From assembly GCF_009729555.1 (NCBI RefSeq), contig NZ_WODC01000005.1, forward strand, positions 62,001 through 126,000: 64,000 bases of DNA, written 5' to 3'. The notes under the pieces are model-generated. The model made no database searches, had not been told where the DNA came from, and was given only the letters and a program-made list of their open reading frames with translations. Origin of the DNA: Pseudodesulfovibrio alkaliphilus. Its GTDB lineage: Bacteria > Desulfobacterota > Desulfovibrionia > Desulfovibrionales > Desulfovibrionaceae. This document shows positions 1 to 64,000 of the stretch, in pieces (the stretch's first letter is position 1; the number at the start of each line of letters is the position of its first letter). Position numbers and translations under genes: made by a program.

Positions 1-2
1 AG

Positions 3-1301
3 CAGATCGTCAAGATCGTCAACGAGGAGCTGACCGAGCTTTTGGGCGGCGAGCAGCAGGGGCTGGACCTGTCCGCCAAGCCGCTCAAGCTGATGATGGT
101 CGGCCTCCAGGGCTCGGGCAAGACCACTTCCTCGGGCAAGCTGGCATTGTATCTGCGCAAGCACCACGGCCGCAAGCCCTATCTCGTGCCCGCCGACGTG
201 TACCGCCCGGCCGCCATTGATCAGCTCCACACACTGGCCCGGCAGCTGGACGTGCCCGCGTATCCGTCCACCACGGACATGAATCCGGTGGACATCTGCC
301 GCGACGCCATGGTCAAGGCCGCGGAACTCGGCTGCGACCTGATTCTCTTCGATACGGCGGGTCGGCTGCACATCGACGAGACGCTCATGGACGAGCTTGG
401 GAACATCAGGCAGGCGTGTTCCCCGCAGGAAATTTTGTTCGTGGCCGACGCCATGACCGGCCAGGACGCCGTCACCGTGGCCGAGGCCTTCAACGACAAG
501 CTCGGCATTACCGGCGTGGTGCTGACCAAGATGGACGGCGATGCCAGGGGCGGCGCGGCCCTGTCCATCAAGACCGTGACCGGCAGGTCGGTCAAGTTCG
601 TGGGCGTGGGCGAGAAACTCTCGGACATGGAGCTTTTCCACCCCGACCGCATCGCCTCGCGCATCCTCGGCATGGGCGACATGATGACCCTCATCGAAAA
701 GGCCCAGTCCGAGATCGACGAGGACGAGGCCAAGGCCATGGCCGAGAAAATGGCCAAGGCCGAGTTCGATTTCGAGGACTTTCTCGGCCACATGCGCAAG
801 CTCAAGAAGCTGGGGAGCATGGAGGGGCTGCTCAAGATGATTCCCGGCATGGGCAACGTCATGAAGCAGCTGGGCAAGGACGCCCTGCCCGAGGACGAGA
901 TGCGCCGTACCGAGGCCATCATCTCTTCCATGACCCGGCAGGAGCGCCGTCAGCCCGCGCTTATCAACCAGAGCCGCAAGGAGCGCATCGCCAGGGGCTC
1001 CGGGGTCAAGGTGGCCGATGTCAATGTGCTCATCAAGAATTTCAAGCAGATGAGCAAGGTCATGCAGGCCATGATGGGCGGCGGCAAGAAGAAGGGCAAG
1101 TTTGGCCTGCCCAAGCTGCCCGGCCTGGGCGGCGGCGCCATGCCCGACATGAGCGCCCTGGGCGGAATGCCCGGCATGGACGCCCTGGGCATGGGCGGAG
1201 CTGGCGAAGAGTCTGCCAGGCGCACCGTCTCCAAGAAGACGCTCAAGGAGCGCAAGAAAAAGAAGCTCAACAAACAGGCCCGCAAGAAGAAAAAGAAATA
1301 G
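3..1301 (+). CDS. ffh: Signal recognition particle protein Ffh (5' end outside window)
   Basis: SRP54-type GTPase that binds signal peptides and SRP RNA and targets ribosomes to the membrane with FtsY. The reading frame is open from base 3, so the N-terminal N-domain start lies before the window. Visible GTPase motifs are GLQGSGKTT (P-loop), DTAGRL and TKMDGDARGG. The methionine-rich M domain follows, with IPGMGN, and ends in a Met/Gly-rich stretch and a lysine-rich tail. The order ffh-rpsP-khpA-rimM-trmD-rplS is a common bacterial arrangement, which supports the call. A 92-bp gap with a GGGGGT ribosome site separates it from rpsP. Only the length and true start are uncertain. Confidence 0.97.
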   Translation, partial: QIVKIVNEELTELLGGEQQGLDLSAKPLKLMMVGLQGSGKTTSSGKLALYLRKHHGRKPYLVPADVYRPAAIDQLHTLARQLDVPAYPSTTDMNPVDICRDAMVKAAELGCDLILFDTAGRLHIDETLMDELGNIRQACSPQEILFVADAMTGQDAVTVAEAFNDKLGITGVVLTKMDGDARGGAALSIKTVTGRSVKFVGVGEKLSDMELFHPDRIASRILGMGDMMTLIEKAQSEIDEDEAKAMAEKMAKAEFDFEDFLGHMRKLKKLGSMEGLLKMIPGMGNVMKQLGKDALPEDEMRRTEAIISSMTRQERRQPALINQSRKERIARGSGVKVADVNVLIKNFKQMSKVMQAMMGGGKKKGKFGLPKLPGLGGGAMPDMSALGGMPGMDALGMGGAGEESARRTVSKKTLKERKKKKLNKQARKKKKK

Positions 1302-1393
1302 GGACAAAAAGACGACGTTGTCTTTCCACCGATAATCACCTTGCCAACATGTAGGCAACAACGTATTACAACACTATTGGGGGTATAAGTACC

Positions 1394-1633
1394 ATGGCTA
1401 TGAAAATCAGACTGACCCGGATGGGTGCCAAGAAGCGTCCCTTCTACCGCGTGGTGGCTCTCGACAGCGCCGTGCGCCGCGACGGACGCCCCGTGGAGTA
1501 CCTCGGATACTACAATCCGATGGTCGAGCCCGCCGAGGTCAACCTCGACATGGAAAAGATCGAGAAGTGGCTTGCGCAGGGTGCGGAGCCGAGCAATACC
1601 GTTCGCTCCCTGCTCAAGAATGCCGGCAAGTAG
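1394..1633 (+). CDS. rpsP: 30S ribosomal protein S16
   Basis: Small-subunit ribosomal protein bS16, needed for 30S assembly. The 79-residue length is normal. The N-terminus [19 protein letters not shown] and the following [14 protein letters not shown] are the family hallmark. The ATG at 1394 is preceded by a purine-rich GGGGGT. ATG 1400 is an alternative start two codons downstream. It is the first gene of a ribosome-biogenesis run that continues through khpA, rimM, trmD and rplS. Confidence 0.97.
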
Positions 1634-1717
1634 CACCGTGCTTCTCTCGTCCGGCTTTCCGTTTGGCAGCTCATGTTCAGGGCGCGTGAATCCGCGTCCA
1701 CACCGGAGGAAGACGTC

Positions 1718-1951
1718 ATGCTGAAAGAGATGATCGAGTACATTGCCAAGTCGCTGGTGGACAATCCGGATGAAGTGCGCGTGACGGAAGTGGAGGGCGA
1801 GCAGACCTCGGTCATCGAACTGAAGGTGGCCAAGGAAGATCTCGGCAAGGTGATCGGCAAGCAGGGCCGCACGGCCCGCGCCATGCGCACCCTGCTCGGA
1901 GCGGCCTCCACCAAGGTCAGAAAACGTTCGGTTCTGGAAATTCTCGAATAG
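1718..1951 (+). CDS. khpA: KH-domain RNA-binding protein KhpA
   Basis: Single KH-domain RNA-binding protein (KhpA/YlqC family) of 77 residues. The RNA-binding GxxG loop is visible as GKVIGKQGR at about residues 45-53. The start at 1718 is chosen because GGAGGAAGACGTC precedes this ATG and [15 protein letters not shown] is the usual N-terminus. An upstream in-frame ATG at 1673 has no clear ribosome site. It lies between rpsP and rimM as in many bacteria. Its exact RNA targets cannot be inferred here. Confidence 0.93.
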
Positions 1952-2023
1952 AGCCCGGCGTCCCCGCGTCAGCGGGAGCGTCGCGATCACGGTTTCTCCG
2001 GGGCGGCGGCTCCGGGGTACAGG

Positions 2024-2072
2024 AAAAGCTCAAGGCCCGGGCGCACCCAGGTGCGCGGGGGCTTGAGCTTTT
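2024..2072 (+). terminator. Large hairpin between khpA and rimM (terminator or attenuator)
   Basis: Outer arms AAAAGCTCAAG and CTTGAGCTTTT pair perfectly. An inner stem GCGCACC/GGTGCGC closes on a two-base loop, so nearly the whole 49 bp folds into one hairpin. The sequence reads TTTT on the 3' arm in either direction. It lies inside an otherwise continuous ribosome-biogenesis operon and could limit read-through into rimM. Confidence 0.7.
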
Positions 2073-2134
2073 CGCGCCACGGCCCGCAAAAGCGGGCCAA
2101 AGGCGCGGAAGCAGCTAAGGCCCATGGTGAGGAC

Positions 2135-2734
2135 ATGAAACAGACCGGGTTCGTACTCGTGGGCGAAATCGTCAAGCCACACGGCATCCGAGGGGAGCTC
2201 CGCGTCAGGAGCCATGCGGAATCCCCGGAGCTTTTCGGCCTTGTGCCCGCCATTCATCTGCGGGAGCCGGGCGCCAAGCCCGCGGCCCGCGTCATCCGCT
2301 CCTGGCGCGAGCACAAGGGATTTGTCCTGCTCACCCTTGACGGCGTGACCGACCGCGACGGGGCAGAGGCCCTGCGCGGACGTGAGGTGCTGGTGCGCGA
2401 GGCCGATCTGCCCGATCTGGACGAGGACGAGCACTACCTTTACCAGCTCATGGGCTGCCGCGTGACCCTGGAGGACGGCAGCCCTGTGGGTGTGCTGGAG
2501 CATTTCTTCGAGACCGCCGGGCAGGACACCTGGGTCATCGTCAACGAGGCGGGCGCGGAGATACTGCTGCCCGCCGTGCCTGAGTTCGTTCTGGATGTCG
2601 ACCTCGACGCCGGGGTCATAGTGGTCGCGCCGCCGGAAGGGCTGCTCGATCTCTACCTCAACCCCGAGCCGCCCAAGGCAAAGCCAGTGCGCCCAAGGCG
2701 GGGCAAGGGCGGCAAACAAGCCGGGACCGCATGA
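2135..2734 (+). CDS. rimM: Ribosome maturation factor RimM
   Basis: 16S rRNA processing protein that binds S19 and helps mature the 30S head. It has 199 residues: an N-terminal RimM barrel (VLVGEIVKPHGIRGELRV) and a C-terminal PRC-barrel from about residue 95. The ATG at 2135 follows GGTGAGGAC and gives the typical N-terminus. An in-frame GTG at 2051 lies inside the preceding hairpin and is rejected. A lysine/arginine-rich tail extends past the PRC barrel. The stop overlaps the trmD start by 4 nt (ATGA), which suggests translational coupling. Confidence 0.95.
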   Translation: MKQTGFVLVGEIVKPHGIRGELRVRSHAESPELFGLVPAIHLREPGAKPAARVIRSWREHKGFVLLTLDGVTDRDGAEALRGREVLVREADLPDLDEDEHYLYQLMGCRVTLEDGSPVGVLEHFFETAGQDTWVIVNEAGAEILLPAVPEFVLDVDLDAGVIVVAPPEGLLDLYLNPEPPKAKPVRPRRGKGGKQAGTA

Positions 2735-4023
2735 ATTTTCACATCGTCTCCATTTTTCCGCACTATTTCGAGAGCCCCCTTTCCGCGGGGCTCATGGGCA
2801 AAGGCGTGGAGAGCGGTCTGGTCGCCTTTGACCATATAGACGTGCGCCACTTCGCCGGAGGCATCCACAAGTCCGTGGACGACCGCCCCTTTGGCGGCGG
2901 CCCCGGCATGCTTCTCAAGCTCGACCCCATGGTCAAGGCCCTTTCGTCCATCGCCTCCCCAGGCCGCATTCTCATGCTTTCGCCGCGTGGGGCCCCCCTG
3001 ACCCAGGACCGGGTGCGCGAGCTGGCCCGGGAGGAGGACATCACCCTTATCTGCGGTCGATACGAGGGTATCGACGAGCGGCTGCTGGATCTTTTTCCCA
3101 TCGAGCTGGTCAGCGTGGGTGATTTCGTGCTTAACGGCGGCGAGGCAGGGGCGGTCTGCCTCATCGAGGCCGTGGCCCGGCTCCTGCCCGGTTTCATGGG
3201 CCACGCAGATTCCGGCGAGGACGAGAGCTTTTCCTCGGGACTGCTGGAATATCCGCACTTCACCCGGCCCGACGTTTTCGAGGGGCTGGCCGTGCCCGAG
3301 GTGCTGCGTACCGGCGATCATGCCAGGATCGAGCAGTGGCGTCGTCACTGCTCCCTTGAAGCCACCCTGCGCCAGCGGCCGGATCTTCTGCCCCAGGCCC
3401 GGCTGACCGTGGAGGATGTGGACCACCTGCGCTCCCTGCGCCGTTCCCGTCCGGGGCGCAATCTGTATATTGCCCTGGTCCACTATCCGGTACTCAATAA
3501 ATTCGGCGAAAAAGTGGCCGTTTCCGTGACCAACCTCGACCTGCATGATCTGGCGCGGCTGGCCAGGACCTACGGGCTGGGCGGTTTTTACGTGGTTACA
3601 CCCATAGAGGACCAGAAGACCCTGGCAGGACAGATTCTCGCCCATTGGCGCGAGGGCGCGGGCAAGGCCGTCAATCCCGATCGGGCCGAGGCTCTTTCCA
3701 CGGTCAGCGTTTTTGACGATGTCGACGCGGCGGTCCTTGACATCGAGGCACAAACAGGGCAATGTCCCCGCCTCGCGGCCACTTCTGCGCGGCTGGATCG
3801 GGCCCCAGGAGCCGAACCTGCGCTGACATATGGCAACGTGCGGAAATGGCTGGAAGAATCGCCGGTTTTGCTTGTCTTCGGCACAGGCCACGGCCTAGCT
3901 TCGGAAGTGCTGGAAAAAGCTGAAGGGACGCTCAGGCCCATCCGGTATATGGACGATTACAACCATCTGTCGGTCAGGAGCGCTGTCGCCATCACCATTG
4001 ACCGCCTCATGATGGATGAATAA
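2731..4023 (+). CDS. trmD: tRNA (guanine-N1)-methyltransferase TrmD fused to a second SPOUT-like RNA methyltransferase domain
   Basis: Residues 1 to about 235 are TrmD, which makes m1G37 in tRNA; FGGGPGMLLK, CGRYEGIDERL, SVGDFVLNGGE and the VEDVDHLRSLRRSRPG tail of the core are visible. The protein continues to 430 residues, nearly twice the usual 240-250. The extra part (NLYIALVHYPVLNK to the end, with LVFGTGHGLASEVLE near the C-terminus) looks like the TM1570-type RNA methyltransferase domain (Pfam Methyltrn_RNA_4). From memory, this fusion occurs in Desulfovibrio relatives. The substrate of the second domain is unknown. The start overlaps rimM by 4 nt. Confidence 0.94.
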   Translation: MNFHIVSIFPHYFESPLSAGLMGKGVESGLVAFDHIDVRHFAGGIHKSVDDRPFGGGPGMLLKLDPMVKALSSIASPGRILMLSPRGAPLTQDRVRELAREEDITLICGRYEGIDERLLDLFPIELVSVGDFVLNGGEAGAVCLIEAVARLLPGFMGHADSGEDESFSSGLLEYPHFTRPDVFEGLAVPEVLRTGDHARIEQWRRHCSLEATLRQRPDLLPQARLTVEDVDHLRSLRRSRPGRNLYIALVHYPVLNKFGEKVAVSVTNLDLHDLARLARTYGLGGFYVVTPIEDQKTLAGQILAHWREGAGKAVNPDRAEALSTVSVFDDVDAAVLDIEAQTGQCPRLAATSARLDRAPGAEPALTYGNVRKWLEESPVLLVFGTGHGLASEVLEKAEGTLRPIRYMDDYNHLSVRSAVAITIDRLMMDE

Positions 4024-4057
4024 TTAAATAGATTTTCCGTTCACAAGGAGAATGACC

Positions 4058-4408
4058 ATGGACATCATCAAGCAGATCGAATCCGAGCACATCCGTCTGG
4101 ACATCCCGGATTTCAAGGCCGGAGACACCGTCAAGGTTCACTACCGGATCGTCGAGGGCGAAAAGGAGCGCATCCAGGTCTTCCAGGGTGCCGTGCTGCG
4201 TCGCCGTCGGGGCACTACCAACGCCACCTTCACCGTGCGCAAGATTTCCGACGGCGTGGGCGTGGAGCGCGTGTTTCCCACCAACTCCCCGTTCATCGAC
4301 AACGTCGAGATCGTTTCCGAGGGCAAGGTCCGTCGCAGCCGCATCTACTACCTGCGCAACCTGCGCGGCAAGGCCGCCCGCATCAAGTCCAAGCAGATCT
4401 GGGAATAG
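4058..4408 (+). CDS. rplS: 50S ribosomal protein L19
   Basis: Large-subunit protein bL19, located at the 30S-50S interface. It has 116 residues from the ATG at 4058, which is spaced 7 nt after AAGGAG. The ATG at 4052 is too close to that site. The motif [21 protein letters not shown] and the end IKSKQIWE are characteristic. It is the last gene of the ribosome-biogenesis run and is followed by a strong hairpin. Confidence 0.97.
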
Positions 4409-4434
4409 TCCCGCCCCTGCATCAGTGACACCCC

Positions 4435-4470
4435 AGCCCGGAGCGCGTCAGCGCTCCGGGCTTTCGCGGT
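4435..4470 (+). terminator. Intrinsic terminator after rplS
   Basis: A perfect 12-bp stem, AGCCCGGAGCGC with GCGCTCCGGGCT, closes on loop GTCA and runs into TTTCGCGGTTT. It ends the rpsP-rplS run before rnhB. Confidence 0.85.
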
Positions 4471-4555
4471 TTGCGCCCCGGTCGATGTCTCCGGCGGGGG
4501 GCGAGGGCCATACTTGCCCCTTCTCTTTTTGCGTCAAATGAGGCACATCCCCTGC

Positions 4556-5188
4556 ATGTCCCTTGTTCCCGCAACCCAATACCCGCCCCACGCCGTTGCC
4601 GGCGTTGACGAGGCCGGGCGCGGCTGTCTTGCCGGGCCGGTGGTGGCGGGAGTGTGCATTCTGCCGGAAACATACGATCTTCCCGGGTTGACAGACTCCA
4701 AAAAACTTGCCGCCGTCAAGCGCGAGGCACTCTATCCCCGGATCAGGGAGCAGGCCGTGGCCTGGGCCGTCGGCCTCTCCTGGCCGGGCGAGATCGACCG
4801 GGTCAACATCCTCCAGGCCACCTTTCTGGCCATGGGCCGGGCCGTTCGGGCCATGAAGGCGTCTGCGGCCCTGCTGCGCATCGACGGCAACAAGACCATC
4901 CCCGGCCACGCGCTGGGCCTGCGCGTGGCCCAGGAGTGGGTGGTCGGTGGGGATGGGTCTGTTCCTGCCATCTCGGCGGCCTCGGTGCTTGCCAAGACCT
5001 TTCGCGACCGGCTGATGGTCAGGTTGGCGACCCGCTATCCGGGGTACGGGCTGGAGCGGCACATGGGCTATGGCACGAGGGAGCACCTGGAGGCCATCGT
5101 CCGGCTCGGCCCGTGCCGGATACATCGGCTGACCTTCCGGGGCGTGCGGTCCGAGCCCGAGCCCCAGCGGCAGGGGAGTCTCTTCTGA
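4556..5188 (+). CDS. rnhB: Ribonuclease HII
   Basis: Cleaves RNA in RNA-DNA hybrids and starts removal of misincorporated ribonucleotides. Catalytic acidic residues are visible in [26 protein letters not shown] and [12 protein letters not shown]. The family C-terminal motif GYGTREH is also present. Two starts are possible: ATG 4538 (216 residues) and ATG 4556 (210 residues). Neither has a strong ribosome site. The second is chosen because GAGG lies 12 nt upstream and it leaves a normal short leader before the catalytic region. yraN follows after 54 bp. Confidence 0.94.
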
Positions 5189-5242
5189 CCCGATGCCTGC
5201 CGGTGCTGGCGTCCCATATCCCTCTGTGCTAGCCTGCAATCC

Positions 5243-5635
5243 ATGGATACGTCGAACACAATCACACCTGCCAGGCGGCGCGGCGACCTCGGCGAGGATG
5301 CTGCCGCCCGCTTTCTGGAGAGCCGGGGCATGCGCGTTGTCGAGCGCAACTGGCGCTATCGCCAGTGGGAACTGGACCTGGTCTGCCGCGACGGGGATAC
5401 CCTGGTCTTCGTGGAGGTCAAGACGCGTATGGCCGGGTCCATGAGTGCTCCGGCCGACGGACTGGGCCGGGCAAAGCGGGCGCGGTTGGTCAAGGCGGCC
5501 AGCCGGTATCTGAGCGCCAAAGGGTTGTGGGACGAGCCGTGTCGGTTCGATCTGGCGGCCGTTGTGGACACGGGGGTGTCCCTTGACGTGGAACACATCG
5601 AAAATGCTTTTGATCTGACGGGGATGCGCCTGTGA
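5243..5635 (+). CDS. yraN: YraN family protein (UPF0102)
   Basis: Predicted endonuclease-like protein with the nuclease fold of the Holliday-junction resolvase group; its physiological role is unsettled. It has 130 residues. Conserved pieces are RRRGDLGEDAAARFLES, the ELDLVCRDGDTLVFVEVKTR active-site-like block and a C-terminal CRFDLAAV. It is commonly found next to rnhB and rsmI, as here. Its stop overlaps the GTG start of rsmI by 4 nt. Confidence 0.9.
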   Translation: MDTSNTITPARRRGDLGEDAAARFLESRGMRVVERNWRYRQWELDLVCRDGDTLVFVEVKTRMAGSMSAPADGLGRAKRARLVKAASRYLSAKGLWDEPCRFDLAAVVDTGVSLDVEHIENAFDLTGMRL

Positions 5636-6462
5636 GCAATGCCGGAAAACTCTGGGTGGTAGCCACGCCGCTGGGCAATGCGGCCGACCTTTCCCCCCGT
5701 GGCCGGGAAATTCTGACCGAAGCGGACATAATTCTGGCCGAGGACACCCGCCGGGCCGGGCTGCTCTTCAAGCGCCTCGGCCTTGAGCGTCACGGCAGGC
5801 TGGTCAGCTTTTTCGAACACAATGAAGACAAGCGGCTGCCCAAGGTGCTCGGTTGGCTGGAGGAGGGCCTGAACGTGGCCCTGGTCTCTGACGCCGGAAC
5901 GCCGCTGCTTTCGGACCCCGGCTTCACCCTGGTACGCACCTGCCGCGAGCAGGGGGTTGCGGTCTCGCCGGTCCCTGGGCCGAGTGCGCCTGTGGCCGCT
6001 CTTTGCGCCTCTGGGCTGCCTCCGCTGCCCTATGCTTTCCTCGGGTTCACGCCGCGCAAGAAGAGCCAGACCGAGGCGCTGTTTCTTGCCTATCGCGACA
6101 CCGGAGCGACCCTGGTTTTTTTCGAGCGCAAGACGCGCCTTGCCGGCACCCTTGGGATCGCGGCCGAGATACTGGGCGACAGGGAATTCTGCGTGGCTCG
6201 CGAATTGACAAAGGAATACGAGGAGTTTTTGCGCGGGCGGCTGGGTGATCTGTCCGGCCTTGACCCGGACCTGCGCGGCGAGATGACCGTGATCATCGGT
6301 CCGGCCGTTGGCGGAGAAAGGACCGACGAGGCCGGGATAGCCCGGCTGGTGGCCGAGGAGGAGGCGTCCGGCGGCAAGCCCAAGGAGATAGCCCGCCGGG
6401 TGGCCGGTCGCGCTGTCGGCTGGACAGCCAAGGATGTCTATGCCACCATGCGCCCCGCATGA
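5632..6462 (+). CDS. rsmI: 16S rRNA (cytidine(1402)-2'-O)-methyltransferase RsmI
   Basis: Tetrapyrrole-methylase-fold enzyme that 2'-O-methylates C1402 in the 16S decoding centre. It has 276 residues and starts at GTG 5632, overlapping yraN by 4 nt. Diagnostic motifs are LWVVATPLGNAADLSPRG, ILAEDTRRAG, ALVSDAGTPLLSDPG, PGPSAPVAAL and the RELTKEYEEF block. The end overlaps bioB by 4 nt, so yraN, rsmI and bioB look translationally coupled. Confidence 0.96.
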   Translation: MSNAGKLWVVATPLGNAADLSPRGREILTEADIILAEDTRRAGLLFKRLGLERHGRLVSFFEHNEDKRLPKVLGWLEEGLNVALVSDAGTPLLSDPGFTLVRTCREQGVAVSPVPGPSAPVAALCASGLPPLPYAFLGFTPRKKSQTEALFLAYRDTGATLVFFERKTRLAGTLGIAAEILGDREFCVARELTKEYEEFLRGRLGDLSGLDPDLRGEMTVIIGPAVGGERTDEAGIARLVAEEEASGGKPKEIARRVAGRAVGWTAKDVYATMRPA

Positions 6463-7445
6463 GCCTGAACGCCGCATACCGCAAGGCGCTGGACGGAGCC
6501 TCCCTTTCCGATGCCGACATCCGGTTTCTGGTGGCATTGCCCGATGACCGCGTACCGGAGCTTATGCGTCTTGCCCATCTCCTGCGCCTTGCCCGGTTCG
6601 GCGACCGGGTGGAGCTGTGTGCCATTATCAATGCCAGATCCGGGGGGTGCACCGAGGACTGCGCCTTTTGCGCCCAGTCCATTCGAAGTGCGGCGGACGG
6701 ACCGCGCCACGGGTTGCTCCCGGCCGGAGAGATCACGGAGGCGGCCAGGGTTGCCGGGGCGCACGGCGCGACCCGTTTCGGCATAGTGGCCAGCGGCAAG
6801 GACGTAAACGAACGCGATTTCAGGGGATTTGCCGCGGCGGTGGAGGGAGTGGCCGGACTCGGTCTGGCCCCGGATCTGTCGCCGGGCATCCTCGACCGGG
6901 CGCAACTGCAAGCGTTGAAAAAGGCGGGGCTTGCGGGCTACCATCACAACCTTGAGACCTCGGCCTCTTTTTTCCCGAGCATCTGCACCACCCACTCCTA
7001 CGAGGAGGATGTGCGGGCGGTGCGGGCCGGGCTGAAAGCCGGGCTGCGCGTCTGTTCGGGCGGGATATTCGGCCTGGGCGAGGGGTGGGACGACCGGGTG
7101 GAGATGGCTCTGCTTCTGGCCTCCCTCGGAGTGGACTCGGTGCCGGTCAACTTCTTGCAGCCCATTCCGGGCACCCCGCTGGCCGGGCGCCGGGTGCTCG
7201 CCCCGACCGAGGCGCTCAAGATCATCGGGCTGTATCGGTTTTTGTTGCCTGACGCGGCCATCCGGCTGTGCGGCGGTCGGCTGCCGGTCTTCGGACCGGA
7301 TGGCGGACGCGATCTCCTCGTGTCGGGCGTCAGCGGCCTGATGGTCGGCGACTATCTGACCGTGCGCGGCAGGGATGTGGACCGCGATATCGCGGACATC
7401 CGGGCCGCGGGACTCAGGCCGGCGTCCTTTGCCGTGGATAATTAA
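6459..7445 (+). CDS. bioB: Biotin synthase
   Basis: Radical SAM enzyme that inserts sulfur into dethiobiotin. It has 328 residues. The SAM-cluster motif CTEDCAFCAQS is preceded by ELCAIINARSGG. YHHNLETSASFFPSIC and VPVNFLQPIPGTPL are typical of BioB. No bioA, bioD or bioF is visible here, but the biotin transporter bioY follows 15 bp downstream. The pair may therefore be a regulated salvage and final-step unit. The gene starts within the rsmI stop (ATGA). Confidence 0.95.
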   Translation: MSLNAAYRKALDGASLSDADIRFLVALPDDRVPELMRLAHLLRLARFGDRVELCAIINARSGGCTEDCAFCAQSIRSAADGPRHGLLPAGEITEAARVAGAHGATRFGIVASGKDVNERDFRGFAAAVEGVAGLGLAPDLSPGILDRAQLQALKKAGLAGYHHNLETSASFFPSICTTHSYEEDVRAVRAGLKAGLRVCSGGIFGLGEGWDDRVEMALLLASLGVDSVPVNFLQPIPGTPLAGRRVLAPTEALKIIGLYRFLLPDAAIRLCGGRLPVFGPDGGRDLLVSGVSGLMVGDYLTVRGRDVDRDIADIRAAGLRPASFAVDN

Positions 7446-7460
7446 TCAGAGCAGGCTTGC

Positions 7461-8012
7461 ATGTCCAAGGACTCCCTGACCGATCTGCATCAGCTTGTCT
7501 GGACCGCGCTTCTGGCAGCCACCATCGGCGCGGGCGCGTATCTCATCGTGCCCATCGGGCCGGTGCCCGTCTCCATGCAGCCGCTCTTCGTCTTTCTGGC
7601 CGGGTTCGCCTTGGGGCCCCGACGCGGGGCCATGGCAGTGGGCCTGTATCTGCTTGCCGGAGCCCTGGGGCTGCCCGTGTTTTCGGGTGGCCGCTCGGGT
7701 CTTGGGCATCTCTTTGGCCCCACGGGAGGCTATCTTTTGGGTTGGCTGCTCACGGCCTGGGTGTGCGGCATGGCCCGGCGGCAGGACGGGACCATTCCTT
7801 GGCTCCGGGGCGCGGGGTTCGGGCTGACAGCGTTGGCTCTTCTCTATGCCGCGGGGGCGGCCTGGCTGAAGTTCGCCCTGTCCCTGAGCTGGCACAAGGC
7901 CTGGCTCGCGGGCGTGGTGCCCTTCATCCCCTGGGACGCGCTCAAGCTGGGCGCCGCCCTGGCCGGGGCCAGATACATGACGCGCATCGGGCTCATGCCC
8001 GGGCGCAGGTAA
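7461..8012 (+). CDS. bioY: Biotin transporter BioY (ECF S-component)
   Basis: Integral membrane substrate-binding component for biotin uptake, 183 residues with about six hydrophobic segments. The family signatures VPIGPVPVSMQPLFVFLAG and GRSGLGHLFGPTGGYLLGW are clear. No EcfA/EcfT energising components are adjacent, so it either works alone or uses a shared ECF module elsewhere. It lies directly after bioB, which supports the substrate. Confidence 0.94.
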   Translation: MSKDSLTDLHQLVWTALLAATIGAGAYLIVPIGPVPVSMQPLFVFLAGFALGPRRGAMAVGLYLLAGALGLPVFSGGRSGLGHLFGPTGGYLLGWLLTAWVCGMARRQDGTIPWLRGAGFGLTALALLYAAGAAWLKFALSLSWHKAWLAGVVPFIPWDALKLGAALAGARYMTRIGLMPGRR

Positions 8013-8042
8013 GCGTCCACAGCGGGACAGCCCGGAGCACAC

Positions 8043-8843
8043 ATGAGCGCCATGAGTCACAGACGTCTGACAAGCCTTCGCCGGGATACGCTGGTGATGG
8101 CCTGTCTGCGCAGCTTCATGCGCTGCTTTTTGGCCGGGGCGGGTTTCAATACCCGCGGGTTGCAGAACATCGGCCTTGTCTACGCCATGCAGCCGGGGCT
8201 GGCGGCCATTCACACGGAGCCCAAGCGTTATCGGGCGGCGCTCAAGCGCTATGTGCGCCATTTCCAGTCCCATCCCTTCTGGATGCCGTGCCTGGTGGGC
8301 ATCTATCTCAACGTGGAAAAGGCCATTGCTGCCGGGCGGTTTCCCTCGGCCATGCTCTCCAAGGTCAAGGACACCACGGCCTATTCCCTGTCGGCCATCG
8401 GCGACTCGGTCTTTGCCGGGAGCCTGCTCATCTTCTGGGCACTGCTGACCATCTGCCTGCTGCTCTCCGGGCACACTGTGGCCCCTCTTGCGCTTGGCGT
8501 CAGTTTTTTCATCGGGTTGCAGGCTTTCCGGGGCTACACCTTTGTCTGCGGCCTGCGTCACGGTTTTCGGTTCCTGGAGCGGCTCAAGCGCTGGAATCTG
8601 ATCAACTGGGGAAGGCGCGTCAAATACGTTAACGCCGGGTTGCTCCTGTGGCTTTGGGCCATCATCTGGCCCAGGCCCTTTGACCAGTGGGAGTGGCTGG
8701 TCGGCATGGCCGCGTTGCTGCTCTTTGCCCGTTTCGTGCGCACCGGGGTGCTCTCGCGGGTGCTGGCGGCCGCATTCTTCGTGATCGGCATCGAGCTTTT
8801 CCCGCTGATGGAGCGGCTGATGCGGGAATTTTTGAGCTTGTGA
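8043..8843 (+). CDS. PTS mannose/fructose/sorbose family EIID component
   Basis: Membrane component of a mannose-class phosphotransferase permease, 266 residues (normal). The N-terminal block FNTRGLQNIGLVYAMQP, HTEPKRYRAALKRYVRHFQSHP-like region and GIYLNVEKA match EIID. Four to five hydrophobic segments occupy the C-terminal half. GGAGCACAC precedes the ATG. HPr and enzyme I follow directly, but no EIIA, EIIB or EIIC lies in the window. Transport alone is therefore unlikely unless those genes are elsewhere; a regulatory or remnant PTS is possible. Confidence 0.88.
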   Translation: MSAMSHRRLTSLRRDTLVMACLRSFMRCFLAGAGFNTRGLQNIGLVYAMQPGLAAIHTEPKRYRAALKRYVRHFQSHPFWMPCLVGIYLNVEKAIAAGRFPSAMLSKVKDTTAYSLSAIGDSVFAGSLLIFWALLTICLLLSGHTVAPLALGVSFFIGLQAFRGYTFVCGLRHGFRFLERLKRWNLINWGRRVKYVNAGLLLWLWAIIWPRPFDQWEWLVGMAALLLFARFVRTGVLSRVLAAAFFVIGIELFPLMERLMREFLSL

Positions 8844-8892
8844 TTTTTGGTACAATCCGACATAGAAAGAAGTGTCAAACAAGCAGGTGGTC

Positions 8893-9198
8893 ATGACCGA
8901 GACAAACCAGAGTACGGTCGGGGAGCAGGGGGAGTATCTCTCCCGGCAGGTGGTCGTTGCCAACGAGCACGGGCTCCACGCCCGCCCGGCCGGGAAACTC
9001 GCCCAACGCGCTCAGGGTTTTGCGGCGCAGATACGCATCGTTCTCGACGAGCAGGAGGTGGACGCCAAGTCCATCCTCGACGTGCTGACATTGGCCGCCG
9101 GGCCCGGCGACGTGCTGGAGATCCGCGCCACGGGAGCCGACGCCGCCCAGGCTGTGGAGGCTCTTGAAACGCTGTTTCACAAAAGGTTCAACGACTAG
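8893..9198 (+). CDS. ptsH: Phosphocarrier protein HPr
   Basis: Small phosphocarrier between enzyme I and EIIA. The active-site histidine is in NEHGLHARPAGKL. The second conserved site reads DAKSILDVLTL, so a Ser46 equivalent is present. From ATG 8893 it has 101 residues, with about 15 extra residues before the HPr core. A GTG at 8872 would add seven residues; AGGTGG just before 8893 favours the later start, though the spacing is short. ptsI starts at the base after its stop. Confidence 0.93.
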   Translation: MTETNQSTVGEQGEYLSRQVVVANEHGLHARPAGKLAQRAQGFAAQIRIVLDEQEVDAKSILDVLTLAAGPGDVLEIRATGADAAQAVEALETLFHKRFND

Positions 9199-10983
9199 AT
9201 GGCAGACAAGATTCTCTCCGGCATTCCGGTGTCCACCGGCATAGCCATCGGCAAGGCGTTTTTTGTCAACCGCAACCACAAGGCGCATCTGCCCCGGCAC
9301 ACCGTGTCCGCGGCCATGATGGACGCCGAGGTGGCGCGGCTGCACGACGCCTTTGCCGCCGTGGAGGCGGAGCTGACCGCCATCCGCGAGCAGGTGCCCG
9401 CAGACCTTAGGGATTACGGGCTGCTCATCGACACCCATGTGCTCATGCTCAAGGACCCCAAGCTTTCCGGGGTGGCCGAGGAGTACATCCGCACCTTGGG
9501 ACTCAACTGCGCCTGGGCCCTGGAAAAGGCGGTGGCCGACCAGGAGGCGGCTTTTGGCGCGGTACACGACCCCTACATCCGCGAGCGCATGCAGGACGTG
9601 CGCGTGGTGGCGGACAAGGTGCAGGCAAAACTCATCGGCCGCGAGACCGACCTCACGGCGATTCCGGGCCGGGTCATCATCATGGCCCACGACCTGACGC
9701 CAGCGGACACGGTGGAGATCCAGGTCAGCCGGATCATGGGATTTGCCACGGTGCGCGGCGGCAAGACCTCGCACACCGGCATCATGGCCCGATCCATGGG
9801 CATCCCGGCCCTGGTGGGCGTGGACATGCTGGAGGACGTTGTCCACGATGGCGATCTGGTGGTCATCGACGGCCTGACCGGCAAGATCGTGGTCAATCCC
9901 ACCGAGGCCGAGCTTGAGGACTACAACGAGCGCGCCGCCCACTTTGAGGACTATACCCTCAAGATCAAGCGCGGCTGCCAGTTGCCTGCCGAAACCTATG
10001 ACGGCTCCCGCGTTCAGGTGCTGGCCAACATTGAGCTGGTGGAGGAGATTCCCGCCGCGCTGGACAACGGGGCCGAGGGGGTCGGCCTGTATCGCACGGA
10101 ATACGCCTATCTGAACCGCACCGACCTGCCCGGCGAAGACGAGCTGGCCGAGAAATACATCGATCTGGCCGCCATTCTGTCGCCGCGAAAGGTGGTCTTT
10201 CGCACCCTTGATCTTGGCGCCGACAAATTCATCTCCGCCTTTGGCGAGCTCAACGAGACCAATCCGGCCATGGGGCTTCGGGCGATCCGCTTCTGCCTGC
10301 GCAATCCCGAACTGTTCAAGAGCCAGCTTCGGGCCATCCTGCGCGCCTCGGCCTATGGCAACGTCTCCCTCATGTTTCCCATGATCTCGGGGGTCAAGGA
10401 AGTGCGCCAGGCCAAGGCGTGGCTGGCGCAGGCCAAGGCAGAGCTGCGCCGCGAGGGTGTGGACTTCAATCCCGAGATGCCGGTGGGGATCATGATCGAG
10501 CTGCCCTCGGCAGTGATGATCGCCGATTTCCTGGCGCGGGAGGTGGATTTTTTCTCCATTGGCACCAATGACCTGATTCAGTATTCCATCGGCGTGGACA
10601 GGACCAACCACCATGTGTCCTATCTGTATCAGCCGCTGCACCCGGCCACCCTGCGCACCATAAAGCTCGTGGTTGACGCCGCCCATCAGGCGGGCATAGA
10701 AGTCTCCCTGTGCGGCGAGGTGGCCAGCGACCCGTTCTGCGTACCCATTCTGCTCGGCATGGGCATCGACTCCCTCTCCCTGACGCCCCAGGCAATTCCG
10801 GGCATCAAGCGGATCATCCGGCAGACCAACATGCACGACTGCCGGAAACTGCTGCGCAAGGTGCTCGAATGCCGCACCGTCAGCCGCATCAACGGGCTGG
10901 TGATGGACAACATCTTCAAGTCCTTCCCGGACGAGGTCACGTTCTTCTCGTCCCTGCTCGAAAACGACGAATCGCCGTCCTAG
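9199..10983 (+). CDS. ptsI: Phosphoenolpyruvate-protein phosphotransferase (enzyme I)
   Basis: Takes phosphate from PEP and passes it to HPr. It has 594 residues, close to the family length. The phosphohistidine region reads GGKTSHTGIMARSMGIPA, and the C-terminal PEP-binding barrel shows GLYRTEY, FRTLDLGADK, NPAMGLRAIRF, FFSIGTNDLIQYS and SLCGEVASDP. The HPr stop and this ATG are contiguous. It completes an EIID-HPr-EI unit with no sugar-specific EIIA/B/C beside it. Confidence 0.96.
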   Translation: MADKILSGIPVSTGIAIGKAFFVNRNHKAHLPRHTVSAAMMDAEVARLHDAFAAVEAELTAIREQVPADLRDYGLLIDTHVLMLKDPKLSGVAEEYIRTLGLNCAWALEKAVADQEAAFGAVHDPYIRERMQDVRVVADKVQAKLIGRETDLTAIPGRVIIMAHDLTPADTVEIQVSRIMGFATVRGGKTSHTGIMARSMGIPALVGVDMLEDVVHDGDLVVIDGLTGKIVVNPTEAELEDYNERAAHFEDYTLKIKRGCQLPAETYDGSRVQVLANIELVEEIPAALDNGAEGVGLYRTEYAYLNRTDLPGEDELAEKYIDLAAILSPRKVVFRTLDLGADKFISAFGELNETNPAMGLRAIRFCLRNPELFKSQLRAILRASAYGNVSLMFPMISGVKEVRQAKAWLAQAKAELRREGVDFNPEMPVGIMIELPSAVMIADFLAREVDFFSIGTNDLIQYSIGVDRTNHHVSYLYQPLHPATLRTIKLVVDAAHQAGIEVSLCGEVASDPFCVPILLGMGIDSLSLTPQAIPGIKRIIRQTNMHDCRKLLRKVLECRTVSRINGLVMDNIFKSFPDEVTFFSSLLENDESPS

Positions 10984-11076
10984 AACATCTGCGGGCGGCC
11001 GGAACAGCCGGACCCGGCACGGCCGGAGCCGCGCACAGGCGCACCGATGCGCCCTCCAAGGAACAGATACCGACCC

Positions 11077-11556
11077 ATGGCAAAGAAAAAAACGACCACC
11101 GCGCCGAACACCATCGGCACCAACAAACAGGCCAAGCGCCTCTATGAAATCCTCGAAACCTTTGAGGCGGGCATTTCCCTGCTGGGCAGCGAGGTCAAGT
11201 CACTGCGCGGGGGCCACGTCTCCTTCAAGGACGGCTATGTCCAGTTCCGCGACGGCTCGGCCTTTCTCGTGGGCGTCCACATCGCCCCGTACGAGAAGAC
11301 CGGCGAGTTCGACCAGCATGACCCGGAGAGGCCGCGCCGACTCCTGCTGCACAAGCGGGAAATCCTCGTGCTGCGGGCCAAGACCGAGCAGAAGGGCCTG
11401 ACCGTCATCCCCATGAAGATGTACTTCAGCCGCGGCAAGGTCAAAGTGCTGATCGGCCTTGGCAAGGGCAAGAACGTCCACTCGCGCAAGCAGGATCTCA
11501 AGGACCGCGACATAGCCCGCGACACCGCCCGCCAACTGGCCGACCACCGAGGCTAG
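11077..11556 (+). CDS. smpB: SsrA-binding protein SmpB
   Basis: Partner of tmRNA in rescue of stalled ribosomes. It has 159 residues from the ATG at 11077. [29 protein letters not shown] is nearly family consensus in short pieces ([21 protein letters not shown]), and LLLHKREI and [16 protein letters not shown] near the end fit. An in-frame ATG at 11047 lacks support. I looked for the tmRNA gene just downstream and did not find it. Confidence 0.96.
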
Positions 11557-11707
11557 CCGGCAGGGAAATGGCCGCCTGCGCTCCCGGGCAAAGGGCGCGG
11601 GTTCGAACCGTTGCGGAACACGTTCACAAAGGGACGCATATCCGAGGTTCGGCCAAGGTGGAGTCCCTGACGGGGCGAATCGATCCCCTGTGTACCCAAA
11701 GCATGGC

Positions 11708-11738
11708 GCGGCCTTGAGCGCATTTCCGCTCTGGCCGC
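11708..11738 (+). terminator. Stem-loop, possible smpB terminator
   Basis: GCGGCC pairs with GGCCGC, and the inner stem GAGCG/CGCTC closes on CATTTC. There is no T-run, so it may slow or protect the smpB transcript end rather than act as a classical terminator. Confidence 0.4.
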
Positions 11739-11825
11739 TTACCCCTGTCTGCATGGTTCGTTCTTCCGATGACCGGCCCGCGAAAAGACAGGCATGGCTC
11801 CCGGCGAACGGGTGGGTTGTCCTGT

Positions 11826-11854
11826 TTGACTTTGAAAGTCATTTTCACTATTCT
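11826..11854 (+). promoter_or_regulatory. Promoter with Fur-box-like operator for the AraC-type regulator
   Basis: TTGACT at 11826, a 17-bp spacer and TATTCT at 11849 form a good sigma-70-like promoter. The spacer contains the palindrome TGAAAGTCATTTTCA at 11833-11847. It differs at one position from the Desulfovibrio Fur consensus as I recall it (TGAAAATNATTTTCA). Fur bound here would block RNA polymerase, so the regulator gene is predicted to be repressed when iron is plentiful. Confidence 0.72.
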
Positions 11855-11916
11855 GCAAGATCATCGCGGGCACTGGGTGGAAGAATTATTTCATTGCCGA
11901 GGGGAGGGGTGCGTCA

Positions 11917-12873
11917 ATGCAGATGACTGTCGCCAATTGCGGGCCGACCGAGGGGTTGCCGGGAACCTGCCGTTCCCTTCTGGAGGCAGGGATGGCCGCC
12001 CCGGTTCGCCGGTTTTCCCTGCGGACCGATCTTGATGTGTTCTTTTGGGAGTGCGCGGTCAAGCAGCCGCTCTGTTTCTCGGTCGCCTTTGACGCCCCGG
12101 TGCTGCGTTTCAGCTTCGCCATCGAAGGGGAGAGCGTCTCGGACGCCATGAACCAGGAAAGCGTTGTGCGGAGCCGGGGGCGCTACGAGATCCGGTTCTT
12201 TCCCGCCACGGGCGGGACGATTGCGCTCAAGGCGAGGCAGAATCATCGCTGGGTGGATGTGGTGCTCAACCCGTCGTTTCTGGAGGTGGCACTGGCCAGC
12301 GAGGCCTGCAGCCTGCCGGAACCGCTCCTGCAGCTGGTCCGGTGCGAGGCCGACTCCATGCCCGTACTCAGTCGCGCCATGAACCCGGAACAGTTTGTCG
12401 CTGCCTCGCAACTGGCCCAGTGCCCATACACGGGCGCGGCCCGCACTCTTTATCTGAAGAGCAAGACCCTCGAACTGCTGTCCCATGTTCTGGCCGAGCA
12501 GTCGCCGCGGCCATGCCGGACGCGTCTGAGCTCCTATGAAATCGAATGCCTGCGAAAGGCCAGGGAACTCCTGACCGCCAGCCTCGAAAACCCGCCCGGC
12601 CTGCGACAGCTGGCCCAGAGCGTCGGTCTGAACGAAACCAAGCTCAAGACCGGATTCAAGGCCCTGTTCGGGCAGACCGTCTACGGGTATTTCCGCGCCT
12701 ACAGGGTCGACCTGGGCCGTCGAAGGTTGCTTGAGAGCGCCGCCACGGTCAGCGAGGTGGCCAGCAGCGTGGGCTACACCAATGTCAGCCACTTCTGCGC
12801 GGCGTTCAAGGACAGGCACGGCGTAACCCCATATCGCTACCGCAAGGACAACGCGTTTTTCACTGCCTCCTGA
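11917..12873 (+). CDS. AraC family transcriptional regulator, PchR-like
   Basis: DNA-binding regulator of 318 residues. The C-terminal AraC domain (about residues 215-312) has both helix-turn-helices: LRQLAQSVGLNETKLKTGFK and VSEVASSVGYTNVSHFCAAF, followed by GVTPYRYRK. The N-terminal ligand domain is not a sugar-type cupin I recognise and resembles siderophore-responsive PchR-type regulators only in general layout. AGGGGAGGGG lies upstream of the ATG. It is transcribed from a promoter with a Fur-box-like site and faces into the GTPase/TonB/ABC operon. By analogy to PchR/YbtA it is probably the activator of that operon; ligand unknown. Confidence 0.85.
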   Translation: MQMTVANCGPTEGLPGTCRSLLEAGMAAPVRRFSLRTDLDVFFWECAVKQPLCFSVAFDAPVLRFSFAIEGESVSDAMNQESVVRSRGRYEIRFFPATGGTIALKARQNHRWVDVVLNPSFLEVALASEACSLPEPLLQLVRCEADSMPVLSRAMNPEQFVAASQLAQCPYTGAARTLYLKSKTLELLSHVLAEQSPRPCRTRLSSYEIECLRKARELLTASLENPPGLRQLAQSVGLNETKLKTGFKALFGQTVYGYFRAYRVDLGRRRLLESAATVSEVASSVGYTNVSHFCAAFKDRHGVTPYRYRKDNAFFTAS

Positions 12874-12907
12874 CCCAGGCCGTTCTCGCCGACTCCCCCG
12901 CATCGGG

Positions 12908-12949
12908 TGTATTTTTTTCGCCCAGGGGTGGTCTTTTTTTACCCGCCAG
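12908..12949 (+). promoter_or_regulatory. Two T-tract direct repeats, possible AraC-type binding sites
   Basis: Two similar half-sites, each TG followed by a seven-T tract and a C-rich CGCC(C)AG end, start at 12908 and 12929. They lie 21-22 bp apart, i.e. on the same face of the helix. AraC-family activators typically bind such tandem direct repeats upstream of their target operon. No consensus for this regulator is known to me. Confidence 0.4.
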
Positions 12950-12962
12950 CTAGGTTGCGTGT

Positions 12963-12991
12963 GTCCTGGTACGTGCTCCCAGGACTTTTTT
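12963..12991 (+). terminator. Intrinsic terminator upstream of the GTPase-TonB-ABC operon
   Basis: GTCCTGG pairs with CCAGGAC and six Ts follow directly. It is a classical terminator for the AraC-type gene 90 bp upstream. It would act as an attenuator if the operon promoter lies upstream of it. Confidence 0.8.
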
Positions 12992-13004
12992 CAGGCTGTC
13001 TGAG

Positions 13005-13019
13005 TGATAAAGAGTTTCA
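13005..13019 (+). promoter_or_regulatory. Weak Fur-box-like site before the GTPase gene
   Basis: TGATAAAGAGTTTCA matches the remembered Fur consensus at 11 of 14 informative positions. Its TGATAA could serve as a -10 element, with a poor -35 (AGGACT) 18 bp upstream. It is much weaker than the site at 11833. Confidence 0.3.
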
Positions 13020-13039
13020 ATTTCAACAACGGAATGGTC

Positions 13040-13741
13040 ATGAAAACAGTAACCGTAGCAGGTGCGCCCAGCGCAGGAAAGACCGCAGTGATCCTTCACC
13101 TGATCCGTCAACTGGTCAAGGAGGGCAGGCGCTGCGCCGTGGTCAAGTTCGACACCCTTGGGACCTCCGACGACCGGATCTACCGCGACAGGCTCGGCAT
13201 ACCGGCCATCCAGGGGCTTTCGGACTATCTGTGCCCCGATCACTACTTTGTCTCCAACTTCGAGGAGGCATACCGCTGGGGGCGTATGCGAGAAGCCGAT
13301 TTCCTTTTCATGGAAACAGCCGGGCTTTGCTATCGCTGCGCTCCTCATGTGGACGGGGTTCCGGCCGTGACGGTCATCGACAACCTGGGCGGTATGGAGG
13401 CCCCGCGCAAGATGGGGCCAGCCTTGACGCTGGCGGACGTGGTTGTGGTCACCAAGAGCGATCTCGTCTCCCAGGCCGAGAAGGAGGTCTTCGCCCACCG
13501 GGTCAACCAGGTCAATCCGTCAGCCCGCGTTCTGCACGTCAACGGACTCACGGGCACAGGGACACTGCCCCTGCGACGGCTGGCCGAAACCTGGGGCCAC
13601 ATGGAGGACGCTGAAGGTGCCTCGCTACGTTATTCCATGCCCGCGTCCATCTGTTCCTACTGCACGGGGGAAACGCGCATCGGCAAGCGCTTCCAGTCGG
13701 GCAACGTGGAAAAACTGCTGCTTGAGGAGTGCTGCGCATGA
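13040..13741 (+). CDS. UreG/HypB-like metal-associated GTPase
   Basis: G3E-type P-loop NTPase of 233 residues. Motifs are VAGAPSAGKTAV (P-loop), FLFMETAGLC (G3 region) and VVVTKSDLV (G4). It is cysteine-rich at likely metal sites: CYRC right after the G3 motif, CSYC near the C-terminus and a terminal CC. Known relatives (HypB, UreG, CobW) use GTP to deliver or insert a metal. There is no urease or NiFe-hydrogenase accessory gene nearby. Instead it opens an operon for TonB and ABC uptake, so it may handle or release the imported metal or metallophore. ATG 13040 follows GGA; 13034 and GTG 13004 are alternatives. It overlaps the next gene by 4 nt. Confidence 0.8.
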   Translation: MKTVTVAGAPSAGKTAVILHLIRQLVKEGRRCAVVKFDTLGTSDDRIYRDRLGIPAIQGLSDYLCPDHYFVSNFEEAYRWGRMREADFLFMETAGLCYRCAPHVDGVPAVTVIDNLGGMEAPRKMGPALTLADVVVVTKSDLVSQAEKEVFAHRVNQVNPSARVLHVNGLTGTGTLPLRRLAETWGHMEDAEGASLRYSMPASICSYCTGETRIGKRFQSGNVEKLLLEECCA

Positions 13742-14496
13742 GTATCGAGACTGTCACCATTCTCGCCGGATTCGACAAAGAGGGCCGGGCCGACAAAGTG
13801 GACCGGGTGGATCTGCGTCCTGGCGACTCCCTGGCCCTGGTCGGCCCCACCGGATCGGGCAAGAGCGAACTGCTGTCCGATGTCCAGCAGGCGGCCTGCC
13901 AGGACACCCAGACCGGCCGGACCATTCTGGTCAACGGCGCGCCTTTGGCCGATCTGCCCGCCGGGCTGGTCGCGACCCTTTCCCAGAAGACCAACTTTGT
14001 CATGGACGCCACGGTGGAGGAGTTCATCCTCCTGCACGCCGAGAGCAAGGGGCGCGACGGACAGGCCCTGCTCGATCCGCTCCTTGCCATGACCAACTCC
14101 CTGTGCGGCGAGCCGATCCGGGCCGAGATGTCGCTGCAGGTCTTGAGCGGCGGGCAGTCCCGCGCCCTGATGATCGCGGACATCGCCTTGCTGTCGGACA
14201 CGCCCATCGTGCTCATCGACGAGGTCGAGAACGCCGGAATCCACAAGTTCAAGGCCCTTGAGGTGCTGGCCGGTCGAGGCAAGGTGGTGGTCACCGCCAC
14301 CCATGACCCGGTTCTGATCCTGATGAACCAGACCCGGCTTGTCATGCGCAACGGGGGCATGGCCGCCCTGCTGCGCTCAAGCGAGGAGGAACGCGAGTGC
14401 GCCGAGGAGTTGAAACGCATGGACAGTACGCTCATGGAGGTCCGCGAGACCCTGCGCATGGGCAAAATTTTGACATCACGGGAGATGACGGCATGA
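13738..14496 (+). CDS. ABC-type ATPase without an adjacent permease gene
   Basis: ATP-binding cassette protein of 252 residues. Walker A is GPTGSGKS near residue 40, the signature is LSGGQS, Walker B is PIVLIDEVENAG and the switch histidine is in VVVTATHD. Walker B is followed by VENAGI rather than the usual transporter D-loop. The C-terminal 40 residues are charged and helical. It overlaps both neighbours by 4 nt (ATGA). Its partners are a GTPase and a signal-less solute-binding-like protein, so it may not be a transport ATPase. A role in moving or remodelling a metal complex in the cytoplasm is speculative. Confidence 0.75.
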   Translation: MSIETVTILAGFDKEGRADKVDRVDLRPGDSLALVGPTGSGKSELLSDVQQAACQDTQTGRTILVNGAPLADLPAGLVATLSQKTNFVMDATVEEFILLHAESKGRDGQALLDPLLAMTNSLCGEPIRAEMSLQVLSGGQSRALMIADIALLSDTPIVLIDEVENAGIHKFKALEVLAGRGKVVVTATHDPVLILMNQTRLVMRNGGMAALLRSSEEERECAEELKRMDSTLMEVRETLRMGKILTSREMTA

Positions 14497-15386
14497 CCAC
14501 ACGATCTGTTTACCTGGCCATCGCGCCAAACATCCTGCGCCGGACAGTGCAGGACCTGGCCCGGCTCAACCTTTCGCTGGATCTCGTTCCCCCGCAGACG
14601 CACCAGGAGATGCTCGACTTCTCCAAAAACTACGGACACGGCGAGGGAACGGTGCCGGGGTTGACGCTGTGCGCCTACCCGGAATTCGTCCGAAACCTGC
14701 TGCGGCTTCAGAAGACCGGAATGCTTGCCCCGCTGCCGGACTCCCTGCCGCCCATGCGCCGCGAGCTGACTTCCATCGGCATGGCCGAGCCATCCAGCTA
14801 TTTCCGGGTGGTGGGGGTCGTGCCCTTTGTCATTGCCGCCGCCAGGAGCGTCAGTCCGCCCATCGAGGATTGGGAGGACCTCTGCCGCCCGGATGTCTGC
14901 GAATCCATCGCGGTTCCGCCCCACGACACGCCTCTGCCCGCCCTCTTTGACACGATGATGACCTCCCTTTGCGGCGAGCGGGCTGCCAGGGCCATTGCCG
15001 CCAAGAACACCGACCACACCCCCCTCGACATCAACAAGCACCTGGATGCCGGGAACTTCCTCGCCGGGGTGAGCATCCCGGCCTTCAGCCGCAATTTCCG
15101 CGAGGGCAACGGGTACATGGTCTGGCCGCGGTCAGGCGCGTGGCCGGTGCCCCTTGTGGCCTGCGTGCGCAAGGACGCGAGCCCGGACGCCATGGAGTTT
15201 CTGCATTTCCTGTTTTCAAACGAGTACCAGCGCTTTCTGTCGGAGTCCGGCTCGCTCATCCCCGCGGTGGAGGGCATCCCGTGGTTCGAGGAGATGGACA
15301 GGGCCGACGGACGGTTGCTCTGGCCCGGCTGGGATGCGCTGGTCTCGCTTGCCATACCCGACAATGCTCAAGGAGGTAGAGAATGA
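14493..15386 (+). CDS. Solute-binding-protein-like protein lacking a signal peptide
   Basis: Protein of 297 residues whose sequence style (GMLAPLPDSLPP, FLHFLFSNEYQRFLSESGSLIPA near the end) resembles extracellular solute-binding proteins of ABC iron/spermidine type. The N-terminus MTTRSVYLAIAPNILRR has no hydrophobic export signal, and the translated start is fixed by the 4-nt overlap with the preceding ATPase gene. It would therefore stay in the cytoplasm. AAGGAGG inside its last codons is the ribosome site of the TonB receptor gene. Function is not known; a cytoplasmic metallophore-binding partner of the GTPase and ATPase is one possibility. Confidence 0.6.
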   Translation: MTTRSVYLAIAPNILRRTVQDLARLNLSLDLVPPQTHQEMLDFSKNYGHGEGTVPGLTLCAYPEFVRNLLRLQKTGMLAPLPDSLPPMRRELTSIGMAEPSSYFRVVGVVPFVIAAARSVSPPIEDWEDLCRPDVCESIAVPPHDTPLPALFDTMMTSLCGERAARAIAAKNTDHTPLDINKHLDAGNFLAGVSIPAFSRNFREGNGYMVWPRSGAWPVPLVACVRKDASPDAMEFLHFLFSNEYQRFLSESGSLIPAVEGIPWFEEMDRADGRLLWPGWDALVSLAIPDNAQGGRE

Positions 15387-17380
15387 AACGGCGATTCGTC
15401 GTCCCGCTGCTGGCCGCGTTTATCCTGACGCTTGGAGTGGTTCCGGCCTCGGCAAGGGACGTTACCCTGAACAAGGTCATCGTCTCGGCGCGAGGTGTTG
15501 ACAGCATGCAGTCCCAGACTCCGGGCGGAACAGGCGTGGTGGAGAAGGAGGAGATACTCCTCGCCCCCAAGGCGAGCATCGCCGACTCCATCTCGCGCAT
15601 TGCCGGTGTCTCGCGCAGCGGCGAGTCCCCGTGGGGTCAGGATGTGTCCATCCGGGGCCTGTCCGGGGCCTCGGTGGTCGTGCTCATCGACGGCATGCGC
15701 CTGAACACGGCCACGGAGATCAACGCCCGGCTCGGTTTCATCAACCCCCTGGACGTGGAGAGGGTGGAAGTGCTCAAGGGCCCTGCCAGCGCACTGTACG
15801 GCACCGGCTCGACCGGCGGCGTCATCAACATCATCACCAAGAAGGGGGCGTTCACCCCGCAACAGGAGCTGGGCGGTGAAATGATCGCCGGCTGGTCCAC
15901 CAATCCGCAGGGGGGCGACGGGTATCTGCGCTCGGTCCTCAGCCGCGAGAACTTCTGGCTCCAGGTTTCCGGCGGCCTGCGCGACCACTCCAGCTACTAC
16001 GGAGGCGATGCCACCCGAATGCCCAACAGCCAGTTCGACGACATCTATCTGCGCATGGCGGGCGAGGCGCGATTTAGCGACCTGTTCACCGGGGCCTTCC
16101 AGGTCATGAACATCGAGGCGAGCAACGTGGGCATTCCCGGCGGATCAAGCACCATGCCCCAGACCGCGCCCATCCGCTATCCCCGCACATCCAATTTCCT
16201 GGCCAGCGGCGATCTCTCCTTCACCCCGGAAGGCGGGACCTTCAAAGAGGTGTCGCTCAACCTGTATTACATCAAGAACGAGCGCAAGGTGGAGATCGAC
16301 AATCCCACTCCGGCGGTTCGGCTGATCAACCCCCAGGCGCTGCACGAGACCTTGGGCGGCAAGCTCCAGACCGAGATGGAGTTCGGCGATCACTCCATTG
16401 TCGCCGGGACCGACGCCTGGAGCTGGCACATGACCTCCAAAAGGCTGCGCTACACTACCGCGGGTCCGGTGCTGAAAGATCAGCCCACGCCCAACACCAG
16501 GCAGACTTCCGCAGGCGTCTTTGTCGAGGACGACTGGAAGCTCGACGACATGTTCACCCTCAACCTCGGCGGCAGGCTGGACAGGGTGCAGGCCACCAAC
16601 AAGGAAAACGCCGACCATTCCGGCTCCACCAAGGTCCAGGCCGGGTGGAACGCCCATGCCGGGCTGACCTGGAACCCGGCGGAGCGTTGGTCCCACACCT
16701 TTCTCGCGGCCACCAGCTACCGGGTGCCCGACATTCTCGAACGATTCAAGAACATCAACCTCGGCGGCGGCATGACCAGCGTGGGCAACCCGGATCTGGA
16801 CCCCGAGAAGTCCTACTTCTTCGAGTACGGGCTGCATTACGTCTCTGATTCCTTCAGCGCGTCGGGCTCGGTCTATGCCAACTTCCTGACCGACTACATC
16901 GCCGAGACGCTGGACACCCCGACCCAGTACCGCATGGCCAACATCGGGGAGGCGCGCATCTACGGATCGGAGCTGGAGGCAGACTGGCGCTTCGCCCGGT
17001 CCTGGAGCCTGTACGGCAACATCGCCCTTGCCAACGGGCGCGACATGCGAAACAAGGAAGCTCTGCGCAGCATCGCGCCCGTCAACGGTCTGGGCGGCAT
17101 CAGGTATTCGAACGACAGCGGCTTCTGGGCGCGTGTCGAAACCCCCTGGGCCCTGGGGCAGAGCGAGGTGCCGGGCGGGGTCCGCAGAACCGACGCCTGG
17201 ATCACGGTCAACACGGCGGCGGGCTATGGGTTTGACTGGTCCCGGCTGCATCACGAGGTGTCCGTGAGCATCAACAATCTCTTCGACAAGAAGTACAAGA
17301 ACTATCTGGCCAACTCCCGGAGCATTGAGCTGCTTGAGCCGGGCATCAACGGATCGATCAACTACGCGGTCACGTTCTAG
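15383..17380 (+). CDS. TonB-dependent outer-membrane receptor
   Basis: Outer-membrane gated channel of 665 residues. A signal peptide (MKRRFVVPLLAAFILTLG...ASA) is followed by the plug domain, with ISRIAGVSRSG, VSIRGLSGASVVVLIDGMR and VEVLKGPASALYGTGSTGGVINIIT. The beta-barrel ends in INYAVTF with a terminal phenylalanine. The likely cargo is a metal chelate. No TonB/ExbBD genes are nearby. An ideal AAGGAGG precedes the ATG, which overlaps the upstream stop by 4 nt. Placement behind a Fur-box-controlled regulator favours a ferric chelate, but vitamin B12 or another metallophore is not excluded. Confidence 0.92.
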   Translation: MKRRFVVPLLAAFILTLGVVPASARDVTLNKVIVSARGVDSMQSQTPGGTGVVEKEEILLAPKASIADSISRIAGVSRSGESPWGQDVSIRGLSGASVVVLIDGMRLNTATEINARLGFINPLDVERVEVLKGPASALYGTGSTGGVINIITKKGAFTPQQELGGEMIAGWSTNPQGGDGYLRSVLSRENFWLQVSGGLRDHSSYYGGDATRMPNSQFDDIYLRMAGEARFSDLFTGAFQVMNIEASNVGIPGGSSTMPQTAPIRYPRTSNFLASGDLSFTPEGGTFKEVSLNLYYIKNERKVEIDNPTPAVRLINPQALHETLGGKLQTEMEFGDHSIVAGTDAWSWHMTSKRLRYTTAGPVLKDQPTPNTRQTSAGVFVEDDWKLDDMFTLNLGGRLDRVQATNKENADHSGSTKVQAGWNAHAGLTWNPAERWSHTFLAATSYRVPDILERFKNINLGGGMTSVGNPDLDPEKSYFFEYGLHYVSDSFSASGSVYANFLTDYIAETLDTPTQYRMANIGEARIYGSELEADWRFARSWSLYGNIALANGRDMRNKEALRSIAPVNGLGGIRYSNDSGFWARVETPWALGQSEVPGGVRRTDAWITVNTAAGYGFDWSRLHHEVSVSINNLFDKKYKNYLANSRSIELLEPGINGSINYAVTF

Positions 17381-17411
17381 CGCCGCCTCGGCGGAAAGGT
17401 CTTTGGTTCAC

Positions 17412-18410
17412 ATGAAGAAACGACAACTGGCGCTGGTGGCCCTCCTGTTCGCTCTTGCGGCCTGGGGCGGTCTGCTGCTGGTGTCTCAGGCGAGGCAGTC
17501 CGCCCCCGTGGGGGGGCGGACCATCCTGGCCGTGCACACCTCTGGCCAGGCCACGACCCCGCAGATGCCTCTGTGGCTGGCCCTGGCCAAAGGCGAACTC
17601 GGCTTCGAGCCCGACATCCGGTACTGGAAGAACCTCGACGACCTGCGCGGCTCCCTGCTGGCAGGGCAGGGCGATATATGGGTGGGACACATAGACGGCT
17701 TTGCCCAGGCGGCTCTGCGCGGTGCGCCCGTGCGCCTTGTCTGCGTCACCGGGTGGAAGAAGTTCTTCTTTCTTACCAGCCGCGCCGACATCGCCTCCTT
17801 TGAGGACATCCTTCGGCTGCCCGCCCACACCGAGATAGCCTCGGCTCCGCCGCATTCTCCCGCCGTGGCGGTACTTCGCGCCCTGGAGGGGGCGGGTCTG
17901 CCCCGGTTCAATTACGCCCAGCACGAGGCGGGCCAGCTCTCCCTCAAGGCGATGCGGGGAGACGCAGACCTGTTGCTCCTGCCCGAGCCGCTGGTGACCG
18001 CCCTGCTGGCAAAGATGCCGGAGCTGCGCGTGGTGGCCAGCGTGGAGGAGGAATACGGCAGACTGACCGGCGGGGAGCCGTTGCTCCCCATCGCGGGTAT
18101 TGCGGTCAATACCGCAACCCTGGCCCGGCACCCCGGCCTGGACAGGCTGCTTGAGGAAGCCCTGCGCAGGCAGGAGCCCGCCCTGCTCATAAACCCCGAG
18201 GAGGGTCTGGCCGCGCTGCCCGCCGAGTTCGACCAGTTCATCGACCCGGAGATTGTCAGGGCGTCCCTGGCCCGCGATGTCATCCGCGTCCGCTCGGCCG
18301 CCGAGTCCGAGGCCATGATCCGGGACTATCTGGGCATGGTCTTTCCCGAAAGCGTCGGCCCTGACGGTGTCATTGCGCTCCCGGAGGGGTTCTTCGGAGG
18401 GACTCGATGA
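17412..18410 (+). CDS. ABC transporter substrate-binding protein, NitT/TauT (SsuA-like) family
   Basis: Periplasmic binding protein of 332 residues with an N-terminal signal or anchor (KKRQLALVALLFALAAWGGLL). The body has the two-lobe pattern of the nitrate/sulfonate/taurine family (PLWLALAKGELGF, LLAGQGDIWVGHIDGFAQA, EPLVTALLAKMP). It overlaps the permease gene by 4 nt and completes a three-part importer. Family membership alone does not give the substrate. Position after a TonB receptor suggests it picks up the imported complex in the periplasm. Confidence 0.85.
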   Translation: MKKRQLALVALLFALAAWGGLLLVSQARQSAPVGGRTILAVHTSGQATTPQMPLWLALAKGELGFEPDIRYWKNLDDLRGSLLAGQGDIWVGHIDGFAQAALRGAPVRLVCVTGWKKFFFLTSRADIASFEDILRLPAHTEIASAPPHSPAVAVLRALEGAGLPRFNYAQHEAGQLSLKAMRGDADLLLLPEPLVTALLAKMPELRVVASVEEEYGRLTGGEPLLPIAGIAVNTATLARHPGLDRLLEEALRRQEPALLINPEEGLAALPAEFDQFIDPEIVRASLARDVIRVRSAAESEAMIRDYLGMVFPESVGPDGVIALPEGFFGGTR

Positions 18411-19162
18411 AGTGGCTGCCGGCGGTGGTGTCCCTGGTCATTGGCGTGGGGGGGTGGTGGGCCGCATCGCTGGCCTTTGGCTCGGCGCTTGTGCCTGCTC
18501 CGGCCACGGTGGGAAGGGAGCTTTGGCACATGGCCCTGGAGGCAGAGACCTGGGCCACCCTGGCCATCACGGTGGCCCGTGGGCTTGCCGGGCTGATGAT
18601 GGCCCTGGCCTGCGCCCTGGTGCTCGGCGTGGCCGCCGGAGCCAGCCCCGCGGCCATGCGCCTGATCACCCCGCTGGTGGCGGCCCTGCAATCGTGCCCG
18701 CCCATCCTGTGGATCACCTTGCTCATGGTCTGGGTCGGCACCGGCTCCACCGTGGCCGTGGCCGTGGTCTTCGCCTCGGTCTTTCCGCCCCTGTTCGCCA
18801 ACATCGCCCAGGGGTGCGCGGCCCTGGACAGGCGGCTGTTCGATATGGCCCGGCTGTATCATGTGCCGCCGATCCGTCTGCTTCGGCGGGTGGTGCTGCC
18901 CGGCCTCACCCCCTATCTGCTGGCCGGGCTGTCCTATGCGGCCGCCACCAGCTGGAAGGTGACGGCGGTGGCGGAGTTTCTCGGCTCGTCCACCGGCATA
19001 GGCGCCAAGGTGTTCTGGGCCTACCGTATGCTCGAAATTCCCAGGCTCTTCGCCTGGGCGGGCATCATCATTCTGCTGGGCGTCGCCCTGGAGCTGCTTG
19101 TCATCGCCCCCTTGCGCAAGTCCGCAGAGACCTTTACCGGAAAGATTCGGGAGCAGGCATGA
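18407..19162 (+). CDS. ABC transporter permease, NitT/TauT (SsuC-like) family
   Basis: Inner-membrane permease of 251 residues with about six hydrophobic segments. The cytoplasmic coupling motif is visible in RLYHVPPIRLLRRVVLPGLTP, and the N-terminal half contains ARGLAGLMMALACALVLGV. Both ends overlap neighbours by 4 nt. It partners the binding protein at 17412 and the ATPase at 19159. Confidence 0.88.
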   Translation: MKWLPAVVSLVIGVGGWWAASLAFGSALVPAPATVGRELWHMALEAETWATLAITVARGLAGLMMALACALVLGVAAGASPAAMRLITPLVAALQSCPPILWITLLMVWVGTGSTVAVAVVFASVFPPLFANIAQGCAALDRRLFDMARLYHVPPIRLLRRVVLPGLTPYLLAGLSYAAATSWKVTAVAEFLGSSTGIGAKVFWAYRMLEIPRLFAWAGIIILLGVALELLVIAPLRKSAETFTGKIREQA

Positions 19163-19755
19163 TAGCCATTGAAAACGTGAACTTCGCCATCGGCGGAACC
19201 TCCCTGATCCAGAACACGACCCTGCGTGTGGCGGCCCGCGAGGCCGTCTGCCTGTGCGGCCCGTCCGGGGTCGGCAAGACCACGCTCCTCGAGATAGCCG
19301 CCGGGTTGACAGCCCCGGACAGCGGCACGGTCTCCCTCGATTCCGCCCGCATCGGCTGCGCCTTTCAGGACGACATCCTCGTCCCCTGGCTGACCGCCCT
19401 TGACAACCTGCTTCTGGTCATGACCGGACCCTTGGCACAGGCAAGGGCCGGGGCGGGGGGCTGGCTGGACAGGTTCGGCCTGGACCCTGATATGCGCCCA
19501 CCCCAAATGAGCGGCGGCATGCGCAGACGGCTCTCCCTGGCCAGGGCCTTTGCCGTGGAGCCGGAAATCCTGCTGCTGGACGAGCCCTTCGCCTTTCTCG
19601 ACGATCAATGGCAGGCCCGGACGGCCATGCACGTCGAGGCCCATCGGCAAGGGGGCGGCGCCGTGCTCCTGGTCAGCCACCAGGAGCGGCACCTCGACGC
19701 CTTCCAGTGCCGGACCGTGTTCATAGACCACGGCCCCATCAAACTCTCTGCCTGA
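19159..19755 (+). CDS. ABC transporter ATP-binding protein, NitT/TauT (SsuB-like) family
   Basis: ATPase of 198 residues, slightly short for the family. Walker A is CGPSGVGKTT, the signature is MSGGMRRRLSLARAF, Walker B is EILLLDEPFAFLD and the switch histidine is in LLVSHQERH. The Q-loop reads FQDDILVPWLT, typical of SsuB/TauB types. It is the last gene of the operon that begins at 13040 and is followed by an intrinsic terminator. Confidence 0.9.
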   Translation: MIAIENVNFAIGGTSLIQNTTLRVAAREAVCLCGPSGVGKTTLLEIAAGLTAPDSGTVSLDSARIGCAFQDDILVPWLTALDNLLLVMTGPLAQARAGAGGWLDRFGLDPDMRPPQMSGGMRRRLSLARAFAVEPEILLLDEPFAFLDDQWQARTAMHVEAHRQGGGAVLLVSHQERHLDAFQCRTVFIDHGPIKLSA

Positions 19756-19849
19756 AAAACCACCTGCCCCGGAACCCCGAGCAGACGCCCGAGGGCCAGG
19801 ACCCGCACAAGAAAGCCGTTCAGGCAGACCTCAACCCCTGAACACGTAT

Positions 19850-19880
19850 GGGCTGGAGCAAAAGTTCCAGCCCTTTCAGT
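19850..19880 (+). terminator. Intrinsic terminator of the TonB/ABC operon
   Basis: GGGCTGGA pairs with TCCAGCCC over an 8-nt loop (GCAAAAGT), followed by TTTCAGTTTGT. It lies 95 bp after the last ABC gene. Confidence 0.75.
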
Positions 19881-19954
19881 TTGTCTACAGCTCGAAAGAC
19901 TGACAGAGATCCTCCCCTTACGACAACAACCCGAGGAACCTGAGAACGCACAAA

Positions 19955-20885
19955 TAAAAAAAGACTCTTTTTATATAATTCATGTTGACAGCCAAACTCA
20001 AAATACATATTTTGAGTTCTGCATGATCGTTTAGTTCACCGAAAAAGGAGAAAGAAAATGGCGAAAACAATTTCGATAAGTATCCCAGAAGAGCTCTTCA
20101 CTAAACTTCGGAATACCAACCAATCTTTTAAAATATCGCAAATATGCCAAAGAGCCCTGGAGTCTGAGATTATGGAGAAAGAAACTTTAGCAAAGGCTCG
20201 TAAGTTAGGCATCGAAGACGGCGACAAAGCTAAAAGCACTCTCACAAACTCCTCCAGGATGGAAATTAAATCTGCATTTGAGAGGTCTTCCCAAAAATGG
20301 AGTAGTGAGGAGTTGTACAAGTTAGCCGACAAGCTCCAATCATCACTATCATCTGAAGATTTGGAAATGCTCCAACCACGATTTAACCAAATATTCGATG
20401 GTGAACTGATCTTAAGCGACTGGATGAAACACAGATCAGGAAAAACGATTCAAGACAAATGGAGTGAGGTAGCATGGGCCTATGTCGAAGGTACCTACCT
20501 AGGTCTGACTCAGAAGCATCTTCCCAAAGAAGCACCGTCTGTCAAAGAGTCCCAGGCAGTGCTTGCAGAAATCCAAAGAGTCCAAACCAGAGTTCCCAGG
20601 TGGTTCAATAACCCAAGCCAAATTAACTCAAGAATATTGATTGAATTTTTATCTATATCTGACAGCGGTGATAGACATGTCAGCATTGATGAACTGAAAA
20701 AGCAGTGCAAGATAAAGACATTTGATACTAACTTTGCACAAATGAAAATTTTTGGAGAGAGAAATCACGGGAAAGTCTTCGATGTGATAGATGGAAAAGT
20801 TACCCTGTGGTCACCAGTGAAAGATTTTATTAAAATTGAGTTCGATAAATACAAAAAATTAGGATTGTACAGAGATAGTATTCAC
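19955..20885. other. AT-rich islet, probably acquired DNA
   Basis: About 0.9 kb with base and codon use very different from the GC-rich surroundings. It contains a single gene with its own promoter. Composition reverts to GC-rich in the last few codons of that gene. tRNA-Asp and tRNA-Val genes lie 190-380 bp away, a common integration neighbourhood. No integrase, transposase or flanking direct repeat was recognised. Confidence 0.6.
19985..20018 (+). promoter_or_regulatory. Promoter with a perfect palindrome before the RHH-like gene
   Basis: TTGACA at 19985 and TATTTT at 20008 are spaced 17 bp. A perfect inverted repeat, AACTCAAAAT and ATTTTGAGTT around ACAT, covers 19995-20018 and therefore the spacer and the -10. 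A protein bound there would block transcription. The downstream gene encodes a ribbon-helix-helix-like N-terminus, so autorepression is the simplest reading. Confidence 0.65.
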
Positions 20886-20912
20886 CTGACACCGCCGCCC
20901 CTGGCGGGGTAG
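20058..20912 (+). CDS. Hypothetical protein with ribbon-helix-helix-like N-terminus
   Basis: Unrecognised protein of 284 residues. Residues 1-40 (KTISISIPEELFTKLR, then FKISQICQRALESEI) fit a MetJ/Arc-type beta-strand plus helix DNA-binding fold. The middle is helical and charged. The C-terminal part (VSIDELKKQCKIKTF, then VIDGKVTLWSPV) could be a small winged-helix-like domain. GGAGA lies 7 nt before the ATG. Codon use is AT-rich, unlike neighbours, which points to horizontal transfer. The final residues LTPPPLAG are coded by GC-rich sequence, so the original C-terminus may have been lost or replaced. It could be a plasmid- or phage-type regulator; no partner toxin gene is visible. Confidence 0.6.
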   Translation: MAKTISISIPEELFTKLRNTNQSFKISQICQRALESEIMEKETLAKARKLGIEDGDKAKSTLTNSSRMEIKSAFERSSQKWSSEELYKLADKLQSSLSSEDLEMLQPRFNQIFDGELILSDWMKHRSGKTIQDKWSEVAWAYVEGTYLGLTQKHLPKEAPSVKESQAVLAEIQRVQTRVPRWFNNPSQINSRILIEFLSISDSGDRHVSIDELKKQCKIKTFDTNFAQMKIFGERNHGKVFDVIDGKVTLWSPVKDFIKIEFDKYKKLGLYRDSIHLTPPPLAG

Positions 20913-21026
20913 TTACGCGGCTACTCTCGGTTTCCGGTTCCTTGCCTTTCATGATGCCGACCAGAATATCTGGTTCGGCGTCCGTCTTTGGTCAGGGTGG
21001 AATAGTGTGGGGAGCGACTCCCCGCC

Positions 21027-21063
21027 AAAAGAAAAAGGTGGCTAGGATTTTATCCTAACCACC
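21027..21063 (-). terminator. Terminator of the tRNA-Val/tRNA-Asp transcript
   Basis: A 12-bp stem with one mismatch (plus-strand arms GGTGGCTAGGAT at 21037 and ATCCTAACCACC at 21052) is followed on the minus strand by TTTTTCTTTT. It lies 12 bp beyond the 3' end of tRNA-Asp. Confidence 0.8.
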
Positions 21064-21074
21064 TGTTTTCATTC

Positions 21075-21151
<77 letters not shown>

Positions 21152-21193
21152 GCGTCTATATAAAGCGCGTTAAGCGACGCTTTACTGCATTTT

Positions 21194-21269
21194 TGGTAGG
21201 CGGAACAGGGCTCGAACCTGTGACCCTCGGCTTGTAAGGCCGATGCTCTCCCAGCTGAGCTACCCGCCC
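21194..21269 (-). tRNA. tRNA-Val(TAC)
   Basis: 76-nt tRNA including encoded CCA. The D-arm is AGCTCAGCTGGGAGAGC, the anticodon loop CTTACAA carries TAC on a TCGGC/GCCGA stem, and the T-arm has GGTTCGAGCC. The acceptor stem GGGCGGG has two G-U pairs. It is the first gene of the two-tRNA transcript. Confidence 0.94.
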
Positions 21270-21281
21270 GCAGGAAACGAG

Positions 21282-21311
21282 TCTTTATCTTGGGCCGGAG
21301 TTTTTTGTCAA
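21282..21311 (-). promoter_or_regulatory. Promoter of the tRNA operon (proximal)
   Basis: On the minus strand TTGACA (21306-21311) and TAAAGA (21282-21287) are 18 bp apart. The -10 lies 13 bp before the tRNA-Val 5' end. Confidence 0.7.
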
Positions 21312-21373
21312 CCGATTTTCGCATCCAGGCGACACGTTTGCTCAAGGCCCCTCTTCCGCGTTCAGCGAAGGGG

Positions 21374-21402
21374 ATACTGCCCATCGGCGGTCTTTTTGTC
21401 AA
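21374..21402 (-). promoter_or_regulatory. Possible second tRNA promoter (distal)
   Basis: Minus-strand TTGACA (21397-21402) and CAGTAT (21374-21379) are 17 bp apart. The -35 context repeats that of the proximal promoter (GTTGACAAAAA in both), which suggests tandem promoters. Confidence 0.4.
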
Positions 21403-21450
21403 CGGATTTTGGTAAAAATTGATTCGGTGGCAACTCGTTGGATTTGTGAG

Positions 21451-22809
21451 CTATTTTGTGGACAGGACGACGCGGTTGCCTTTGCGGGGGAGCCAGGCCA
21501 GGGGCAGGCCGCGATAGTAGAGCCCTACAGGGCCGCTGCCCGGTGCATGGGGCAGGCTCTGTCCGGCCACCAGCCTTTCCAGGTCCGCAATGCCATCGAC
21601 GTTCAGGGCGTCGTCGGGAGTGGCCGACTCGAGGGGCGGGAGGAGAATCCGGGCTGCGCCATCGGGTTTGAAATGCCCGCCAGAGTCCTTCGGAGCGCGG
21701 GATGCGTTCCGTTCTTCCCTGCGGCGTGCGGCGCGGTCTGTTGCCCGCAGCTCCTGGCGCATCGGGCCAGCCACCTTGCCCAGGGCAAACCCCTGCCAGC
21801 GCAGGGATCGGGGTATCCTGGCCAGGGCCTGGGCATGGAGGAAAAACGCCTTGCCTCCAAAGTCGTACACCTCGCCCGGTGGCAGCGCCGCCATGTTGAG
21901 GGCCTGGGGTCCATGCAGACGCGAGAAGTCCAGCCGGGTGCCCGGCAGGGGGGAGGTGGGTGCGTCCGGCAGGATCGTGGCGCACGGCGCACCCGGTTTG
22001 CGGAAGCGGGCGAGGAAAAATCCCTGCCCCTCGGAATCGTCGGCCACGCGAAGCACCCCCTTGAGGCCGGGCAGGGCAGGGGCGGCGAAAACGAAGCCGG
22101 GCGGCGGGTCGAGCGGGACAAGCTCCAAATCAAGGGAGTCGATGGCCCAGGCCACCTGGGCCTCGTTTTCCTCCTCATTGGTGGTGCAGGTGGAATAGAG
22201 CAGGTGCCCGCCGGGTGCGAGCAGGGCCGCGGCCTTGGCCAGGAGCGCCCTTTGCAACGTCACGAGGGGGCCGGTCCTGTCTTCGGACCAAAGGGTCATG
22301 ACGTTGGGATTCTTGTCCACGGTGCCCCAGCCGCTGCACGGGGGATCGAGCTGGATGAATTCCCACGAGCCGGTGGCAAAGGGCAGATCCTGGGCCTTGG
22401 ACTTGACCGTGGCCGTATTGACGGCTCCGGTGCGGCGCAGGTTGGCCCGCAGGATGCCCAGCCTGTCGGCCGACGGTTCGCACGCCAAGACAAACCCCTC
22501 GCGGCCCACCAGACGCGAGAGCAGGCCGGTCTTGCTGCCCGGCGCGGAACACATGTCCAGAACGCAGGCACCCGGCGGCGGGGCAAGCAGCAGCGGCGGC
22601 AGCATGGAAGAGCGGTCTTGGATGTATATGAGTCCGAACCGGGCCGCCAGACTGTCGCCCAGGGAAAAGGGTTCGTGGGTCAGCCGCCGGGCCAGGGGAT
22701 GAAAGGGCTCGGGCTCAAAGGCGAATCCCTGGCCGTGCAGCAGCGCCTCGACGCGGGGAATGTCGGGGGCGTCGCAGACGAGCCTGAAGGTGCGAAGGGT
22801 GACGGGCAT
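21451..22809 (-). CDS. RsmB/RsmF (NOL1/NOP2/Sun) family RNA cytosine-C5 methyltransferase
   Basis: SAM-dependent m5C methyltransferase of 452 residues. SAM motif ACVLDMCSAPGSKTG is followed by the two family cysteines in LDPPCSGWGTVDKNPNV and LLYSTCTTNEEENE. The C-terminal 150 residues, ending GLYYRGLPLAWLPRKGNRV, resemble the PUA-like tail of RsmF, so 16S rRNA is a likely substrate. The start is the ATG ending at 22809, giving MPVTLRTFRL. A much longer frame continues upstream but overlaps the opposite-strand gene and looks non-coding. The tRNA operon lies just downstream on the same strand. Confidence 0.9.
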   Translation of the reverse strand: MPVTLRTFRLVCDAPDIPRVEALLHGQGFAFEPEPFHPLARRLTHEPFSLGDSLAARFGLIYIQDRSSMLPPLLLAPPPGACVLDMCSAPGSKTGLLSRLVGREGFVLACEPSADRLGILRANLRRTGAVNTATVKSKAQDLPFATGSWEFIQLDPPCSGWGTVDKNPNVMTLWSEDRTGPLVTLQRALLAKAAALLAPGGHLLYSTCTTNEEENEAQVAWAIDSLDLELVPLDPPPGFVFAAPALPGLKGVLRVADDSEGQGFFLARFRKPGAPCATILPDAPTSPLPGTRLDFSRLHGPQALNMAALPPGEVYDFGGKAFFLHAQALARIPRSLRWQGFALGKVAGPMRQELRATDRAARRREERNASRAPKDSGGHFKPDGAARILLPPLESATPDDALNVDGIADLERLVAGQSLPHAPGSGPVGLYYRGLPLAWLPRKGNRVVLSTK

Positions 22810-23088
22810 TGATGTCTCCGGCGGAGGGCTGGGGGAGATTCCCTGTGCGGCCCTTGCCAACAGCGGCAAAAAGCCTGGGAACGGGCCGCCGCCGCGACCC
22901 GGTCCAGCAGGACCAATACCGTCTTGCCCGGGGGGAGGCAACCGCATTAGGGGCTTTGCATCCCGGCCAGGAAACTGGTACAAGTGCCTGCCATACGCTG
23001 CCAAAGGCAGCCGTTGCGCAACAATATCACGGAATGCGGTCCCTGGCCCTGCCGGTTTGCCGCAGCCGCCCCCAGCACGGAGGAATAC

Positions 23089-24765
23089 ATGCTGATTCGA
23101 CGTTTTGCCGCCCTGACCTTCGCCCTGTTCGCGATCCTTTTTGCGAGCGCTCCGGCCCTGGCTCAGAGCGCGAAAAAGTTTGCCGTGTTCCCGTTTGCGT
23201 ACACCGGCCCGCAAAAATACGCCTATTTCCCCCAGGCGCTCCAGTCCAGCCTGAGCAGCAGCCTCGAATGGGGCGGGCATGTGGTGCCGGCAGGCGTCAC
23301 GGCCATCGAGGGTGTCGCCACCCCCAGGAACCGGGCCGACATGGTCAACGCCCTGCGCACCACGGGCCTGGACTACGTTGTCACAGGCACCATCTCCATC
23401 CTCGACAGGGAAGCGACCCTGTCCATGATGGCCCTGGGAGCCGACGGCGGGTACTGGGAAAACAAGGGCCAGATGGACATCAACCAGATCACCTCCTGGC
23501 TCGACGCCCAAAGCAGGTCCGTCATGGGCGATGTCTTCCGGCGGCCCGGGTACAGCACCAGCGAAGTCGTCGCCAGGACCAGCGATATTCAGGACGGAGT
23601 CGCCAACCCCACGGAGCCGGTCAACACCCAGTTCCTCATGGCCGAGGACGACCAGTACCGGCCGGACACACTCAACCCGCAGTTCCGTTATGAGGGCGGG
23701 GCCGAAACCGAGGGCCGCTGGCGCAGCCAGACCCTGCGCTTTCTCTCCACCAGCATGGTGGTGGCCGATGGCAGCGGCGACGGGCAGAACGAGGTCTTCA
23801 TCCTTCACAAGACAGGCATCGGCGCGTACCGCTACGAAGACGGCAGACTGCGCCATCTCGATACCCTGGAGCTGACCCCGAGCACACTCTATCTCCGCCT
23901 TGAGGCGGCTGACCTCGACAGGGACGGCGTGCCCGAACTCATCATCGGCACCTATCAGACCCAGGGCCGCAGCGCCTTCCTGGCCCCCGACGGATGGCCC
24001 AAGTCCCACATCCTTTCCTTCAAGGGCGGCAAATTCCAGTTCCTGGTCAAGGATTACGGGCGGTTCCTTGGCGTGTTGCGCATGCCTCCGGCCTACACCC
24101 CGATCCTGGCCGCTCAGGACAAGGGCACCCGCTACCTTTTTTCCCAGAGAATCAATGAGGCATACCTCAAGGGCAACACCATCGAGCTGGGCCAGACCAT
24201 CCCCTCGCCCGAGTTCGGCACCATCTACAGCATGGCCTACCTGCCCGACGAGTTCGGCTTCAAGTATGTGGTCCTCGATGACTCCCATCGGATCAAGGTC
24301 TACAGTCAGACCATGGAGCGCCTTTCGTCAACGGGCGACGACACCTACAACAGTTCGGGCATTGGCATAGCCACCAGCGACAGGCCGGTGGGCATGGGGC
24401 CGGGCAAGGTGGACGGGGTGATCAGCTCCTACAATGTTCCCTTCCGCATGGTCGTGAGCTCCCTGTCCCAGAAGGGGAAATACGAGCTGCTGGTCAACAA
24501 GGACCTTTCGGTGGCGGCCCAGGTTTTCGAGCGGTTCAAATACTATTCTCAGGGTGAAATTCATGCCCTGACCTGGGACGGCGTGGGCATGGCCCTGTCC
24601 TGGAAGACCCGCCGCATCAAGGGGCAGGTCGCGGACATCGCCGTGGCCGACCTGAACAACGACGGCAACCGGCAGCTGTGTGTGCTGCTCAACACCTTCC
24701 CCGGAGGCATGGGCTTTTCCAACCGGCAGACCGTGGTGATGGCGTACGACCTGAACACCCAATAG
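23089..24765 (+). CDS. Exported FG-GAP/VCBS-repeat protein
   Basis: Protein of 558 residues with a clear signal peptide (LIRRFAALTFALFAILFASAPALAQ in parts). Residues 25-180 (KKFAVFPFAYTGPQKYAYFPQAL, LDYVVTGTISI) resemble TolB/FlgO-like periplasmic N-domains. From about residue 220, repeats with calcium-loop-like motifs follow: DGSGDGQNEVFI, DLDRDGVPELIIG, DLNNDGNRQLCVLL. These fit a beta-propeller. CGGAGGAATAC precedes the ATG. It lies 54 bp before a TRAP dctP gene, same strand. Function is unknown; a periplasmic or outer-surface binding scaffold is likely. Confidence 0.75.
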   Translation: MLIRRFAALTFALFAILFASAPALAQSAKKFAVFPFAYTGPQKYAYFPQALQSSLSSSLEWGGHVVPAGVTAIEGVATPRNRADMVNALRTTGLDYVVTGTISILDREATLSMMALGADGGYWENKGQMDINQITSWLDAQSRSVMGDVFRRPGYSTSEVVARTSDIQDGVANPTEPVNTQFLMAEDDQYRPDTLNPQFRYEGGAETEGRWRSQTLRFLSTSMVVADGSGDGQNEVFILHKTGIGAYRYEDGRLRHLDTLELTPSTLYLRLEAADLDRDGVPELIIGTYQTQGRSAFLAPDGWPKSHILSFKGGKFQFLVKDYGRFLGVLRMPPAYTPILAAQDKGTRYLFSQRINEAYLKGNTIELGQTIPSPEFGTIYSMAYLPDEFGFKYVVLDDSHRIKVYSQTMERLSSTGDDTYNSSGIGIATSDRPVGMGPGKVDGVISSYNVPFRMVVSSLSQKGKYELLVNKDLSVAAQVFERFKYYSQGEIHALTWDGVGMALSWKTRRIKGQVADIAVADLNNDGNRQLCVLLNTFPGGMGFSNRQTVVMAYDLNTQ

Positions 24766-24819
24766 CCCGGGGTTGGAGTGCCGCCGGGCATGGCATACCT
24801 TCCTCAAGGAGAGAGACCG

Positions 24820-25833
24820 ATGAGAACGCTGACCATCCTGCTGGCGGCGGCCGCCATGGCCTGCCTGATGGCTGCCACGGCCGTGGCAGCCACCACGCTG
24901 ACCTACGCCAACTTCCCGCCCGCCTCGACGTTCCCCTGCATCCAGATGGAGCGCTGGAAGGACGAAGTGGAGAAGCGCACCGGAGGCGCCCTGGTCATCC
25001 AGACCTTCCCCGGCTCGACCCTGCTGGGGGCCAAGAACATGTTGCGCGGGGTCCAGACCGGGCAGGCGGACATCGGCTGTATCAGTCTGCCTTATTATCC
25101 TGGCGTGTTCCCGGCCATGTCCGCGCTGAACCTGCCGGTGGCCTTCGCCTCCACCACGGTGGCCAGCCTGACCATGTGGGACATCTACCAGAAATATCAA
25201 CCCGCGGAGCTTGCCGAGGTCAAGGTGCTGACCGTGTTCACCTCGGCCCCGTCCAACATCATGAGCCGGGTGCCCATACGGCAGCTCTCGGATCTTCGCG
25301 GTGTGGAGCTTCGCGCCTCGGGTTCCGTGCTCGATATCCTCTCGGCGCTGGGGGCGCGGGGCGTGGGAATGCCCATGTCCCAGACGCCGGAGGCCCTGCA
25401 AAAGGGAGTGGTCAAGGGGCTTGTTTCCTCCTTTGATGTGCTGAAGGACTTCAACTTCGCCGAGCTGTGCCGTTTCGAGACCATCACCAATCTGCCGGTC
25501 TATCCCTTTGCGGTGATCATGAACAAGGCCCGCTGGGATTCCCTGCCCGATGACGTGAAGAAGACGCTGGACGATCTCGGCCGCGATCAGGCCCTGTGGA
25601 CCGGCCAGTACCTTGACAGACACATCCACGACTCCCTCGAATGGTCCAGGGAGCAGTATCAGGTGGAGGTCTTCACCCTGACCGGGGCCGAGCATGAGGA
25701 AATCCGCGTCATGAGCGCGGGTCTCATTGATCAATGGAAGGCGGACGCGCTCAAGGCGGGGCTCGACGCAGACGCCATCCTGGCAGACATGCTCGCCCTC
25801 AAGGCAAAGTACGAAGCCGAACAAGGCGAGTAA
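24820..25833 (+). CDS. TRAP transporter substrate-binding protein DctP
   Basis: Periplasmic binding protein of a TRAP importer, 337 residues with signal peptide RTLTILLAAAAMACLMAATAV. Typical features are FPPASTFPCIQMERWKDEVEKRTGG, GVQTGQADIG and the late EEIRVMSAGLIDQW. AAGGAGAGAG precedes the ATG. It is followed by dctQ and dctM genes, so the transporter is complete. The ligand (usually an organic acid) cannot be read from sequence. Confidence 0.92.
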   Translation: MRTLTILLAAAAMACLMAATAVAATTLTYANFPPASTFPCIQMERWKDEVEKRTGGALVIQTFPGSTLLGAKNMLRGVQTGQADIGCISLPYYPGVFPAMSALNLPVAFASTTVASLTMWDIYQKYQPAELAEVKVLTVFTSAPSNIMSRVPIRQLSDLRGVELRASGSVLDILSALGARGVGMPMSQTPEALQKGVVKGLVSSFDVLKDFNFAELCRFETITNLPVYPFAVIMNKARWDSLPDDVKKTLDDLGRDQALWTGQYLDRHIHDSLEWSREQYQVEVFTLTGAEHEEIRVMSAGLIDQWKADALKAGLDADAILADMLALKAKYEAEQGE

Positions 25834-25878
25834 CCCAGGCCTCGCTCCTGCTTCGGCCGGGGAGCGCCTTACCCAGCC

Positions 25879-26367
25879 ATGATAGACATTCTCGACAGAC
25901 TGAGTGCGCTCCTGGCGAAATGCCTGACCGCACTGGCCGGAATCCTTCTCGTGACCATGGTCGCCCTGGCCTGCGCCAACATGATCTCACGCGCCGTGTG
26001 GGTGCCCATCCAGGGCACCTTCGAGCTGATGGGCTTCATGGGTGCGGTGGTGGCCGCCTTTTCCCTGGCCTTTGCCCAGCGTCAGCGCTCGCATGTGGCT
26101 GTGGGCATCCTGCTGTCCCGTTTTCCCCGGTCCGTGCGCCGGGCTGCCGAGGCAGGCACCAGTCTCGCTTCCTGCGCCTTCTTCGCCCTGGCGGGCGTCG
26201 AGACCTGGAAATGGGCCGCCTTTCTCGTGGAAACGGGCGAGGTCTCCGAGACGCTGACCATCATCTTCCACCCCTTTGTCTACGCCTCGGCCCTGGGCTG
26301 TCTGGCCCTGACCTTTGTTCTGGCGGTGGATGCGCTCAAAACCCTGACATCCGAAACGGTGGAGTAA
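25879..26367 (+). CDS. TRAP transporter small permease DctQ
   Basis: Membrane protein of 162 residues with four hydrophobic segments. ANMISRAVWVPIQGTFELMGFMGAV and QRQRSHVAVGILLSRFP are DctQ-like. The stop codon overlaps the first base of the dctM ATG. Confidence 0.92.
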   Translation: MIDILDRLSALLAKCLTALAGILLVTMVALACANMISRAVWVPIQGTFELMGFMGAVVAAFSLAFAQRQRSHVAVGILLSRFPRSVRRAAEAGTSLASCAFFALAGVETWKWAAFLVETGEVSETLTIIFHPFVYASALGCLALTFVLAVDALKTLTSETVE

Positions 26368-27671
26368 TGGACCCGATCACCGCAGGCATCGTCGGCACAG
26401 CCGCCTTGTTGGCCGCAATATTCTTCCTGCGCATCCCGGTCGGTTTCGCCATGGGCATCATCGGCTTTCTTGGGTTTGCCTACGTTCTCAACTGGAAGGC
26501 CGCCACCGGAATGCTCGGCACCGAGCTGTGGGACGTGTTCTCCAACTACGGATTGACGGTCATCCCCCTCTTCATCCTCATGGGCCAGATATGTTTCTAC
26601 TCCGGGGTCAATGAGCGGCTCTACCGCTCGGCCTACGCCTGGATGGGCGAGATTCGCGGCGGCCTGGCCATGACCACGGTTCTGGCCTGTGCCGGGTTTT
26701 CGGCCATCTGCGGGTCCAATTCGGCCACCGCGGCCACCATGTCCACCGTGGCTCTGCCCGAGATGAAAAAATTCAAGTACAATCCGATCCTCTCCACCGG
26801 AGCTGTGGCGGCCGGAGCCACGCTGGGCGTGGTCATCCCGCCCTCGGTGGTGCTGATCATCATCGGACTCCAGACCAGCCAGTCCATTGCCCAGCTATTT
26901 CTTGGCGGCATGGTTCCGGGCATCCTGCTGACCCTGCTGTTCATGGCCACCATCTGGTATCTGTGCCGCAGGCATCCGCAGTGGGGTCCGGCCGGGCCCA
27001 AGACGACCCTGGGCGACAAGCTGCGCTCCCTGCCAGGGTCCATCGAGATGGTGGTCATTTTTCTGCTGGTCATGGGCGGGCTGTTCCTGGGGCTGTTCAC
27101 GCCCACCGAGGCCGGCGCGGCTGGGGCGGGGCTGGCCCTGCTCCTGGCCACGGCCACGCGGCGCATGACCTTCGAGAAGTTCCGCATGGCGGTCACCGAT
27201 ACGCTCAAGATTTCCTGCATGATCATGGTCATCGTCCTGGGCGCGGTCATCTTCGGCCGGTTTCTGACCATTACGCGCATGCCTTTCGAGGCTGCGGCCT
27301 GGGTGGCCGGACTGCCCATCCCTCCCCTGGTCATCATCGCCGTCATCTGTTTAATTTATGTGGTGGGCGGCATGGTTATGGACGCCCTGGCCCTGTTGCT
27401 GGTGACCATCCCCATTTTTTTCCCTGTGGTCACGGCCATGGGCTATGACCCTCTCTGGTTCGGGGTGCTCATCACCGTGGTCACCAGCCTGGGGGCCATC
27501 ACCCCGCCCGTGGGGGTGAACATGTTCATCGTGGCCTCCATGGCCAAGAACGTGCCCATGGCTGCGGTCTTCAAGGGGGTGAGCTATTTCATGGTCGCCT
27601 ACTGCGTGTGCATCGCCCTGCTCATGGCCTTTCCCCAGCTTGTGACCTTTGCGCCGGGGCTGCTGCGATAG
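26367..27671 (+). CDS. TRAP transporter large permease DctM
   Basis: Sodium-dependent transport subunit of 434 residues with about twelve hydrophobic segments. Family motifs include IPVGFAMGIIGF, GLTVIPLFILMG, GSNSATAATMSTVALPEM, VIPPSVVLIIIG, PTEAGAAGAG and GAITPPVGVNMF. It starts on the last base of the dctQ stop (TAATG). Confidence 0.95.
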   Translation: MDPITAGIVGTAALLAAIFFLRIPVGFAMGIIGFLGFAYVLNWKAATGMLGTELWDVFSNYGLTVIPLFILMGQICFYSGVNERLYRSAYAWMGEIRGGLAMTTVLACAGFSAICGSNSATAATMSTVALPEMKKFKYNPILSTGAVAAGATLGVVIPPSVVLIIIGLQTSQSIAQLFLGGMVPGILLTLLFMATIWYLCRRHPQWGPAGPKTTLGDKLRSLPGSIEMVVIFLLVMGGLFLGLFTPTEAGAAGAGLALLLATATRRMTFEKFRMAVTDTLKISCMIMVIVLGAVIFGRFLTITRMPFEAAAWVAGLPIPPLVIIAVICLIYVVGGMVMDALALLLVTIPIFFPVVTAMGYDPLWFGVLITVVTSLGAITPPVGVNMFIVASMAKNVPMAAVFKGVSYFMVAYCVCIALLMAFPQLVTFAPGLLR

Positions 27672-27719
27672 CTGCCACTCCTCCTTGCCAATGACAGGGC
27701 AGGGCGACTATGATGGGGT

Positions 27720-30164
27720 ATGTCGAACTCCCTTGCCCGACGTTTGAGCAAATGGACGTTCCTTGTCCTGCCGTGGGTTCTGGCCATCGCCCTGGGGGCT
27801 GGCTGGTGGCTTTCGGTCTGGACGCCGGGCTACCTGGAGCGGCTCATCCCGGCGCTTGTCCGGGATATGGGTCTGCCGGTGGACGAGTTCCACATCCGCA
27901 ACGCCGGGTTGTTTTCCGCCGACATAGGCCCCGTGACCCTGACGGCGCCTTCGGGCGATCCGGCCGACGGGCTGCGCATCGAGAGTGTGCGTATCACCTA
28001 CACCCCGGCCTCTCTCAAGCTGAGGCGCGTCAACAGCGTGGTCATTCGGGGAGCATCCACGGCCTGCGTTTTTGACGGTTCCCGGCTCCGCCTCCCGCTC
28101 CTCGACCTGCTGCCCGCGGCCCAAGGGCAGGAGCAGCCCGGCGGGCAATCCCTGCCCGATCTGCCCCTTGACCAACTGGTCATCGAGGATTCCCTCCTGA
28201 CCCTGCATCTGGCGGACACGCATTTGTCCATTCCCTTTTCCGCCACACTGACCCTGCCGCAGGACGGGGCCGAGACCATGGGCGTGACAGCTTCCCTGCG
28301 GCTGCGCGACCAGCCGGTGGCCGTAAACGCCAGCCTGGGCCCGACCCTCAACGACCTGACCCTGTCCGTGCTGACCCGGGGGTTTCGGTTGGCCAGCCTG
28401 GGCGACCTGCTTCCCCTGGCCGTGGGCGGCGAGCTTGATCTCGACCTGACAGCCTCGCTGGACACCGCAAGCCCACGGGAGGCCAGGGTCACGGTCTCGG
28501 CCGCGCTGCAACGGGCCAACCTCGACTGCCTGGGTATGACTCTGGCCGAGGCCCATCCCCTGGGTCTTGATGTCCAGCTGGACCGGGGCAATGCCACGGC
28601 GCAGTTTGCCCCGGTGACCCTGTCCGGGCCGCATCCGCTGACCCTGCATGTGCCCCGGGCCACTTTGAGCGCGGACAGCGTTGATGCCGCCTTTACCCTG
28701 GCCTCGGCCGAGACTCTTCCCGCCGGGACGGTCATCCCCGGTACCTTTGAGGCCCGGCGCGAAGGCGACGGCTGGGCCGTGGCCCTGACCATGGAGGAAA
28801 CCGGGGCGTTGCGCGTGGCGGCGGGAGACCGCGTCGTCCGGCTGGCCGGGCTGTTCCTGTCCCTGCACGGCAGAGTGTCGCCGTCGACCCCTGACGCGCC
28901 GTTGTCCGCCATGGCGGTGCTGGAGGCGCGGACTCGCTCCTGCGTCCTGCAGGGGGCGGATTTTTCCACCGGATCGATCTCGTTGCGGCTGCCCCTGTCC
29001 TGGCCCCCGCCCCGCCGTCACGACGCGGGACGCCTGGCCGTGAGCGGGGTTCGCGCCGACGGGCGGAACATCGGGGCCATAAGCGCGAGTGTGCGCCAGG
29101 AGTTGTTGGGCGTCAGGTTCAGCGGTCGCCTGGACACGCCGCTGTTGCCCGGATTGCGCGTTCCCTTTGCCGGGGTCGCCTCCTTTGGCGAGGGTTCCGG
29201 TGCGTTGGAATTTTCGGTGGACCGCTATGATCTGCCCGTGGGTTTCGATCCCGGCTCGTTGGTGCCTGCCCTTGCCGGAGTTGCCGTGAGCGGAGCCCTG
29301 GCCGTCGAGGGAGGAGTGGTCTTTGACAGTGCCAGGGTGAACACCCGGCTTGGGCTTTTCGTCACTGACGGAGCCATGTCCTTTGGCAACGAGGAGGAGG
29401 GCGGGGTGCGCCTTGAAGGCATCCGCCTCTTTTTCGAGTCCCCGGATGTCATTGCTTTTCGCAGTGCGCCCGCCCAGGTCTTGACCATCGACAGGGTTCG
29501 GGCCGCTGGCATTGAAATGACCGGGGGAGTGATCGCCTTTCAACTGGAGCCGGGCGGCGTGACCCTGGTGGAACGCGCCCGCTTCGAGTGGTGCGGCGGT
29601 CATGTGGAAAGCCGGGCCTTTCGCGTGGTGCCGGGGCGCGACGAATACGATGTGACCCTGCAATGCACGGGGCTTCGTCTGTCGGACCTTCTGGGTCAGC
29701 TCGGGCTGGCCAGGGCGCGGGGCGACTCCACCTTGAGCGGGGAGTTGCCCGTTACCTGGCGCAGGGGGCTTATCTCCTTTCATCAGGGCTTTTTGCACTC
29801 AACGCCTGGAGAGGGCGGGTTTATTCAGGTGGAGGGGCTGGATGATCTCGTGACCGCCATTCCCGAGGGCACCGCGGAACGCTCCCAGCTGGAGCTGGCC
29901 CGGGCTGCCCTGGGCGACTTTGAATACAGGTGGATACGGCTGCGGGCCGACACCATTGACCGCGACCTGCTTGTGCGCCTCTCCCTGGACGGAAAGCCCG
30001 CGGACCTGCTCCCCTTTGTCTACCGCAAGGACATCGGCGGTTTTGTCAAGGTCGAGGGGGACATAGGCGGCTCGCATTTCCAGGGGGTGCGCCTGGACGT
30101 GAACTTCACCTTACCGCTGGACCGTATTATGCTGTATAAGGACGTTATCGGACGCATACAATAA
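27720..30164 (+). CDS. ydbH: YdbH-like AsmA-family intermembrane lipid-transport protein
   Basis: Protein of 814 residues with a single N-terminal membrane anchor (WTFLVLPWVLAIALGAGWWL) and a long beta-rich periplasmic body. This fits YdbH, a bridge-like protein believed to carry phospholipid between membranes in E. coli together with YnbE and YdbL. The strongest support is context: a YnbE-like lipoprotein and a YdbL-like protein follow in the same order. Sequence identity to YdbH was not measured. The ATG at 27720 follows GATGGGGT. Confidence 0.72.
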   Translation: MSNSLARRLSKWTFLVLPWVLAIALGAGWWLSVWTPGYLERLIPALVRDMGLPVDEFHIRNAGLFSADIGPVTLTAPSGDPADGLRIESVRITYTPASLKLRRVNSVVIRGASTACVFDGSRLRLPLLDLLPAAQGQEQPGGQSLPDLPLDQLVIEDSLLTLHLADTHLSIPFSATLTLPQDGAETMGVTASLRLRDQPVAVNASLGPTLNDLTLSVLTRGFRLASLGDLLPLAVGGELDLDLTASLDTASPREARVTVSAALQRANLDCLGMTLAEAHPLGLDVQLDRGNATAQFAPVTLSGPHPLTLHVPRATLSADSVDAAFTLASAETLPAGTVIPGTFEARREGDGWAVALTMEETGALRVAAGDRVVRLAGLFLSLHGRVSPSTPDAPLSAMAVLEARTRSCVLQGADFSTGSISLRLPLSWPPPRRHDAGRLAVSGVRADGRNIGAISASVRQELLGVRFSGRLDTPLLPGLRVPFAGVASFGEGSGALEFSVDRYDLPVGFDPGSLVPALAGVAVSGALAVEGGVVFDSARVNTRLGLFVTDGAMSFGNEEEGGVRLEGIRLFFESPDVIAFRSAPAQVLTIDRVRAAGIEMTGGVIAFQLEPGGVTLVERARFEWCGGHVESRAFRVVPGRDEYDVTLQCTGLRLSDLLGQLGLARARGDSTLSGELPVTWRRGLISFHQGFLHSTPGEGGFIQVEGLDDLVTAIPEGTAERSQLELARAALGDFEYRWIRLRADTIDRDLLVRLSLDGKPADLLPFVYRKDIGGFVKVEGDIGGSHFQGVRLDVNFTLPLDRIMLYKDVIGRIQ

Positions 30165-30174
30165 GGGGATACGC

Positions 30175-30384
30175 ATGAAACAAGGATTCGCCATCATGGC
30201 CGCCGCCCTGCTGCTCGCGCCGCTTGGCTGCGGCTCGACCCACAAGGTGGAGGTGGCCCCGGTGGAGGTCAAACCCATCCACATCACCATTGATGTCAAC
30301 GTCAGGGTGGACAGGGCGCTGGACGACTTCTTCTCGGACATCGACCAAAAGAAATCGCAGACGGAGGCCCCCAATGCGAACTAA
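30175..30384 (+). CDS. ynbE: YnbE-like small lipoprotein
   Basis: Lipoprotein of 69 residues. A signal region MKQGFAIMAAALLLAPLGC is followed by a conserved-looking HKVEVAPVEVKPIHITIDVNV segment in pieces (KPIHITIDVNVRVD). In E. coli YnbE is the outer-membrane partner that extends the YdbH beta groove. The lipobox (PLGC) is imperfect. It lies 10 bp after ydbH and overlaps the ydbL-like gene by 11 bp. Confidence 0.75.
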   Translation: MKQGFAIMAAALLLAPLGCGSTHKVEVAPVEVKPIHITIDVNVRVDRALDDFFSDIDQKKSQTEAPNAN

Positions 30385-30736
30385 AGGACAGATCATCGCC
30401 GCGGCGGCCCTGGCTTTCTGCCTGCTGACCGGCCCGGCCCTGGCCCAGGGGATCAAGGAGAGAATGCTTGAGCGCCTGCCTGCCGTCACCTCCCTGCTGG
30501 CCGAAGGCGTGGTGGGGGAAAACAACCGGGGATTCCTCGAGTTCCGCGGGCCGGAGAAGCATGCGGAAGTGGTCGGCGCGGAGAATGCGGACCGCACCCA
30601 GGTTTACGCCGCCATTGCCCGCCAGACCGGCTCTTCGGCCGATCTGGTGGGCCAGCGCAGGGCCGACCATATAGCCCGGCAGGCTCCGGCGGGAACATGG
30701 CTTCAGGACCCGTCCGGCACCTGGTACCGCAAGTAG
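30374..30736 (+). CDS. ydbL: YdbL-like periplasmic protein (DUF1318)
   Basis: Exported protein of 120 residues: signal peptide KGQIIAAAALAFCLLTGPALAQ, then GIKERMLERLPAVTSLLAEGVVGENNRGFLEFRG-like DUF1318 pattern (short piece GVVGENNRGFLEFRG) and a C-terminal PSGTWYRK. In E. coli YdbL regulates YdbH-YnbE assembly. It starts within the ynbE-like gene, which implies coupled translation. Confidence 0.8.
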   Translation: MRTKGQIIAAAALAFCLLTGPALAQGIKERMLERLPAVTSLLAEGVVGENNRGFLEFRGPEKHAEVVGAENADRTQVYAAIARQTGSSADLVGQRRADHIARQAPAGTWLQDPSGTWYRK

Positions 30737-30784
30737 ACGGATACGACCGGCGGCCGTGCCTCCACACGCCGCCGGTTCACTCCC

Positions 30785-31708
30785 ATGCCGCGCACGCAGA
30801 TTGTCACTGTCACCCCCGCCGAGTCGGGCCAGAAACTGCTCCAGTTTCTGGAGCGCAGACTTGGCGGCGTGGTGCCCCGCTCGGCGGTCCAGCGATGGAT
30901 ACGCAAGGGACAGGTGCGTGTGGACAAGGGGAGGGCCAAGCCCTTTGACCGCGTTGCCGTCGGTCAGGCAGTGCGTATCCCTCCCTATGCAGGGGAAAGC
31001 GGGGAGCCTGCCCCTTTGGCAGGCCCCCTGACGATCGTGCATAAGGACGACCGACTCCTGGCCATAGCCAAGCCCGCAGGGCTGGCCGTGCATGGCGGGG
31101 ACGGCATCGACGACTCCGTGGCCGCGAGGTTGGCCGCCTCCTTTGCCGATGCCGACTTCGCGCCCACCCTGGCCCATCGCCTGGACCGCGACACCTCGGG
31201 GCTGCTCCTGGCCGCCCGGACTTACGAGACCCTGCGCGAGCTCAACGAGCGCTTCGCCTCCGGCCGGGTGGACAAGCTTTATCTGGCCTGGGTGCTGGGG
31301 CGCTGGCCCGAGCCGGACAAGACCCTGCTCGAAGACCGGCTGGAGAAGTGCGGCGAAGCTGGCAGCGAAAAAGTGCGGACAGGCTCGGGCAAGGTGGCCC
31401 TGGCCGAGGCGGTCTGCCTTGTCAGGGGCGAGGTGCGCAGCTTGCTGGCCGTGCGTCTTTTTACCGGCCGCACCCACCAGATACGGGTCCAGCTGGCCTC
31501 ACGGGGCCATCCCGTGGCCGGGGACGGCAAGTATGGTCCGTCCGGTCAGCGTACGGACCTGCGGTTGCACTGCTTTGCCCTGCGTCCAGGCGAGCCGACC
31601 CTGACCCTGCCCCCGCCCTGGTCCGGCCCCTGGGCCGTGACCGGGGAGGCCATGACCGCGGCCCTTGCGCTCCTCGACAGCGAGCGGCAGCCGGTGTCTT
31701 TCAGATAA
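30785..31708 (+). CDS. RluC/RluD-family pseudouridine synthase
   Basis: RNA pseudouridine synthase of 307 residues. An N-terminal S4 domain (VPRSAVQRWIRKGQVRVDKGRAKP) precedes the catalytic domain with aspartate in LAHRLDRDTSGLLL. GRTHQIRVQLASRGHPVAGDGKYG is the family C-terminal motif. RluC (23S positions 955/2504/2580) is closest by size and layout, but RluD-type specificity is not excluded. Confidence 0.92.
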   Translation: MPRTQIVTVTPAESGQKLLQFLERRLGGVVPRSAVQRWIRKGQVRVDKGRAKPFDRVAVGQAVRIPPYAGESGEPAPLAGPLTIVHKDDRLLAIAKPAGLAVHGGDGIDDSVAARLAASFADADFAPTLAHRLDRDTSGLLLAARTYETLRELNERFASGRVDKLYLAWVLGRWPEPDKTLLEDRLEKCGEAGSEKVRTGSGKVALAEAVCLVRGEVRSLLAVRLFTGRTHQIRVQLASRGHPVAGDGKYGPSGQRTDLRLHCFALRPGEPTLTLPPPWSGPWAVTGEAMTAALALLDSERQPVSFR

Positions 31709-31803
31709 TGGGCTGCCTGACGGTTCGCTCCCCGGACTCCCGGCTTGCGGGCGGAAGGCAAACACGCTATAGAGATACTCTAGACTTCTCCGAGGAGGTG
31801 GCC

Positions 31804-32358
31804 ATGCGGCGCACCGTTTCGCTATGTGTCCTGCTGGGGTTGGTGGTGGCTGTCATGCTGATGCCTGGCTGCACGGTCTACGACGTGGCCGTGGAGGAGC
31901 GCAATCTGGGCGATTGGACCAGCGACAAGAACATCAGCTACGCCATTGAGCGGGCATATCTCAACGACGAACTGGTCAGGTATCTGGATTTTGACGCCTT
32001 CTGCTATGAGGGGCAGGTTTTTGTGGTGGGCCAGTACGAGAGCCGCGACCAGGTCAAGCGGGCCGTGTCCATCGCCGAAGGGACCAAGGGGGTGCGTTCC
32101 GTGACCACCTATGTCATGCCCAAGAAGACCCGCGACGATTGCGGCACCACCGACAACCTCGGTATCTACACCCAGGTCAAGCAGAGGTTGGTGACAGACA
32201 CGAGTATCTGGTCCACAAATATCGACATCAAGACCATGCAGTGCCACATCATCCTGCTGGGAATCGTCGGCTCTGCCACAGAACGCGATGCGGCCATTGC
32301 CCACGCCCGTTCCGTGGAGGGCGTACGCGGGGTGGAGTCGTTCCTCATGGTCAGGTAG
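31804..32358 (+). CDS. BON-domain lipoprotein
   Basis: Lipoprotein of 184 residues with signal peptide SLCVLLGLVVAVMLMPGC and two BON-like repeats (ISYAIERAYLNDELVR to VRSVTTYVM; YTQVKQRLVTDTSIW to GVRGVESFLMV). BON proteins bind phospholipid or peptidoglycan surfaces at the envelope; OsmY and DolP are relatives. GGAGGTGGCC precedes the ATG. An NlpC/P60 lipoprotein follows 11 bp downstream, so the two likely form an envelope operon. Confidence 0.85.
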   Translation: MRRTVSLCVLLGLVVAVMLMPGCTVYDVAVEERNLGDWTSDKNISYAIERAYLNDELVRYLDFDAFCYEGQVFVVGQYESRDQVKRAVSIAEGTKGVRSVTTYVMPKKTRDDCGTTDNLGIYTQVKQRLVTDTSIWSTNIDIKTMQCHIILLGIVGSATERDAAIAHARSVEGVRGVESFLMVR

Positions 32359-32369
32359 CGAGGTTTGCC

Positions 32370-32921
32370 ATGGCCGACACGCCTTATGCCGTCCACGCGT
32401 CGGGCCCTGCCCGCTCTGCCCAAAGGGCATTGACGGCCCCTTTGGCCGCGCTCCTGCTCGGGGGGCTGCTCCTGGCCGGATGCGCCACCACGGGCGCACC
32501 ACCGCCCGGCGCGACGCCAGCGGCCACGGTCCAGCGCCCGGCTTCGGACAAGGCCGCGGCGGTCATCCGCACGGCCCGCTCTCTGGTGGGTGCGCCGTAT
32601 GCCTGGGGCGGCGCTTCGCCGTCCACCGGCTTCGACTGCTCGGGGTTGGTCTGGTACGCCTATCATCAAAACGGCGTCACCCTGCCCAGGGTTTCCTGGC
32701 AGCAGTTCGGTGCGGGCGACCCGGTGGCCTCTCACGATCTGCTTCCGGGGGATTTGATCTTTCACCGCATGAAATCCAAGGACAAGTCCCTGCATGTGGG
32801 CATTGTCACCGACCGGGGCACCTTTATCCACGCCCCCAGTTCCGGCAAACGGGTCATGGAGTCCATCCTCCTCGACGACTTCTGGCGCAAGCATTTCATC
32901 GGCGCCCGCCGCGTGTTCTGA
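32370..32921 (+). CDS. NlpC/P60 family lipoprotein, peptidoglycan endopeptidase
   Basis: Predicted cell-wall peptidase of 183 residues. A long N-region is followed by LLLGGLLLAGC, a good lipobox. The NlpC/P60 domain holds the catalytic cysteine in GFDCSGLVWYAY and the histidine in SLHVGIVTD, with a further His in FIHAPSSGKRV. It shares a short operon with the BON lipoprotein. Confidence 0.92.
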   Translation: MADTPYAVHASGPARSAQRALTAPLAALLLGGLLLAGCATTGAPPPGATPAATVQRPASDKAAAVIRTARSLVGAPYAWGGASPSTGFDCSGLVWYAYHQNGVTLPRVSWQQFGAGDPVASHDLLPGDLIFHRMKSKDKSLHVGIVTDRGTFIHAPSSGKRVMESILLDDFWRKHFIGARRVF

Positions 32922-32950
32922 GGCGGGGGTCTCGGGGACGCGTCGCAAGA

Positions 32951-32974
32951 AGGCCGGGTTGTCACGCCCGGCCT
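32951..32974 (+). terminator. Hairpin after the NlpC/P60 gene
   Basis: AGGCCGGG pairs with CCCGGCCT over an 8-nt loop between convergent genes. There is no strong T-run. Confidence 0.5.
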
Positions 32975-33030
32975 CCGTCAATTTCCAGGGATTGTCTGAC
33001 TCCGATCACCCGGCGGGTGGCCGGGCCGCG

Positions 33031-34920
33031 TCACCGCCCGCCCTTGCGGCCGGTACCGGGGGCGGCGATGTCGAACTCGCTGTGTACCAGGGTCGACATG
33101 GTGATCTCGCGCCAGATGTCGTTGATGGTCCGCTTGATCTCGGTTCTGCGGCGGATGTAGTGGGTGTGCAGCAGTTCTTCGGCGAGGTGCGAGAGGGGCT
33201 GGCCCAGGAACTCCTTGTAGAGCCGCTGCACCTGCGGATTGGCGTGTGACTGGCGTCGCGGCGTTTGCCTGTCGATCTCGTAGATGGCGTCGCGTCGCTT
33301 GCGGGCGTTGGGCTGGTAGTGTTTCTTGCTGCGCAGGTGCCCGCCGCCGTCCACGCAGCCGCCGGGGCAGGCCATGACCTCGATGAAGTCGAAGTCCGTC
33401 CGTCCCGCCAGCACGTCCTCGACCATGGCCCGCACTCCCTTGAGTCCGTGGCACATGGCCACCTTGACCTGCCCGATGTCGCCTCCCAGGTCGATGGTGG
33501 CGGTGCGGACCGACTCGAAGCCGCGCAAGTCCTCGACCTCTATGTGTTCCAGCTCGCGTCCGTTGACCACGCTGTACATGGTGCGTACCGCCGCCTCCAT
33601 GACCCCTCCAGTGGTGCCGAAGATGGCTCCCGCGCCTGAGTATTCCGACATGTAGGGGTTGTCGAAGCCTGAGGGTTCAAGGGCCGCGAGGTCGATGCCC
33701 TCGCGCTTGAGCAGCCGGGCGAACTCGCGTGTGGTCAGGACCACATCCACGTCGCGCACGCCTTTCTGGCGGAACATCTTGCGCTGGGCCTCGTCCTTTT
33801 TGGCCGTGCAGGGCATGATGGAGATGACGCGCAGACGGCTGGGGTCAAGCCCCATCTTCTCGGGCAGATAGGTCTTGGCCAGAGCCCCGAAGCATTGCTG
33901 GGGCGATTTGGTGGACGAGACATAGGGCAGGATGTCCGGGTAGAGCTTTTCCGCGAAGTTGACCCAGGCCGGGCAGCAGGAGGTGAAGGTCGGGCGTCTG
34001 CCTTCCTTGAGCCTGCCGAGCAGCTCGTGTCCTTCCTCCATGATCACCAGATCGGCGGCGAAGTTGGTATCCAGGACCACATCCGCGCCAAGGGTGCGCA
34101 GGGCGGTGATGATGTGTCCTTCGACATTGGTTCCGGGCGGAAGCCCGAACTCCTCGCCAAAGCCCACGCGCAAGGCGGGGGCGAACTGGAAGACCGTGAT
34201 CACGTCGGGGTCGTCGAGAAAGTCGATGACCGTCTCGGTCTCGTCGCGTTCGGCCAGCGCCCCGGTGGGGCAGACCAGGATGCACTGGCCGCAGGCAACG
34301 CAATCGGACGCGCCCTGGCTCAAGTTGTTGCGCATTCCGATGTTCGCTTGCAGGCTGGTGCCGGTGAAGACCAGGGCGTCCACCCCCTGCTCGCGGCGGC
34401 AGACCTCAACGCAGCGCAGACAGCGGATACATTTGCCCATGTCGCGGATCATGGCCGGGGAGGTTTCGTCCCTGGGACGGCTGCTTGTCCAGTCCGGGCG
34501 GGTGTGGCGGGATTGGCGCAGGCCGACGAACTGGGCCACATCCTGCAACTCGCAGTCTCCGTGGCGGATGCAGGTGGCGCAGTCCTGGTCATGGTCGGCC
34601 AGGATCAGCTCCACCTGGAGCCGTTGCATCTCGCGCACCTGACTGGTGCGGGTGCGTACGGTCATGCCTGCTTCCATGGGCGTGTTGCAGGCCGTGACAA
34701 TGACCGGGGCCTGTGCGCCCAGCCGGGTGATCTCCACCAGACAGACGCGGCATGTGCCGGGCGTGTGGTCGATGTCGGCAAGCTCGCACAGGGTGGGAAT
34801 GAAATGGCCGCTGCGCCGCGCCGCCTCCAGGATGGTATCGCTCTCCCGAAAGCTGACGGGGGTGCCGTTGATGGTCGCCTGCCCGGTCATTTGCCCTTTT
34901 TCTTGCATGGTTTCTTGCAT
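33031..34920 (-). CDS. Cytoplasmic multi-cluster [FeFe] hydrogenase catalytic subunit
   Basis: H2-evolving or H2-oxidising enzyme of 629 residues without a signal peptide. In order: [2Fe-2S] domain (PTLCELADIDHTPGTCRVC), His-ligated cluster (HDQDCATCIRHGDC), two [4Fe-4S] sites (CIRCLRCVEVC, CVACGQCILVCP), H-cluster motifs TSCCPAW, MPCTAKK and ACPGGCVDGGG, then a fused small-subunit-like tail (LYKEFLGQPLSHLAEELLHTHY). This is the HndD/HydA layout of NAD(P)-linked enzymes. The gene lies 36 bp after a NuoF/GltD-like gene, its probable redox partner. ATG 34890 is a possible shorter start. Confidence 0.94.
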   Translation of the reverse strand: MQETMQEKGQMTGQATINGTPVSFRESDTILEAARRSGHFIPTLCELADIDHTPGTCRVCLVEITRLGAQAPVIVTACNTPMEAGMTVRTRTSQVREMQRLQVELILADHDQDCATCIRHGDCELQDVAQFVGLRQSRHTRPDWTSSRPRDETSPAMIRDMGKCIRCLRCVEVCRREQGVDALVFTGTSLQANIGMRNNLSQGASDCVACGQCILVCPTGALAERDETETVIDFLDDPDVITVFQFAPALRVGFGEEFGLPPGTNVEGHIITALRTLGADVVLDTNFAADLVIMEEGHELLGRLKEGRRPTFTSCCPAWVNFAEKLYPDILPYVSSTKSPQQCFGALAKTYLPEKMGLDPSRLRVISIMPCTAKKDEAQRKMFRQKGVRDVDVVLTTREFARLLKREGIDLAALEPSGFDNPYMSEYSGAGAIFGTTGGVMEAAVRTMYSVVNGRELEHIEVEDLRGFESVRTATIDLGGDIGQVKVAMCHGLKGVRAMVEDVLAGRTDFDFIEVMACPGGCVDGGGHLRSKKHYQPNARKRRDAIYEIDRQTPRRQSHANPQVQRLYKEFLGQPLSHLAEELLHTHYIRRRTEIKRTINDIWREITMSTLVHSEFDIAAPGTGRKGGR

Positions 34921-34956
34921 GGTGGTTCTTGTCGGTTGCAGGTGAAGGAGGGGTGC

Positions 34957-36954
34957 CTACAGGGCCGAATCCGGGACGGGCGATTCGGTGATAACGGAGT
35001 AGATGCGGTAGCAGCGCAGGCAGCGGTTGGCCTCTTCGTATGCCTCCTCGGTGCTGATGGGCTTTTCCACTTCGTCGAAGAGCCGCTTGCGCACCTCGGG
35101 GTCCAGCTCTTTGACCTGGACGCGGTACTTGTTTTCCACCGGGGCCTCGAAGGTGTCGTCGGACAGGGCGCGAAAGTCGGCGATGATGCGGCGCATCCGG
35201 CTTCTGGGGAAGAAGCGCACCCTGCCGTAGTGGAGAAAATCGTCGATGGAGCGGGACGCCTTGAGCCCGTTGGCCATGGCCTTGATCAGGGTGGACGGAC
35301 CCAGATAGCAGTCTCCCCCGGCAAAGACTCCGGGCCGCGAGGTGGCCAAGGTGGTGTCGTTGGCGTTGAGGAATCCCCGCTTGCCGAAGCGGACGCCGTC
35401 GGACGGGGCGATGGAGTTTTCATCCACCTGTTGCCCGATGGCGGCGATAAGCTCGTCGCAGGCGAGGGTCTGCGTCGAGTCCGGGCATGCCGCCACGCTG
35501 CGCCGTCCGTTGGCGTCCGTCTCTCCCTGGACCATGGAGACCAGTTCCACGCCAGTGACCCGTCCGTCCTTGGAGACGATGCGGCTCGGGCTGGTCAGGA
35601 AGTGAAAGACCACGCCTTCCTCGCGGGCGGCCTCGATCTCCTCGGCATCCGCAGGCATGTCGGCCTTGGCGCGGCGGTAGACCACGTGGACCTCGTCGGC
35701 CCCCATGCGCAGGGCCGAGCGGGCACAGTCCATGGCCACGTTGCCGCCGCCCACGACCACCACCACGCCGCCGACGGTCATGCAGCCGTTGCCCTGGAGA
35801 CATTCGTGCGCCTTGAGCAGAAAATCTATGCCGGTTTGCAGGCCGACAAGGTTCGGGTCTTCGCCCTGCACCTCGAGGAGGCGGCCCTTGTCGCAGCCCA
35901 GGCCGAGGAACACGGCCTTGAAGCCCTGGGTCATGAGATCGTCCACCGTGAAATCCCGGCCGAGCCGGGCGTTGTAGTGGATGCGTCCGCCCAGGCGTCC
36001 GATGATCTCCGCCTCGCTGCGCAGGACCTCCTTGGGCAGACGGTAGCTGGGAATGCCCCTGGCGGCCATGCCGCCCGGCTCGTCCCTGGCCTCAAAGACC
36101 TCCACCGGGTAGCCCCTGAGCAGGAGATGGTAGGCGCAGGAGAGCCCGGCGGGGCCAGCCCCCACCACCGCGACCCTGAGGTGCGCGGGCTGGTGCGAGC
36201 GGACCATCTCCGGCGAGAACCACTGCCGGGAGATGTCGCGCTCCAGGTCGGCCACATAGCGCTTGAGCACCTTGATGCCCACGGCCTCGTCCACAAGGTT
36301 GCGGCGACACGCCTGCTCGCAGTAGCGTACGCAGACGCGGCCGCAGGTGGCGGCCATGGGATATTTCTGGAGGATGACGCCCAGGGAGTGGGAGGGCTTG
36401 CCGTCCTTGATGTAGTCGATGTAGCGGGGCACGTTGACTTTGGCGGGGCATGCCTCGATGCAGGGTGCGGTGACGTAGTGCATGGCGTACTGGGGCGACT
36501 TGCCCTGGCTGCCTCCGCCGGGGACGATCATCTCCCGGAAGTGGTCCAGGGCGCTGAGGAGCGGGGTCATGCAGCTTTGTCCCAGGCCGCACAGGGAGGT
36601 CTGGCCGACATGCCGGGCCAGTTGCTCGGTCTCGTCCAGCAGATCGGCGTCGAACCCGTCCCGGTGCAGGGCCGCCAGCCGTTCGCGTACAAGGCTCGTG
36701 CCCATGCGGCAGGGCGTACATTTTCCGCACGATTCCTCGGCCGCCTTGGCCGCATAGTTCAGCAGCGCCTCGAGCAGGTCCACTCCGGGCTCGAAGACGA
36801 AGAATCCCCGGTCGCCCAGAAATGCCTTGATCACGTTCCCTTCGTTGAAGTGGTCGAACCCGGCCAGTTCAGGCAGCGGCGCCACCTCGAAAATGTCCAT
36901 GCCCCGATTGTCATAGACCTTGCCGTCCCATACTCCGTAAATGACGCTCGCCAT
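34957..36954 (-). CDS. NuoF C-terminal / GltD-like flavoprotein fusion, hydrogenase partner
   Basis: Protein of 665 residues. After about 70 residues comes the NuoF/HndC C-terminal cluster motif ESCGKCTPCRMGT with SLCGLGQS. Then a GltD/NfnB-like region has further clusters (CIEACPAKVNVPRYID, CGRVCVRYCEQACRR), an FAD site VAVVGAGPAGLSCAYHL and an NAD(P) site VVVVGGGNVAMDCARSAL. A last CLRC sits near the end. The NuoF FMN/NADH domain is missing, so pyridine nucleotide must bind in the GltD part. GGAAGGAAAGC precedes the ATG. It probably links the [FeFe] hydrogenase to NAD(P)H; bifurcation is unproven. Confidence 0.85.
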   Translation of the reverse strand: MASVIYGVWDGKVYDNRGMDIFEVAPLPELAGFDHFNEGNVIKAFLGDRGFFVFEPGVDLLEALLNYAAKAAEESCGKCTPCRMGTSLVRERLAALHRDGFDADLLDETEQLARHVGQTSLCGLGQSCMTPLLSALDHFREMIVPGGGSQGKSPQYAMHYVTAPCIEACPAKVNVPRYIDYIKDGKPSHSLGVILQKYPMAATCGRVCVRYCEQACRRNLVDEAVGIKVLKRYVADLERDISRQWFSPEMVRSHQPAHLRVAVVGAGPAGLSCAYHLLLRGYPVEVFEARDEPGGMAARGIPSYRLPKEVLRSEAEIIGRLGGRIHYNARLGRDFTVDDLMTQGFKAVFLGLGCDKGRLLEVQGEDPNLVGLQTGIDFLLKAHECLQGNGCMTVGGVVVVVGGGNVAMDCARSALRMGADEVHVVYRRAKADMPADAEEIEAAREEGVVFHFLTSPSRIVSKDGRVTGVELVSMVQGETDANGRRSVAACPDSTQTLACDELIAAIGQQVDENSIAPSDGVRFGKRGFLNANDTTLATSRPGVFAGGDCYLGPSTLIKAMANGLKASRSIDDFLHYGRVRFFPRSRMRRIIADFRALSDDTFEAPVENKYRVQVKELDPEVRKRLFDEVEKPISTEEAYEEANRCLRCYRIYSVITESPVPDSAL

Positions 36955-37046
36955 GCTTTCCTTCCGTCGGTCCATGCAAAGGGTTCTGTCGACATCCGAT
37001 CCGGGGGGAGGAGCCATCCGCCAGCCCGGTCAAAAGGCCATGGGAA

Positions 37047-37075
37047 AACCTACCCGCTTCCACGGGGAAAGACAA
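37047..37075 (-). promoter_or_regulatory. Possible promoter for the flavoprotein-hydrogenase pair
   Basis: In the 152-bp gap after hydF, minus-strand TTGTCT (37070-37075) and TAGGTT (37047-37052) are 17 bp apart. The match is moderate. Read-through from the maturation operon is an alternative. Confidence 0.4.
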
Positions 37076-37106
37076 GCCGATGCGGCGAATAGAGGAGTCC
37101 GTGGGG

Positions 37107-38327
37107 CTACGTGGCGGAGTCTCCAAGTTCGGGAAAGGGGCTGATGACCCTGCCCAACACCCCCTGGACCTTGGAGATGGCCACCCCGTAATTGGTCACG
37201 GGCAGACCCCGGCGCTCGCACTCGGCCATGCGCCGCAGCATCTCGGTGCGGTTCAGCATACAGGCCCCGCAGTGGATCACAAGGCTGAAACGCTCCAGAT
37301 CGTCGGGAAAGTCGTGCCCCGCATAGACCTCAAAGCGCAGATCGCGGCCAGTGTACTGGGATATCCAGCGCGGGATCTTGACCCTTCCGATGTCGTCGGC
37401 CACGTTGTGGTGCGAGCATGCCTCGCCGATGAGCACGGTGTCGCCGTCCTTGAGGGAGTCGATGGCGTCCGCGCCCCGGACAAGACGCCGCAGGTCTCCC
37501 TTGTGGCGGGCGAAGAGGGTCGAGAAGGTGGTCAGGGGAATGTCCTCGGGCACGTCCGCGGCCACGCTCATGACCACCTGGGAGTCGGTGATCACCAGGG
37601 CGGGCCTGCGGCCCATTCCGGCCAGCACGGCCTCTATCTCGCGCTCCTTGACGGTCACGGCCACGGCGTCGGAATCAAGGAGGTCGCGCAGCACCTGAAC
37701 CTGAGGCAGGATCAGGCGGCCCTTGGGGGCGGCCAGATCGATGGGTACCACGCAGACCACCCAGTCGCCTTCGCTGACGAGGTCGCCCACCAGTCTGCGC
37801 TCCTGGCGGAACTCCAGGGGCGCGGCGTCGATGATCGCCTGCTTGAGGGCGTCCACGCCGGAGCCGTTTTGGGCGCTGACCACGAGGCAGGGAGCGCCCT
37901 CGGCCCGGACAGCGGCCAGTTCCTCGGACGAGGGGGTTCGCAGGTCCGATTTGTTGAAGGCCACAATGATGGGGATGGACAACCCCCGGATCGTCTCGAT
38001 GATGCCCCGTTCGTGGTCGGTGACGCCTTCCTCGCCCACGACCACCACCGCCACATCGGAGCGGTTGAGCACCTTGCGGGTTGCGCTCATGCGCAGTTGG
38101 CCAAGCTCGCCCGTGTCGTCGAGCCCGGCGGTGTCGTGAAAAGTCACCGGGCCAAGGGGCAGCAGCTCGTAGTGCTTGGCCACCGGGTCTGTGGTGGTAC
38201 CCGGCGTGTCCGAGACGATGGCCGTCATCTGGCCGGTGAGGGCGTTAATCAGCGATGATTTGCCCGCGTTGCGCCGTCCGGCCAGGGCGATGGCCAGCCG
38301 CACACCGCGTGGTGCCTTGTTGGACAT
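37107..38327 (-). CDS. hydF: [FeFe] hydrogenase maturation GTPase HydF
   Basis: Scaffold GTPase that assembles and delivers the 2Fe subcluster, 406 residues. GTPase motifs are AGRRNAGKSSL, DTPGTTTDP, DTAGLDDTG and FNKSDL. The C-terminal cluster domain shows CSHHN and HCGACMLNRTEM, matching the CxH...HCxxC pattern. AAGGAGCAACC precedes the ATG. The first 83 bp overlap the 3' end of hydE. Confidence 0.96.
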   Translation of the reverse strand: MSNKAPRGVRLAIALAGRRNAGKSSLINALTGQMTAIVSDTPGTTTDPVAKHYELLPLGPVTFHDTAGLDDTGELGQLRMSATRKVLNRSDVAVVVVGEEGVTDHERGIIETIRGLSIPIIVAFNKSDLRTPSSEELAAVRAEGAPCLVVSAQNGSGVDALKQAIIDAAPLEFRQERRLVGDLVSEGDWVVCVVPIDLAAPKGRLILPQVQVLRDLLDSDAVAVTVKEREIEAVLAGMGRRPALVITDSQVVMSVAADVPEDIPLTTFSTLFARHKGDLRRLVRGADAIDSLKDGDTVLIGEACSHHNVADDIGRVKIPRWISQYTGRDLRFEVYAGHDFPDDLERFSLVIHCGACMLNRTEMLRRMAECERRGLPVTNYGVAISKVQGVLGRVISPFPELGDSAT

Positions 38328-39309
38328 GGTTGCTCCTTGGGGAGAACCCCATTGAGGATGACGGGATGAATCCGGTGGCGAGAATCGACCTCCGGGCCTC
38401 GGCAAGGGGATCATCAATGGCGTCGGCGTTCTTGCCCGGATAGATGGTGTAGTCTCCCCGGTGGTCGGCCGGCGTCATGGACGGCATGAGCACGTTGCAC
38501 CCTCGGGCCAGGGCCAGGGCGCGGCTTGAGGGGTCCAGGGCGTCCAGTGCCGTGGTGGCCGGAATGTTGGCCTCTGGGTTGAGGGTGCGCAGCAGGGCTG
38601 TCATGCGATGGGAGAGGGCTACATGGCCTGGAGGCGAAGCAGCCAGCGGCGTGTCGGGATTTGGCACAAAGGGGCCCACCGCGATCATCTCAAGGCCGAG
38701 GTCCGTGAGCAGGAGGATGTCGCGAGCCGCGTCGAGAAGGGTGGCACCGGGCAGCCCGGCAATGACCCCGGAGCCGACCTCGTAGCCCATCTGGCGCATG
38801 GCCTCGACCCGCCGAAGCCTCGCGGAAAAATCCTCGCCCTGGCGCAGCCGCTTGTAGAGGCGCGGGTTGGAGGTCTCCACCTTGATCAGGCAGCGGTCCG
38901 CCCCGCAGTCGCGCCAGAAGGCGTATTCGTCTATGCCCCGGTCCCCCAGGGAGAGAGTCACGGCCACGCTGTGGCTGGCCTTGATTTGGCGGATAAGGTC
39001 GCCGATCAGGGCGGTGTCGTAGCCCGTGTCGTCCCCGGACTGAAGGACCACGGTGCCCGCCCCGTCCGACGCGGCCGCGCAGGCCGTGTCGAGAATCTCC
39101 GGGGCGCTCATGCGGTAGCGCCTCAGTTTCGCATTGGGAGCGCGCAGGCCGCAGTAATGGCATTTCTTGTTGCAGACATTGGAGAATTCCACCACGGCCC
39201 GGATGAAGACCTCGTCGCCGAACACCCGGCGGTGGGTCAGGGCGGCGTCCGCAAACAGGGCCAGGTCGTCGGATCCGTTGAGCAGGGCGAGGATGTCGTG
39301 GGTGTTCAT
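38245..39309 (-). CDS. hydE: [FeFe] hydrogenase maturation radical SAM protein HydE
   Basis: Radical SAM enzyme acting on the Fe(CO)2(CN)-cysteine synthon during H-cluster assembly. It has 354 residues, with the SAM cluster in CNKKCHYCGLRAPN. VETSNPRLYKRLR and GLPGATLLDAARDI are HydE-like. The start at 39309 overlaps the upstream unknown gene by 4 nt. The C-terminal 28 codons are shared, in another frame, with the start of hydF. Confidence 0.95.
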   Translation of the reverse strand: MNTHDILALLNGSDDLALFADAALTHRRVFGDEVFIRAVVEFSNVCNKKCHYCGLRAPNAKLRRYRMSAPEILDTACAAASDGAGTVVLQSGDDTGYDTALIGDLIRQIKASHSVAVTLSLGDRGIDEYAFWRDCGADRCLIKVETSNPRLYKRLRQGEDFSARLRRVEAMRQMGYEVGSGVIAGLPGATLLDAARDILLLTDLGLEMIAVGPFVPNPDTPLAASPPGHVALSHRMTALLRTLNPEANIPATTALDALDPSSRALALARGCNVLMPSMTPADHRGDYTIYPGKNADAIDDPLAEARRSILATGFIPSSSMGFSPRSNHVQQGTTRCAAGHRPGRTAQRGQIIAD

Positions 39310-39926
39310 GGTTGTCCCTGGGGTGAAAAGCGTTGGTTGCAGGGAGTGAGGCTTGGAGAGCGGGCCGCTTGCATGGCCCGGACGCATTCGTTGACCAGCC
39401 GGAATGCGGCCACCTCCTCGGGCGAGGCGTGGCTCGGGGGTTTACCTGTTTCGGCCCAGTCGAGCAGGGCGGGCACGTCGGCATGGACCATGCCCCAGAA
39501 TCCCTGGGGCGCATGGCATCCGGCATGGGCGTACTGGCCGAAGACGATGGTGTCGTCGATGACCAGCATGGGCAGACAGGGCAGCCTGCGGGCGGGATGG
39601 ACCGCCACCCTGCCCGGATTGCGGGCCGCCAGCTCGCTGACAAAGGCGTGGGATGCGGCCACCTCGTCCTCAGTGGCCTGCCTTGAGATGCCAAAGCGCA
39701 TGGCGTCGAGAAAGGGCCGGACCCAGGACTCGGGACATCCGGGCTCCAGGGCGATGATGTCCAGCCGTTCAAAGTGCGGCCGGGCCAGGGCCGCATCCAG
39801 CCCCTGACGGTGGGGCTGGGAACGGGCAAAGGCCCCGTACACCGCCGCGTGAAGGATTATCCTCCGTTGCGCGGACGCGAACAGGCCGGGCGTGTCCAGA
39901 GTCGCTATGTCGGCCACGAGCCTCAT
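39306..39926 (-). CDS. Unknown protein in the [FeFe] maturation operon
   Basis: I do not recognise this 206-residue protein. It starts inside the stop of the aspA-like gene and ends inside the start of hydE (both 4-nt ATGA overlaps), so it is made in step with the maturases. It has no signal peptide. A central stretch, FERLDIIALEPGCPESW and LPMLVIDDTIVFGQYAHAG, faintly recalls phospholipase-D-like or nucleotidyl folds but no full HKD motif is present. Cysteines are few (EPGCPE, RLPCLP, AGCHAP). It may be an accessory factor for hydrogenase maturation; this is inference from position only. Confidence 0.65.
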   Translation of the reverse strand: MRLVADIATLDTPGLFASAQRRIILHAAVYGAFARSQPHRQGLDAALARPHFERLDIIALEPGCPESWVRPFLDAMRFGISRQATEDEVAASHAFVSELAARNPGRVAVHPARRLPCLPMLVIDDTIVFGQYAHAGCHAPQGFWGMVHADVPALLDWAETGKPPSHASPEEVAAFRLVNECVRAMQAARSPSLTPCNQRFSPQGQP

Positions 39927-41359
39927 GGGATGGTCACTCCGTCGAAGTCTCCGGGGGTGAAGCCGAGCTTGCACAGCCGGTTTGGCGAGAGAAGCCGGTC
40001 CAGGGCCTCGGGCGTGGCCAGCCCGTCGAGCACGGCCTGGTCCCGGACGCTGCGCCCGCTGTCTCTGGCGTCGGACAGAAGCTGCTGCACCCGCTCGTAG
40101 CCCAGGGCCGGAACAAGCACCGTTGCCAGGGCGCCGCTTTTTTCGGCCAGTTGGCGGCAGCGCTCCCTCCCGGCCTCAATGCCGTTCACGCATCTGGTGG
40201 CGAGACCTTGGCAGGAGTTGGTCAACAGGGTCAGGGATTCGAGGATGGTGTGGGCCACAAGGGGCATCAGCTGGTTGAGTTCGAGCTGGCCCATGCCTGC
40301 GGCCAGGGCGATGGTCTGGTCGTTGGCCATGACCCGCAGGGATGCCTGGGTCACGGCCTCGGGCATGACCGGATTGATCTTGCCCGCCATGATGGAGGAA
40401 CCGGCCTGGAGCGCGGGCAGACGCAGTTCTCCCAGCCCGGCCTCGGGTCCGCTGGCCAGCAGACGCAGGTCCGAAGCGATCTTCATCAGGTTGGCGGCGC
40501 ATGCCTTGAGCATGCCCGAGGTCTCGACAAATACGTCCATGTTCTGGGTGGCGTCCACCAGATTCTCGGCGCGGGACACCGGCAGCCCTGTGATGTCCGC
40601 CAGGTGCCCGGTCACGGCCAGGATGTAGTCGCGGGGGGCGCCAAGGCCCGTGCCGATGGCCGTGCCGCCCAGGTTGACCCGCTTGAGCCGCTCGCGACAC
40701 TTGAAGACACGCCAGCGGTCCCGGGCCACAGCGTCGGCAAAGGCTCCGAAGGTCATGCCCAGCGTCATGGGCACGGCGTCCATCAGCTCGGTGCGGCCCG
40801 GCTTGATCACGTCGCGAAGCTCGGCCTCCTTGGCCTGGAGCGACTCCTGCAGGCCGGACACAGCCACCTCCAGGTCCGCGAGCATGGTCAGGACAGCCAC
40901 TCTGAGGGCGGTGGGGTACACGTCGTTGGTGGACTGGTGCAGATTCACGTGGCGCAGGGGGTCCACCAGGGCCCATTGACCACGGGTTCCGCCCAGCAGC
41001 TCGGCCGCCCGGCTGGCGAGGACCTCGTTGAGGTTCATGTTGGTGGAGGTTCCGGCTCCGCCCTGGAAGGCGTCCACCACCACTTGGTCGTGCAGGAAGC
41101 CTGAGACCATTTCGGCGCAGGCGTTTTCAATGGCCCGGCCACGCTCCCCGGACAGATGTCCGAGGAGCGCGTTGGTCCTGGCGCAGGCCCGCTTGACCTG
41201 GGCCAGGGCCCGGATCAGGGCGGGGTGCAGGCGATAGCCGGAGAGGGGGAAGTTGCGCACGGCCCGCAGGGTGTGGATGCCGTAGTAGGCGTCGCTCGGC
41301 ACGGCCAACTCGCCCAGGGCGTCGCGTTCGGTGCGGGTCGTTTGCTTGAAGTCGGTCAT
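39923..41359 (-). CDS. aspA: Aspartate ammonia-lyase homologue within the hydrogenase maturation operon
   Basis: Fumarase/aspartase-superfamily enzyme of 478 residues expected to convert aspartate to fumarate and ammonia. Conserved blocks are GGAGTSTNMNLNEVLASRA in pieces (GAGTSTNMN), VNLHQSTNDVYPTALR and the signature loop GSSIMAGKINPVMPE. Aspartases usually have a Pro at the first altered position (SSIMP). It lies between hydG and hydE; from memory, such lyases recur in hyd maturation clusters. A link to the nitrogen of the H-cluster dithiomethylamine bridge is attractive but unproven. Confidence 0.87.
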   Translation of the reverse strand: MTDFKQTTRTERDALGELAVPSDAYYGIHTLRAVRNFPLSGYRLHPALIRALAQVKRACARTNALLGHLSGERGRAIENACAEMVSGFLHDQVVVDAFQGGAGTSTNMNLNEVLASRAAELLGGTRGQWALVDPLRHVNLHQSTNDVYPTALRVAVLTMLADLEVAVSGLQESLQAKEAELRDVIKPGRTELMDAVPMTLGMTFGAFADAVARDRWRVFKCRERLKRVNLGGTAIGTGLGAPRDYILAVTGHLADITGLPVSRAENLVDATQNMDVFVETSGMLKACAANLMKIASDLRLLASGPEAGLGELRLPALQAGSSIMAGKINPVMPEAVTQASLRVMANDQTIALAAGMGQLELNQLMPLVAHTILESLTLLTNSCQGLATRCVNGIEAGRERCRQLAEKSGALATVLVPALGYERVQQLLSDARDSGRSVRDQAVLDGLATPEALDRLLSPNRLCKLGFTPGDFDGVTIP

Positions 41360-41385
41360 GTGCTGCCTGCGCCCTTGCCGGGAGG

Positions 41386-42810
41386 TTACAGATACAGATC
41401 CCTTTCGCCCGCTTCCATGCGCGTCAGTCGTTCGACGAGCAGACGCTTGCGGTCCGGGTCGGGATAGGTGTCGATTTCATGTTTGATGAGGGCTTCGCCC
41501 ACCTTCTTCGTCTCTTCCGAGGCATAGTCCTCGAGGTATTCCTTGAAGGTCAGCAGGCCGTTTGGCAGACAGAATTTCTGGATGAATCCTGTCTTGGCCA
41601 GTTCCATGAAGTGCTCGCCGGTTCGGCCAAGCCGGTAGCACGCCGTACACCATGACGGCACGTAGCCGTGTTCTCCGGCAATGGAGCGGATGACCTCGTC
41701 CAGGCTGCGGCTGTCGCCGATACAGAATTGCTGCACGTCGGGCCGGTCGTATTCGGGGTCGCTGTAGGCGCCAGGGTAGGTGCGCGAGCCGCCCGAGAGC
41801 TGGGAAACCCCCATCTCCACCAGTTCCTTGCGCAGGGCCGCGTTCTCGCGGGTGGTCAGGATCAGTCCGGTGTAGGGCACGGCCAGCCGCAGCACGGCAA
41901 CGATCTTCTTGAACTCGTGGTCCGAGGTCGGATACGGCGGGTTGTAGGCGATGTCCGCGTTTTGAGCCGGTTCCAGCCTGGGAAACGAGATGGTGTGCGG
42001 CCCGACCCCCCAATCCAGCTCCAGTCGGTGGGCGTGATGGAGCAGCCCGAGAACCTCGAAGATCGGGTCGTAGAGGCCGAAAAGCGCCCCCATGCCCACG
42101 TCGTCGATGCCCGCCTCCTGGGCGCGGTGCATGGCGTGCAGCCGCCACAGAAAGTCCTTCTTGCGCCCGGCGACGTGAAGCTTTTCGTAGGTGGGGCGGT
42201 GGTAGGTCTCCTGAAAACACTGATAGGTCCCGATGCCCACCTCGTGCAGCGTACGGAAGCCTTCCACGTCCAGCGGCGCACAGTTGACGTTGACCCGGCG
42301 GATTTCGCCGCTCTTGGCCGAGGTCACGGAGTACACGTCGCGAACGGTCTGGGCGATCCAGTCCGCCCCGAACCTTGGATGCTCGCCGTAGACCAGAAGC
42401 AGGCGTTTGTGGCCCTGGTCCTCAAGCACCGTGACCTCCTTGCGGATCTCCTCTGACGAGAGGGTGCGCCGTTCAAGGTCGTCGTTCTTGGCGTTGAAGC
42501 CGCAGTAAGCACATTGGTTCCCGCATTCGTTGGTGATGTACAGGGGGGCGAAGACCACCAGGCGGTTGCCGTAGATGCCTTTTTTGACCTCCCTGGCCGT
42601 CTCGAAAATGGCCGTGTCCAGATCGCGGTTACGGTTGCCCAGCAGGGCCGCGGCCTCGTCCGGGTCGAGCCCCTGCCGCTCGCGGGCCTTGGCGAGTATT
42701 TCTCGGATCAGGCCGGGAGCCGGGTTCGTCGCCTTTTCCATTTCGGCGCGGATAGTCTTTTCGTCGATGAAATTGACAAGCCCGTCGCTTGTGCTGGCGT
42801 TGTTTTTCAT
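41386..42810 (-). CDS. hydG: [FeFe] hydrogenase maturation radical SAM protein HydG
   Basis: Tyrosine lyase that makes CO and cyanide bound to iron for the H-cluster. It has 474 residues. The radical SAM motif is CGNQCAYCGFN. The HydG-specific C-terminal cluster motif CxxCx22C is intact (CTAC ... KFCLPN). AAGGAGCGACGGC precedes the ATG, which sits 16 bp after the TM1266-like gene. Confidence 0.97.
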   Translation of the reverse strand: MKNNASTSDGLVNFIDEKTIRAEMEKATNPAPGLIREILAKARERQGLDPDEAAALLGNRNRDLDTAIFETAREVKKGIYGNRLVVFAPLYITNECGNQCAYCGFNAKNDDLERRTLSSEEIRKEVTVLEDQGHKRLLLVYGEHPRFGADWIAQTVRDVYSVTSAKSGEIRRVNVNCAPLDVEGFRTLHEVGIGTYQCFQETYHRPTYEKLHVAGRKKDFLWRLHAMHRAQEAGIDDVGMGALFGLYDPIFEVLGLLHHAHRLELDWGVGPHTISFPRLEPAQNADIAYNPPYPTSDHEFKKIVAVLRLAVPYTGLILTTRENAALRKELVEMGVSQLSGGSRTYPGAYSDPEYDRPDVQQFCIGDSRSLDEVIRSIAGEHGYVPSWCTACYRLGRTGEHFMELAKTGFIQKFCLPNGLLTFKEYLEDYASEETKKVGEALIKHEIDTYPDPDRKRLLVERLTRMEAGERDLYL

Positions 42811-42826
42811 GCCGTCGCTCCTTATG

Positions 42827-43069
42827 TCAGACCAATAGTGACTTGACTTGGACCCCGTCAAGCATGCCGAGCTTGCCGGCGAGGGCCCCCACTTCGTCGG
42901 TGGTCGCTTCGAAAATCAGGCCGATGATGTTCACCCCCCGGTCGCGAAAGGGCAGCCCCATGCGGCCGAGGACCATGTCGCCATGCTCGCTCAAGACCGC
43001 GTTGACCTTGGCGGCTGCCCTGTCCCTGTCCTTGATGATGATGCCGATGATGCCGATGCGTTTTTGCAT
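42827..43069 (-). CDS. TM1266-like iron-only hydrogenase system regulator
   Basis: Small ACT/NikR-like-fold protein of 80 residues. KRIGIIGIIIKDRDRAAAKVNAVL and MGLPFRDRGVNIIGLIFEAT (short pieces) match the family named putative iron-only hydrogenase system regulator. It is regularly found with hydE/F/G; whether it binds DNA, RNA or a metabolite is not settled. GGAGAGTGCAC precedes the ATG. It is the first gene after a long structured leader. Confidence 0.9.
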   Translation of the reverse strand: MQKRIGIIGIIIKDRDRAAAKVNAVLSEHGDMVLGRMGLPFRDRGVNIIGLIFEATTDEVGALAGKLGMLDGVQVKSLLV

Positions 43070-43074
43070 GTGCA

Positions 43075-43262
43075 CTCTCCGATGTTGGAGGTTTCCAGCC
43101 GAAACGATGAGAGCCCGGGTGGTGCTCCCGGGCTCTCTGCATACGGAGAAGGGTAAGGAGGGTCTGGACGGTCCCCTGCCTGCATGCGGACAGGGCCAGA
43201 CTTCTCCACCCTGGGGTTCAGGCAAACCCTTCCCGCAGGCAGATTCTCCGGTTGGAGGTGTT
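43075..43262 (-). ncRNA. Structured 5' leader of the hydrogenase maturation operon
   Basis: Read on the minus strand, several stems can form: GCCAGA with TCTGGC, CTCC/GGAG, GGGTT/AACCC, and CTGCCTGC with GCAGGCAG. GGAGAAG can pair with CTTCTCC. A perfect 11-bp hairpin (43109-43137; GAGAGCCCGGG arm) lies about 40 nt before the first ATG. Some stems are mutually exclusive, so switching is possible. I could not match it to a known riboswitch class. Confidence 0.45.
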
Positions 43263-43307
43263 CTGGCAAAGAGCATTACGCTCTATTTGGATACGAATCA
43301 AGAAATA

Positions 43308-43336
43308 ATTATACTAAAAGGATAACTTTTTAAAAA
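43308..43336 (-). promoter_or_regulatory. Probable promoter of the maturation operon
   Basis: Minus-strand TATAAT (43308-43313) lies in a strongly AT-rich segment. The expected -35 at 43331-43336 reads TTTTTA, which is poor, so an activator may be needed. Confidence 0.45.
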
Positions 43337-43482
43337 AAGTGACACGACAGCGAGCGGACGCAGGTGCCCGGACGGCTTTGAGGCCGTCCATGCCGGAGGA
43401 TGGTGGTCGCTTGGTGGGAGGGGAAGGAAATGTCGCCCTTGGATCAGAAGAATCCTCGCCGCAGGAGACACTTGAGAGGCGC

Positions 43483-43821
43483 TTAGAAGTTCAGCTTGAA
43501 GCCCTTGGCCTTGAGGGCGGCCACCTTGGCGCTGCGATCAACGTAGTGGGTGTGCAGCAGATGGTAGGACAGGTTGCCGCATGGGCCGTCCACGAGGTAG
43601 CCGGTCTTGGGGTCGTAGATCTTCTTGACCATGGGGTTGTCCTGGGACTTCCTGATCTTGTAGATCTTGGGATTGGCGTCAGCGTCGTACACGGACTTCT
43701 GGCGGATGCCCACGAAGTCCATGGCGCTGGCCGCGGCTTCCTTGACCATGTTCAGGCTGAGCACGGCGTAGCCGGTCATGATTCCGCACGCCTTGATGAA
43801 GGCACGTCTGTTCATAATCAT
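43483..43821 (-). CDS. hydB: Periplasmic [FeFe] hydrogenase small subunit HydB
   Basis: Small subunit of the periplasmic hydrogenase, 112 residues. The Tat signal NRRAFIKACG carries the HydAB complex across the membrane. The mature part has DGPCGNLSYHLLHTHYVDR, matching the small-subunit domain. GGAGGAATGAAAC fits the ATG at 43821. It lies 13 bp after hydA, giving the classical Desulfovibrio hydAB operon. Confidence 0.95.
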   Translation of the reverse strand: MIMNRRAFIKACGIMTGYAVLSLNMVKEAAASAMDFVGIRQKSVYDADANPKIYKIRKSQDNPMVKKIYDPKTGYLVDGPCGNLSYHLLHTHYVDRSAKVAALKAKGFKLNF

Positions 43822-43834
43822 GTTTCATTCCTCC

Positions 43835-45094
43835 TTATGCGCGGGTGTTGCGTGCCCGGAAGCGGCTGTTGATGCGCGCAACGGTGCTCTTGAACAGGGA
43901 CGCCCGGAGCTCGGGATCAAGGGGTTGGCCGCCGCCGTTCACGCAGCCGCCGGGGCAGGTCATGATCTCGATGAAGTGGTAGGGGGACTTGCCCGCCCGC
44001 ACTTCGTCGCAGAGCTTGGCCGCGTTGTCGAGTCCGCTGGCCACGGCCACCTTGACCGTGCCGAAGCCGGGAACCGCCACGTCCGCCGTGTTGATACCCT
44101 CGTGGGTGCGCACGGCCAGGATGTTGGGATCGGCCAGCTTCTTGCCCGAAAGCACCTCGTAGGCCAGACGCAGGGCCGCTTCCATGACGCCGCCGCTGTT
44201 GCCGAAGATGGTGGCCGCACCCGTGGACTCGCCCAGGATCGGGTCGGGCTGCTCGGACGGCAGGGAATTGAAGTCGATGCCCGCGGTCTTGATCATGTAG
44301 GCCAGCTCGCGGGTGTTAATGGTCGCGTCGATGTCGCGGAAGCCACTGTCCGCCAGTTCAGGGCGCAGACCCTCGTATTTCTTGGCGATACAGGGCATGA
44401 TGGAGACGGTGTAGATCTTCTTGGCCTTGGTGTGGGTCTGCTTGGCGCCGTAGGTTTTGGCCAGGGGGCCGAGCATGCCGATGGGCGACTTGCAGGTGGA
44501 CATGTTGGGAAGCAGGTCGGGATAGAAGGTTTCGGCGAACTTGACCCAGCCCGGACAGCAGGAGGTGAACTGCGGCAGCGGGTAGGCCCCCGGCTTGCCA
44601 TGGTTCTTCACACGCTTGATCAGCTCGGTGCCTTCCTCCATGATGGTCACGTCGGCGGTGAATTCGTTGTCCCAGATGTAGTCGAAGCCGAGTCGGCGCA
44701 GGGCCGCGTGCATCTGTCCGCCCACATAGGTGCCGGTGGGGGTGCCGAAACATTCGCCCAGGCCGTAGCGCACCGCAGGCGCGGGCATGGAGACCACGAT
44801 GGTGTCCGGGTCCTTGAGCTTCTCGAAGATCTCGTCCACATAGGACACGCCCTCGTAGATGGCCCCATAGGGACAGTGGGCCAGGCACTGGCCGCAGTTG
44901 ACGCAGCCCGCTGGATCGACCACGGCGCGGATGCCCGCGTCGTTGATTGACTGGATCACTCCGGTGGGGCAGACTTCCTCGCACTCGCCGCAGGTCTCGC
45001 ACTTGGTGGCATCGACCTGGACAAAGAAAATGTTGTCCGGGTCGACCCCTTTGGGTGCGTTGGTCTGGTACATGACGCCTTCAATCTGTCTCAT
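43835..45094 (-). CDS. hydA: Periplasmic [FeFe] hydrogenase large subunit HydA
   Basis: Catalytic subunit of 419 residues, matching the Desulfovibrio enzyme. Two ferredoxin-type sites (CETCGECEEVCP and CVNCGQCLAHCP) feed the H-cluster domain with TSCCPGW, MPCIAKK and MTCPGGCVNGGG. It has no signal of its own and is exported with HydB. GGAGGGCACC precedes ATG 45094. Periplasmic H2 oxidation with cytochrome c3 is the usual role. Confidence 0.97.
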   Translation of the reverse strand: MRQIEGVMYQTNAPKGVDPDNIFFVQVDATKCETCGECEEVCPTGVIQSINDAGIRAVVDPAGCVNCGQCLAHCPYGAIYEGVSYVDEIFEKLKDPDTIVVSMPAPAVRYGLGECFGTPTGTYVGGQMHAALRRLGFDYIWDNEFTADVTIMEEGTELIKRVKNHGKPGAYPLPQFTSCCPGWVKFAETFYPDLLPNMSTCKSPIGMLGPLAKTYGAKQTHTKAKKIYTVSIMPCIAKKYEGLRPELADSGFRDIDATINTRELAYMIKTAGIDFNSLPSEQPDPILGESTGAATIFGNSGGVMEAALRLAYEVLSGKKLADPNILAVRTHEGINTADVAVPGFGTVKVAVASGLDNAAKLCDEVRAGKSPYHFIEIMTCPGGCVNGGGQPLDPELRASLFKSTVARINSRFRARNTRA

Positions 45095-45407
45095 GGTGCC
45101 CTCCTTGTTGGGGTGGATTGAAGACAAATCCGCCGGCACCACTGTTGGCGCCGACTTGGGTGTGCATCCTGACATCGGATACCCTCCTTCGCTCCCGCCG
45201 CCATGAAACGGACCTTGGCGGCGTTCGCACGATTATGAAAACAATAACACATTAAGGTTACTATTTTAAGAATGGTAGTTGTGTCAAGGTGTCTGGGCGA
45301 AAAGGGCGAAAGAAATAGCGGTTTGTCGGCACATTGACGCTCTGGAGGGACGCCGGTCCCTGGCTGGGGCCATTGACAGGCCCCCGGCCGGGTCGTACCG
45401 TCCGGGC
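45095..45407. other. Divergent region hydA / glcD-like gene
   Basis: The left part is the hydA leader and its promoter. The right part, 45288-45407, contains a GGGAC/GTCCC hairpin at 45347-45360 and no clear promoter for the oxidase gene. No additional gene is visible. Confidence 0.55.
45259..45287 (-). promoter_or_regulatory. Promoter of hydAB
   Basis: Minus-strand TTGACA (45282-45287), 17-bp spacer and ATAGTA (45259-45264). The leader to the hydA ATG is about 160 nt. Confidence 0.6.
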
Positions 45408-46805
45408 ATGATTGGATATGCCACCTCCCTCACCGCTGCCCGCCGGGCCTTCCTTCTCGACCTATTTCCCGGAGACGGCTGCCTGCTGTCGACCGAGGGG
45501 CTGGCCGCCTTTTCGGCAGACGCCAGTCGGGAGCGTGCCATGCCCTGGGCCGTGGTCCGGCCTGAGCGGCGCGAGCAGCTGGTGGAGCTGCTGCGCTGGG
45601 CCGAGGCCGAGCGCATGCCCGTGTATCCACGGGCCCGCGGCACCGGGCGTGTGGGCGGCGCGGTGCCTTCGTGCGGCGGGGTGGTGGTTTCCATGCTGCG
45701 CATGACGGGAGAGCCCGTGGTGGATGCCGACGATTTCGTGGCCGAGGTCCTGCCCGGAGTGATCACCGCCGATCTCCAGGCCGCTTGCTCGGCAAAGGGA
45801 CTCTTCTATCCGCCGGACCCGGCCAGCGTACGCATCTCGACTATCGGCGGCAATGTGGCAACCTGCGCGGGCGGCCTACGCGCCGTCAAGTACGGCGTCA
45901 CCCGCGACTGGGTGCTTGGAGTCGAGGCCGTGCTGCCGGGCGGGCGCGTCCTGCGCACCGGGGGACGCTCTCACAAGGACGTGGTCGGGCTGGACCTGAC
46001 CCGGCTTTTCGTGGGCAGCAACGGTAGGCTCGGTCTGATGACCCGGATCACGCTTAAACTCATCCCCCTGCCTGAAACATCGGCGTCGGCCCTGGTGGGG
46101 TTCGCTGATCTGGCCTCGTCCCTGGCCGGGGCCGGGGCCGTGTTCCGGGCGGGCGTGCTGCCTTCGGCGTGCGAGTTCATGGACCAGGGGGCGCTGGAGG
46201 CGCTTCGCCTTGACCCGGAGGGGGCGTACATGCCCGTGGGGCCGGAGGCGCAGGCCGCGCTGCTCTTCAAGCTCGACGGTTCCGGTCCTGGCGTGGCCGC
46301 CGAGATGGACCGGCTGACCGCGGCGCTGGCCCCCCTTGGCCCGGTGTCTGTAGAAATCGGGCGAGGCCAGTCCGAGGAGATGATCTGGAACGTGCGCCGG
46401 GGCGTCTCTCCGGCAGCCTTCCGTCTCGCCCCGGACAAGCTGGCCGAGGACATCGCCGTGCCGAGAGGGCGGGTAGCCGAGGCCGTGGAGCGCACCAGGG
46501 AGATCGGCGTGGCCCACGGGCTGCGCGTCCTCAGCTTCGGCCACCTGGGCGACGGCAACATCCACATCAATATCATGCACGACCGTTCGCGGCCCGGAGA
46601 AGCGGCCGCAGCCGCCAGCGCCGCAGACGAGATTTTCCGGCTGGCCGTCAGACTCGGCGGAACCATTTCTGGCGAACACGGCACGGGGCTGACCAAGGCG
46701 ACGTTCGCCGACGTGCAGCTCGGGCCGGACGCCGTGGCCGTCATGCGCGACGTGCGCCGGGTCTTTGATCCCCACGAGATCATGAATCCCGGCAAGGGAT
46801 GGTAG
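45408..46805 (+). CDS. FAD-binding lactate/glycolate dehydrogenase, GlcD-type
   Basis: Flavoprotein of 465 residues oxidising a 2-hydroxy acid. The FAD-binding half has PRARGTGRVGGAVPSCGG and STIGGNVATCAGG. The C-terminal half has FGHLGDGNIHINI and SGEHGTGLTK, both GlcD/D-lactate dehydrogenase hallmarks. The ATG of the iron-sulfur partner overlaps its end by 7 nt. D-lactate is the most likely substrate in a sulfate reducer; glycolate is possible. Confidence 0.9.
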   Translation: MIGYATSLTAARRAFLLDLFPGDGCLLSTEGLAAFSADASRERAMPWAVVRPERREQLVELLRWAEAERMPVYPRARGTGRVGGAVPSCGGVVVSMLRMTGEPVVDADDFVAEVLPGVITADLQAACSAKGLFYPPDPASVRISTIGGNVATCAGGLRAVKYGVTRDWVLGVEAVLPGGRVLRTGGRSHKDVVGLDLTRLFVGSNGRLGLMTRITLKLIPLPETSASALVGFADLASSLAGAGAVFRAGVLPSACEFMDQGALEALRLDPEGAYMPVGPEAQAALLFKLDGSGPGVAAEMDRLTAALAPLGPVSVEIGRGQSEEMIWNVRRGVSPAAFRLAPDKLAEDIAVPRGRVAEAVERTREIGVAHGLRVLSFGHLGDGNIHINIMHDRSRPGEAAAAASAADEIFRLAVRLGGTISGEHGTGLTKATFADVQLGPDAVAVMRDVRRVFDPHEIMNPGKGW

Positions 46806-47932
46806 GCGTGGCGGGCGAGTGCATCCTCTGCGGCAAGTGCCTGGAGATCTGCCCGCTGCTGGCCGCCACCGGACGCGAGGAGCTGGGGCCGCGAGCCAAG
46901 GCCGACCTGTGCTATCTGCTGGGGCGGGACGAGGCTGGGTTGCGCGGGGCGGATGTGGCCCGGCTGGCCGGGCTGTGCCTTGGTTGTGGCCGTTGCGCCG
47001 CAGTCTGTTCCCAGGGCGTGGACGTGCCCGGGCTGGTGGCCGGGCTGCGGGGGGCGCACCCGGAGTTCAGGCACTGGCTCTGGAGGGCGTGGCTGACCCA
47101 TGCCGACGCGCTTTGGCCAGCAGGCTCCGCTGCGGCCAGACTCGTCCCGGAATCATTGCGGCCAGATCGGTTCGGCTCCTTGCTCAGGATGCTGGCAGGG
47201 CTTGGACGCGAACCGGGGCTGACGCCCTTCCTGACCCCGACCACCTTCCCCGACACCCACCGGGGCGAGCCCGTGCTTCTTTTTCCGGGGTGCACAGCCA
47301 CCTTGGTGCGTCCTGGCTGGCTGGCCGCCGCCCGCCGCCTGCTCGACGGGTTGGGCGCGGACATCCTGCCCGGAGATTTCCGCTGTTGCGGCGGCGGACT
47401 GAAGAGCGCCGGGTTTGCGAACGAGGCCCGGAACATGGCCCGGCACAATATCAATGTCTGGCGCGGAGCAGGCAGACCCAGGGTGGCTGTGTTCTGCGCA
47501 TCCTGCCAGTCGGCCCTGCGGGGATACGGAGCGTTTTTCGAGGATGCGGCTGAGGCCGGGGCGTGGCAGAGCTCCTTGATTGTGCTGTCAATGCTCGCCA
47601 AGGACATCGGCTTCGCCCTTTCCGGGGCCGCACCTGAGCGAATCGGCTACCACCGTCCCTGCCATGCCGAGGGCGCGGACAGCGATCGTCTGCTGCTTGC
47701 GGCCGCTTTGGGCGATCGGCTGGTGACGGCCACGGATCGGCAGTGTTGCGGTTTCGGCGGAGTCATGCGTCTTGGCGCACCCGAGCTGGGCGATCAGGTG
47801 GGCCGGGTCTGCTGGGACCGGCTGGCCGGGGCCGAACTGGCTCTGACCGGCTGCTCTGCCTGCGCAGCGCAACTGGCGGCCGCCGCGCCCCGTGGCGTGG
47901 CCGCGGGCCACTGGCTGGAGGCGGTCGGCTGA
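46799..47932 (+). CDS. Iron-sulfur subunit of lactate/glycolate dehydrogenase, GlcF/LldE-type
   Basis: Electron-transfer subunit of 377 residues. Two [4Fe-4S] motifs ([12 protein letters not shown] and [11 protein letters not shown]) are followed by two CCG-type domains ([28 protein letters not shown]). Together with the preceding flavoprotein it forms a membrane-associated 2-hydroxy-acid dehydrogenase feeding the quinone pool. Confidence 0.92.
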
Positions 47933-48153
47933 ACGCTTCGCCGGGCCGGGCGGCCCCTTGCCGCGGGCTTTTACTGTTCCCCTCCTTTGTGCTATTGCAG
48001 GGCGCGTCGGGCTCGCGGCAGCCGGATCGGGTGCTTTTTGGGTCTGGCGCGTTGACTTTGCCGGGCGAAACCCTATGTTCCTTGGCAACGCCCGGCTCAA
48101 GCCGCGTCTGGCCCGGAAGGCGGCCCGCGAAATTTTCAGGAGAACCCCCCAGC

Positions 48154-50700
<2,547 letters not shown>

Positions 50701-50727
50701 GGTCGCGCTGCCCAGGCTGACATGCAG

Positions 50728-50762
50728 GCCCGCGAACAGTGCGTTCGCGGGCTTGTTCTTTG
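50728..50762 (+). terminator. Intrinsic terminator after secA
   Basis: GCCCGCGAA pairs with TTCGCGGGC over a 7-nt loop and runs into TTGTTCTTT. Confidence 0.85.
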
Positions 50763-50782
50763 TCGGTTCCCGGCGTCGGGAC

Positions 50783-51124
50783 CTATGACCTGAATATGAA
50801 ATAGACCGCGCCGAGCAGACACAGGGAGGCCCAGAGGTAGTCCCATTTCAGCGGCTGGTTCATGTACAGCAGGCAAAAGGGCGCGAACACGGCCAGGGCC
50901 AGCACCTCCTGCATGATCTTGAGCTGGGGCAGGGTGAGCTGGGTGTAGCCCAGCCGGTTGGCCGGCACCTGGATCATGTACTCGAACAGGGCGATGCCCC
51001 AGCTGACCAGGGCGGCGATGTACCACGGCCGCTGGTTCAGCTCCTTGAGATGGGCGTACCAGGCAAAGGTCATGAAGATGTTGGAGGCTGTCAGCAGCAG
51101 CGCGGTATAGAGCGGAATCCTCAC
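50783..51124 (-). CDS. DMT family membrane protein (DUF486)
   Basis: Small membrane protein of 113 residues with four hydrophobic helices. FMTFAWYAHLKELNQRPWY, ALFEYMIQVPANRLGY and LKIMQEVL are the DUF486 signature. Its role is unknown. It is transcribed away from the small gene at 51379. Confidence 0.88.
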   Translation of the reverse strand: MRIPLYTALLLTASNIFMTFAWYAHLKELNQRPWYIAALVSWGIALFEYMIQVPANRLGYTQLTLPQLKIMQEVLALAVFAPFCLLYMNQPLKWDYLWASLCLLGAVYFIFRS

Positions 51125-51378
51125 ATCCCACCTCGCAATGGAAAGAGTCGTCCCGGACGGACGGCGGAAGATAGACCAAGTGGGCCCCCGCCGTCCACAG
51201 TTTCCGGCGGGACCGGCAAAGCAAACTGCTCGACGGACCCGGCCGGGTCGTGGTAGGAAGAGCCGAAAAAGAGGGGGGCTTCACGGTTTCCGTCTTTTTC
51301 CCGCCCGGCACCTTGACCACGTTGGTCCAGGCCATTTCCCACCGGGCGGTTTTTCGTTGACGAATCCGGAGGATCGGC

Positions 51379-51603
51379 ATGGACAAGTACCAGAAGCAGG
51401 CCCTGCAGGTGGCCAAGGAAGTGGTGATCAAGTTCATCGAGGTGGGGCGCATCTCGCCCAGTAATTTCGGGCAGAATTTCGATGTCATCTATAAGGATGT
51501 GATGAGAACCATCACCGGAGTCACCGCTGGCGACGGCTCCCGCGAGGCCGAGCTGGCCGAGGGCGGGGAGGACGAGGCGGAATCTGCGGAGCAGGACGGC
51601 TAG
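51379..51603 (+). CDS. Small acidic-tailed protein of unknown function
   Basis: Protein of 74 residues that I do not recognise. The first 47 residues (VAKEVVIKFIEVGRIS, NFGQNFDVIYKDVMRTI) look like a compact helical domain. The last 25 are Glu/Asp/Ala-rich and probably disordered. GGAGGATCGGC is a good ribosome site. Its stop directly abuts the menG/ubiE start, so they are probably coexpressed. Confidence 0.75.
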   Translation: MDKYQKQALQVAKEVVIKFIEVGRISPSNFGQNFDVIYKDVMRTITGVTAGDGSREAELAEGGEDEAESAEQDG

Positions 51604-52356
51604 ATGACCGGGGACCAGTGCCGTTCGGCCACCGGAGCCGCCACCCCCGACGAGCATGGTCGACGAGTGGCCGCCATGTTCGGCCGCATCGCCGGGTGGT
51701 ACGACTTTCTCAACCACGCCCTGTCCGGCGGGCAGGACATCTACTGGCGCTACCGTCTGGCCCGTGCTGCGCGACCACAGCCGGGAGAGACCGTCCTCGA
51801 CCTGGCCGCCGGGACCATGGACGTGTCCGTGGAGCTGGCCCGCCAATACCCTGGCTGCAGGGTGGCTGCTCTGGATTTCGCCTTGCCCATGCTTGAGCGC
51901 GGCAAGGTCCGCAAGCTCTCGGAGGGGCTGGAGAAACGCATCTTTCCCGTTCAGGCGGACGGTCGCCTTCTGCCCCTGGCCGACGCCAGCATGGGCGCGG
52001 CCACCATCGCTTTCGGCATCCGCAACATCCTGCCCCGCCAGGATGCCTATGGGGAGTTTCTGCGCGTCCTCAAGCCCGGCGCCCGGCTGTGCATCCTGGA
52101 ATTCGGCACCGGCAGCCGCCGGGTGTGGCGGGGGCTGTACAATTTTTATCTCGATACCCTGCTTCCCTTCATCGGCGACCGCATCTCGGGCGATCCGGGG
52201 GCTTACCGCTATCTGGCCGAGACCATCAAATCGTTCCCCGACGAACGCGCTCTTGCCCGCGAGCTGCTGGACGCCGGGTTCGCACGGGTCTACCACGTGC
52301 CCATGATGTCGGGCATCGTCTATCTGCATGTGGCCGAGAAGGCGGGCAGGGGCTGA
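51604..52356 (+). CDS. menG: Demethylmenaquinone C-methyltransferase (MenG/UbiE)
   Basis: SAM-dependent enzyme for the last step of menaquinone synthesis, 250 residues. AAMFGRIAGWYDFLNHALSGG in pieces (RIAGWYDFLNHALS), VLDLAAGTMDVSVEL and FGIRNILPRQDAYGEFLRVLKPG are UbiE/MenG signatures. mqnB and a polyprenyl diphosphate synthase lie within 3 kb, which supports menaquinone rather than ubiquinone. Confidence 0.93.
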   Translation: MTGDQCRSATGAATPDEHGRRVAAMFGRIAGWYDFLNHALSGGQDIYWRYRLARAARPQPGETVLDLAAGTMDVSVELARQYPGCRVAALDFALPMLERGKVRKLSEGLEKRIFPVQADGRLLPLADASMGAATIAFGIRNILPRQDAYGEFLRVLKPGARLCILEFGTGSRRVWRGLYNFYLDTLLPFIGDRISGDPGAYRYLAETIKSFPDERALARELLDAGFARVYHVPMMSGIVYLHVAEKAGRG

Positions 52357-52380
52357 CCCTCCCTGTGGACAGGCCGCGGT

Positions 52381-52587
52381 CTAAAAGGATAAGGAGCGGC
52401 CGAAGGAAATGATGAGCAGGCCGAGGATTATGGCCGCAAGCCCGATGAAGCGCAGAAATTTCGGGGGTTGGGTGGCCAGCCGCAGCAGCATGCGCGGCAT
52501 GCGCTCGGCAAAGAGAAAGTAGGGGAGTCCCTCAAAGACAAATGCCAGCCCTACGGCCGCAATGAGCAGTGACCAGTCGATGTTCAT
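52381..52587 (-). CDS. DUF2065 family membrane protein
   Basis: Small protein of 68 residues with two hydrophobic helices (LLIAAVGLAFVFEGLPYFLF and FIGLAAIILGLLIISFG). EGLPYFLFAERMPRML is the DUF2065 pattern. Function unknown. It lies convergent to menG. Confidence 0.85.
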   Translation of the reverse strand: MNIDWSLLIAAVGLAFVFEGLPYFLFAERMPRMLLRLATQPPKFLRFIGLAAIILGLLIISFGRSLSF

Positions 52588-52650
52588 TCATTTCTACTAT
52601 CCGGGAACACCGCCCATGTCCACCAAATGACAAATGGAGACAATGAGTTC

Positions 52651-53973
<1,323 letters not shown>

Positions 53974-53991
53974 GCGGCCGGGAAAGAAATC

Positions 53992-54690
53992 ATGATCCTC
54001 GTCGTCACAGCCACGTCAAAGGAGATGCAGTCCGCCTTCGGAGGCGTGGGGGCTCCTGCCGTGGAGCAGGGCGGGACAGCGGAGTTTTCTCTGGGCGGCC
54101 TTGATCTGTTGCTGGCCGTGAGCGGGGTGGGGGTGGTCAACGCGGCCCTGACGGCCGGTCGCCTGATGGCCCTGCCCGGCGCAGCCGGAGTGGTCAACCT
54201 CGGCATCGGCGGGGCCTACGAGGTGTCGCGGTTCCCCCTGGGTTCCTGTGTCTACGCCTGGCGGGAGACCTGGCCCGAATACGGCCTGCTCGACGAGGAA
54301 GGCCGTGTGGACCCCAAGGGCATCGGCTTTGCTCAGGGCGAGGTGGGGGGAAAGCCGGTCTGGAACCGGCTGGTGCTCAACCCGGTCAACGACGCGGCAA
54401 CCATGGGGCTGTCCCTGCCCGGCGGCTGCGCCCGGGGTTCCTTTGTCACCGTGAGCGGCGTCACCGGCACCCCGGAGAGGGCTGGCTGGCTTCAGATGGC
54501 CTGCTCCGCGGACGTGGAGAACATGGAGGGCTTTGCCCTGGCCTACGGAGCCTTGCGGGCGGGCCTGCCGTTTCTGGAGGTGCGCAGTGTCTCCAACGTG
54601 GTGGGATCGCGCCTCGCCGGGGACTGGGATCTCAAGGGTGCGCTGCGGGCCCTTGGCGACTTTGCTCCGCGCCTTTTTACCGGGAAGTAG
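53992..54690 (+). CDS. mqnB: Futalosine hydrolase MqnB
   Basis: Nucleosidase of the futalosine menaquinone pathway, 232 residues, MTA/SAH nucleosidase fold. MILVVTATSKEMQSAF, VSGVGVVNAALTAGRL, NLGIGGAYEVS and the active-site block ADVENMEGFALAYGAL are visible. It lies between the nucleotide-sugar dehydrogenase and the prenyl synthase. Confidence 0.88.
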   Translation: MILVVTATSKEMQSAFGGVGAPAVEQGGTAEFSLGGLDLLLAVSGVGVVNAALTAGRLMALPGAAGVVNLGIGGAYEVSRFPLGSCVYAWRETWPEYGLLDEEGRVDPKGIGFAQGEVGGKPVWNRLVLNPVNDAATMGLSLPGGCARGSFVTVSGVTGTPERAGWLQMACSADVENMEGFALAYGALRAGLPFLEVRSVSNVVGSRLAGDWDLKGALRALGDFAPRLFTGK

Positions 54691-54732
54691 AAGTCTTTAC
54701 TCCTTGCCCGCAACCTGACATAGTTGGCGGAT

Positions 54733-55701
54733 ATGAACGAACTGCTGCGCTACTTCCAAAGGGAACTCCCAGGAATTAACGGTTATCTCGATGCCGAGGC
54801 CGAGTCCTTGAGCGGGTTGGTACGGGATGTCGCCCGGCACATCATCGGCTCCGGGGGCAAGCGCATCCGGCCCATGCTGACCCTGCTCCATGCCCGGGCC
54901 CTGGGATATGACCGGGACGACTTTCACGCCATTGCCTGTGCGTTGGAGCTGCTCCATTCGGCCACCCTGCTGCATGACGACTACCTGGACGAAGCCGAGA
55001 TCCGGCGCGGCCGGGCCGCCTCGCATCTGGTCTTCGGCCGCACCGAGACCATCCTGGCGGGCGACGCCCTGCTGGCCCTGGCCAACGAGATGGGGGCGCG
55101 TTACGGCAACGCCCGTCTTTGCTGGCTTCTGGCCCGGGGCATCATGGAGACTGCGGTGGGCGAGATCGAGGAGATCCAGTTCTCCAAGCATCCCACCCTG
55201 GACCGCGAGGCGTACATGCGGATCATCATCGGCAAGACCGCCCGGCTCATCGAATGCGCCTGCCGCTGCGGCGCGGCCCTGGCCGGGGCCACCCCGGAGC
55301 AGGAGGACGCGGCCGGGGAGTACGGCCTCAACCTGGGCATCGCCTTCCAGCTGGTGGACGATGCCCTGGATTACGATTCGCCCGCGTCCGAGACCGGCAA
55401 GCCCGAGGGCGGCGACCTGCGCGAGGGCAAGGTGACCCTGCCGCTGATCCTGTTCATGGAGGACTGCGAGGAGGTGGCCGGCGATACCCTGCTCACCCTG
55501 ATGCGCGACAGCGAACTGACCGACGAGCAATGCGCAGAGGTTCTGGCCCAGGTCCAGGATGCGGGCAGCGCCGGGCGCACCCGCGAGGAGGCTGCCGTCT
55601 ATGTGGAACGGGCCAAGGCATGCCTCGCGCTCCTCCCCCCCGGCGAGGAACGCACCGTCCTCGGCCAGGCCGCCGACTATGTGCTGACCAGAACCAAGTG
55701 A
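54733..55701 (+). CDS. ispB: Polyprenyl diphosphate synthase (octa/heptaprenyl type)
   Basis: Builds the isoprenoid side chain of menaquinone; 322 residues. The first Asp-rich motif is LLHDDYLDEAEIRRG and the second QLVDDALDYD. GGKRIRPML and GEIEEIQFSKHP also fit. The chain length (C35-C40) cannot be read. It forms a quinone-biosynthesis neighbourhood with menG and mqnB. Confidence 0.92.
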   Translation: MNELLRYFQRELPGINGYLDAEAESLSGLVRDVARHIIGSGGKRIRPMLTLLHARALGYDRDDFHAIACALELLHSATLLHDDYLDEAEIRRGRAASHLVFGRTETILAGDALLALANEMGARYGNARLCWLLARGIMETAVGEIEEIQFSKHPTLDREAYMRIIIGKTARLIECACRCGAALAGATPEQEDAAGEYGLNLGIAFQLVDDALDYDSPASETGKPEGGDLREGKVTLPLILFMEDCEEVAGDTLLTLMRDSELTDEQCAEVLAQVQDAGSAGRTREEAAVYVERAKACLALLPPGEERTVLGQAADYVLTRTK

Positions 55702-55708
55702 CTTCTGG

Positions 55709-55747
55709 CCGGCCCGGTCGCGCAAGCGAGACGGGCCGGTTGCTTTT
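55709..55747 (+). terminator. Terminator after the prenyl synthase gene
   Basis: CCGGCCCG pairs with CGGGCCGG, with inner TCGC/GCGA pairing, followed by TTGCTTTT. Confidence 0.75.
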
Positions 55748-55772
55748 CATATCGCCAAGAAGGAGTTTCCAG

Positions 55773-58769
55773 ATGCTTTTCCGTGTCGTTGTCGGACTGA
55801 AAGAAGGCGTCCGTGACGTGGTGGGCGAGAAGGTCGCCCGCAAGATCAGGAGCGAGTTGGGGATGGCCGTGGACGATGTGCGCATCGTCAGCGTTTTTAC
55901 CTTGGAGGGCGTGAGCCGGGAGCAGGTGGATACGGTTCTTGAACGCGCCGCCCTGCACGATCCGGTGCTGCACGAGGTGTCGCTGTCCCCCCTGGCCCGC
56001 GATTTCGACTGGATACTCGAAGTGGGCTTTCGGCCCGGCGTCACCGATAACGAGGGGCGTACCGCCAGGGAGACCCTGGGCGTGGTCCTGGGGCTGACCA
56101 AGGCCGAGCTGGAGTCGGTCAGGGTCTACACCTCGCGGCAGTATCTGCTCCGGGCCGGGCTCGACGAGGCCGGAGTGCGGCGCGTCGCGGCCGACCTGCT
56201 GGCCAACGAGCTGATCCAGCGCTTCGAGTACAAGTCCGCGGCCCAGTGGGCCGCCTCGCCCGGATTCGAGGCCCGTGCGGCCAGGGTCACGGGCAAGGCC
56301 AGCGACGAAGTTGCCACCGTGCCGCTTTCGACCATGACCGACGACGAGATGATGGAATTCTCCCGGGCCAACACCCTGGCCCTGTCCCTGCGCGAGCTGC
56401 ACGTCATCCGCGACTATTACGCAAATCCGGCGGTGCGGGCGGAGCGCGAGACCCTGGGCCTGGGGAACGAGCCCACCGACGCCGAGGTCGAGGTGCTGGC
56501 CCAGACCTGGTCCGAACACTGCAAGCACAAGATATTCAGCGCGAAAATAGACTACGAAAACCGCGAGACCGGGCGAAGCGCCACCTACTCCAGCCTCTAC
56601 AAGACCTTCATCCAGGGCTCCACCAAGGCCCTGCGCGAGCGCAACGCCGCCGCCGGGCCCCACGGCGACTACTGCCTGTCGGTCTTCAAGGACAACGCGG
56701 GGGTCATCGCCTTTTCCGAGGCCCTCAATGTCTGCGTCAAGATGGAGACCCACAACTCGCCCTCGGCGCTCGACCCCTACGGCGGAGCCTTGACCGGCAT
56801 TGTGGGCGTCAATCGCGATCCCATGGGCACCGGGCTGGGCGCAAACCTTTTGTGCAACACCGATGTCTTCTGCTTTGCCTCGCCCTTTCACGAGGGCGAG
56901 CTGCCGCCCCGGCTGCTGCATCCGCGCCGCGTGTTCGAGGGCGTACGCGAGGGAGTGGAGCACGGCGGCAACAAGTCCGGCATCCCCACGGTCAACGGCT
57001 CCATCGTCTTTGATGAGCGCTACCTTGGTAAACCCCTGGTCTACTGCGGCACCATCGGGACCATGCCCAAGACCGTGGCAGGCCGGCCCTCGCACGAGAA
57101 GCGGGCCATGCCCGGCGACTGCATCGTCATGTCCGGCGGCCGCATCGGCGCGGATGGCATCCACGGCGCGACGTTCTCGTCCGAGGAGCTGCACGAGGGC
57201 AGCCCGGCTACGGCCGTGCAGATCGGCGACCCCATCACCCAGCGCAAGATGTACGATTTTCTGATGCGCGCCAGGGACCGCGGCCTGTACAACGCCATTA
57301 CCGACAACGGTGCGGGTGGCCTGTCCTCCTCGGTGGGCGAGATGGCCGAGGACTCGGGCGGGTTCGACATGGACCTGGCCCGCGCCCCGCTCAAGTATGA
57401 TGGGCTCAAGCCTTGGGAAATCCTTGTTTCCGAGGCTCAGGAGCGGATGACCATGGCCGTGCCGCCGGACAGGATCGACGAATTCCTGGCCCTGTCCGCC
57501 GAGATGGATGTGGAGTCCACGGTGCTTGGCACCTTCACCGATTCCGGCAGGTATCTGGTGCGTTACGGCCGCAAGCCGGTGGCGTGCCTGAGCATGGAAT
57601 TTCTGCACGAGGGCGTGCCGCAGATGGAGCTTGAGGCGGTCTGGGAGCGGCCCGCAGTGGTCAGCCGGCCTGTGCCCGGTGTGGCCGACCAGGGGGGGCT
57701 GCTCAAGAGTATGCTCGGCCGCCTGAACATCTGTTCCAAGGAATATGTGGTCCGTCAGTACGACCATGAGGTCCAGGGAAGGAGCGCGGTCAAGCCCATG
57801 GTGGGCGTCAAGGCCGATGGTCCTTCCGACGCGGGCGTGCTGCGTCCCGAGCTTGGCAGCGACCGGGGCCTGGTGGTCTCCCACGGCATCTGCCCGCAGT
57901 ATTCCGACCTCGACACCTACTGGATGATGGCCAACGCCATTGACGAGGCCATCAGAAACGCGGTGGCCGTGGGGGGCGACATCGGCTACATGGCCGGGTG
58001 CGACAATTTCTGCTGGTGCGACCCGGTTCAGTCCGAATCCACCCCTGACGGCCGCTACAAGCTGGCCCAACTGGTCCGGGCCAACCAGGCTCTGGCCCAT
58101 TTCTGCCTCGGGTTTGGCGTTCCCTGCGTCTCGGGCAAGGATTCCATGAAGAATGACTACAAGGGCGGGGGCCGCAAGATTTCCATTCCGCCCACCGTGC
58201 TCTTCTCGGTCATCGGCGTGATCCCGGACGTGAACAGGTGCGTCACCTCGGACTTCAAGGCTCCCGGCGATTTGATCTACCTGCTTGGCCTGACCCGGCC
58301 CGAATTCGGCGGCAGCGAGGTGGCTGTCCAGCTCGGTTTCACCAGCGGTCGCGTGCCCCAGGTGGACCTTCTCTCGGCCAAGTCGCGGTATCAGGCACTC
58401 TTTGGCGCCATCCAGGCAGGACTGGTCAGCGCCTGTCACGACTGCTCTGACGGCGGTCTGGGCGTGGCTCTGGCAGAGATGTGCATCGGCGGCCGGTTGG
58501 GTGCGCGTGTGGACCTTGCGGCCGTGCCTGTCTGCGAAACGATGGACGCCACCGGCCTGCTCTATGCCGAGTCGGCCAGCCGACTGGTGGTTTCCGTGCC
58601 CCCGGTCCATGCCGGGGCCTTTGAGGCGAGGTTTGCCGGGCAATGGGTCGCCCGCATAGGCGCGGTGGACGATACCGGGACGTTCCGGGTGGGTCTGGGG
58701 GATGCGGCGGTGTTGAGCGAGCCGGTGGAGGCGTTGGCCCGGGCTTTCAAGGCCACACTGGACTGGTAA
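55773..58769 (+). CDS. purL: Phosphoribosylformylglycinamidine synthase, PurS-PurL fusion
   Basis: Fourth step of purine synthesis, 998 residues. An N-terminal PurS-like region (about 1-80, FRVVVGLKEGVRDVVGEKV) is joined to a PurL synthase with TWSEHCKHK, KMETHNSPSALDPYGGA, GTIGTMPKTVAGRPSHEK in pieces, DNGAGGLSSSVGEMAE and SACHDCSDGGLGVAL. There is no glutaminase domain, so a separate PurQ is expected elsewhere. AGGAGTTTCCAG precedes the ATG. Confidence 0.95.
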   Translation: MLFRVVVGLKEGVRDVVGEKVARKIRSELGMAVDDVRIVSVFTLEGVSREQVDTVLERAALHDPVLHEVSLSPLARDFDWILEVGFRPGVTDNEGRTARETLGVVLGLTKAELESVRVYTSRQYLLRAGLDEAGVRRVAADLLANELIQRFEYKSAAQWAASPGFEARAARVTGKASDEVATVPLSTMTDDEMMEFSRANTLALSLRELHVIRDYYANPAVRAERETLGLGNEPTDAEVEVLAQTWSEHCKHKIFSAKIDYENRETGRSATYSSLYKTFIQGSTKALRERNAAAGPHGDYCLSVFKDNAGVIAFSEALNVCVKMETHNSPSALDPYGGALTGIVGVNRDPMGTGLGANLLCNTDVFCFASPFHEGELPPRLLHPRRVFEGVREGVEHGGNKSGIPTVNGSIVFDERYLGKPLVYCGTIGTMPKTVAGRPSHEKRAMPGDCIVMSGGRIGADGIHGATFSSEELHEGSPATAVQIGDPITQRKMYDFLMRARDRGLYNAITDNGAGGLSSSVGEMAEDSGGFDMDLARAPLKYDGLKPWEILVSEAQERMTMAVPPDRIDEFLALSAEMDVESTVLGTFTDSGRYLVRYGRKPVACLSMEFLHEGVPQMELEAVWERPAVVSRPVPGVADQGGLLKSMLGRLNICSKEYVVRQYDHEVQGRSAVKPMVGVKADGPSDAGVLRPELGSDRGLVVSHGICPQYSDLDTYWMMANAIDEAIRNAVAVGGDIGYMAGCDNFCWCDPVQSESTPDGRYKLAQLVRANQALAHFCLGFGVPCVSGKDSMKNDYKGGGRKISIPPTVLFSVIGVIPDVNRCVTSDFKAPGDLIYLLGLTRPEFGGSEVAVQLGFTSGRVPQVDLLSAKSRYQALFGAIQAGLVSACHDCSDGGLGVALAEMCIGGRLGARVDLAAVPVCETMDATGLLYAESASRLVVSVPPVHAGAFEARFAGQWVARIGAVDDTGTFRVGLGDAAVLSEPVEALARAFKATLDW

Positions 58770-58804
58770 AGGTCCATGCGGGGGTTTTCGAGGTCCAAGC
58801 CCCC

Positions 58805-58833
58805 TTTACCTGTTTTAAAAAACCATCTATAGA
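58805..58833 (+). promoter_or_regulatory. Promoter of the cytochrome-chemoreceptor pair
   Basis: TTTACC at 58805, 17-bp spacer and TATAGA at 58828. It lies about 80 bp before the cytochrome ATG. Confidence 0.5.
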
Positions 58834-58911
58834 CCGTGGGAGTTCTTGTGGGCGCGGGACGTTTTTTCCTGCCGGACCGCCGCATTGTGGACTTTTACGG
58901 GGGGGTGGTTG

Positions 58912-59397
58912 ATGTTCTTTTCTTTTGGGTGGCCCAAGGTGTGCGTGTTCTTTGTGGTTGCTGTGGCCGTTGTCGTGATCGGGTCTGTTTCCGTTGGCGG
59001 GACCAACTCGGGAAGATATGTGGGCACCGAGTCCTGCGGCGACTGCCATGATCAGGAATACGAAAATTTCAAAAAATTTTCCAAAAAGGCCCATTCCGGG
59101 GATTCGGTCAAGATCATGGCCGGCGACCTGACCCGGGAAGAGCTTGATGAGTGTTTCGTCTGCCATATGACGGGGTTTGGCAAGCCGGGCGGGTTTGTCA
59201 GTTTCGAGGAGACACCGCACATGGCCGACGCGGGTTGCGAGGTCTGTCACGGCCCGGGCTACGACCATGTCGAGTCCGGCGGCGAGCCCGACCTGATCAT
59301 CCGAAAGATGAAAATTTCAGACTGCGAGACCTGCCATAACGCTGAGCGCGTCAACGCCTTCAACTTCAAGCCGCTGATCTACGGCGGGGCGCACTAG
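58912..59397 (+). CDS. Tetrahaem c-type cytochrome
   Basis: Exported protein of 161 residues with an uncleaved-looking N-terminal hydrophobic segment (VCVFFVVAVAVVVIG). Four haem-binding motifs occur: CGDCH, CFVCH, CEVCH and CETCH. The layout resembles cytochrome c554-type multihaem proteins rather than the tetrahaem cytochrome c3. It lies 9 bp before a haem-binding chemoreceptor gene, so it may give electrons to, or sense redox with, that receptor. Confidence 0.9.
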   Translation: MFFSFGWPKVCVFFVVAVAVVVIGSVSVGGTNSGRYVGTESCGDCHDQEYENFKKFSKKAHSGDSVKIMAGDLTREELDECFVCHMTGFGKPGGFVSFEETPHMADAGCEVCHGPGYDHVESGGEPDLIIRKMKISDCETCHNAERVNAFNFKPLIYGGAH

Positions 59398-59406
59398 GAG
59401 ACGATC

Positions 59407-61422
59407 ATGAAGATCATCAATCAGTCTCTGGGCGTCAAGGTCATCCTGCTGTCCTCGCTGCTGACCATCACCGCGTTCACCGGGCTTTTCATCTACAATT
59501 CCTACTCCACCTATGCGCACACCCTGCACGAGGTGGAGGTGGCGGCCGAACGTGTCGGCGACATGCTCTACATGGCCATAGAGGACCCCATGGCCGTGGG
59601 CGACAACGAGGGCACGGCCCACAAGTTCCGCGAACTTTCGGAGCGCTACGCCGACATCGGCGCCTATCTTACCGACTACAAGGGCGAGATCACCTACGCC
59701 ACGGACGAAAGTCTGGTGCGCAAGGATATCTTCGAGATCAGAACCGAAAACGGGCTGCCGCGCATGATGCGCGAGGGACTTGAGCGCCCTGTGGTCATGG
59801 GCGAGTTGATGGAGATCGAAGGCAGGCTCCAGTTCGCCGAGGTCAAGACCATTGAGAATAGCCCGTCGTGCTACCACTGTCACGGCCGGTCCCGTAAGAT
59901 TCTGGGGGCGTTGGTGCTCACCGTGGATGTCAGCCCGCAGTTCAGCGCCCTGAAGACCAACCAGCTGCGCTCGGCGGGCATTTCGGTCGTCGGCGTGGTG
60001 GCCCTGCTGGCCGCGCTGATCATTTTCATGCGCAAGAGCGTGGTCAACCGCATCACCAGCATCGCCGGTACCACCGAAGAGGTCAGCAAGGGCAATCTGG
60101 ATGCGCCCTTCACCGTGACGGGCGAGGACGAGCTTGGCAAGCTTTCGCGGTATCTTGGAGAGATGGTCTCCCAGATCAAGGACCAGCTCCAGTACAACAA
60201 GAGCGTGCTTGAAGGCATCGTTGTCCCCCTGTTCGTGACCGATGCGCAGGAGCGGCTGCAGTTCGTCAACGAGCCGTTGCGGGAAATCCTGGGATTGAGC
60301 GAGAAGGAGGTGTCCGGGCGCAAGGTTTCAGAGGTTTTCTCCTGCGATCCCGGAGACGAAACCTGCGACGCGGCCCACGTCATTGCCAGCGGCGTGACCA
60401 TCTCGGGCAACTTCCACTACAACCGTGCCGACGGCACGGTCTTTCCGCTCCATTTCGAGGCGTCGCCGCTTGAGGACGCCGACGGCAAGACCGTGGGCGC
60501 CATCTGCGTACTCATCGACCTCACCCGCGAGGAGAACGACCGCAAGAACATCGAGGCCCAGCGGCAGAATCTGCTGGTAGTGGCCAACGAAGTGACCGAG
60601 GTGGCCAACAAGCTCAACGCAGCCTCCGAGGCGCTCTCGCAGCAGATGGCCAACCTGGCGCGGGGGGTGGACACCACCGCCGACCAGACCAGCCAGGTGG
60701 CCACGGCCATGGAGGAGATGAACGCCACCGTTCTTGAGGTGGCCAAGAACGCCTCGGAAACCGCCGATGCTTCGGGGCGGGCCAATAAGGTGGCCGCCGA
60801 CGGCGGCGTGGTGGTGGGCAAGACCGTGGCCGAGATCAACACCGTGGCCGAGATCACCGAGAATCTGGCCGGGGCGCTGGCCTCCCTGTCGAGCCGGGCC
60901 GAGAATATCGGCAAGGTCATGGCCGTGATCAACGACATCGCGGACCAGACCAACCTGCTCGCCCTCAACGCGGCCATCGAGGCGGCGCGGGCTGGCGAGG
61001 CTGGCCGCGGTTTCGCCGTGGTGGCCGACGAGGTGCGCAAGCTGGCCGAGAAGACCATGACCGCCACCAAGGAGGTGGAGGGAGCCATTTCGCTGATTCA
61101 GCAGTCCACCACGGATGTGGTCCGGGAGATGGACACGGTCAAGGAGCGGGTGCTCAATACCTCGGACATGGCCAAGGAGGCGGGAGGGGTCCTCGATCAG
61201 ATCGTGACCCACTCGGATTCCATTGCCGACATGGTGCGCGGCATCGCCACGGCGGCAGAGCAGCAGTCCGCCACCTCGGACGAGATCAACACCAGCGTCA
61301 CCCACATCAATGATCTCTCCCAGGAGGTCCTGACCGGCATCCGGGAGTCCAATAAGGGCATTCAGGAGGTTTCGGAGATGGCCCAGCACCTTTCGGAGCT
61401 GGTGGCCAAATTCCGTCATTAG
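59407..61422 (+). CDS. Haem-binding methyl-accepting chemotaxis protein, DcrA-like
   Basis: Chemoreceptor of 671 residues. TM1 (about 10-30), a periplasmic domain with a c-type haem motif SCYHCHGRS near residue 158, TM2 (about 198-217), a HAMP domain, a PAS domain (about 255-380) and the signalling tip DQTNLLALNAAIEAARAGEAG then GFAVVADEVRKLAEK. D. vulgaris DcrA, a haem chemoreceptor for oxygen/redox, has the same plan. AGGAGACGATC precedes the ATG. Confidence 0.93.
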   Translation: MKIINQSLGVKVILLSSLLTITAFTGLFIYNSYSTYAHTLHEVEVAAERVGDMLYMAIEDPMAVGDNEGTAHKFRELSERYADIGAYLTDYKGEITYATDESLVRKDIFEIRTENGLPRMMREGLERPVVMGELMEIEGRLQFAEVKTIENSPSCYHCHGRSRKILGALVLTVDVSPQFSALKTNQLRSAGISVVGVVALLAALIIFMRKSVVNRITSIAGTTEEVSKGNLDAPFTVTGEDELGKLSRYLGEMVSQIKDQLQYNKSVLEGIVVPLFVTDAQERLQFVNEPLREILGLSEKEVSGRKVSEVFSCDPGDETCDAAHVIASGVTISGNFHYNRADGTVFPLHFEASPLEDADGKTVGAICVLIDLTREENDRKNIEAQRQNLLVVANEVTEVANKLNAASEALSQQMANLARGVDTTADQTSQVATAMEEMNATVLEVAKNASETADASGRANKVAADGGVVVGKTVAEINTVAEITENLAGALASLSSRAENIGKVMAVINDIADQTNLLALNAAIEAARAGEAGRGFAVVADEVRKLAEKTMTATKEVEGAISLIQQSTTDVVREMDTVKERVLNTSDMAKEAGGVLDQIVTHSDSIADMVRGIATAAEQQSATSDEINTSVTHINDLSQEVLTGIRESNKGIQEVSEMAQHLSELVAKFRH

Positions 61423-61430
61423 CCGGATAC

Positions 61431-61456
61431 GGGCCCGGACGCCCGCGTCCGGGCCC
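61431..61456 (+). terminator. Hairpin after the chemoreceptor gene
   Basis: GGGCCCGGACGC pairs perfectly with GCGTCCGGGCCC over a 2-nt loop, 9 bp after the stop codon. No T-run follows. Confidence 0.5.
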
Positions 61457-61485
61457 CGACCGTGCCGCATTCCTCGCAATTCATC

Positions 61486-61513
61486 GGCCCCGGGCAAGCG
61501 TCCGGGGCCTTCT
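61486..61513 (+). terminator. Second hairpin after the chemoreceptor gene
   Basis: GGCCCCGG pairs with CCGGGGCC over 8 nt, followed by TTCT. It may act with the first hairpin. Confidence 0.5.
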
Positions 61514-61734
61514 CGCTGCATTACCGATGTCGGCCCCGCATGGGCGACACAGGTTCTCTCCCGGCGGCCAACGCCGGTTTTGAGGAGATGCCGGCAGGAT
61601 TTGCGGGTTTTTGGAAAGTACGCTATGGACAGCTCTTCCTCCTGTGGAGAACGTCCCCGTTCAGCCGGGAGCGACCGGGTCCAGGGCGGAGCTTCGAGCG
61701 CAACCCCGGCCATTGTGCCGGGACTATCCCCCGC

Positions 61735-61772
61735 TTGACAAAAGGGCTGTGATCGAATAGTAATCATTATTA
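61735..61772 (+). promoter_or_regulatory. perR promoter with PerR-box-like operator
   Basis: TTGACA (61735), 17-bp spacer, TAGTAA (61758). The sequence TAGTAATCATTATTA at 61758-61772 matches the PerR consensus TTATAATNATTATAA at 11 of 14 fixed positions and covers the -10. Autorepression by PerR is expected. Confidence 0.8.
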
Positions 61773-61793
61773 TGATCGAAAGGGAGGTTTCCC

Positions 61794-62192
61794 ATGACGG
61801 CGAATATGGGTTTTCGGTTGTCCAAGCAGCGCAAGGTGATTCTTGAGGAACTCAGGAAGGTGAAGACGCACCCCACGGCGGACGAGGTGTACGACATGGT
61901 CCGCAAGATCATTCCCCGTGTGAGCCTTGGCACCGTGTATCGAAATCTTGAGTTTTTGTGCAGCAAGGGGTTGGCCATGAAGCTTGGCGCACCGGGTGCG
62001 CAAAAACGCTTTGACGGCATGGCCCAGCCGCATCCGCATCTACGGTGCGAGATCTGCACCCGGGTGGTGGATGTGGAGTGCGACATCGCCATACCCGTGA
62101 TTCCTGATGAATGCGCTGCCGGGTTCGAAATCCTGAATACCAACGTGGAATTCGTGGGCATCTGCCCCGAGTGCCGGGCCACCCGCCAGTAA
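61794..62192 (+). CDS. perR: Peroxide-responsive Fur-family regulator PerR
   Basis: Metal-dependent repressor of 132 residues. The winged helix has TPTADEVY-like HPTADEVYDMV and VSLGTVYRNLEFL. A structural zinc site is formed by CEIC and CPEC. The His before PTADEVY corresponds to the oxidation-sensitive site in PerR. GGGAGGTTTCCC precedes the ATG. The shared operator with the rubrerythrin promoter supports PerR rather than Fur. Confidence 0.88.
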   Translation: MTANMGFRLSKQRKVILEELRKVKTHPTADEVYDMVRKIIPRVSLGTVYRNLEFLCSKGLAMKLGAPGAQKRFDGMAQPHPHLRCEICTRVVDVECDIAIPVIPDECAAGFEILNTNVEFVGICPECRATRQ

Positions 62193-62257
62193 GCAGGATG
62201 GGTCCGGGGCGGCGGTTGTCTGCCGCGTTTGATGACGGCCTTGTGCCATGGCGAGTG

Positions 62258-62292
62258 AAAGCCGGGACGCTGTGAGCGGCTCGGCTTTTCTG
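62258..62292 (+). terminator. Intrinsic terminator after perR
   Basis: AAAGCCG pairs with CGGCTTT, with inner CGCT/AGCG, followed by TTTTCTGTT. Confidence 0.75.
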
Positions 62293-62330
62293 TTCCCGAG
62301 TGATTTTTTCTGGAAATGCGCAACGATGGG

Positions 62331-62368
62331 TTGACAGGTTGCGAGTTTGTATGTAGTAATTATTATCA
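62331..62368 (+). promoter_or_regulatory. rbr promoter with PerR-box-like operator
   Basis: TTGACA (62331), 17-bp spacer, TAGTAA (62354). TAGTAATTATTATCA at 62354-62368 is nearly identical to the perR operator and placed the same way relative to the -10. Confidence 0.8.
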
Positions 62369-62377
62369 ACAAGAGCG

Positions 62378-62445
62378 GTGCACCGCAAGGCCATGATCGC
62401 GGGGCGTTGTGGAGAATGTAAAAAATTCGCCTCTTGGCGGTGCAC
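62378..62445 (+). promoter_or_regulatory. Possible long-range stem in the rbr leader
   Basis: GTGCACCGCAAG (62378) can pair with CTTGGCGGTGCAC (62433) with one bulged G. It lies between the promoter and the rubrerythrin gene. Its effect is unknown. Confidence 0.35.
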
Positions 62446-62523
62446 ATTGCGCCCTCATGTGCTATGTATTGGCTAAACGGCAGACTTACCTGATCAATAA
62501 GCATGAAAGACTAGGAGGATAGC

Positions 62524-63096
62524 ATGTCGCTGAAAGGAACCCGCACCGAGAAGAATCTGCTCATCGCCTTTTCCGGCGAGTCGCAGGCCCGCAACCGTTA
62601 CACCTACTTCGCCAGCAAGGCCAAGAGCGAAGGATATGTGCAGATATCCAAGATATTTGAGGAAACGGCCAACCACGAGAAGGAGCATGCCAAACGGCTG
62701 TTCAAATTCCTTGAGGGCGGCGAGGTGGAGATAACCGCATCGTATCCGGCCGGGGTTATCGGAAGCACCCTGGAAAATCTCAAGGAGGCTGCCGCAGGCG
62801 AAAACCACGAGTACACCGAGATGTACCCCGAGTTTGCAAAGATCGCTCGCGAAGAGGGTTTTCCTGCCATCGCTGCGGCCATGGAGCACATCGCCATTGC
62901 GGAAAAATACCATGAGGAGCGCTACAAGGCGCTTATCTCCAACATTGAGCGCAACCGTGTTTTTTCCAAGGACAGCGAGATCGTCTGGCGCTGTCAGAAC
63001 TGTGGATACAACCATACGGGCGCGACCGCCCCGGACCGTTGCCCGGCCTGCGACCATCCCCAGGCCCATTTTGAAATCAAGGATACCAACTGGTAA
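62524..63096 (+). CDS. rbr: Rubrerythrin
   Basis: Peroxide-reducing diiron/rubredoxin protein of 190 residues. Diiron ligands lie in SGESQARNRY, NHEKEHAKR, GENHEYTEMYPEF and AEKYHEERY. The C-terminal rubredoxin-like site is CQNCGY and CPACDH. AGGAGGATAGC precedes the ATG. It heads the rbr-dfx-rubredoxin run under a PerR-type promoter. Confidence 0.97.
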   Translation: MSLKGTRTEKNLLIAFSGESQARNRYTYFASKAKSEGYVQISKIFEETANHEKEHAKRLFKFLEGGEVEITASYPAGVIGSTLENLKEAAAGENHEYTEMYPEFAKIAREEGFPAIAAAMEHIAIAEKYHEERYKALISNIERNRVFSKDSEIVWRCQNCGYNHTGATAPDRCPACDHPQAHFEIKDTNW

Positions 63097-63114
63097 AACC
63101 AAAGGAGTTGTCAC

Positions 63115-63501
63115 ATGGGCATCAAACTCGGTGAAGTTTACAAGTGTAACGTCTGCGGCAACATTGTCATGGCCATCCACGAAGGCGGCGGCGACCTTGT
63201 CTGTTGCGGGGAGAACATGAATCTGATGACGGAAAACACGGTTGACGCCTCGACCGAGAAGCATGTTCCGGTCTGGACCCGGGATGGCGACAAGATCACG
63301 GTCAAGGTCGGCTCCGTGGCCCATCCCATGGAGGAGAAGCACTACATCGAGTGGATCGAGGTCATGGTGGGCGACACCGTGCTGACCAAGCTGCTCAAGC
63401 CCGGCGAGGCCCCGGAGGCGGAATTCTGCGTCTGCGGGCTCGCTGGCGAGGTAAAGGTCCGCGAGTACTGCAACATCCATGGCCTCTGGGCCGCCAAGTA
63501 G
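63115..63501 (+). CDS. dfx: Desulfoferrodoxin (superoxide reductase)
   Basis: Reduces superoxide to peroxide; 128 residues. The N-terminal desulforedoxin site has CNVCGN and VCCGEN. The C-terminal superoxide reductase centre has [24 protein letters not shown] and [18 protein letters not shown] precedes the ATG, 18 bp after rbr. Confidence 0.97.
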
Positions 63502-63629
63502 GCGGACGGAGTACGACTTGTTCCGGGGACGGGCGTTGACCCGTCCCCGGTTCCCGGTTCGGGAGAGGTGGGCGCACGTTGACAGCCCCGGCCAGTGCTG
63601 CGAGAGTAAGGAAAAAAGGAGACCCGTTC

Positions 63630-63791
63630 ATGCAGAAATACGTGTGCGAAATTTGCGGCTATGTTTACGACCCCGCCCAGGGCGATCCTGACAGCGACAT
63701 CCCGGCCGGCACCAGCTTCGACGATCTGCCGGACGACTGGACCTGTCCCATCTGCGGAGCGACCAAGGAGAATTTCGTCCCTGAGGACTAG
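63630..63791 (+). CDS. rub: Rubredoxin
   Basis: Single-iron electron carrier of 53 residues. Iron ligands are in [11 protein letters not shown] and [11 protein letters not shown]. It donates electrons to desulfoferrodoxin and Roo in Desulfovibrio. AAAGGAGACCC precedes the ATG. An intrinsic terminator follows. Confidence 0.98.
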
Positions 63792-63816
63792 GCCCCTATT
63801 GCCGGTTTTCCGGCTG

Positions 63817-63849
63817 GAAGCGCGCACACTCTGGTCCGCGCTTCTTTTT
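63817..63849 (+). terminator. Intrinsic terminator after rubredoxin
   Basis: GAAGCGCG pairs with CGCGCTTC over a 12-nt loop, followed by TTTTT. Confidence 0.85.
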
Positions 63850-63876
63850 GACATGACGGTTGATCGACCGTTCAAT
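63848..63876 (+). promoter_or_regulatory. Possible roo promoter with inverted repeat
   Basis: TTGACA (63848), 17-bp spacer and TTCAAT (63871). The near-palindrome ACGGTTGATCGACCGT at 63856-63871 fills the spacer. Confidence 0.45.
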
Positions 63877-63888
63877 GCGGAGTGAGAC

Positions 63889-64000
63889 ATGAGACCTGTA
63901 CAGATGAAAGAAGGTGTCCACTGGGTCGGCATAGTGGACTGGAACCGTCGGAATTTTCACGGTTACTCCAAGTCGCCCATGGGTACCACCTACAACAACT
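63889..64000 (+). CDS. roo: Rubredoxin-oxygen oxidoreductase (flavodiiron protein), 5' part
   Basis: The first 37 codons read [19 protein letters not shown], then [17 protein letters not shown]. This matches the N-terminus of D. gigas Roo (HWVGAIDWN, FHGY, GTTYN). Roo reduces oxygen to water with electrons from rubredoxin, whose gene is just upstream. The gene runs off the window. Confidence 0.88.

Follow-up and report, generated by a model that had tools for sequence, protein, structure and literature searches.

How anaerobes release metal from imported chelates is, to our knowledge, poorly known, and the same can be said of the delivery of heterometals to nitrogenase in methanogens and syntrophs. 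The 64 kb stretch of DNA analysed here (the window) contains, at 13040–19755, an uptake operon of a sulfate-reducing bacterium in which a GTPase and a free ABC ATPase precede a TonB/ABC import route, and the question is what these two soluble NTPases are doing there. With its invariant metal-type ligands the pair is a concrete and easily deleted candidate for both problems, and it may unload imported metal complexes.

The operon and its import route

Open reading frames called with a simple script, together with the sequence, bear out the proposal of an earlier, sequence-only reading that seven genes are translated almost as one unit. Five of the six junctions are ATGA overlaps, while the sixth, between the receptor and the periplasmic solute-binding protein (SBP), is a 31-base gap. 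That reading had also divided the operon into three leading genes, for a GTPase, a permease-less ABC ATPase and a signal-less SBP-like protein, and four trailing genes for an outer and inner membrane uptake route, and Pfam matches and hydropathy agree (Table 1). An AraC-family gene lies upstream, outside the span of the earlier reading, and its homologues stand either before the operon or divergent to it in the other loci that were compared for Fur boxes at AraC promoters.

Table 1. Features of the uptake operon and its upstream region, in window positions.
Feature	Position	Strand	Basis or remark
Fur-box-like palindrome TGAAAGTCATTTTCA	11833..11847	+	69 bases spacing to AraC start codon
AraC-family regulator, FoxR/PchR-like by position	11917..12873	+	HTH_18 72.4 bits
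Second, weaker Fur-box-like site TGATAAAGAGTTTCA	13005..13019	+	upstream of GTPase
UreG/HypB/CobW-class GTPase with CPDH, CxRC and CSYC motifs	13040..13741	+	PF02492 (cobW) 49.7 bits
Soluble ABC ATPase without own permease	13738..14496	+	PF00005 (ABC_tran) 47.2 bits
SBP-like protein, predicted cytosolic	14493..15386	+	PF13343 (SBP_bac_6) 64.0 bits
TonB-dependent outer-membrane receptor, heme/siderophore type	15383..17380	+	Pfam barrel and plug, 145.1 and 93.2 bits
Periplasmic SBP of NitT/TauT-like importer	17412..18410	+	signal-like N terminus
ABC importer permease	18407..19162	+	PF00528 (BPD_transp_1) 68 bits
ABC importer ATPase	19159..19755	+	PF00005 (ABC_tran) 88.4 bits

The importer resembles known systems at a distance. 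The TonB receptor scores 231.8 bits against the heme receptor model TIGR01785 (cut-off 316.85) and lies under the cut-off of each NCBIfam model among the 25 listed. The periplasmic SBP has a clear N-terminal hydrophobic segment and no Pfam match. For the permease the best NCBIfam models are SaoP (94.5 bits, cut-off 295) and SsuC (78.1 bits, cut-off 347), both under cut-off. The Sao organometal system was considered as the family and rejected: besides the SaoP score, the GTPase is a weak match to the CobW-related selenoprotein model (33.5 bits, cut-off 180), so that both likenesses are far under cut-off.

The GTPase, its ATPase partner and the third protein

By PF02492 the GTPase belongs to the CobW/HypB/UreG NTPase superfamily (gathering cut-off 20.7), and structure comparison finds UreG and HypB as its best solved folds, in agreement with the UreG/HypB-like GTPase read from the sequence. 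It has in common with these nickel-insertion GTPases the fold, the P-loop and a Cys-Pro-x-His-type motif; UreG carries a CPH motif. It differs in its additional invariant CxRC and CxxC, in scores far under the curated cut-offs (39.4 bits against 121.2 for HypB, TIGR00073, and 32.1 against 204.2 for UreG, TIGR00101), and in its genetic partner, which is an ABC ATPase and not UreEF or HypA. The GTPase has a COG-style name that suggests a nickel chaperone module, which we regard as highly improbable; its nearest folds are nickel GTPases and relatives are labelled “Ni2+-binding GTPase”, also in PMC12068725, but such labels reflect family resemblance, the window has no NikR-type site at three or fewer mismatches, and an unsystematic reading of neighbourhoods brought no nickel genes to notice.

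Six residues of the GTPase, C65, H68, C97, C100, C205 and C208, are kept in all 140 GTPase loci, and the invariance of five cysteines and a histidine suggests metal ligands. Of the cysteine motifs noted earlier, CYRC and CSYC are invariant across the family as CxRC and CxxC, while the terminal CC is not common to the relatives, being found in one of 14 other aligned rows, within a longer C-terminal tail. The conservation of CPDH and CxRC is partly by construction, since one set of loci (the best 80 of 364) was found with patterns containing them; C205 and C208 were part of no search pattern, and the remaining loci were found by profile, with neighbourhoods taken for part of the profile hits. 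Removal of short duplicates (L001–L008, L089–L104 and L131) left 149 locus stretches, and discarding hits below 150 bits and copies that end in an identical C terminus gave the 140 distinct GTPases, with L174–L193 in no count. The CxxC pairs could instead hold an Fe–S cluster or zinc and not form a transfer site.

In 139 of the 140 loci an ABC ATPase is encoded no more than two genes away from the GTPase and in the same direction, and the sole exception ends at a contig edge. Defined as a GTPase with CPDH, CxRC and CxxC together with a same-strand ABC ATPase, the module is present in the window and 138 other loci. The two protein trees agree (mirror-tree r 0.852, where 300 permutations gave 0.095 at most), and the pair is old and co-inherited in many anaerobic bacteria and archaea.

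The third protein was described from the sequence as lacking an export signal, and this holds in the window, in its homologues and with an earlier start. Whereas the operon's two exported proteins reach a best 14-residue hydropathy of 2.41 and 2.57, the third protein reaches 0.89, and 29 homologues range from 0.34 to 1.06. No upstream start with a signal peptide was found (the longest reading, from GTG 14397, has a hydropathy of 0.32), and M1 is invariant in 12 aligned homologues. The protein is thus predicted to be cytosolic, not exported. Its predicted model (pLDDT 92.2) has FutA, FbpA and MctA as nearest solved folds, with TM-scores to the query of 0.61–0.72 among the matches listed and 12–18% identity. 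These ferric- and metal-citrate-binding SBPs are exported, unlike the window protein of the same fold. In an alignment read by eye the third protein lacks the tyrosine pair, which we take to be the ligand pattern of canonical ferric-binding proteins.

Three architectures can be distinguished. Type I, that of the window, is GTPase–ATPase–cytosolic SBP with importers; type II has a diverged SBP, and its locations include the neighbourhood of vanadium- and iron-only-nitrogenase genes; type III is ATPase–GTPase–Fe–S protein in coenzyme M clusters. The 11 sequences nearest to the window GTPase in the tree comprise ten of type I and the unassigned L015, itself nearest type I, while type III forms a clade separate from types I and II. 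The module genes stay together in relatives: among 60 genomes, one of them that of the window, seven have a close type I SBP, and the same seven carry the periplasmic SBP of the importer. An eighth genome, G022, has a weak SBP match and carries a type II module. Neither of the two findings that the earlier reading named as refuting it, separation of the genes in relatives and a signal peptide from an upstream start, was made.

Fur-type sites and a proposed unloading route

The metal handled by the operon is suggested by its promoters. The delta-proteobacterial Fur consensus is TGAAAATNATTTTCA according to PMC545781, and a site matching it lies upstream of the operon, before the AraC gene. This site, TGAAAGTCATTTTCA, has one mismatch and is the only such site in the 64 kb (0 of 100 shuffles); it agrees at 13 of 14 positions, as none of 300 local shuffles did. 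It is the best site of delta-proteobacterial type in the window and is found again in each of the five loci from the same genus. More widely, Fur boxes stand upstream of AraC genes in eight other stretches, which amount to seven loci because L009 and L106 are on one contig, with seven of the eight at 12/14 or better and one at 11. The second site, TGATAAAGAGTTTCA, has two mismatches to TGAWAATNATTWTCA, a type with three matches in the window against 0.07 expected, two of them at the operon. At the GTPase promoter a clear site is present in three of the five same-genus loci (L107, L109 and L110, at 12/14); L105 has a weaker one equally far from the gene, and L009 has none.

Fur-like sites at a local p ≤ 0.015, a bar set after the scan and applied to the best of four consensus variants, are found in 12 of 47 type I operons and one of 77 type II/III loci (Fisher 3e-5, with kinship ignored and close kin counted apart; four of the 12 belong to the window's genus). 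At a plain bar of 12/14 positions the ratio is 12/47 to 4/77 (P 0.002). These comparisons omit 15 loci with no assigned third gene, a clear site being present in two of them, L015 and L038. Among the 35 type I loci with no clear site several adjoin molybdenum genes; the window's genus contributes L105 and L009 to the 35, which lack a clear site at the GTPase but have one at the AraC gene. For other regulators, no Zur-type site was found at the operon promoters, and a riboswitch scan of window stretch 8000–24000 gave nothing at the operon.

Judged from these sites the operon is apparently iron-regulated, and its metal is most likely iron. We favour, with a probability of about 0.48, a Fur/AraC-controlled uptake of an iron complex combined with a three-protein cytosolic unloading module. 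The TonB receptor and NitT/TauT-like importer would carry a siderophore, heme or similar iron chelate into the cytoplasm, where the cytosolic SBP would catch it; the soluble ABC ATPase would supply the energy to open or release the bound ligand, and the GTPase, with its Cys and His residues, would take over the metal and hand it on, as UreG, HypB and CooC-type NTPases do with nickel. Iron as the cargo, a physical complex of the proteins and the direction and chemistry of transfer are what we infer. The earlier suggestion of a cytoplasmic module that receives, strips or inserts imported metal is partly supported: the UreG/HypB fold, the ferric/metal-citrate-binder fold, the Fur boxes and the nitrogenase and Mod neighbours of homologous modules speak for a metal role, though stripping or insertion would be the module's presumed and not its observed activity; nickel, cobalt or molybdenum as the metal here is not supported, as the regulatory sites point to iron.

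SBPs serve as sensors in other systems, and the cytosolic SBP might similarly sense the complex while the two NTPases open and close the importer or pass a signal to AraC, with no handling of metal. Tight translation of the operon as one unit would suit such a switch, but the invariant cysteines and histidine of the GTPase suggest metal ligands, and type III modules stand beside coenzyme M genes, in L063 with no importer directly adjacent, so that we consider it distinctly unlikely.

A near precedent for the favoured iron-unloading operon is a Fur/FoxR-controlled pqqL–ABC–TonB cluster proposed for siderophore transport in Desulfovibrio (Rodionov 2004, PMC545781). As described, the cluster resembles the window in having an AraC regulator, Fur boxes, a TonB system and ABC components, and unlike it begins with a peptidase (pqqL); the words “GTPase” and “GTP-binding” do not occur in the main text of the article.

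Molybdenum, nitrogenase and coenzyme M neighbourhoods

The unloading reading also draws on neighbouring genes: downstream of type I modules are importers of several kinds, and directly upstream of the module at L016 is FeoB (446 bits, cut-off 316). It is conceivable that the module handles molybdenum, tungsten or vanadium everywhere, the TonB route of the window importing a molybdenum chelate and the module feeding heterometal to cofactor assembly. In support, L039 has the gene run GTP–ABC–SBP–ModD–ModA–ModB–ModC, L036 has ModABC and an HTH–PBP gene, and ModD and ModA adjoin L047 and L032 respectively; a MoeA-like gene (218.9 bits, under cut-offs) lies beside L126, a molybdenum aldehyde oxidoreductase adjoins the operon in the relative G021, and the riboswitch scan of 14 type I loci found one Moco riboswitch, beside L031 and downstream of its operon. 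Around type II modules are vnf/anf, NifV and Mod genes, one module lying within the vnf/anf region of a genome of 5,751,492 bases.

In a proximity test over 69 genomes, in which a genome could score only if the contig of the module also carried a member of the family, and with counts and distances copied by hand, modA is within 25 kb of a module in six genomes against 1.94 expected (P 0.015), with P 0.07 at 12 kb and no enrichment at 6 kb (1 against 0.47, P 0.37). For nifV, whose counts include members under the curated cut-off, three genomes against 0.34 expected have it within 6 kb (P 0.005), with P 0.03 at 12 kb and no enrichment at 25 kb (3 against 1.42, P 0.17). The feoB family is not near modules, with at least one genome within 25 kb against 2.78 expected. 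The families were picked after examples had been seen. Neighbour labels were confirmed by curated models, except those given by eye (NnrS of L040, the Opp-like genes of L032, NifA-like genes, ModB, ModC and LeuD, and AnfG, AnfO and AnfH at L188 and L190) and those kept under cut-off, namely, besides the MoeA-like gene of L126, NifB of L117 (340.0, cut-off 343.65), NifX of L114 and L138 (98.2 and 42.4, cut-off 112) and a split NifV piece of L134 (197.3, cut-off 462.9).

Against a molybdenum role in the window stands the finding that its promoters carry Fur boxes and not ModE sites. No Desulfovibrio-type ModE site (CGGTCACG-N14-CGTGACCG) was found at them; the window has three matches with three mismatches (0.86 expected), and the one inside the operon, at 16863, falls in a coding region and is no more than chance would give. 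With the shifting distances of the modA and nifV enrichments and the post hoc choice of families, we hold this reading to be unlikely.

Type III modules have cysteate synthase, ComD, ComE and MMP16 as neighbours (see also PMC12068725). An ATPase and a GTPase gene beside coenzyme M biosynthesis in methanogens, with a role stated to be unknown, were reported in 2025 (PMC12068725). They belong, by position in the same clusters, to the same two families, the Fe–S protein being COG2000 according to that article, and differ from the window in clade, in having this protein instead of an SBP and in having no importer in the unit. The earlier claim that no pathway with this set had been described is thus nearly right: our literature search, with subscription journals mostly outside its scope, found no description of the bacterial three-gene module, while the ATPase and GTPase themselves had been noted in those clusters.

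These neighbours could mean organosulfur or coenzyme M-like cofactor chemistry, with the operon importing a sulfonate or organometal, and the permease is indeed nearest SaoP and SsuC. Both matches are nevertheless far under cut-off, the TonB receptor is of the heme/siderophore class with Fur-type sites nearby, and type III lies apart from types I and II, all of which makes this reading very unlikely. For the module in the window we do not favour a coenzyme M function, since type III is a separate clade; equally, iron release gives no explanation of the SBP-less modules sited in coenzyme M clusters.

The module proposed to unload iron in the window would also have been plugged onto other importers and metallocofactor pathways, such as molybdenum transport, alternative nitrogenase and the coenzyme M cluster. 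Tentatively, and with doubts outweighing confidence, these would form a new class of soluble two-NTPase machine for unloading metal complexes, in which a cytosolic SBP fold or Fe–S protein works with a free ABC ATPase and the Cys-rich GTPase, serving in anaerobic bacteria and archaea the uptake of iron chelates, the synthesis of coenzyme M and the provision of molybdenum or vanadium for alternative nitrogenases, and replacing siderophore esterases or reductases and NifQ-type molybdenum donors. The pair occurs in uptake operons, in coenzyme M clusters and, in a methanogen amenable to genetics, in the region of the vanadium/iron-only nitrogenase, and a methanogen gene pair listed as of unknown role is now joined to bacterial operons that carry a regulatory clue, Fur.

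Composition of a candidate unloading module

The sequence-only reading of the operon had its gene order and coordinates right: seven genes, joined by ATGA overlaps at five of the six junctions, and the AraC gene upstream is counted with them on grounds of regulation. Pfam and NCBIfam comparisons place the first protein among the CobW/HypB/UreG-class GTPases, identify the second as an ABC ATPase and the third as a PF13343 binding protein, and show that the TonB-dependent receptor is closest to heme/siderophore receptors and the importer is NitT/TauT-like. The same libraries gave no look-alike of a siderophore esterase or ferric-siderophore reductase among the eight unit proteins scanned. No NCBIfam model was reached by the GTPase or, among the best 25 of 114 matches listed, by the ABC ATPase, and the third protein matched none.

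The third protein had been described as lacking an export signal, and this holds; even its longest reading, from a GTG start, adds none. Its N-terminal hydropathy is 0.89 (0.34–1.06 across 29 homologues), where the two exported products of the operon reach 2.41 and 2.57, and its start methionine is invariant in 12 aligned homologues. The protein is therefore predicted to be cytosolic. Its structural model (pLDDT 92.2) best matches the folds of the ferric-binding FutA and FbpA and of the metal-citrate-binding MctA; that of the GTPase (pLDDT 84.1) has UreG and HypB as its nearest folds.

In the mechanism we propose, the binding protein would capture the imported complex, the ABC ATPase would open it or power release, and the GTPase would take over the metal and hand it on. 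What computation shows is the composition of the module, the cytosolic third protein, the conserved metal-type ligands of the GTPase, co-inheritance, and iron-type sites in the window lineage. We put at roughly one in three the chance that the module is a class of its own, a chelate-unloading machine built on two NTPases. The parts are members of known superfamilies and the nearest known kind is the GTPase/ATPase metallochaperones. The curated models seen were not reached by the three proteins except for general Pfam domains, and a literature search found no description of the bacterial module.

Features of the window and of module loci from other genomes
Stretch	Feature	Position
Window	Fur-box match upstream of AraC gene	11833
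Window	AraC gene	11917-12873
Window	Weaker Fur-type site upstream of GTPase	13005
Window	Seven-gene operon	13040-19755
Window	GTG start, longest reading of third protein	14397
Window	Low-GC stretch just past operon	20001-21000
Window	ORF, 284 amino acids, in low-GC stretch	20058-20912
Window	tRNA-Asp and tRNA-Val genes, minus strand	21075-21269
L041	Type I and II modules in one gene run	4340-9733
L152	Type II binding protein with N-terminal DUF1858	8145-9371
L152	ATPase with N-terminal extension	10060-11088
L036	Radical-SAM protein	8184-9977
L107	Aldehyde oxidoreductase	12817-15534
L134	Protein of about 315 amino acids	4810-5757
L176	Protein of about 315 amino acids	15723-16685

Just past the operon the GC content falls to 0.40–0.43 against 0.64 window-wide; the ORF there has no Pfam match at E <= 1e-8, and this stretch, which adjoins two tRNA genes, may have been inserted recently at a tRNA site.

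Co-inheritance and three architectures

Relatives of the GTPase came from a contig scan (best 80 of 364 kept) and from further genomes, of which 15 of 297, 43 of 299 and 93 of 149 had hits at E <= 1e-40, giving 140 distinct loci. At 139 of them the ABC ATPase is no more than two genes away and shares the strand of the GTPase (directly adjacent in 138), and the sole exception is interrupted by a contig end. The GTPase and ATPase trees agree with r 0.852 (maximum 0.095 over 300 permutations), and with 0.90–0.96 inside each type, so the pair is old and co-inherited. C65, P66, D67, H68, C97, C100, C205 and C208 are identical in all 140 GTPases, partly by construction for loci found by pattern.

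The third protein defines three architectures. Type I (47 loci, two also with neighbour cluster c5) is GTPase, ATPase and cytosolic binding protein, followed by importers that were mostly labelled by eye: TonB plus NitT/TauT in the window, elsewhere NitT/TauT alone, FecCD, Opp/Nik-like or ModABC. Many Gram-positive type I loci add a class I methyltransferase. Type II (31 loci) has a diverged PF13343 protein (268–284 bits in the two scanned, one with an N-terminal DUF1858 domain), then the GTPase and a mostly longer ATPase, and type III (47 loci) combines ATPase and GTPase with an Fe-S protein (PF04060 in the two scanned). The third gene was not assigned at 15 loci, several at contig ends. Both trees hold type II (31/31, one foreign) and type III (47/47) together; type I is not one clade in the GTPase tree (best split 26/47) and groups in the ATPase tree (46/47) with a support of only 0.48.

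A Desulfobacteraceae MAG (L041) and a Syntrophomonas MAG (L066/L150) each have a type I and a type II module within a single gene run, a hint that the two types cannot replace each other. There is a link between DUF1858 and hybrid-cluster protein, which adjoins type II at six loci; at L152 the extension of the ATPase resembles this domain without a Pfam match. A radical-SAM protein of about 600 amino acids lies near type I modules at L036, L032, L115 (same contig as L036) and L148, and its C-terminal part looks by eye like a cytosolic FecB/BtuF-type binding domain, with weak similarity to the FecB-like cluster.

Iron-type regulatory sites in the window lineage

The available text of Rodionov et al. 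2004 (PMC545781) derives the delta-proteobacterial Fur box, WTGAAAATNATTTTCAW, and proposes siderophore transport for a Desulfovibrio ABC and TonB cluster controlled by Fur and FoxR (AraC). The top match to this box in the 64-kb window lies just upstream of the AraC gene (one mismatch; 0 of 100 shuffles), and a relaxed scan gave three window matches against 0.07 expected, two at the operon. Eight further stretches, which amount to seven loci, five of them from the genus of the window, have Fur-type sites at their AraC genes that match 11 to 14 of 14 positions, one of these sites perfectly, and upstream of the GTPase at five same-genus loci the match is 12 of 14 in three, 10 in one and 8 in one. 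With a bar of p <= 0.015 in local shuffles, a clear site lies upstream of 12 of 47 type I operons against 1 of 77 of types II and III, with close kin counted apart, and of 2 of the 15 loci lacking an assigned third gene. FeoB lies immediately upstream of the type I module L016.

No ModE, NikR or Zur site, as given in the available text of PMC545781, was found at the window operon promoters. Because Fur-type sites are present and these three absent, iron is the best-supported candidate cargo in the window. Rivals to the unloading mechanism would make the module a sensor-switch, or a nickel chaperone, favoured by UreG and HypB as the folds nearest to the GTPase model and disfavoured by the lack of a NikR site at these promoters.

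Neighbouring genes in other genomes

A third rival has molybdenum as the cargo everywhere. Mod genes lie within about 6 kb of four type I loci (L032, L036, L039, L047), most directly at L039, a run of GTPase, ATPase, binding protein, ModD, ModA, ModB and ModC. Distances to genes of families picked after examples had been seen were counted for the 79 modules of types I and II in 69 genomes. Within 25 kb of a module, 6 genomes have modA (1.94 expected) and at least 1 has feoB (2.78 expected); nifV comes as close as 6 kb in 3 (0.34 expected), two of which are Methanosarcina. There is no enrichment of modA at 6 kb (1 against 0.47) or of nifV at 25 kb (3 against 1.42). This proximity is suggestive, not decisive, of molybdenum elsewhere and, taken with the Fur data, agrees with a module for metal complexes generally rather than for one metal. 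In the relative G021, a molybdopterin-dependent aldehyde oxidoreductase (L107; NF045668, 1621 bits, cut-off 1100) is convergent to the operon.

In a Methanosarcina genome of 5,751,492 bases the type II module stands between a FecCD importer with ModABC and nitrogenase genes: NifH (457.9 bits, cut-off 394.35), VnfD (1025.8, 823.1), VnfG (186.2, 141.7), VnfK (939.5, 873.95) and nitrogenase-E/N-like, NifX-like and LeuD-like genes. Two NifV-like pieces immediately follow its ATPase, and AnfD (1141.4, 873.8) lies some 19 kb off. Two genomes from a single Desulfobacterota family (G246, G202) have type II close to NifH and a NifX-like gene, or to a NifB-like gene and NifV; AnfD (1073.5 and 1053.8 bits, cut-off 873.8), ModA, ModD and a ModE-like gene are found at distances of roughly 12 to 24 kb. 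By similarity to one confirmed member each, hybrid-cluster protein adjoins type II at six loci and an NRAMP transporter at three (two are type II by tree only); a MoeA-like gene adjoins one. Three Methanosarcina-type genomes (L134, L138, L176) encode, in their vnf/NifV region, a conserved protein of about 315 amino acids with no Pfam family over cut-off (one scanned); in L176 the split NifV pair and the FecCD genes are still present but, by eye, no module lies between them.

The last rival is an organosulfur role. The type III locus L063 has cysteate synthase (593.2 bits, cut-off 324.9) on one side, the Fe-S protein, ComD and ComE on the other, and a divergent MMP16 (525.4, 363.95), an order repeated in Methanosarcinales loci. 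In a second setting, of Methanosarcina class (L137, L142, L143, L172), none of the members c7, c13 and c16 of the coenzyme M cluster occurs in the rows seen; there ATPase, GTPase and Fe-S protein adjoin an MMP16-like gene, and in three of the four a radical-SAM gene is also adjacent.
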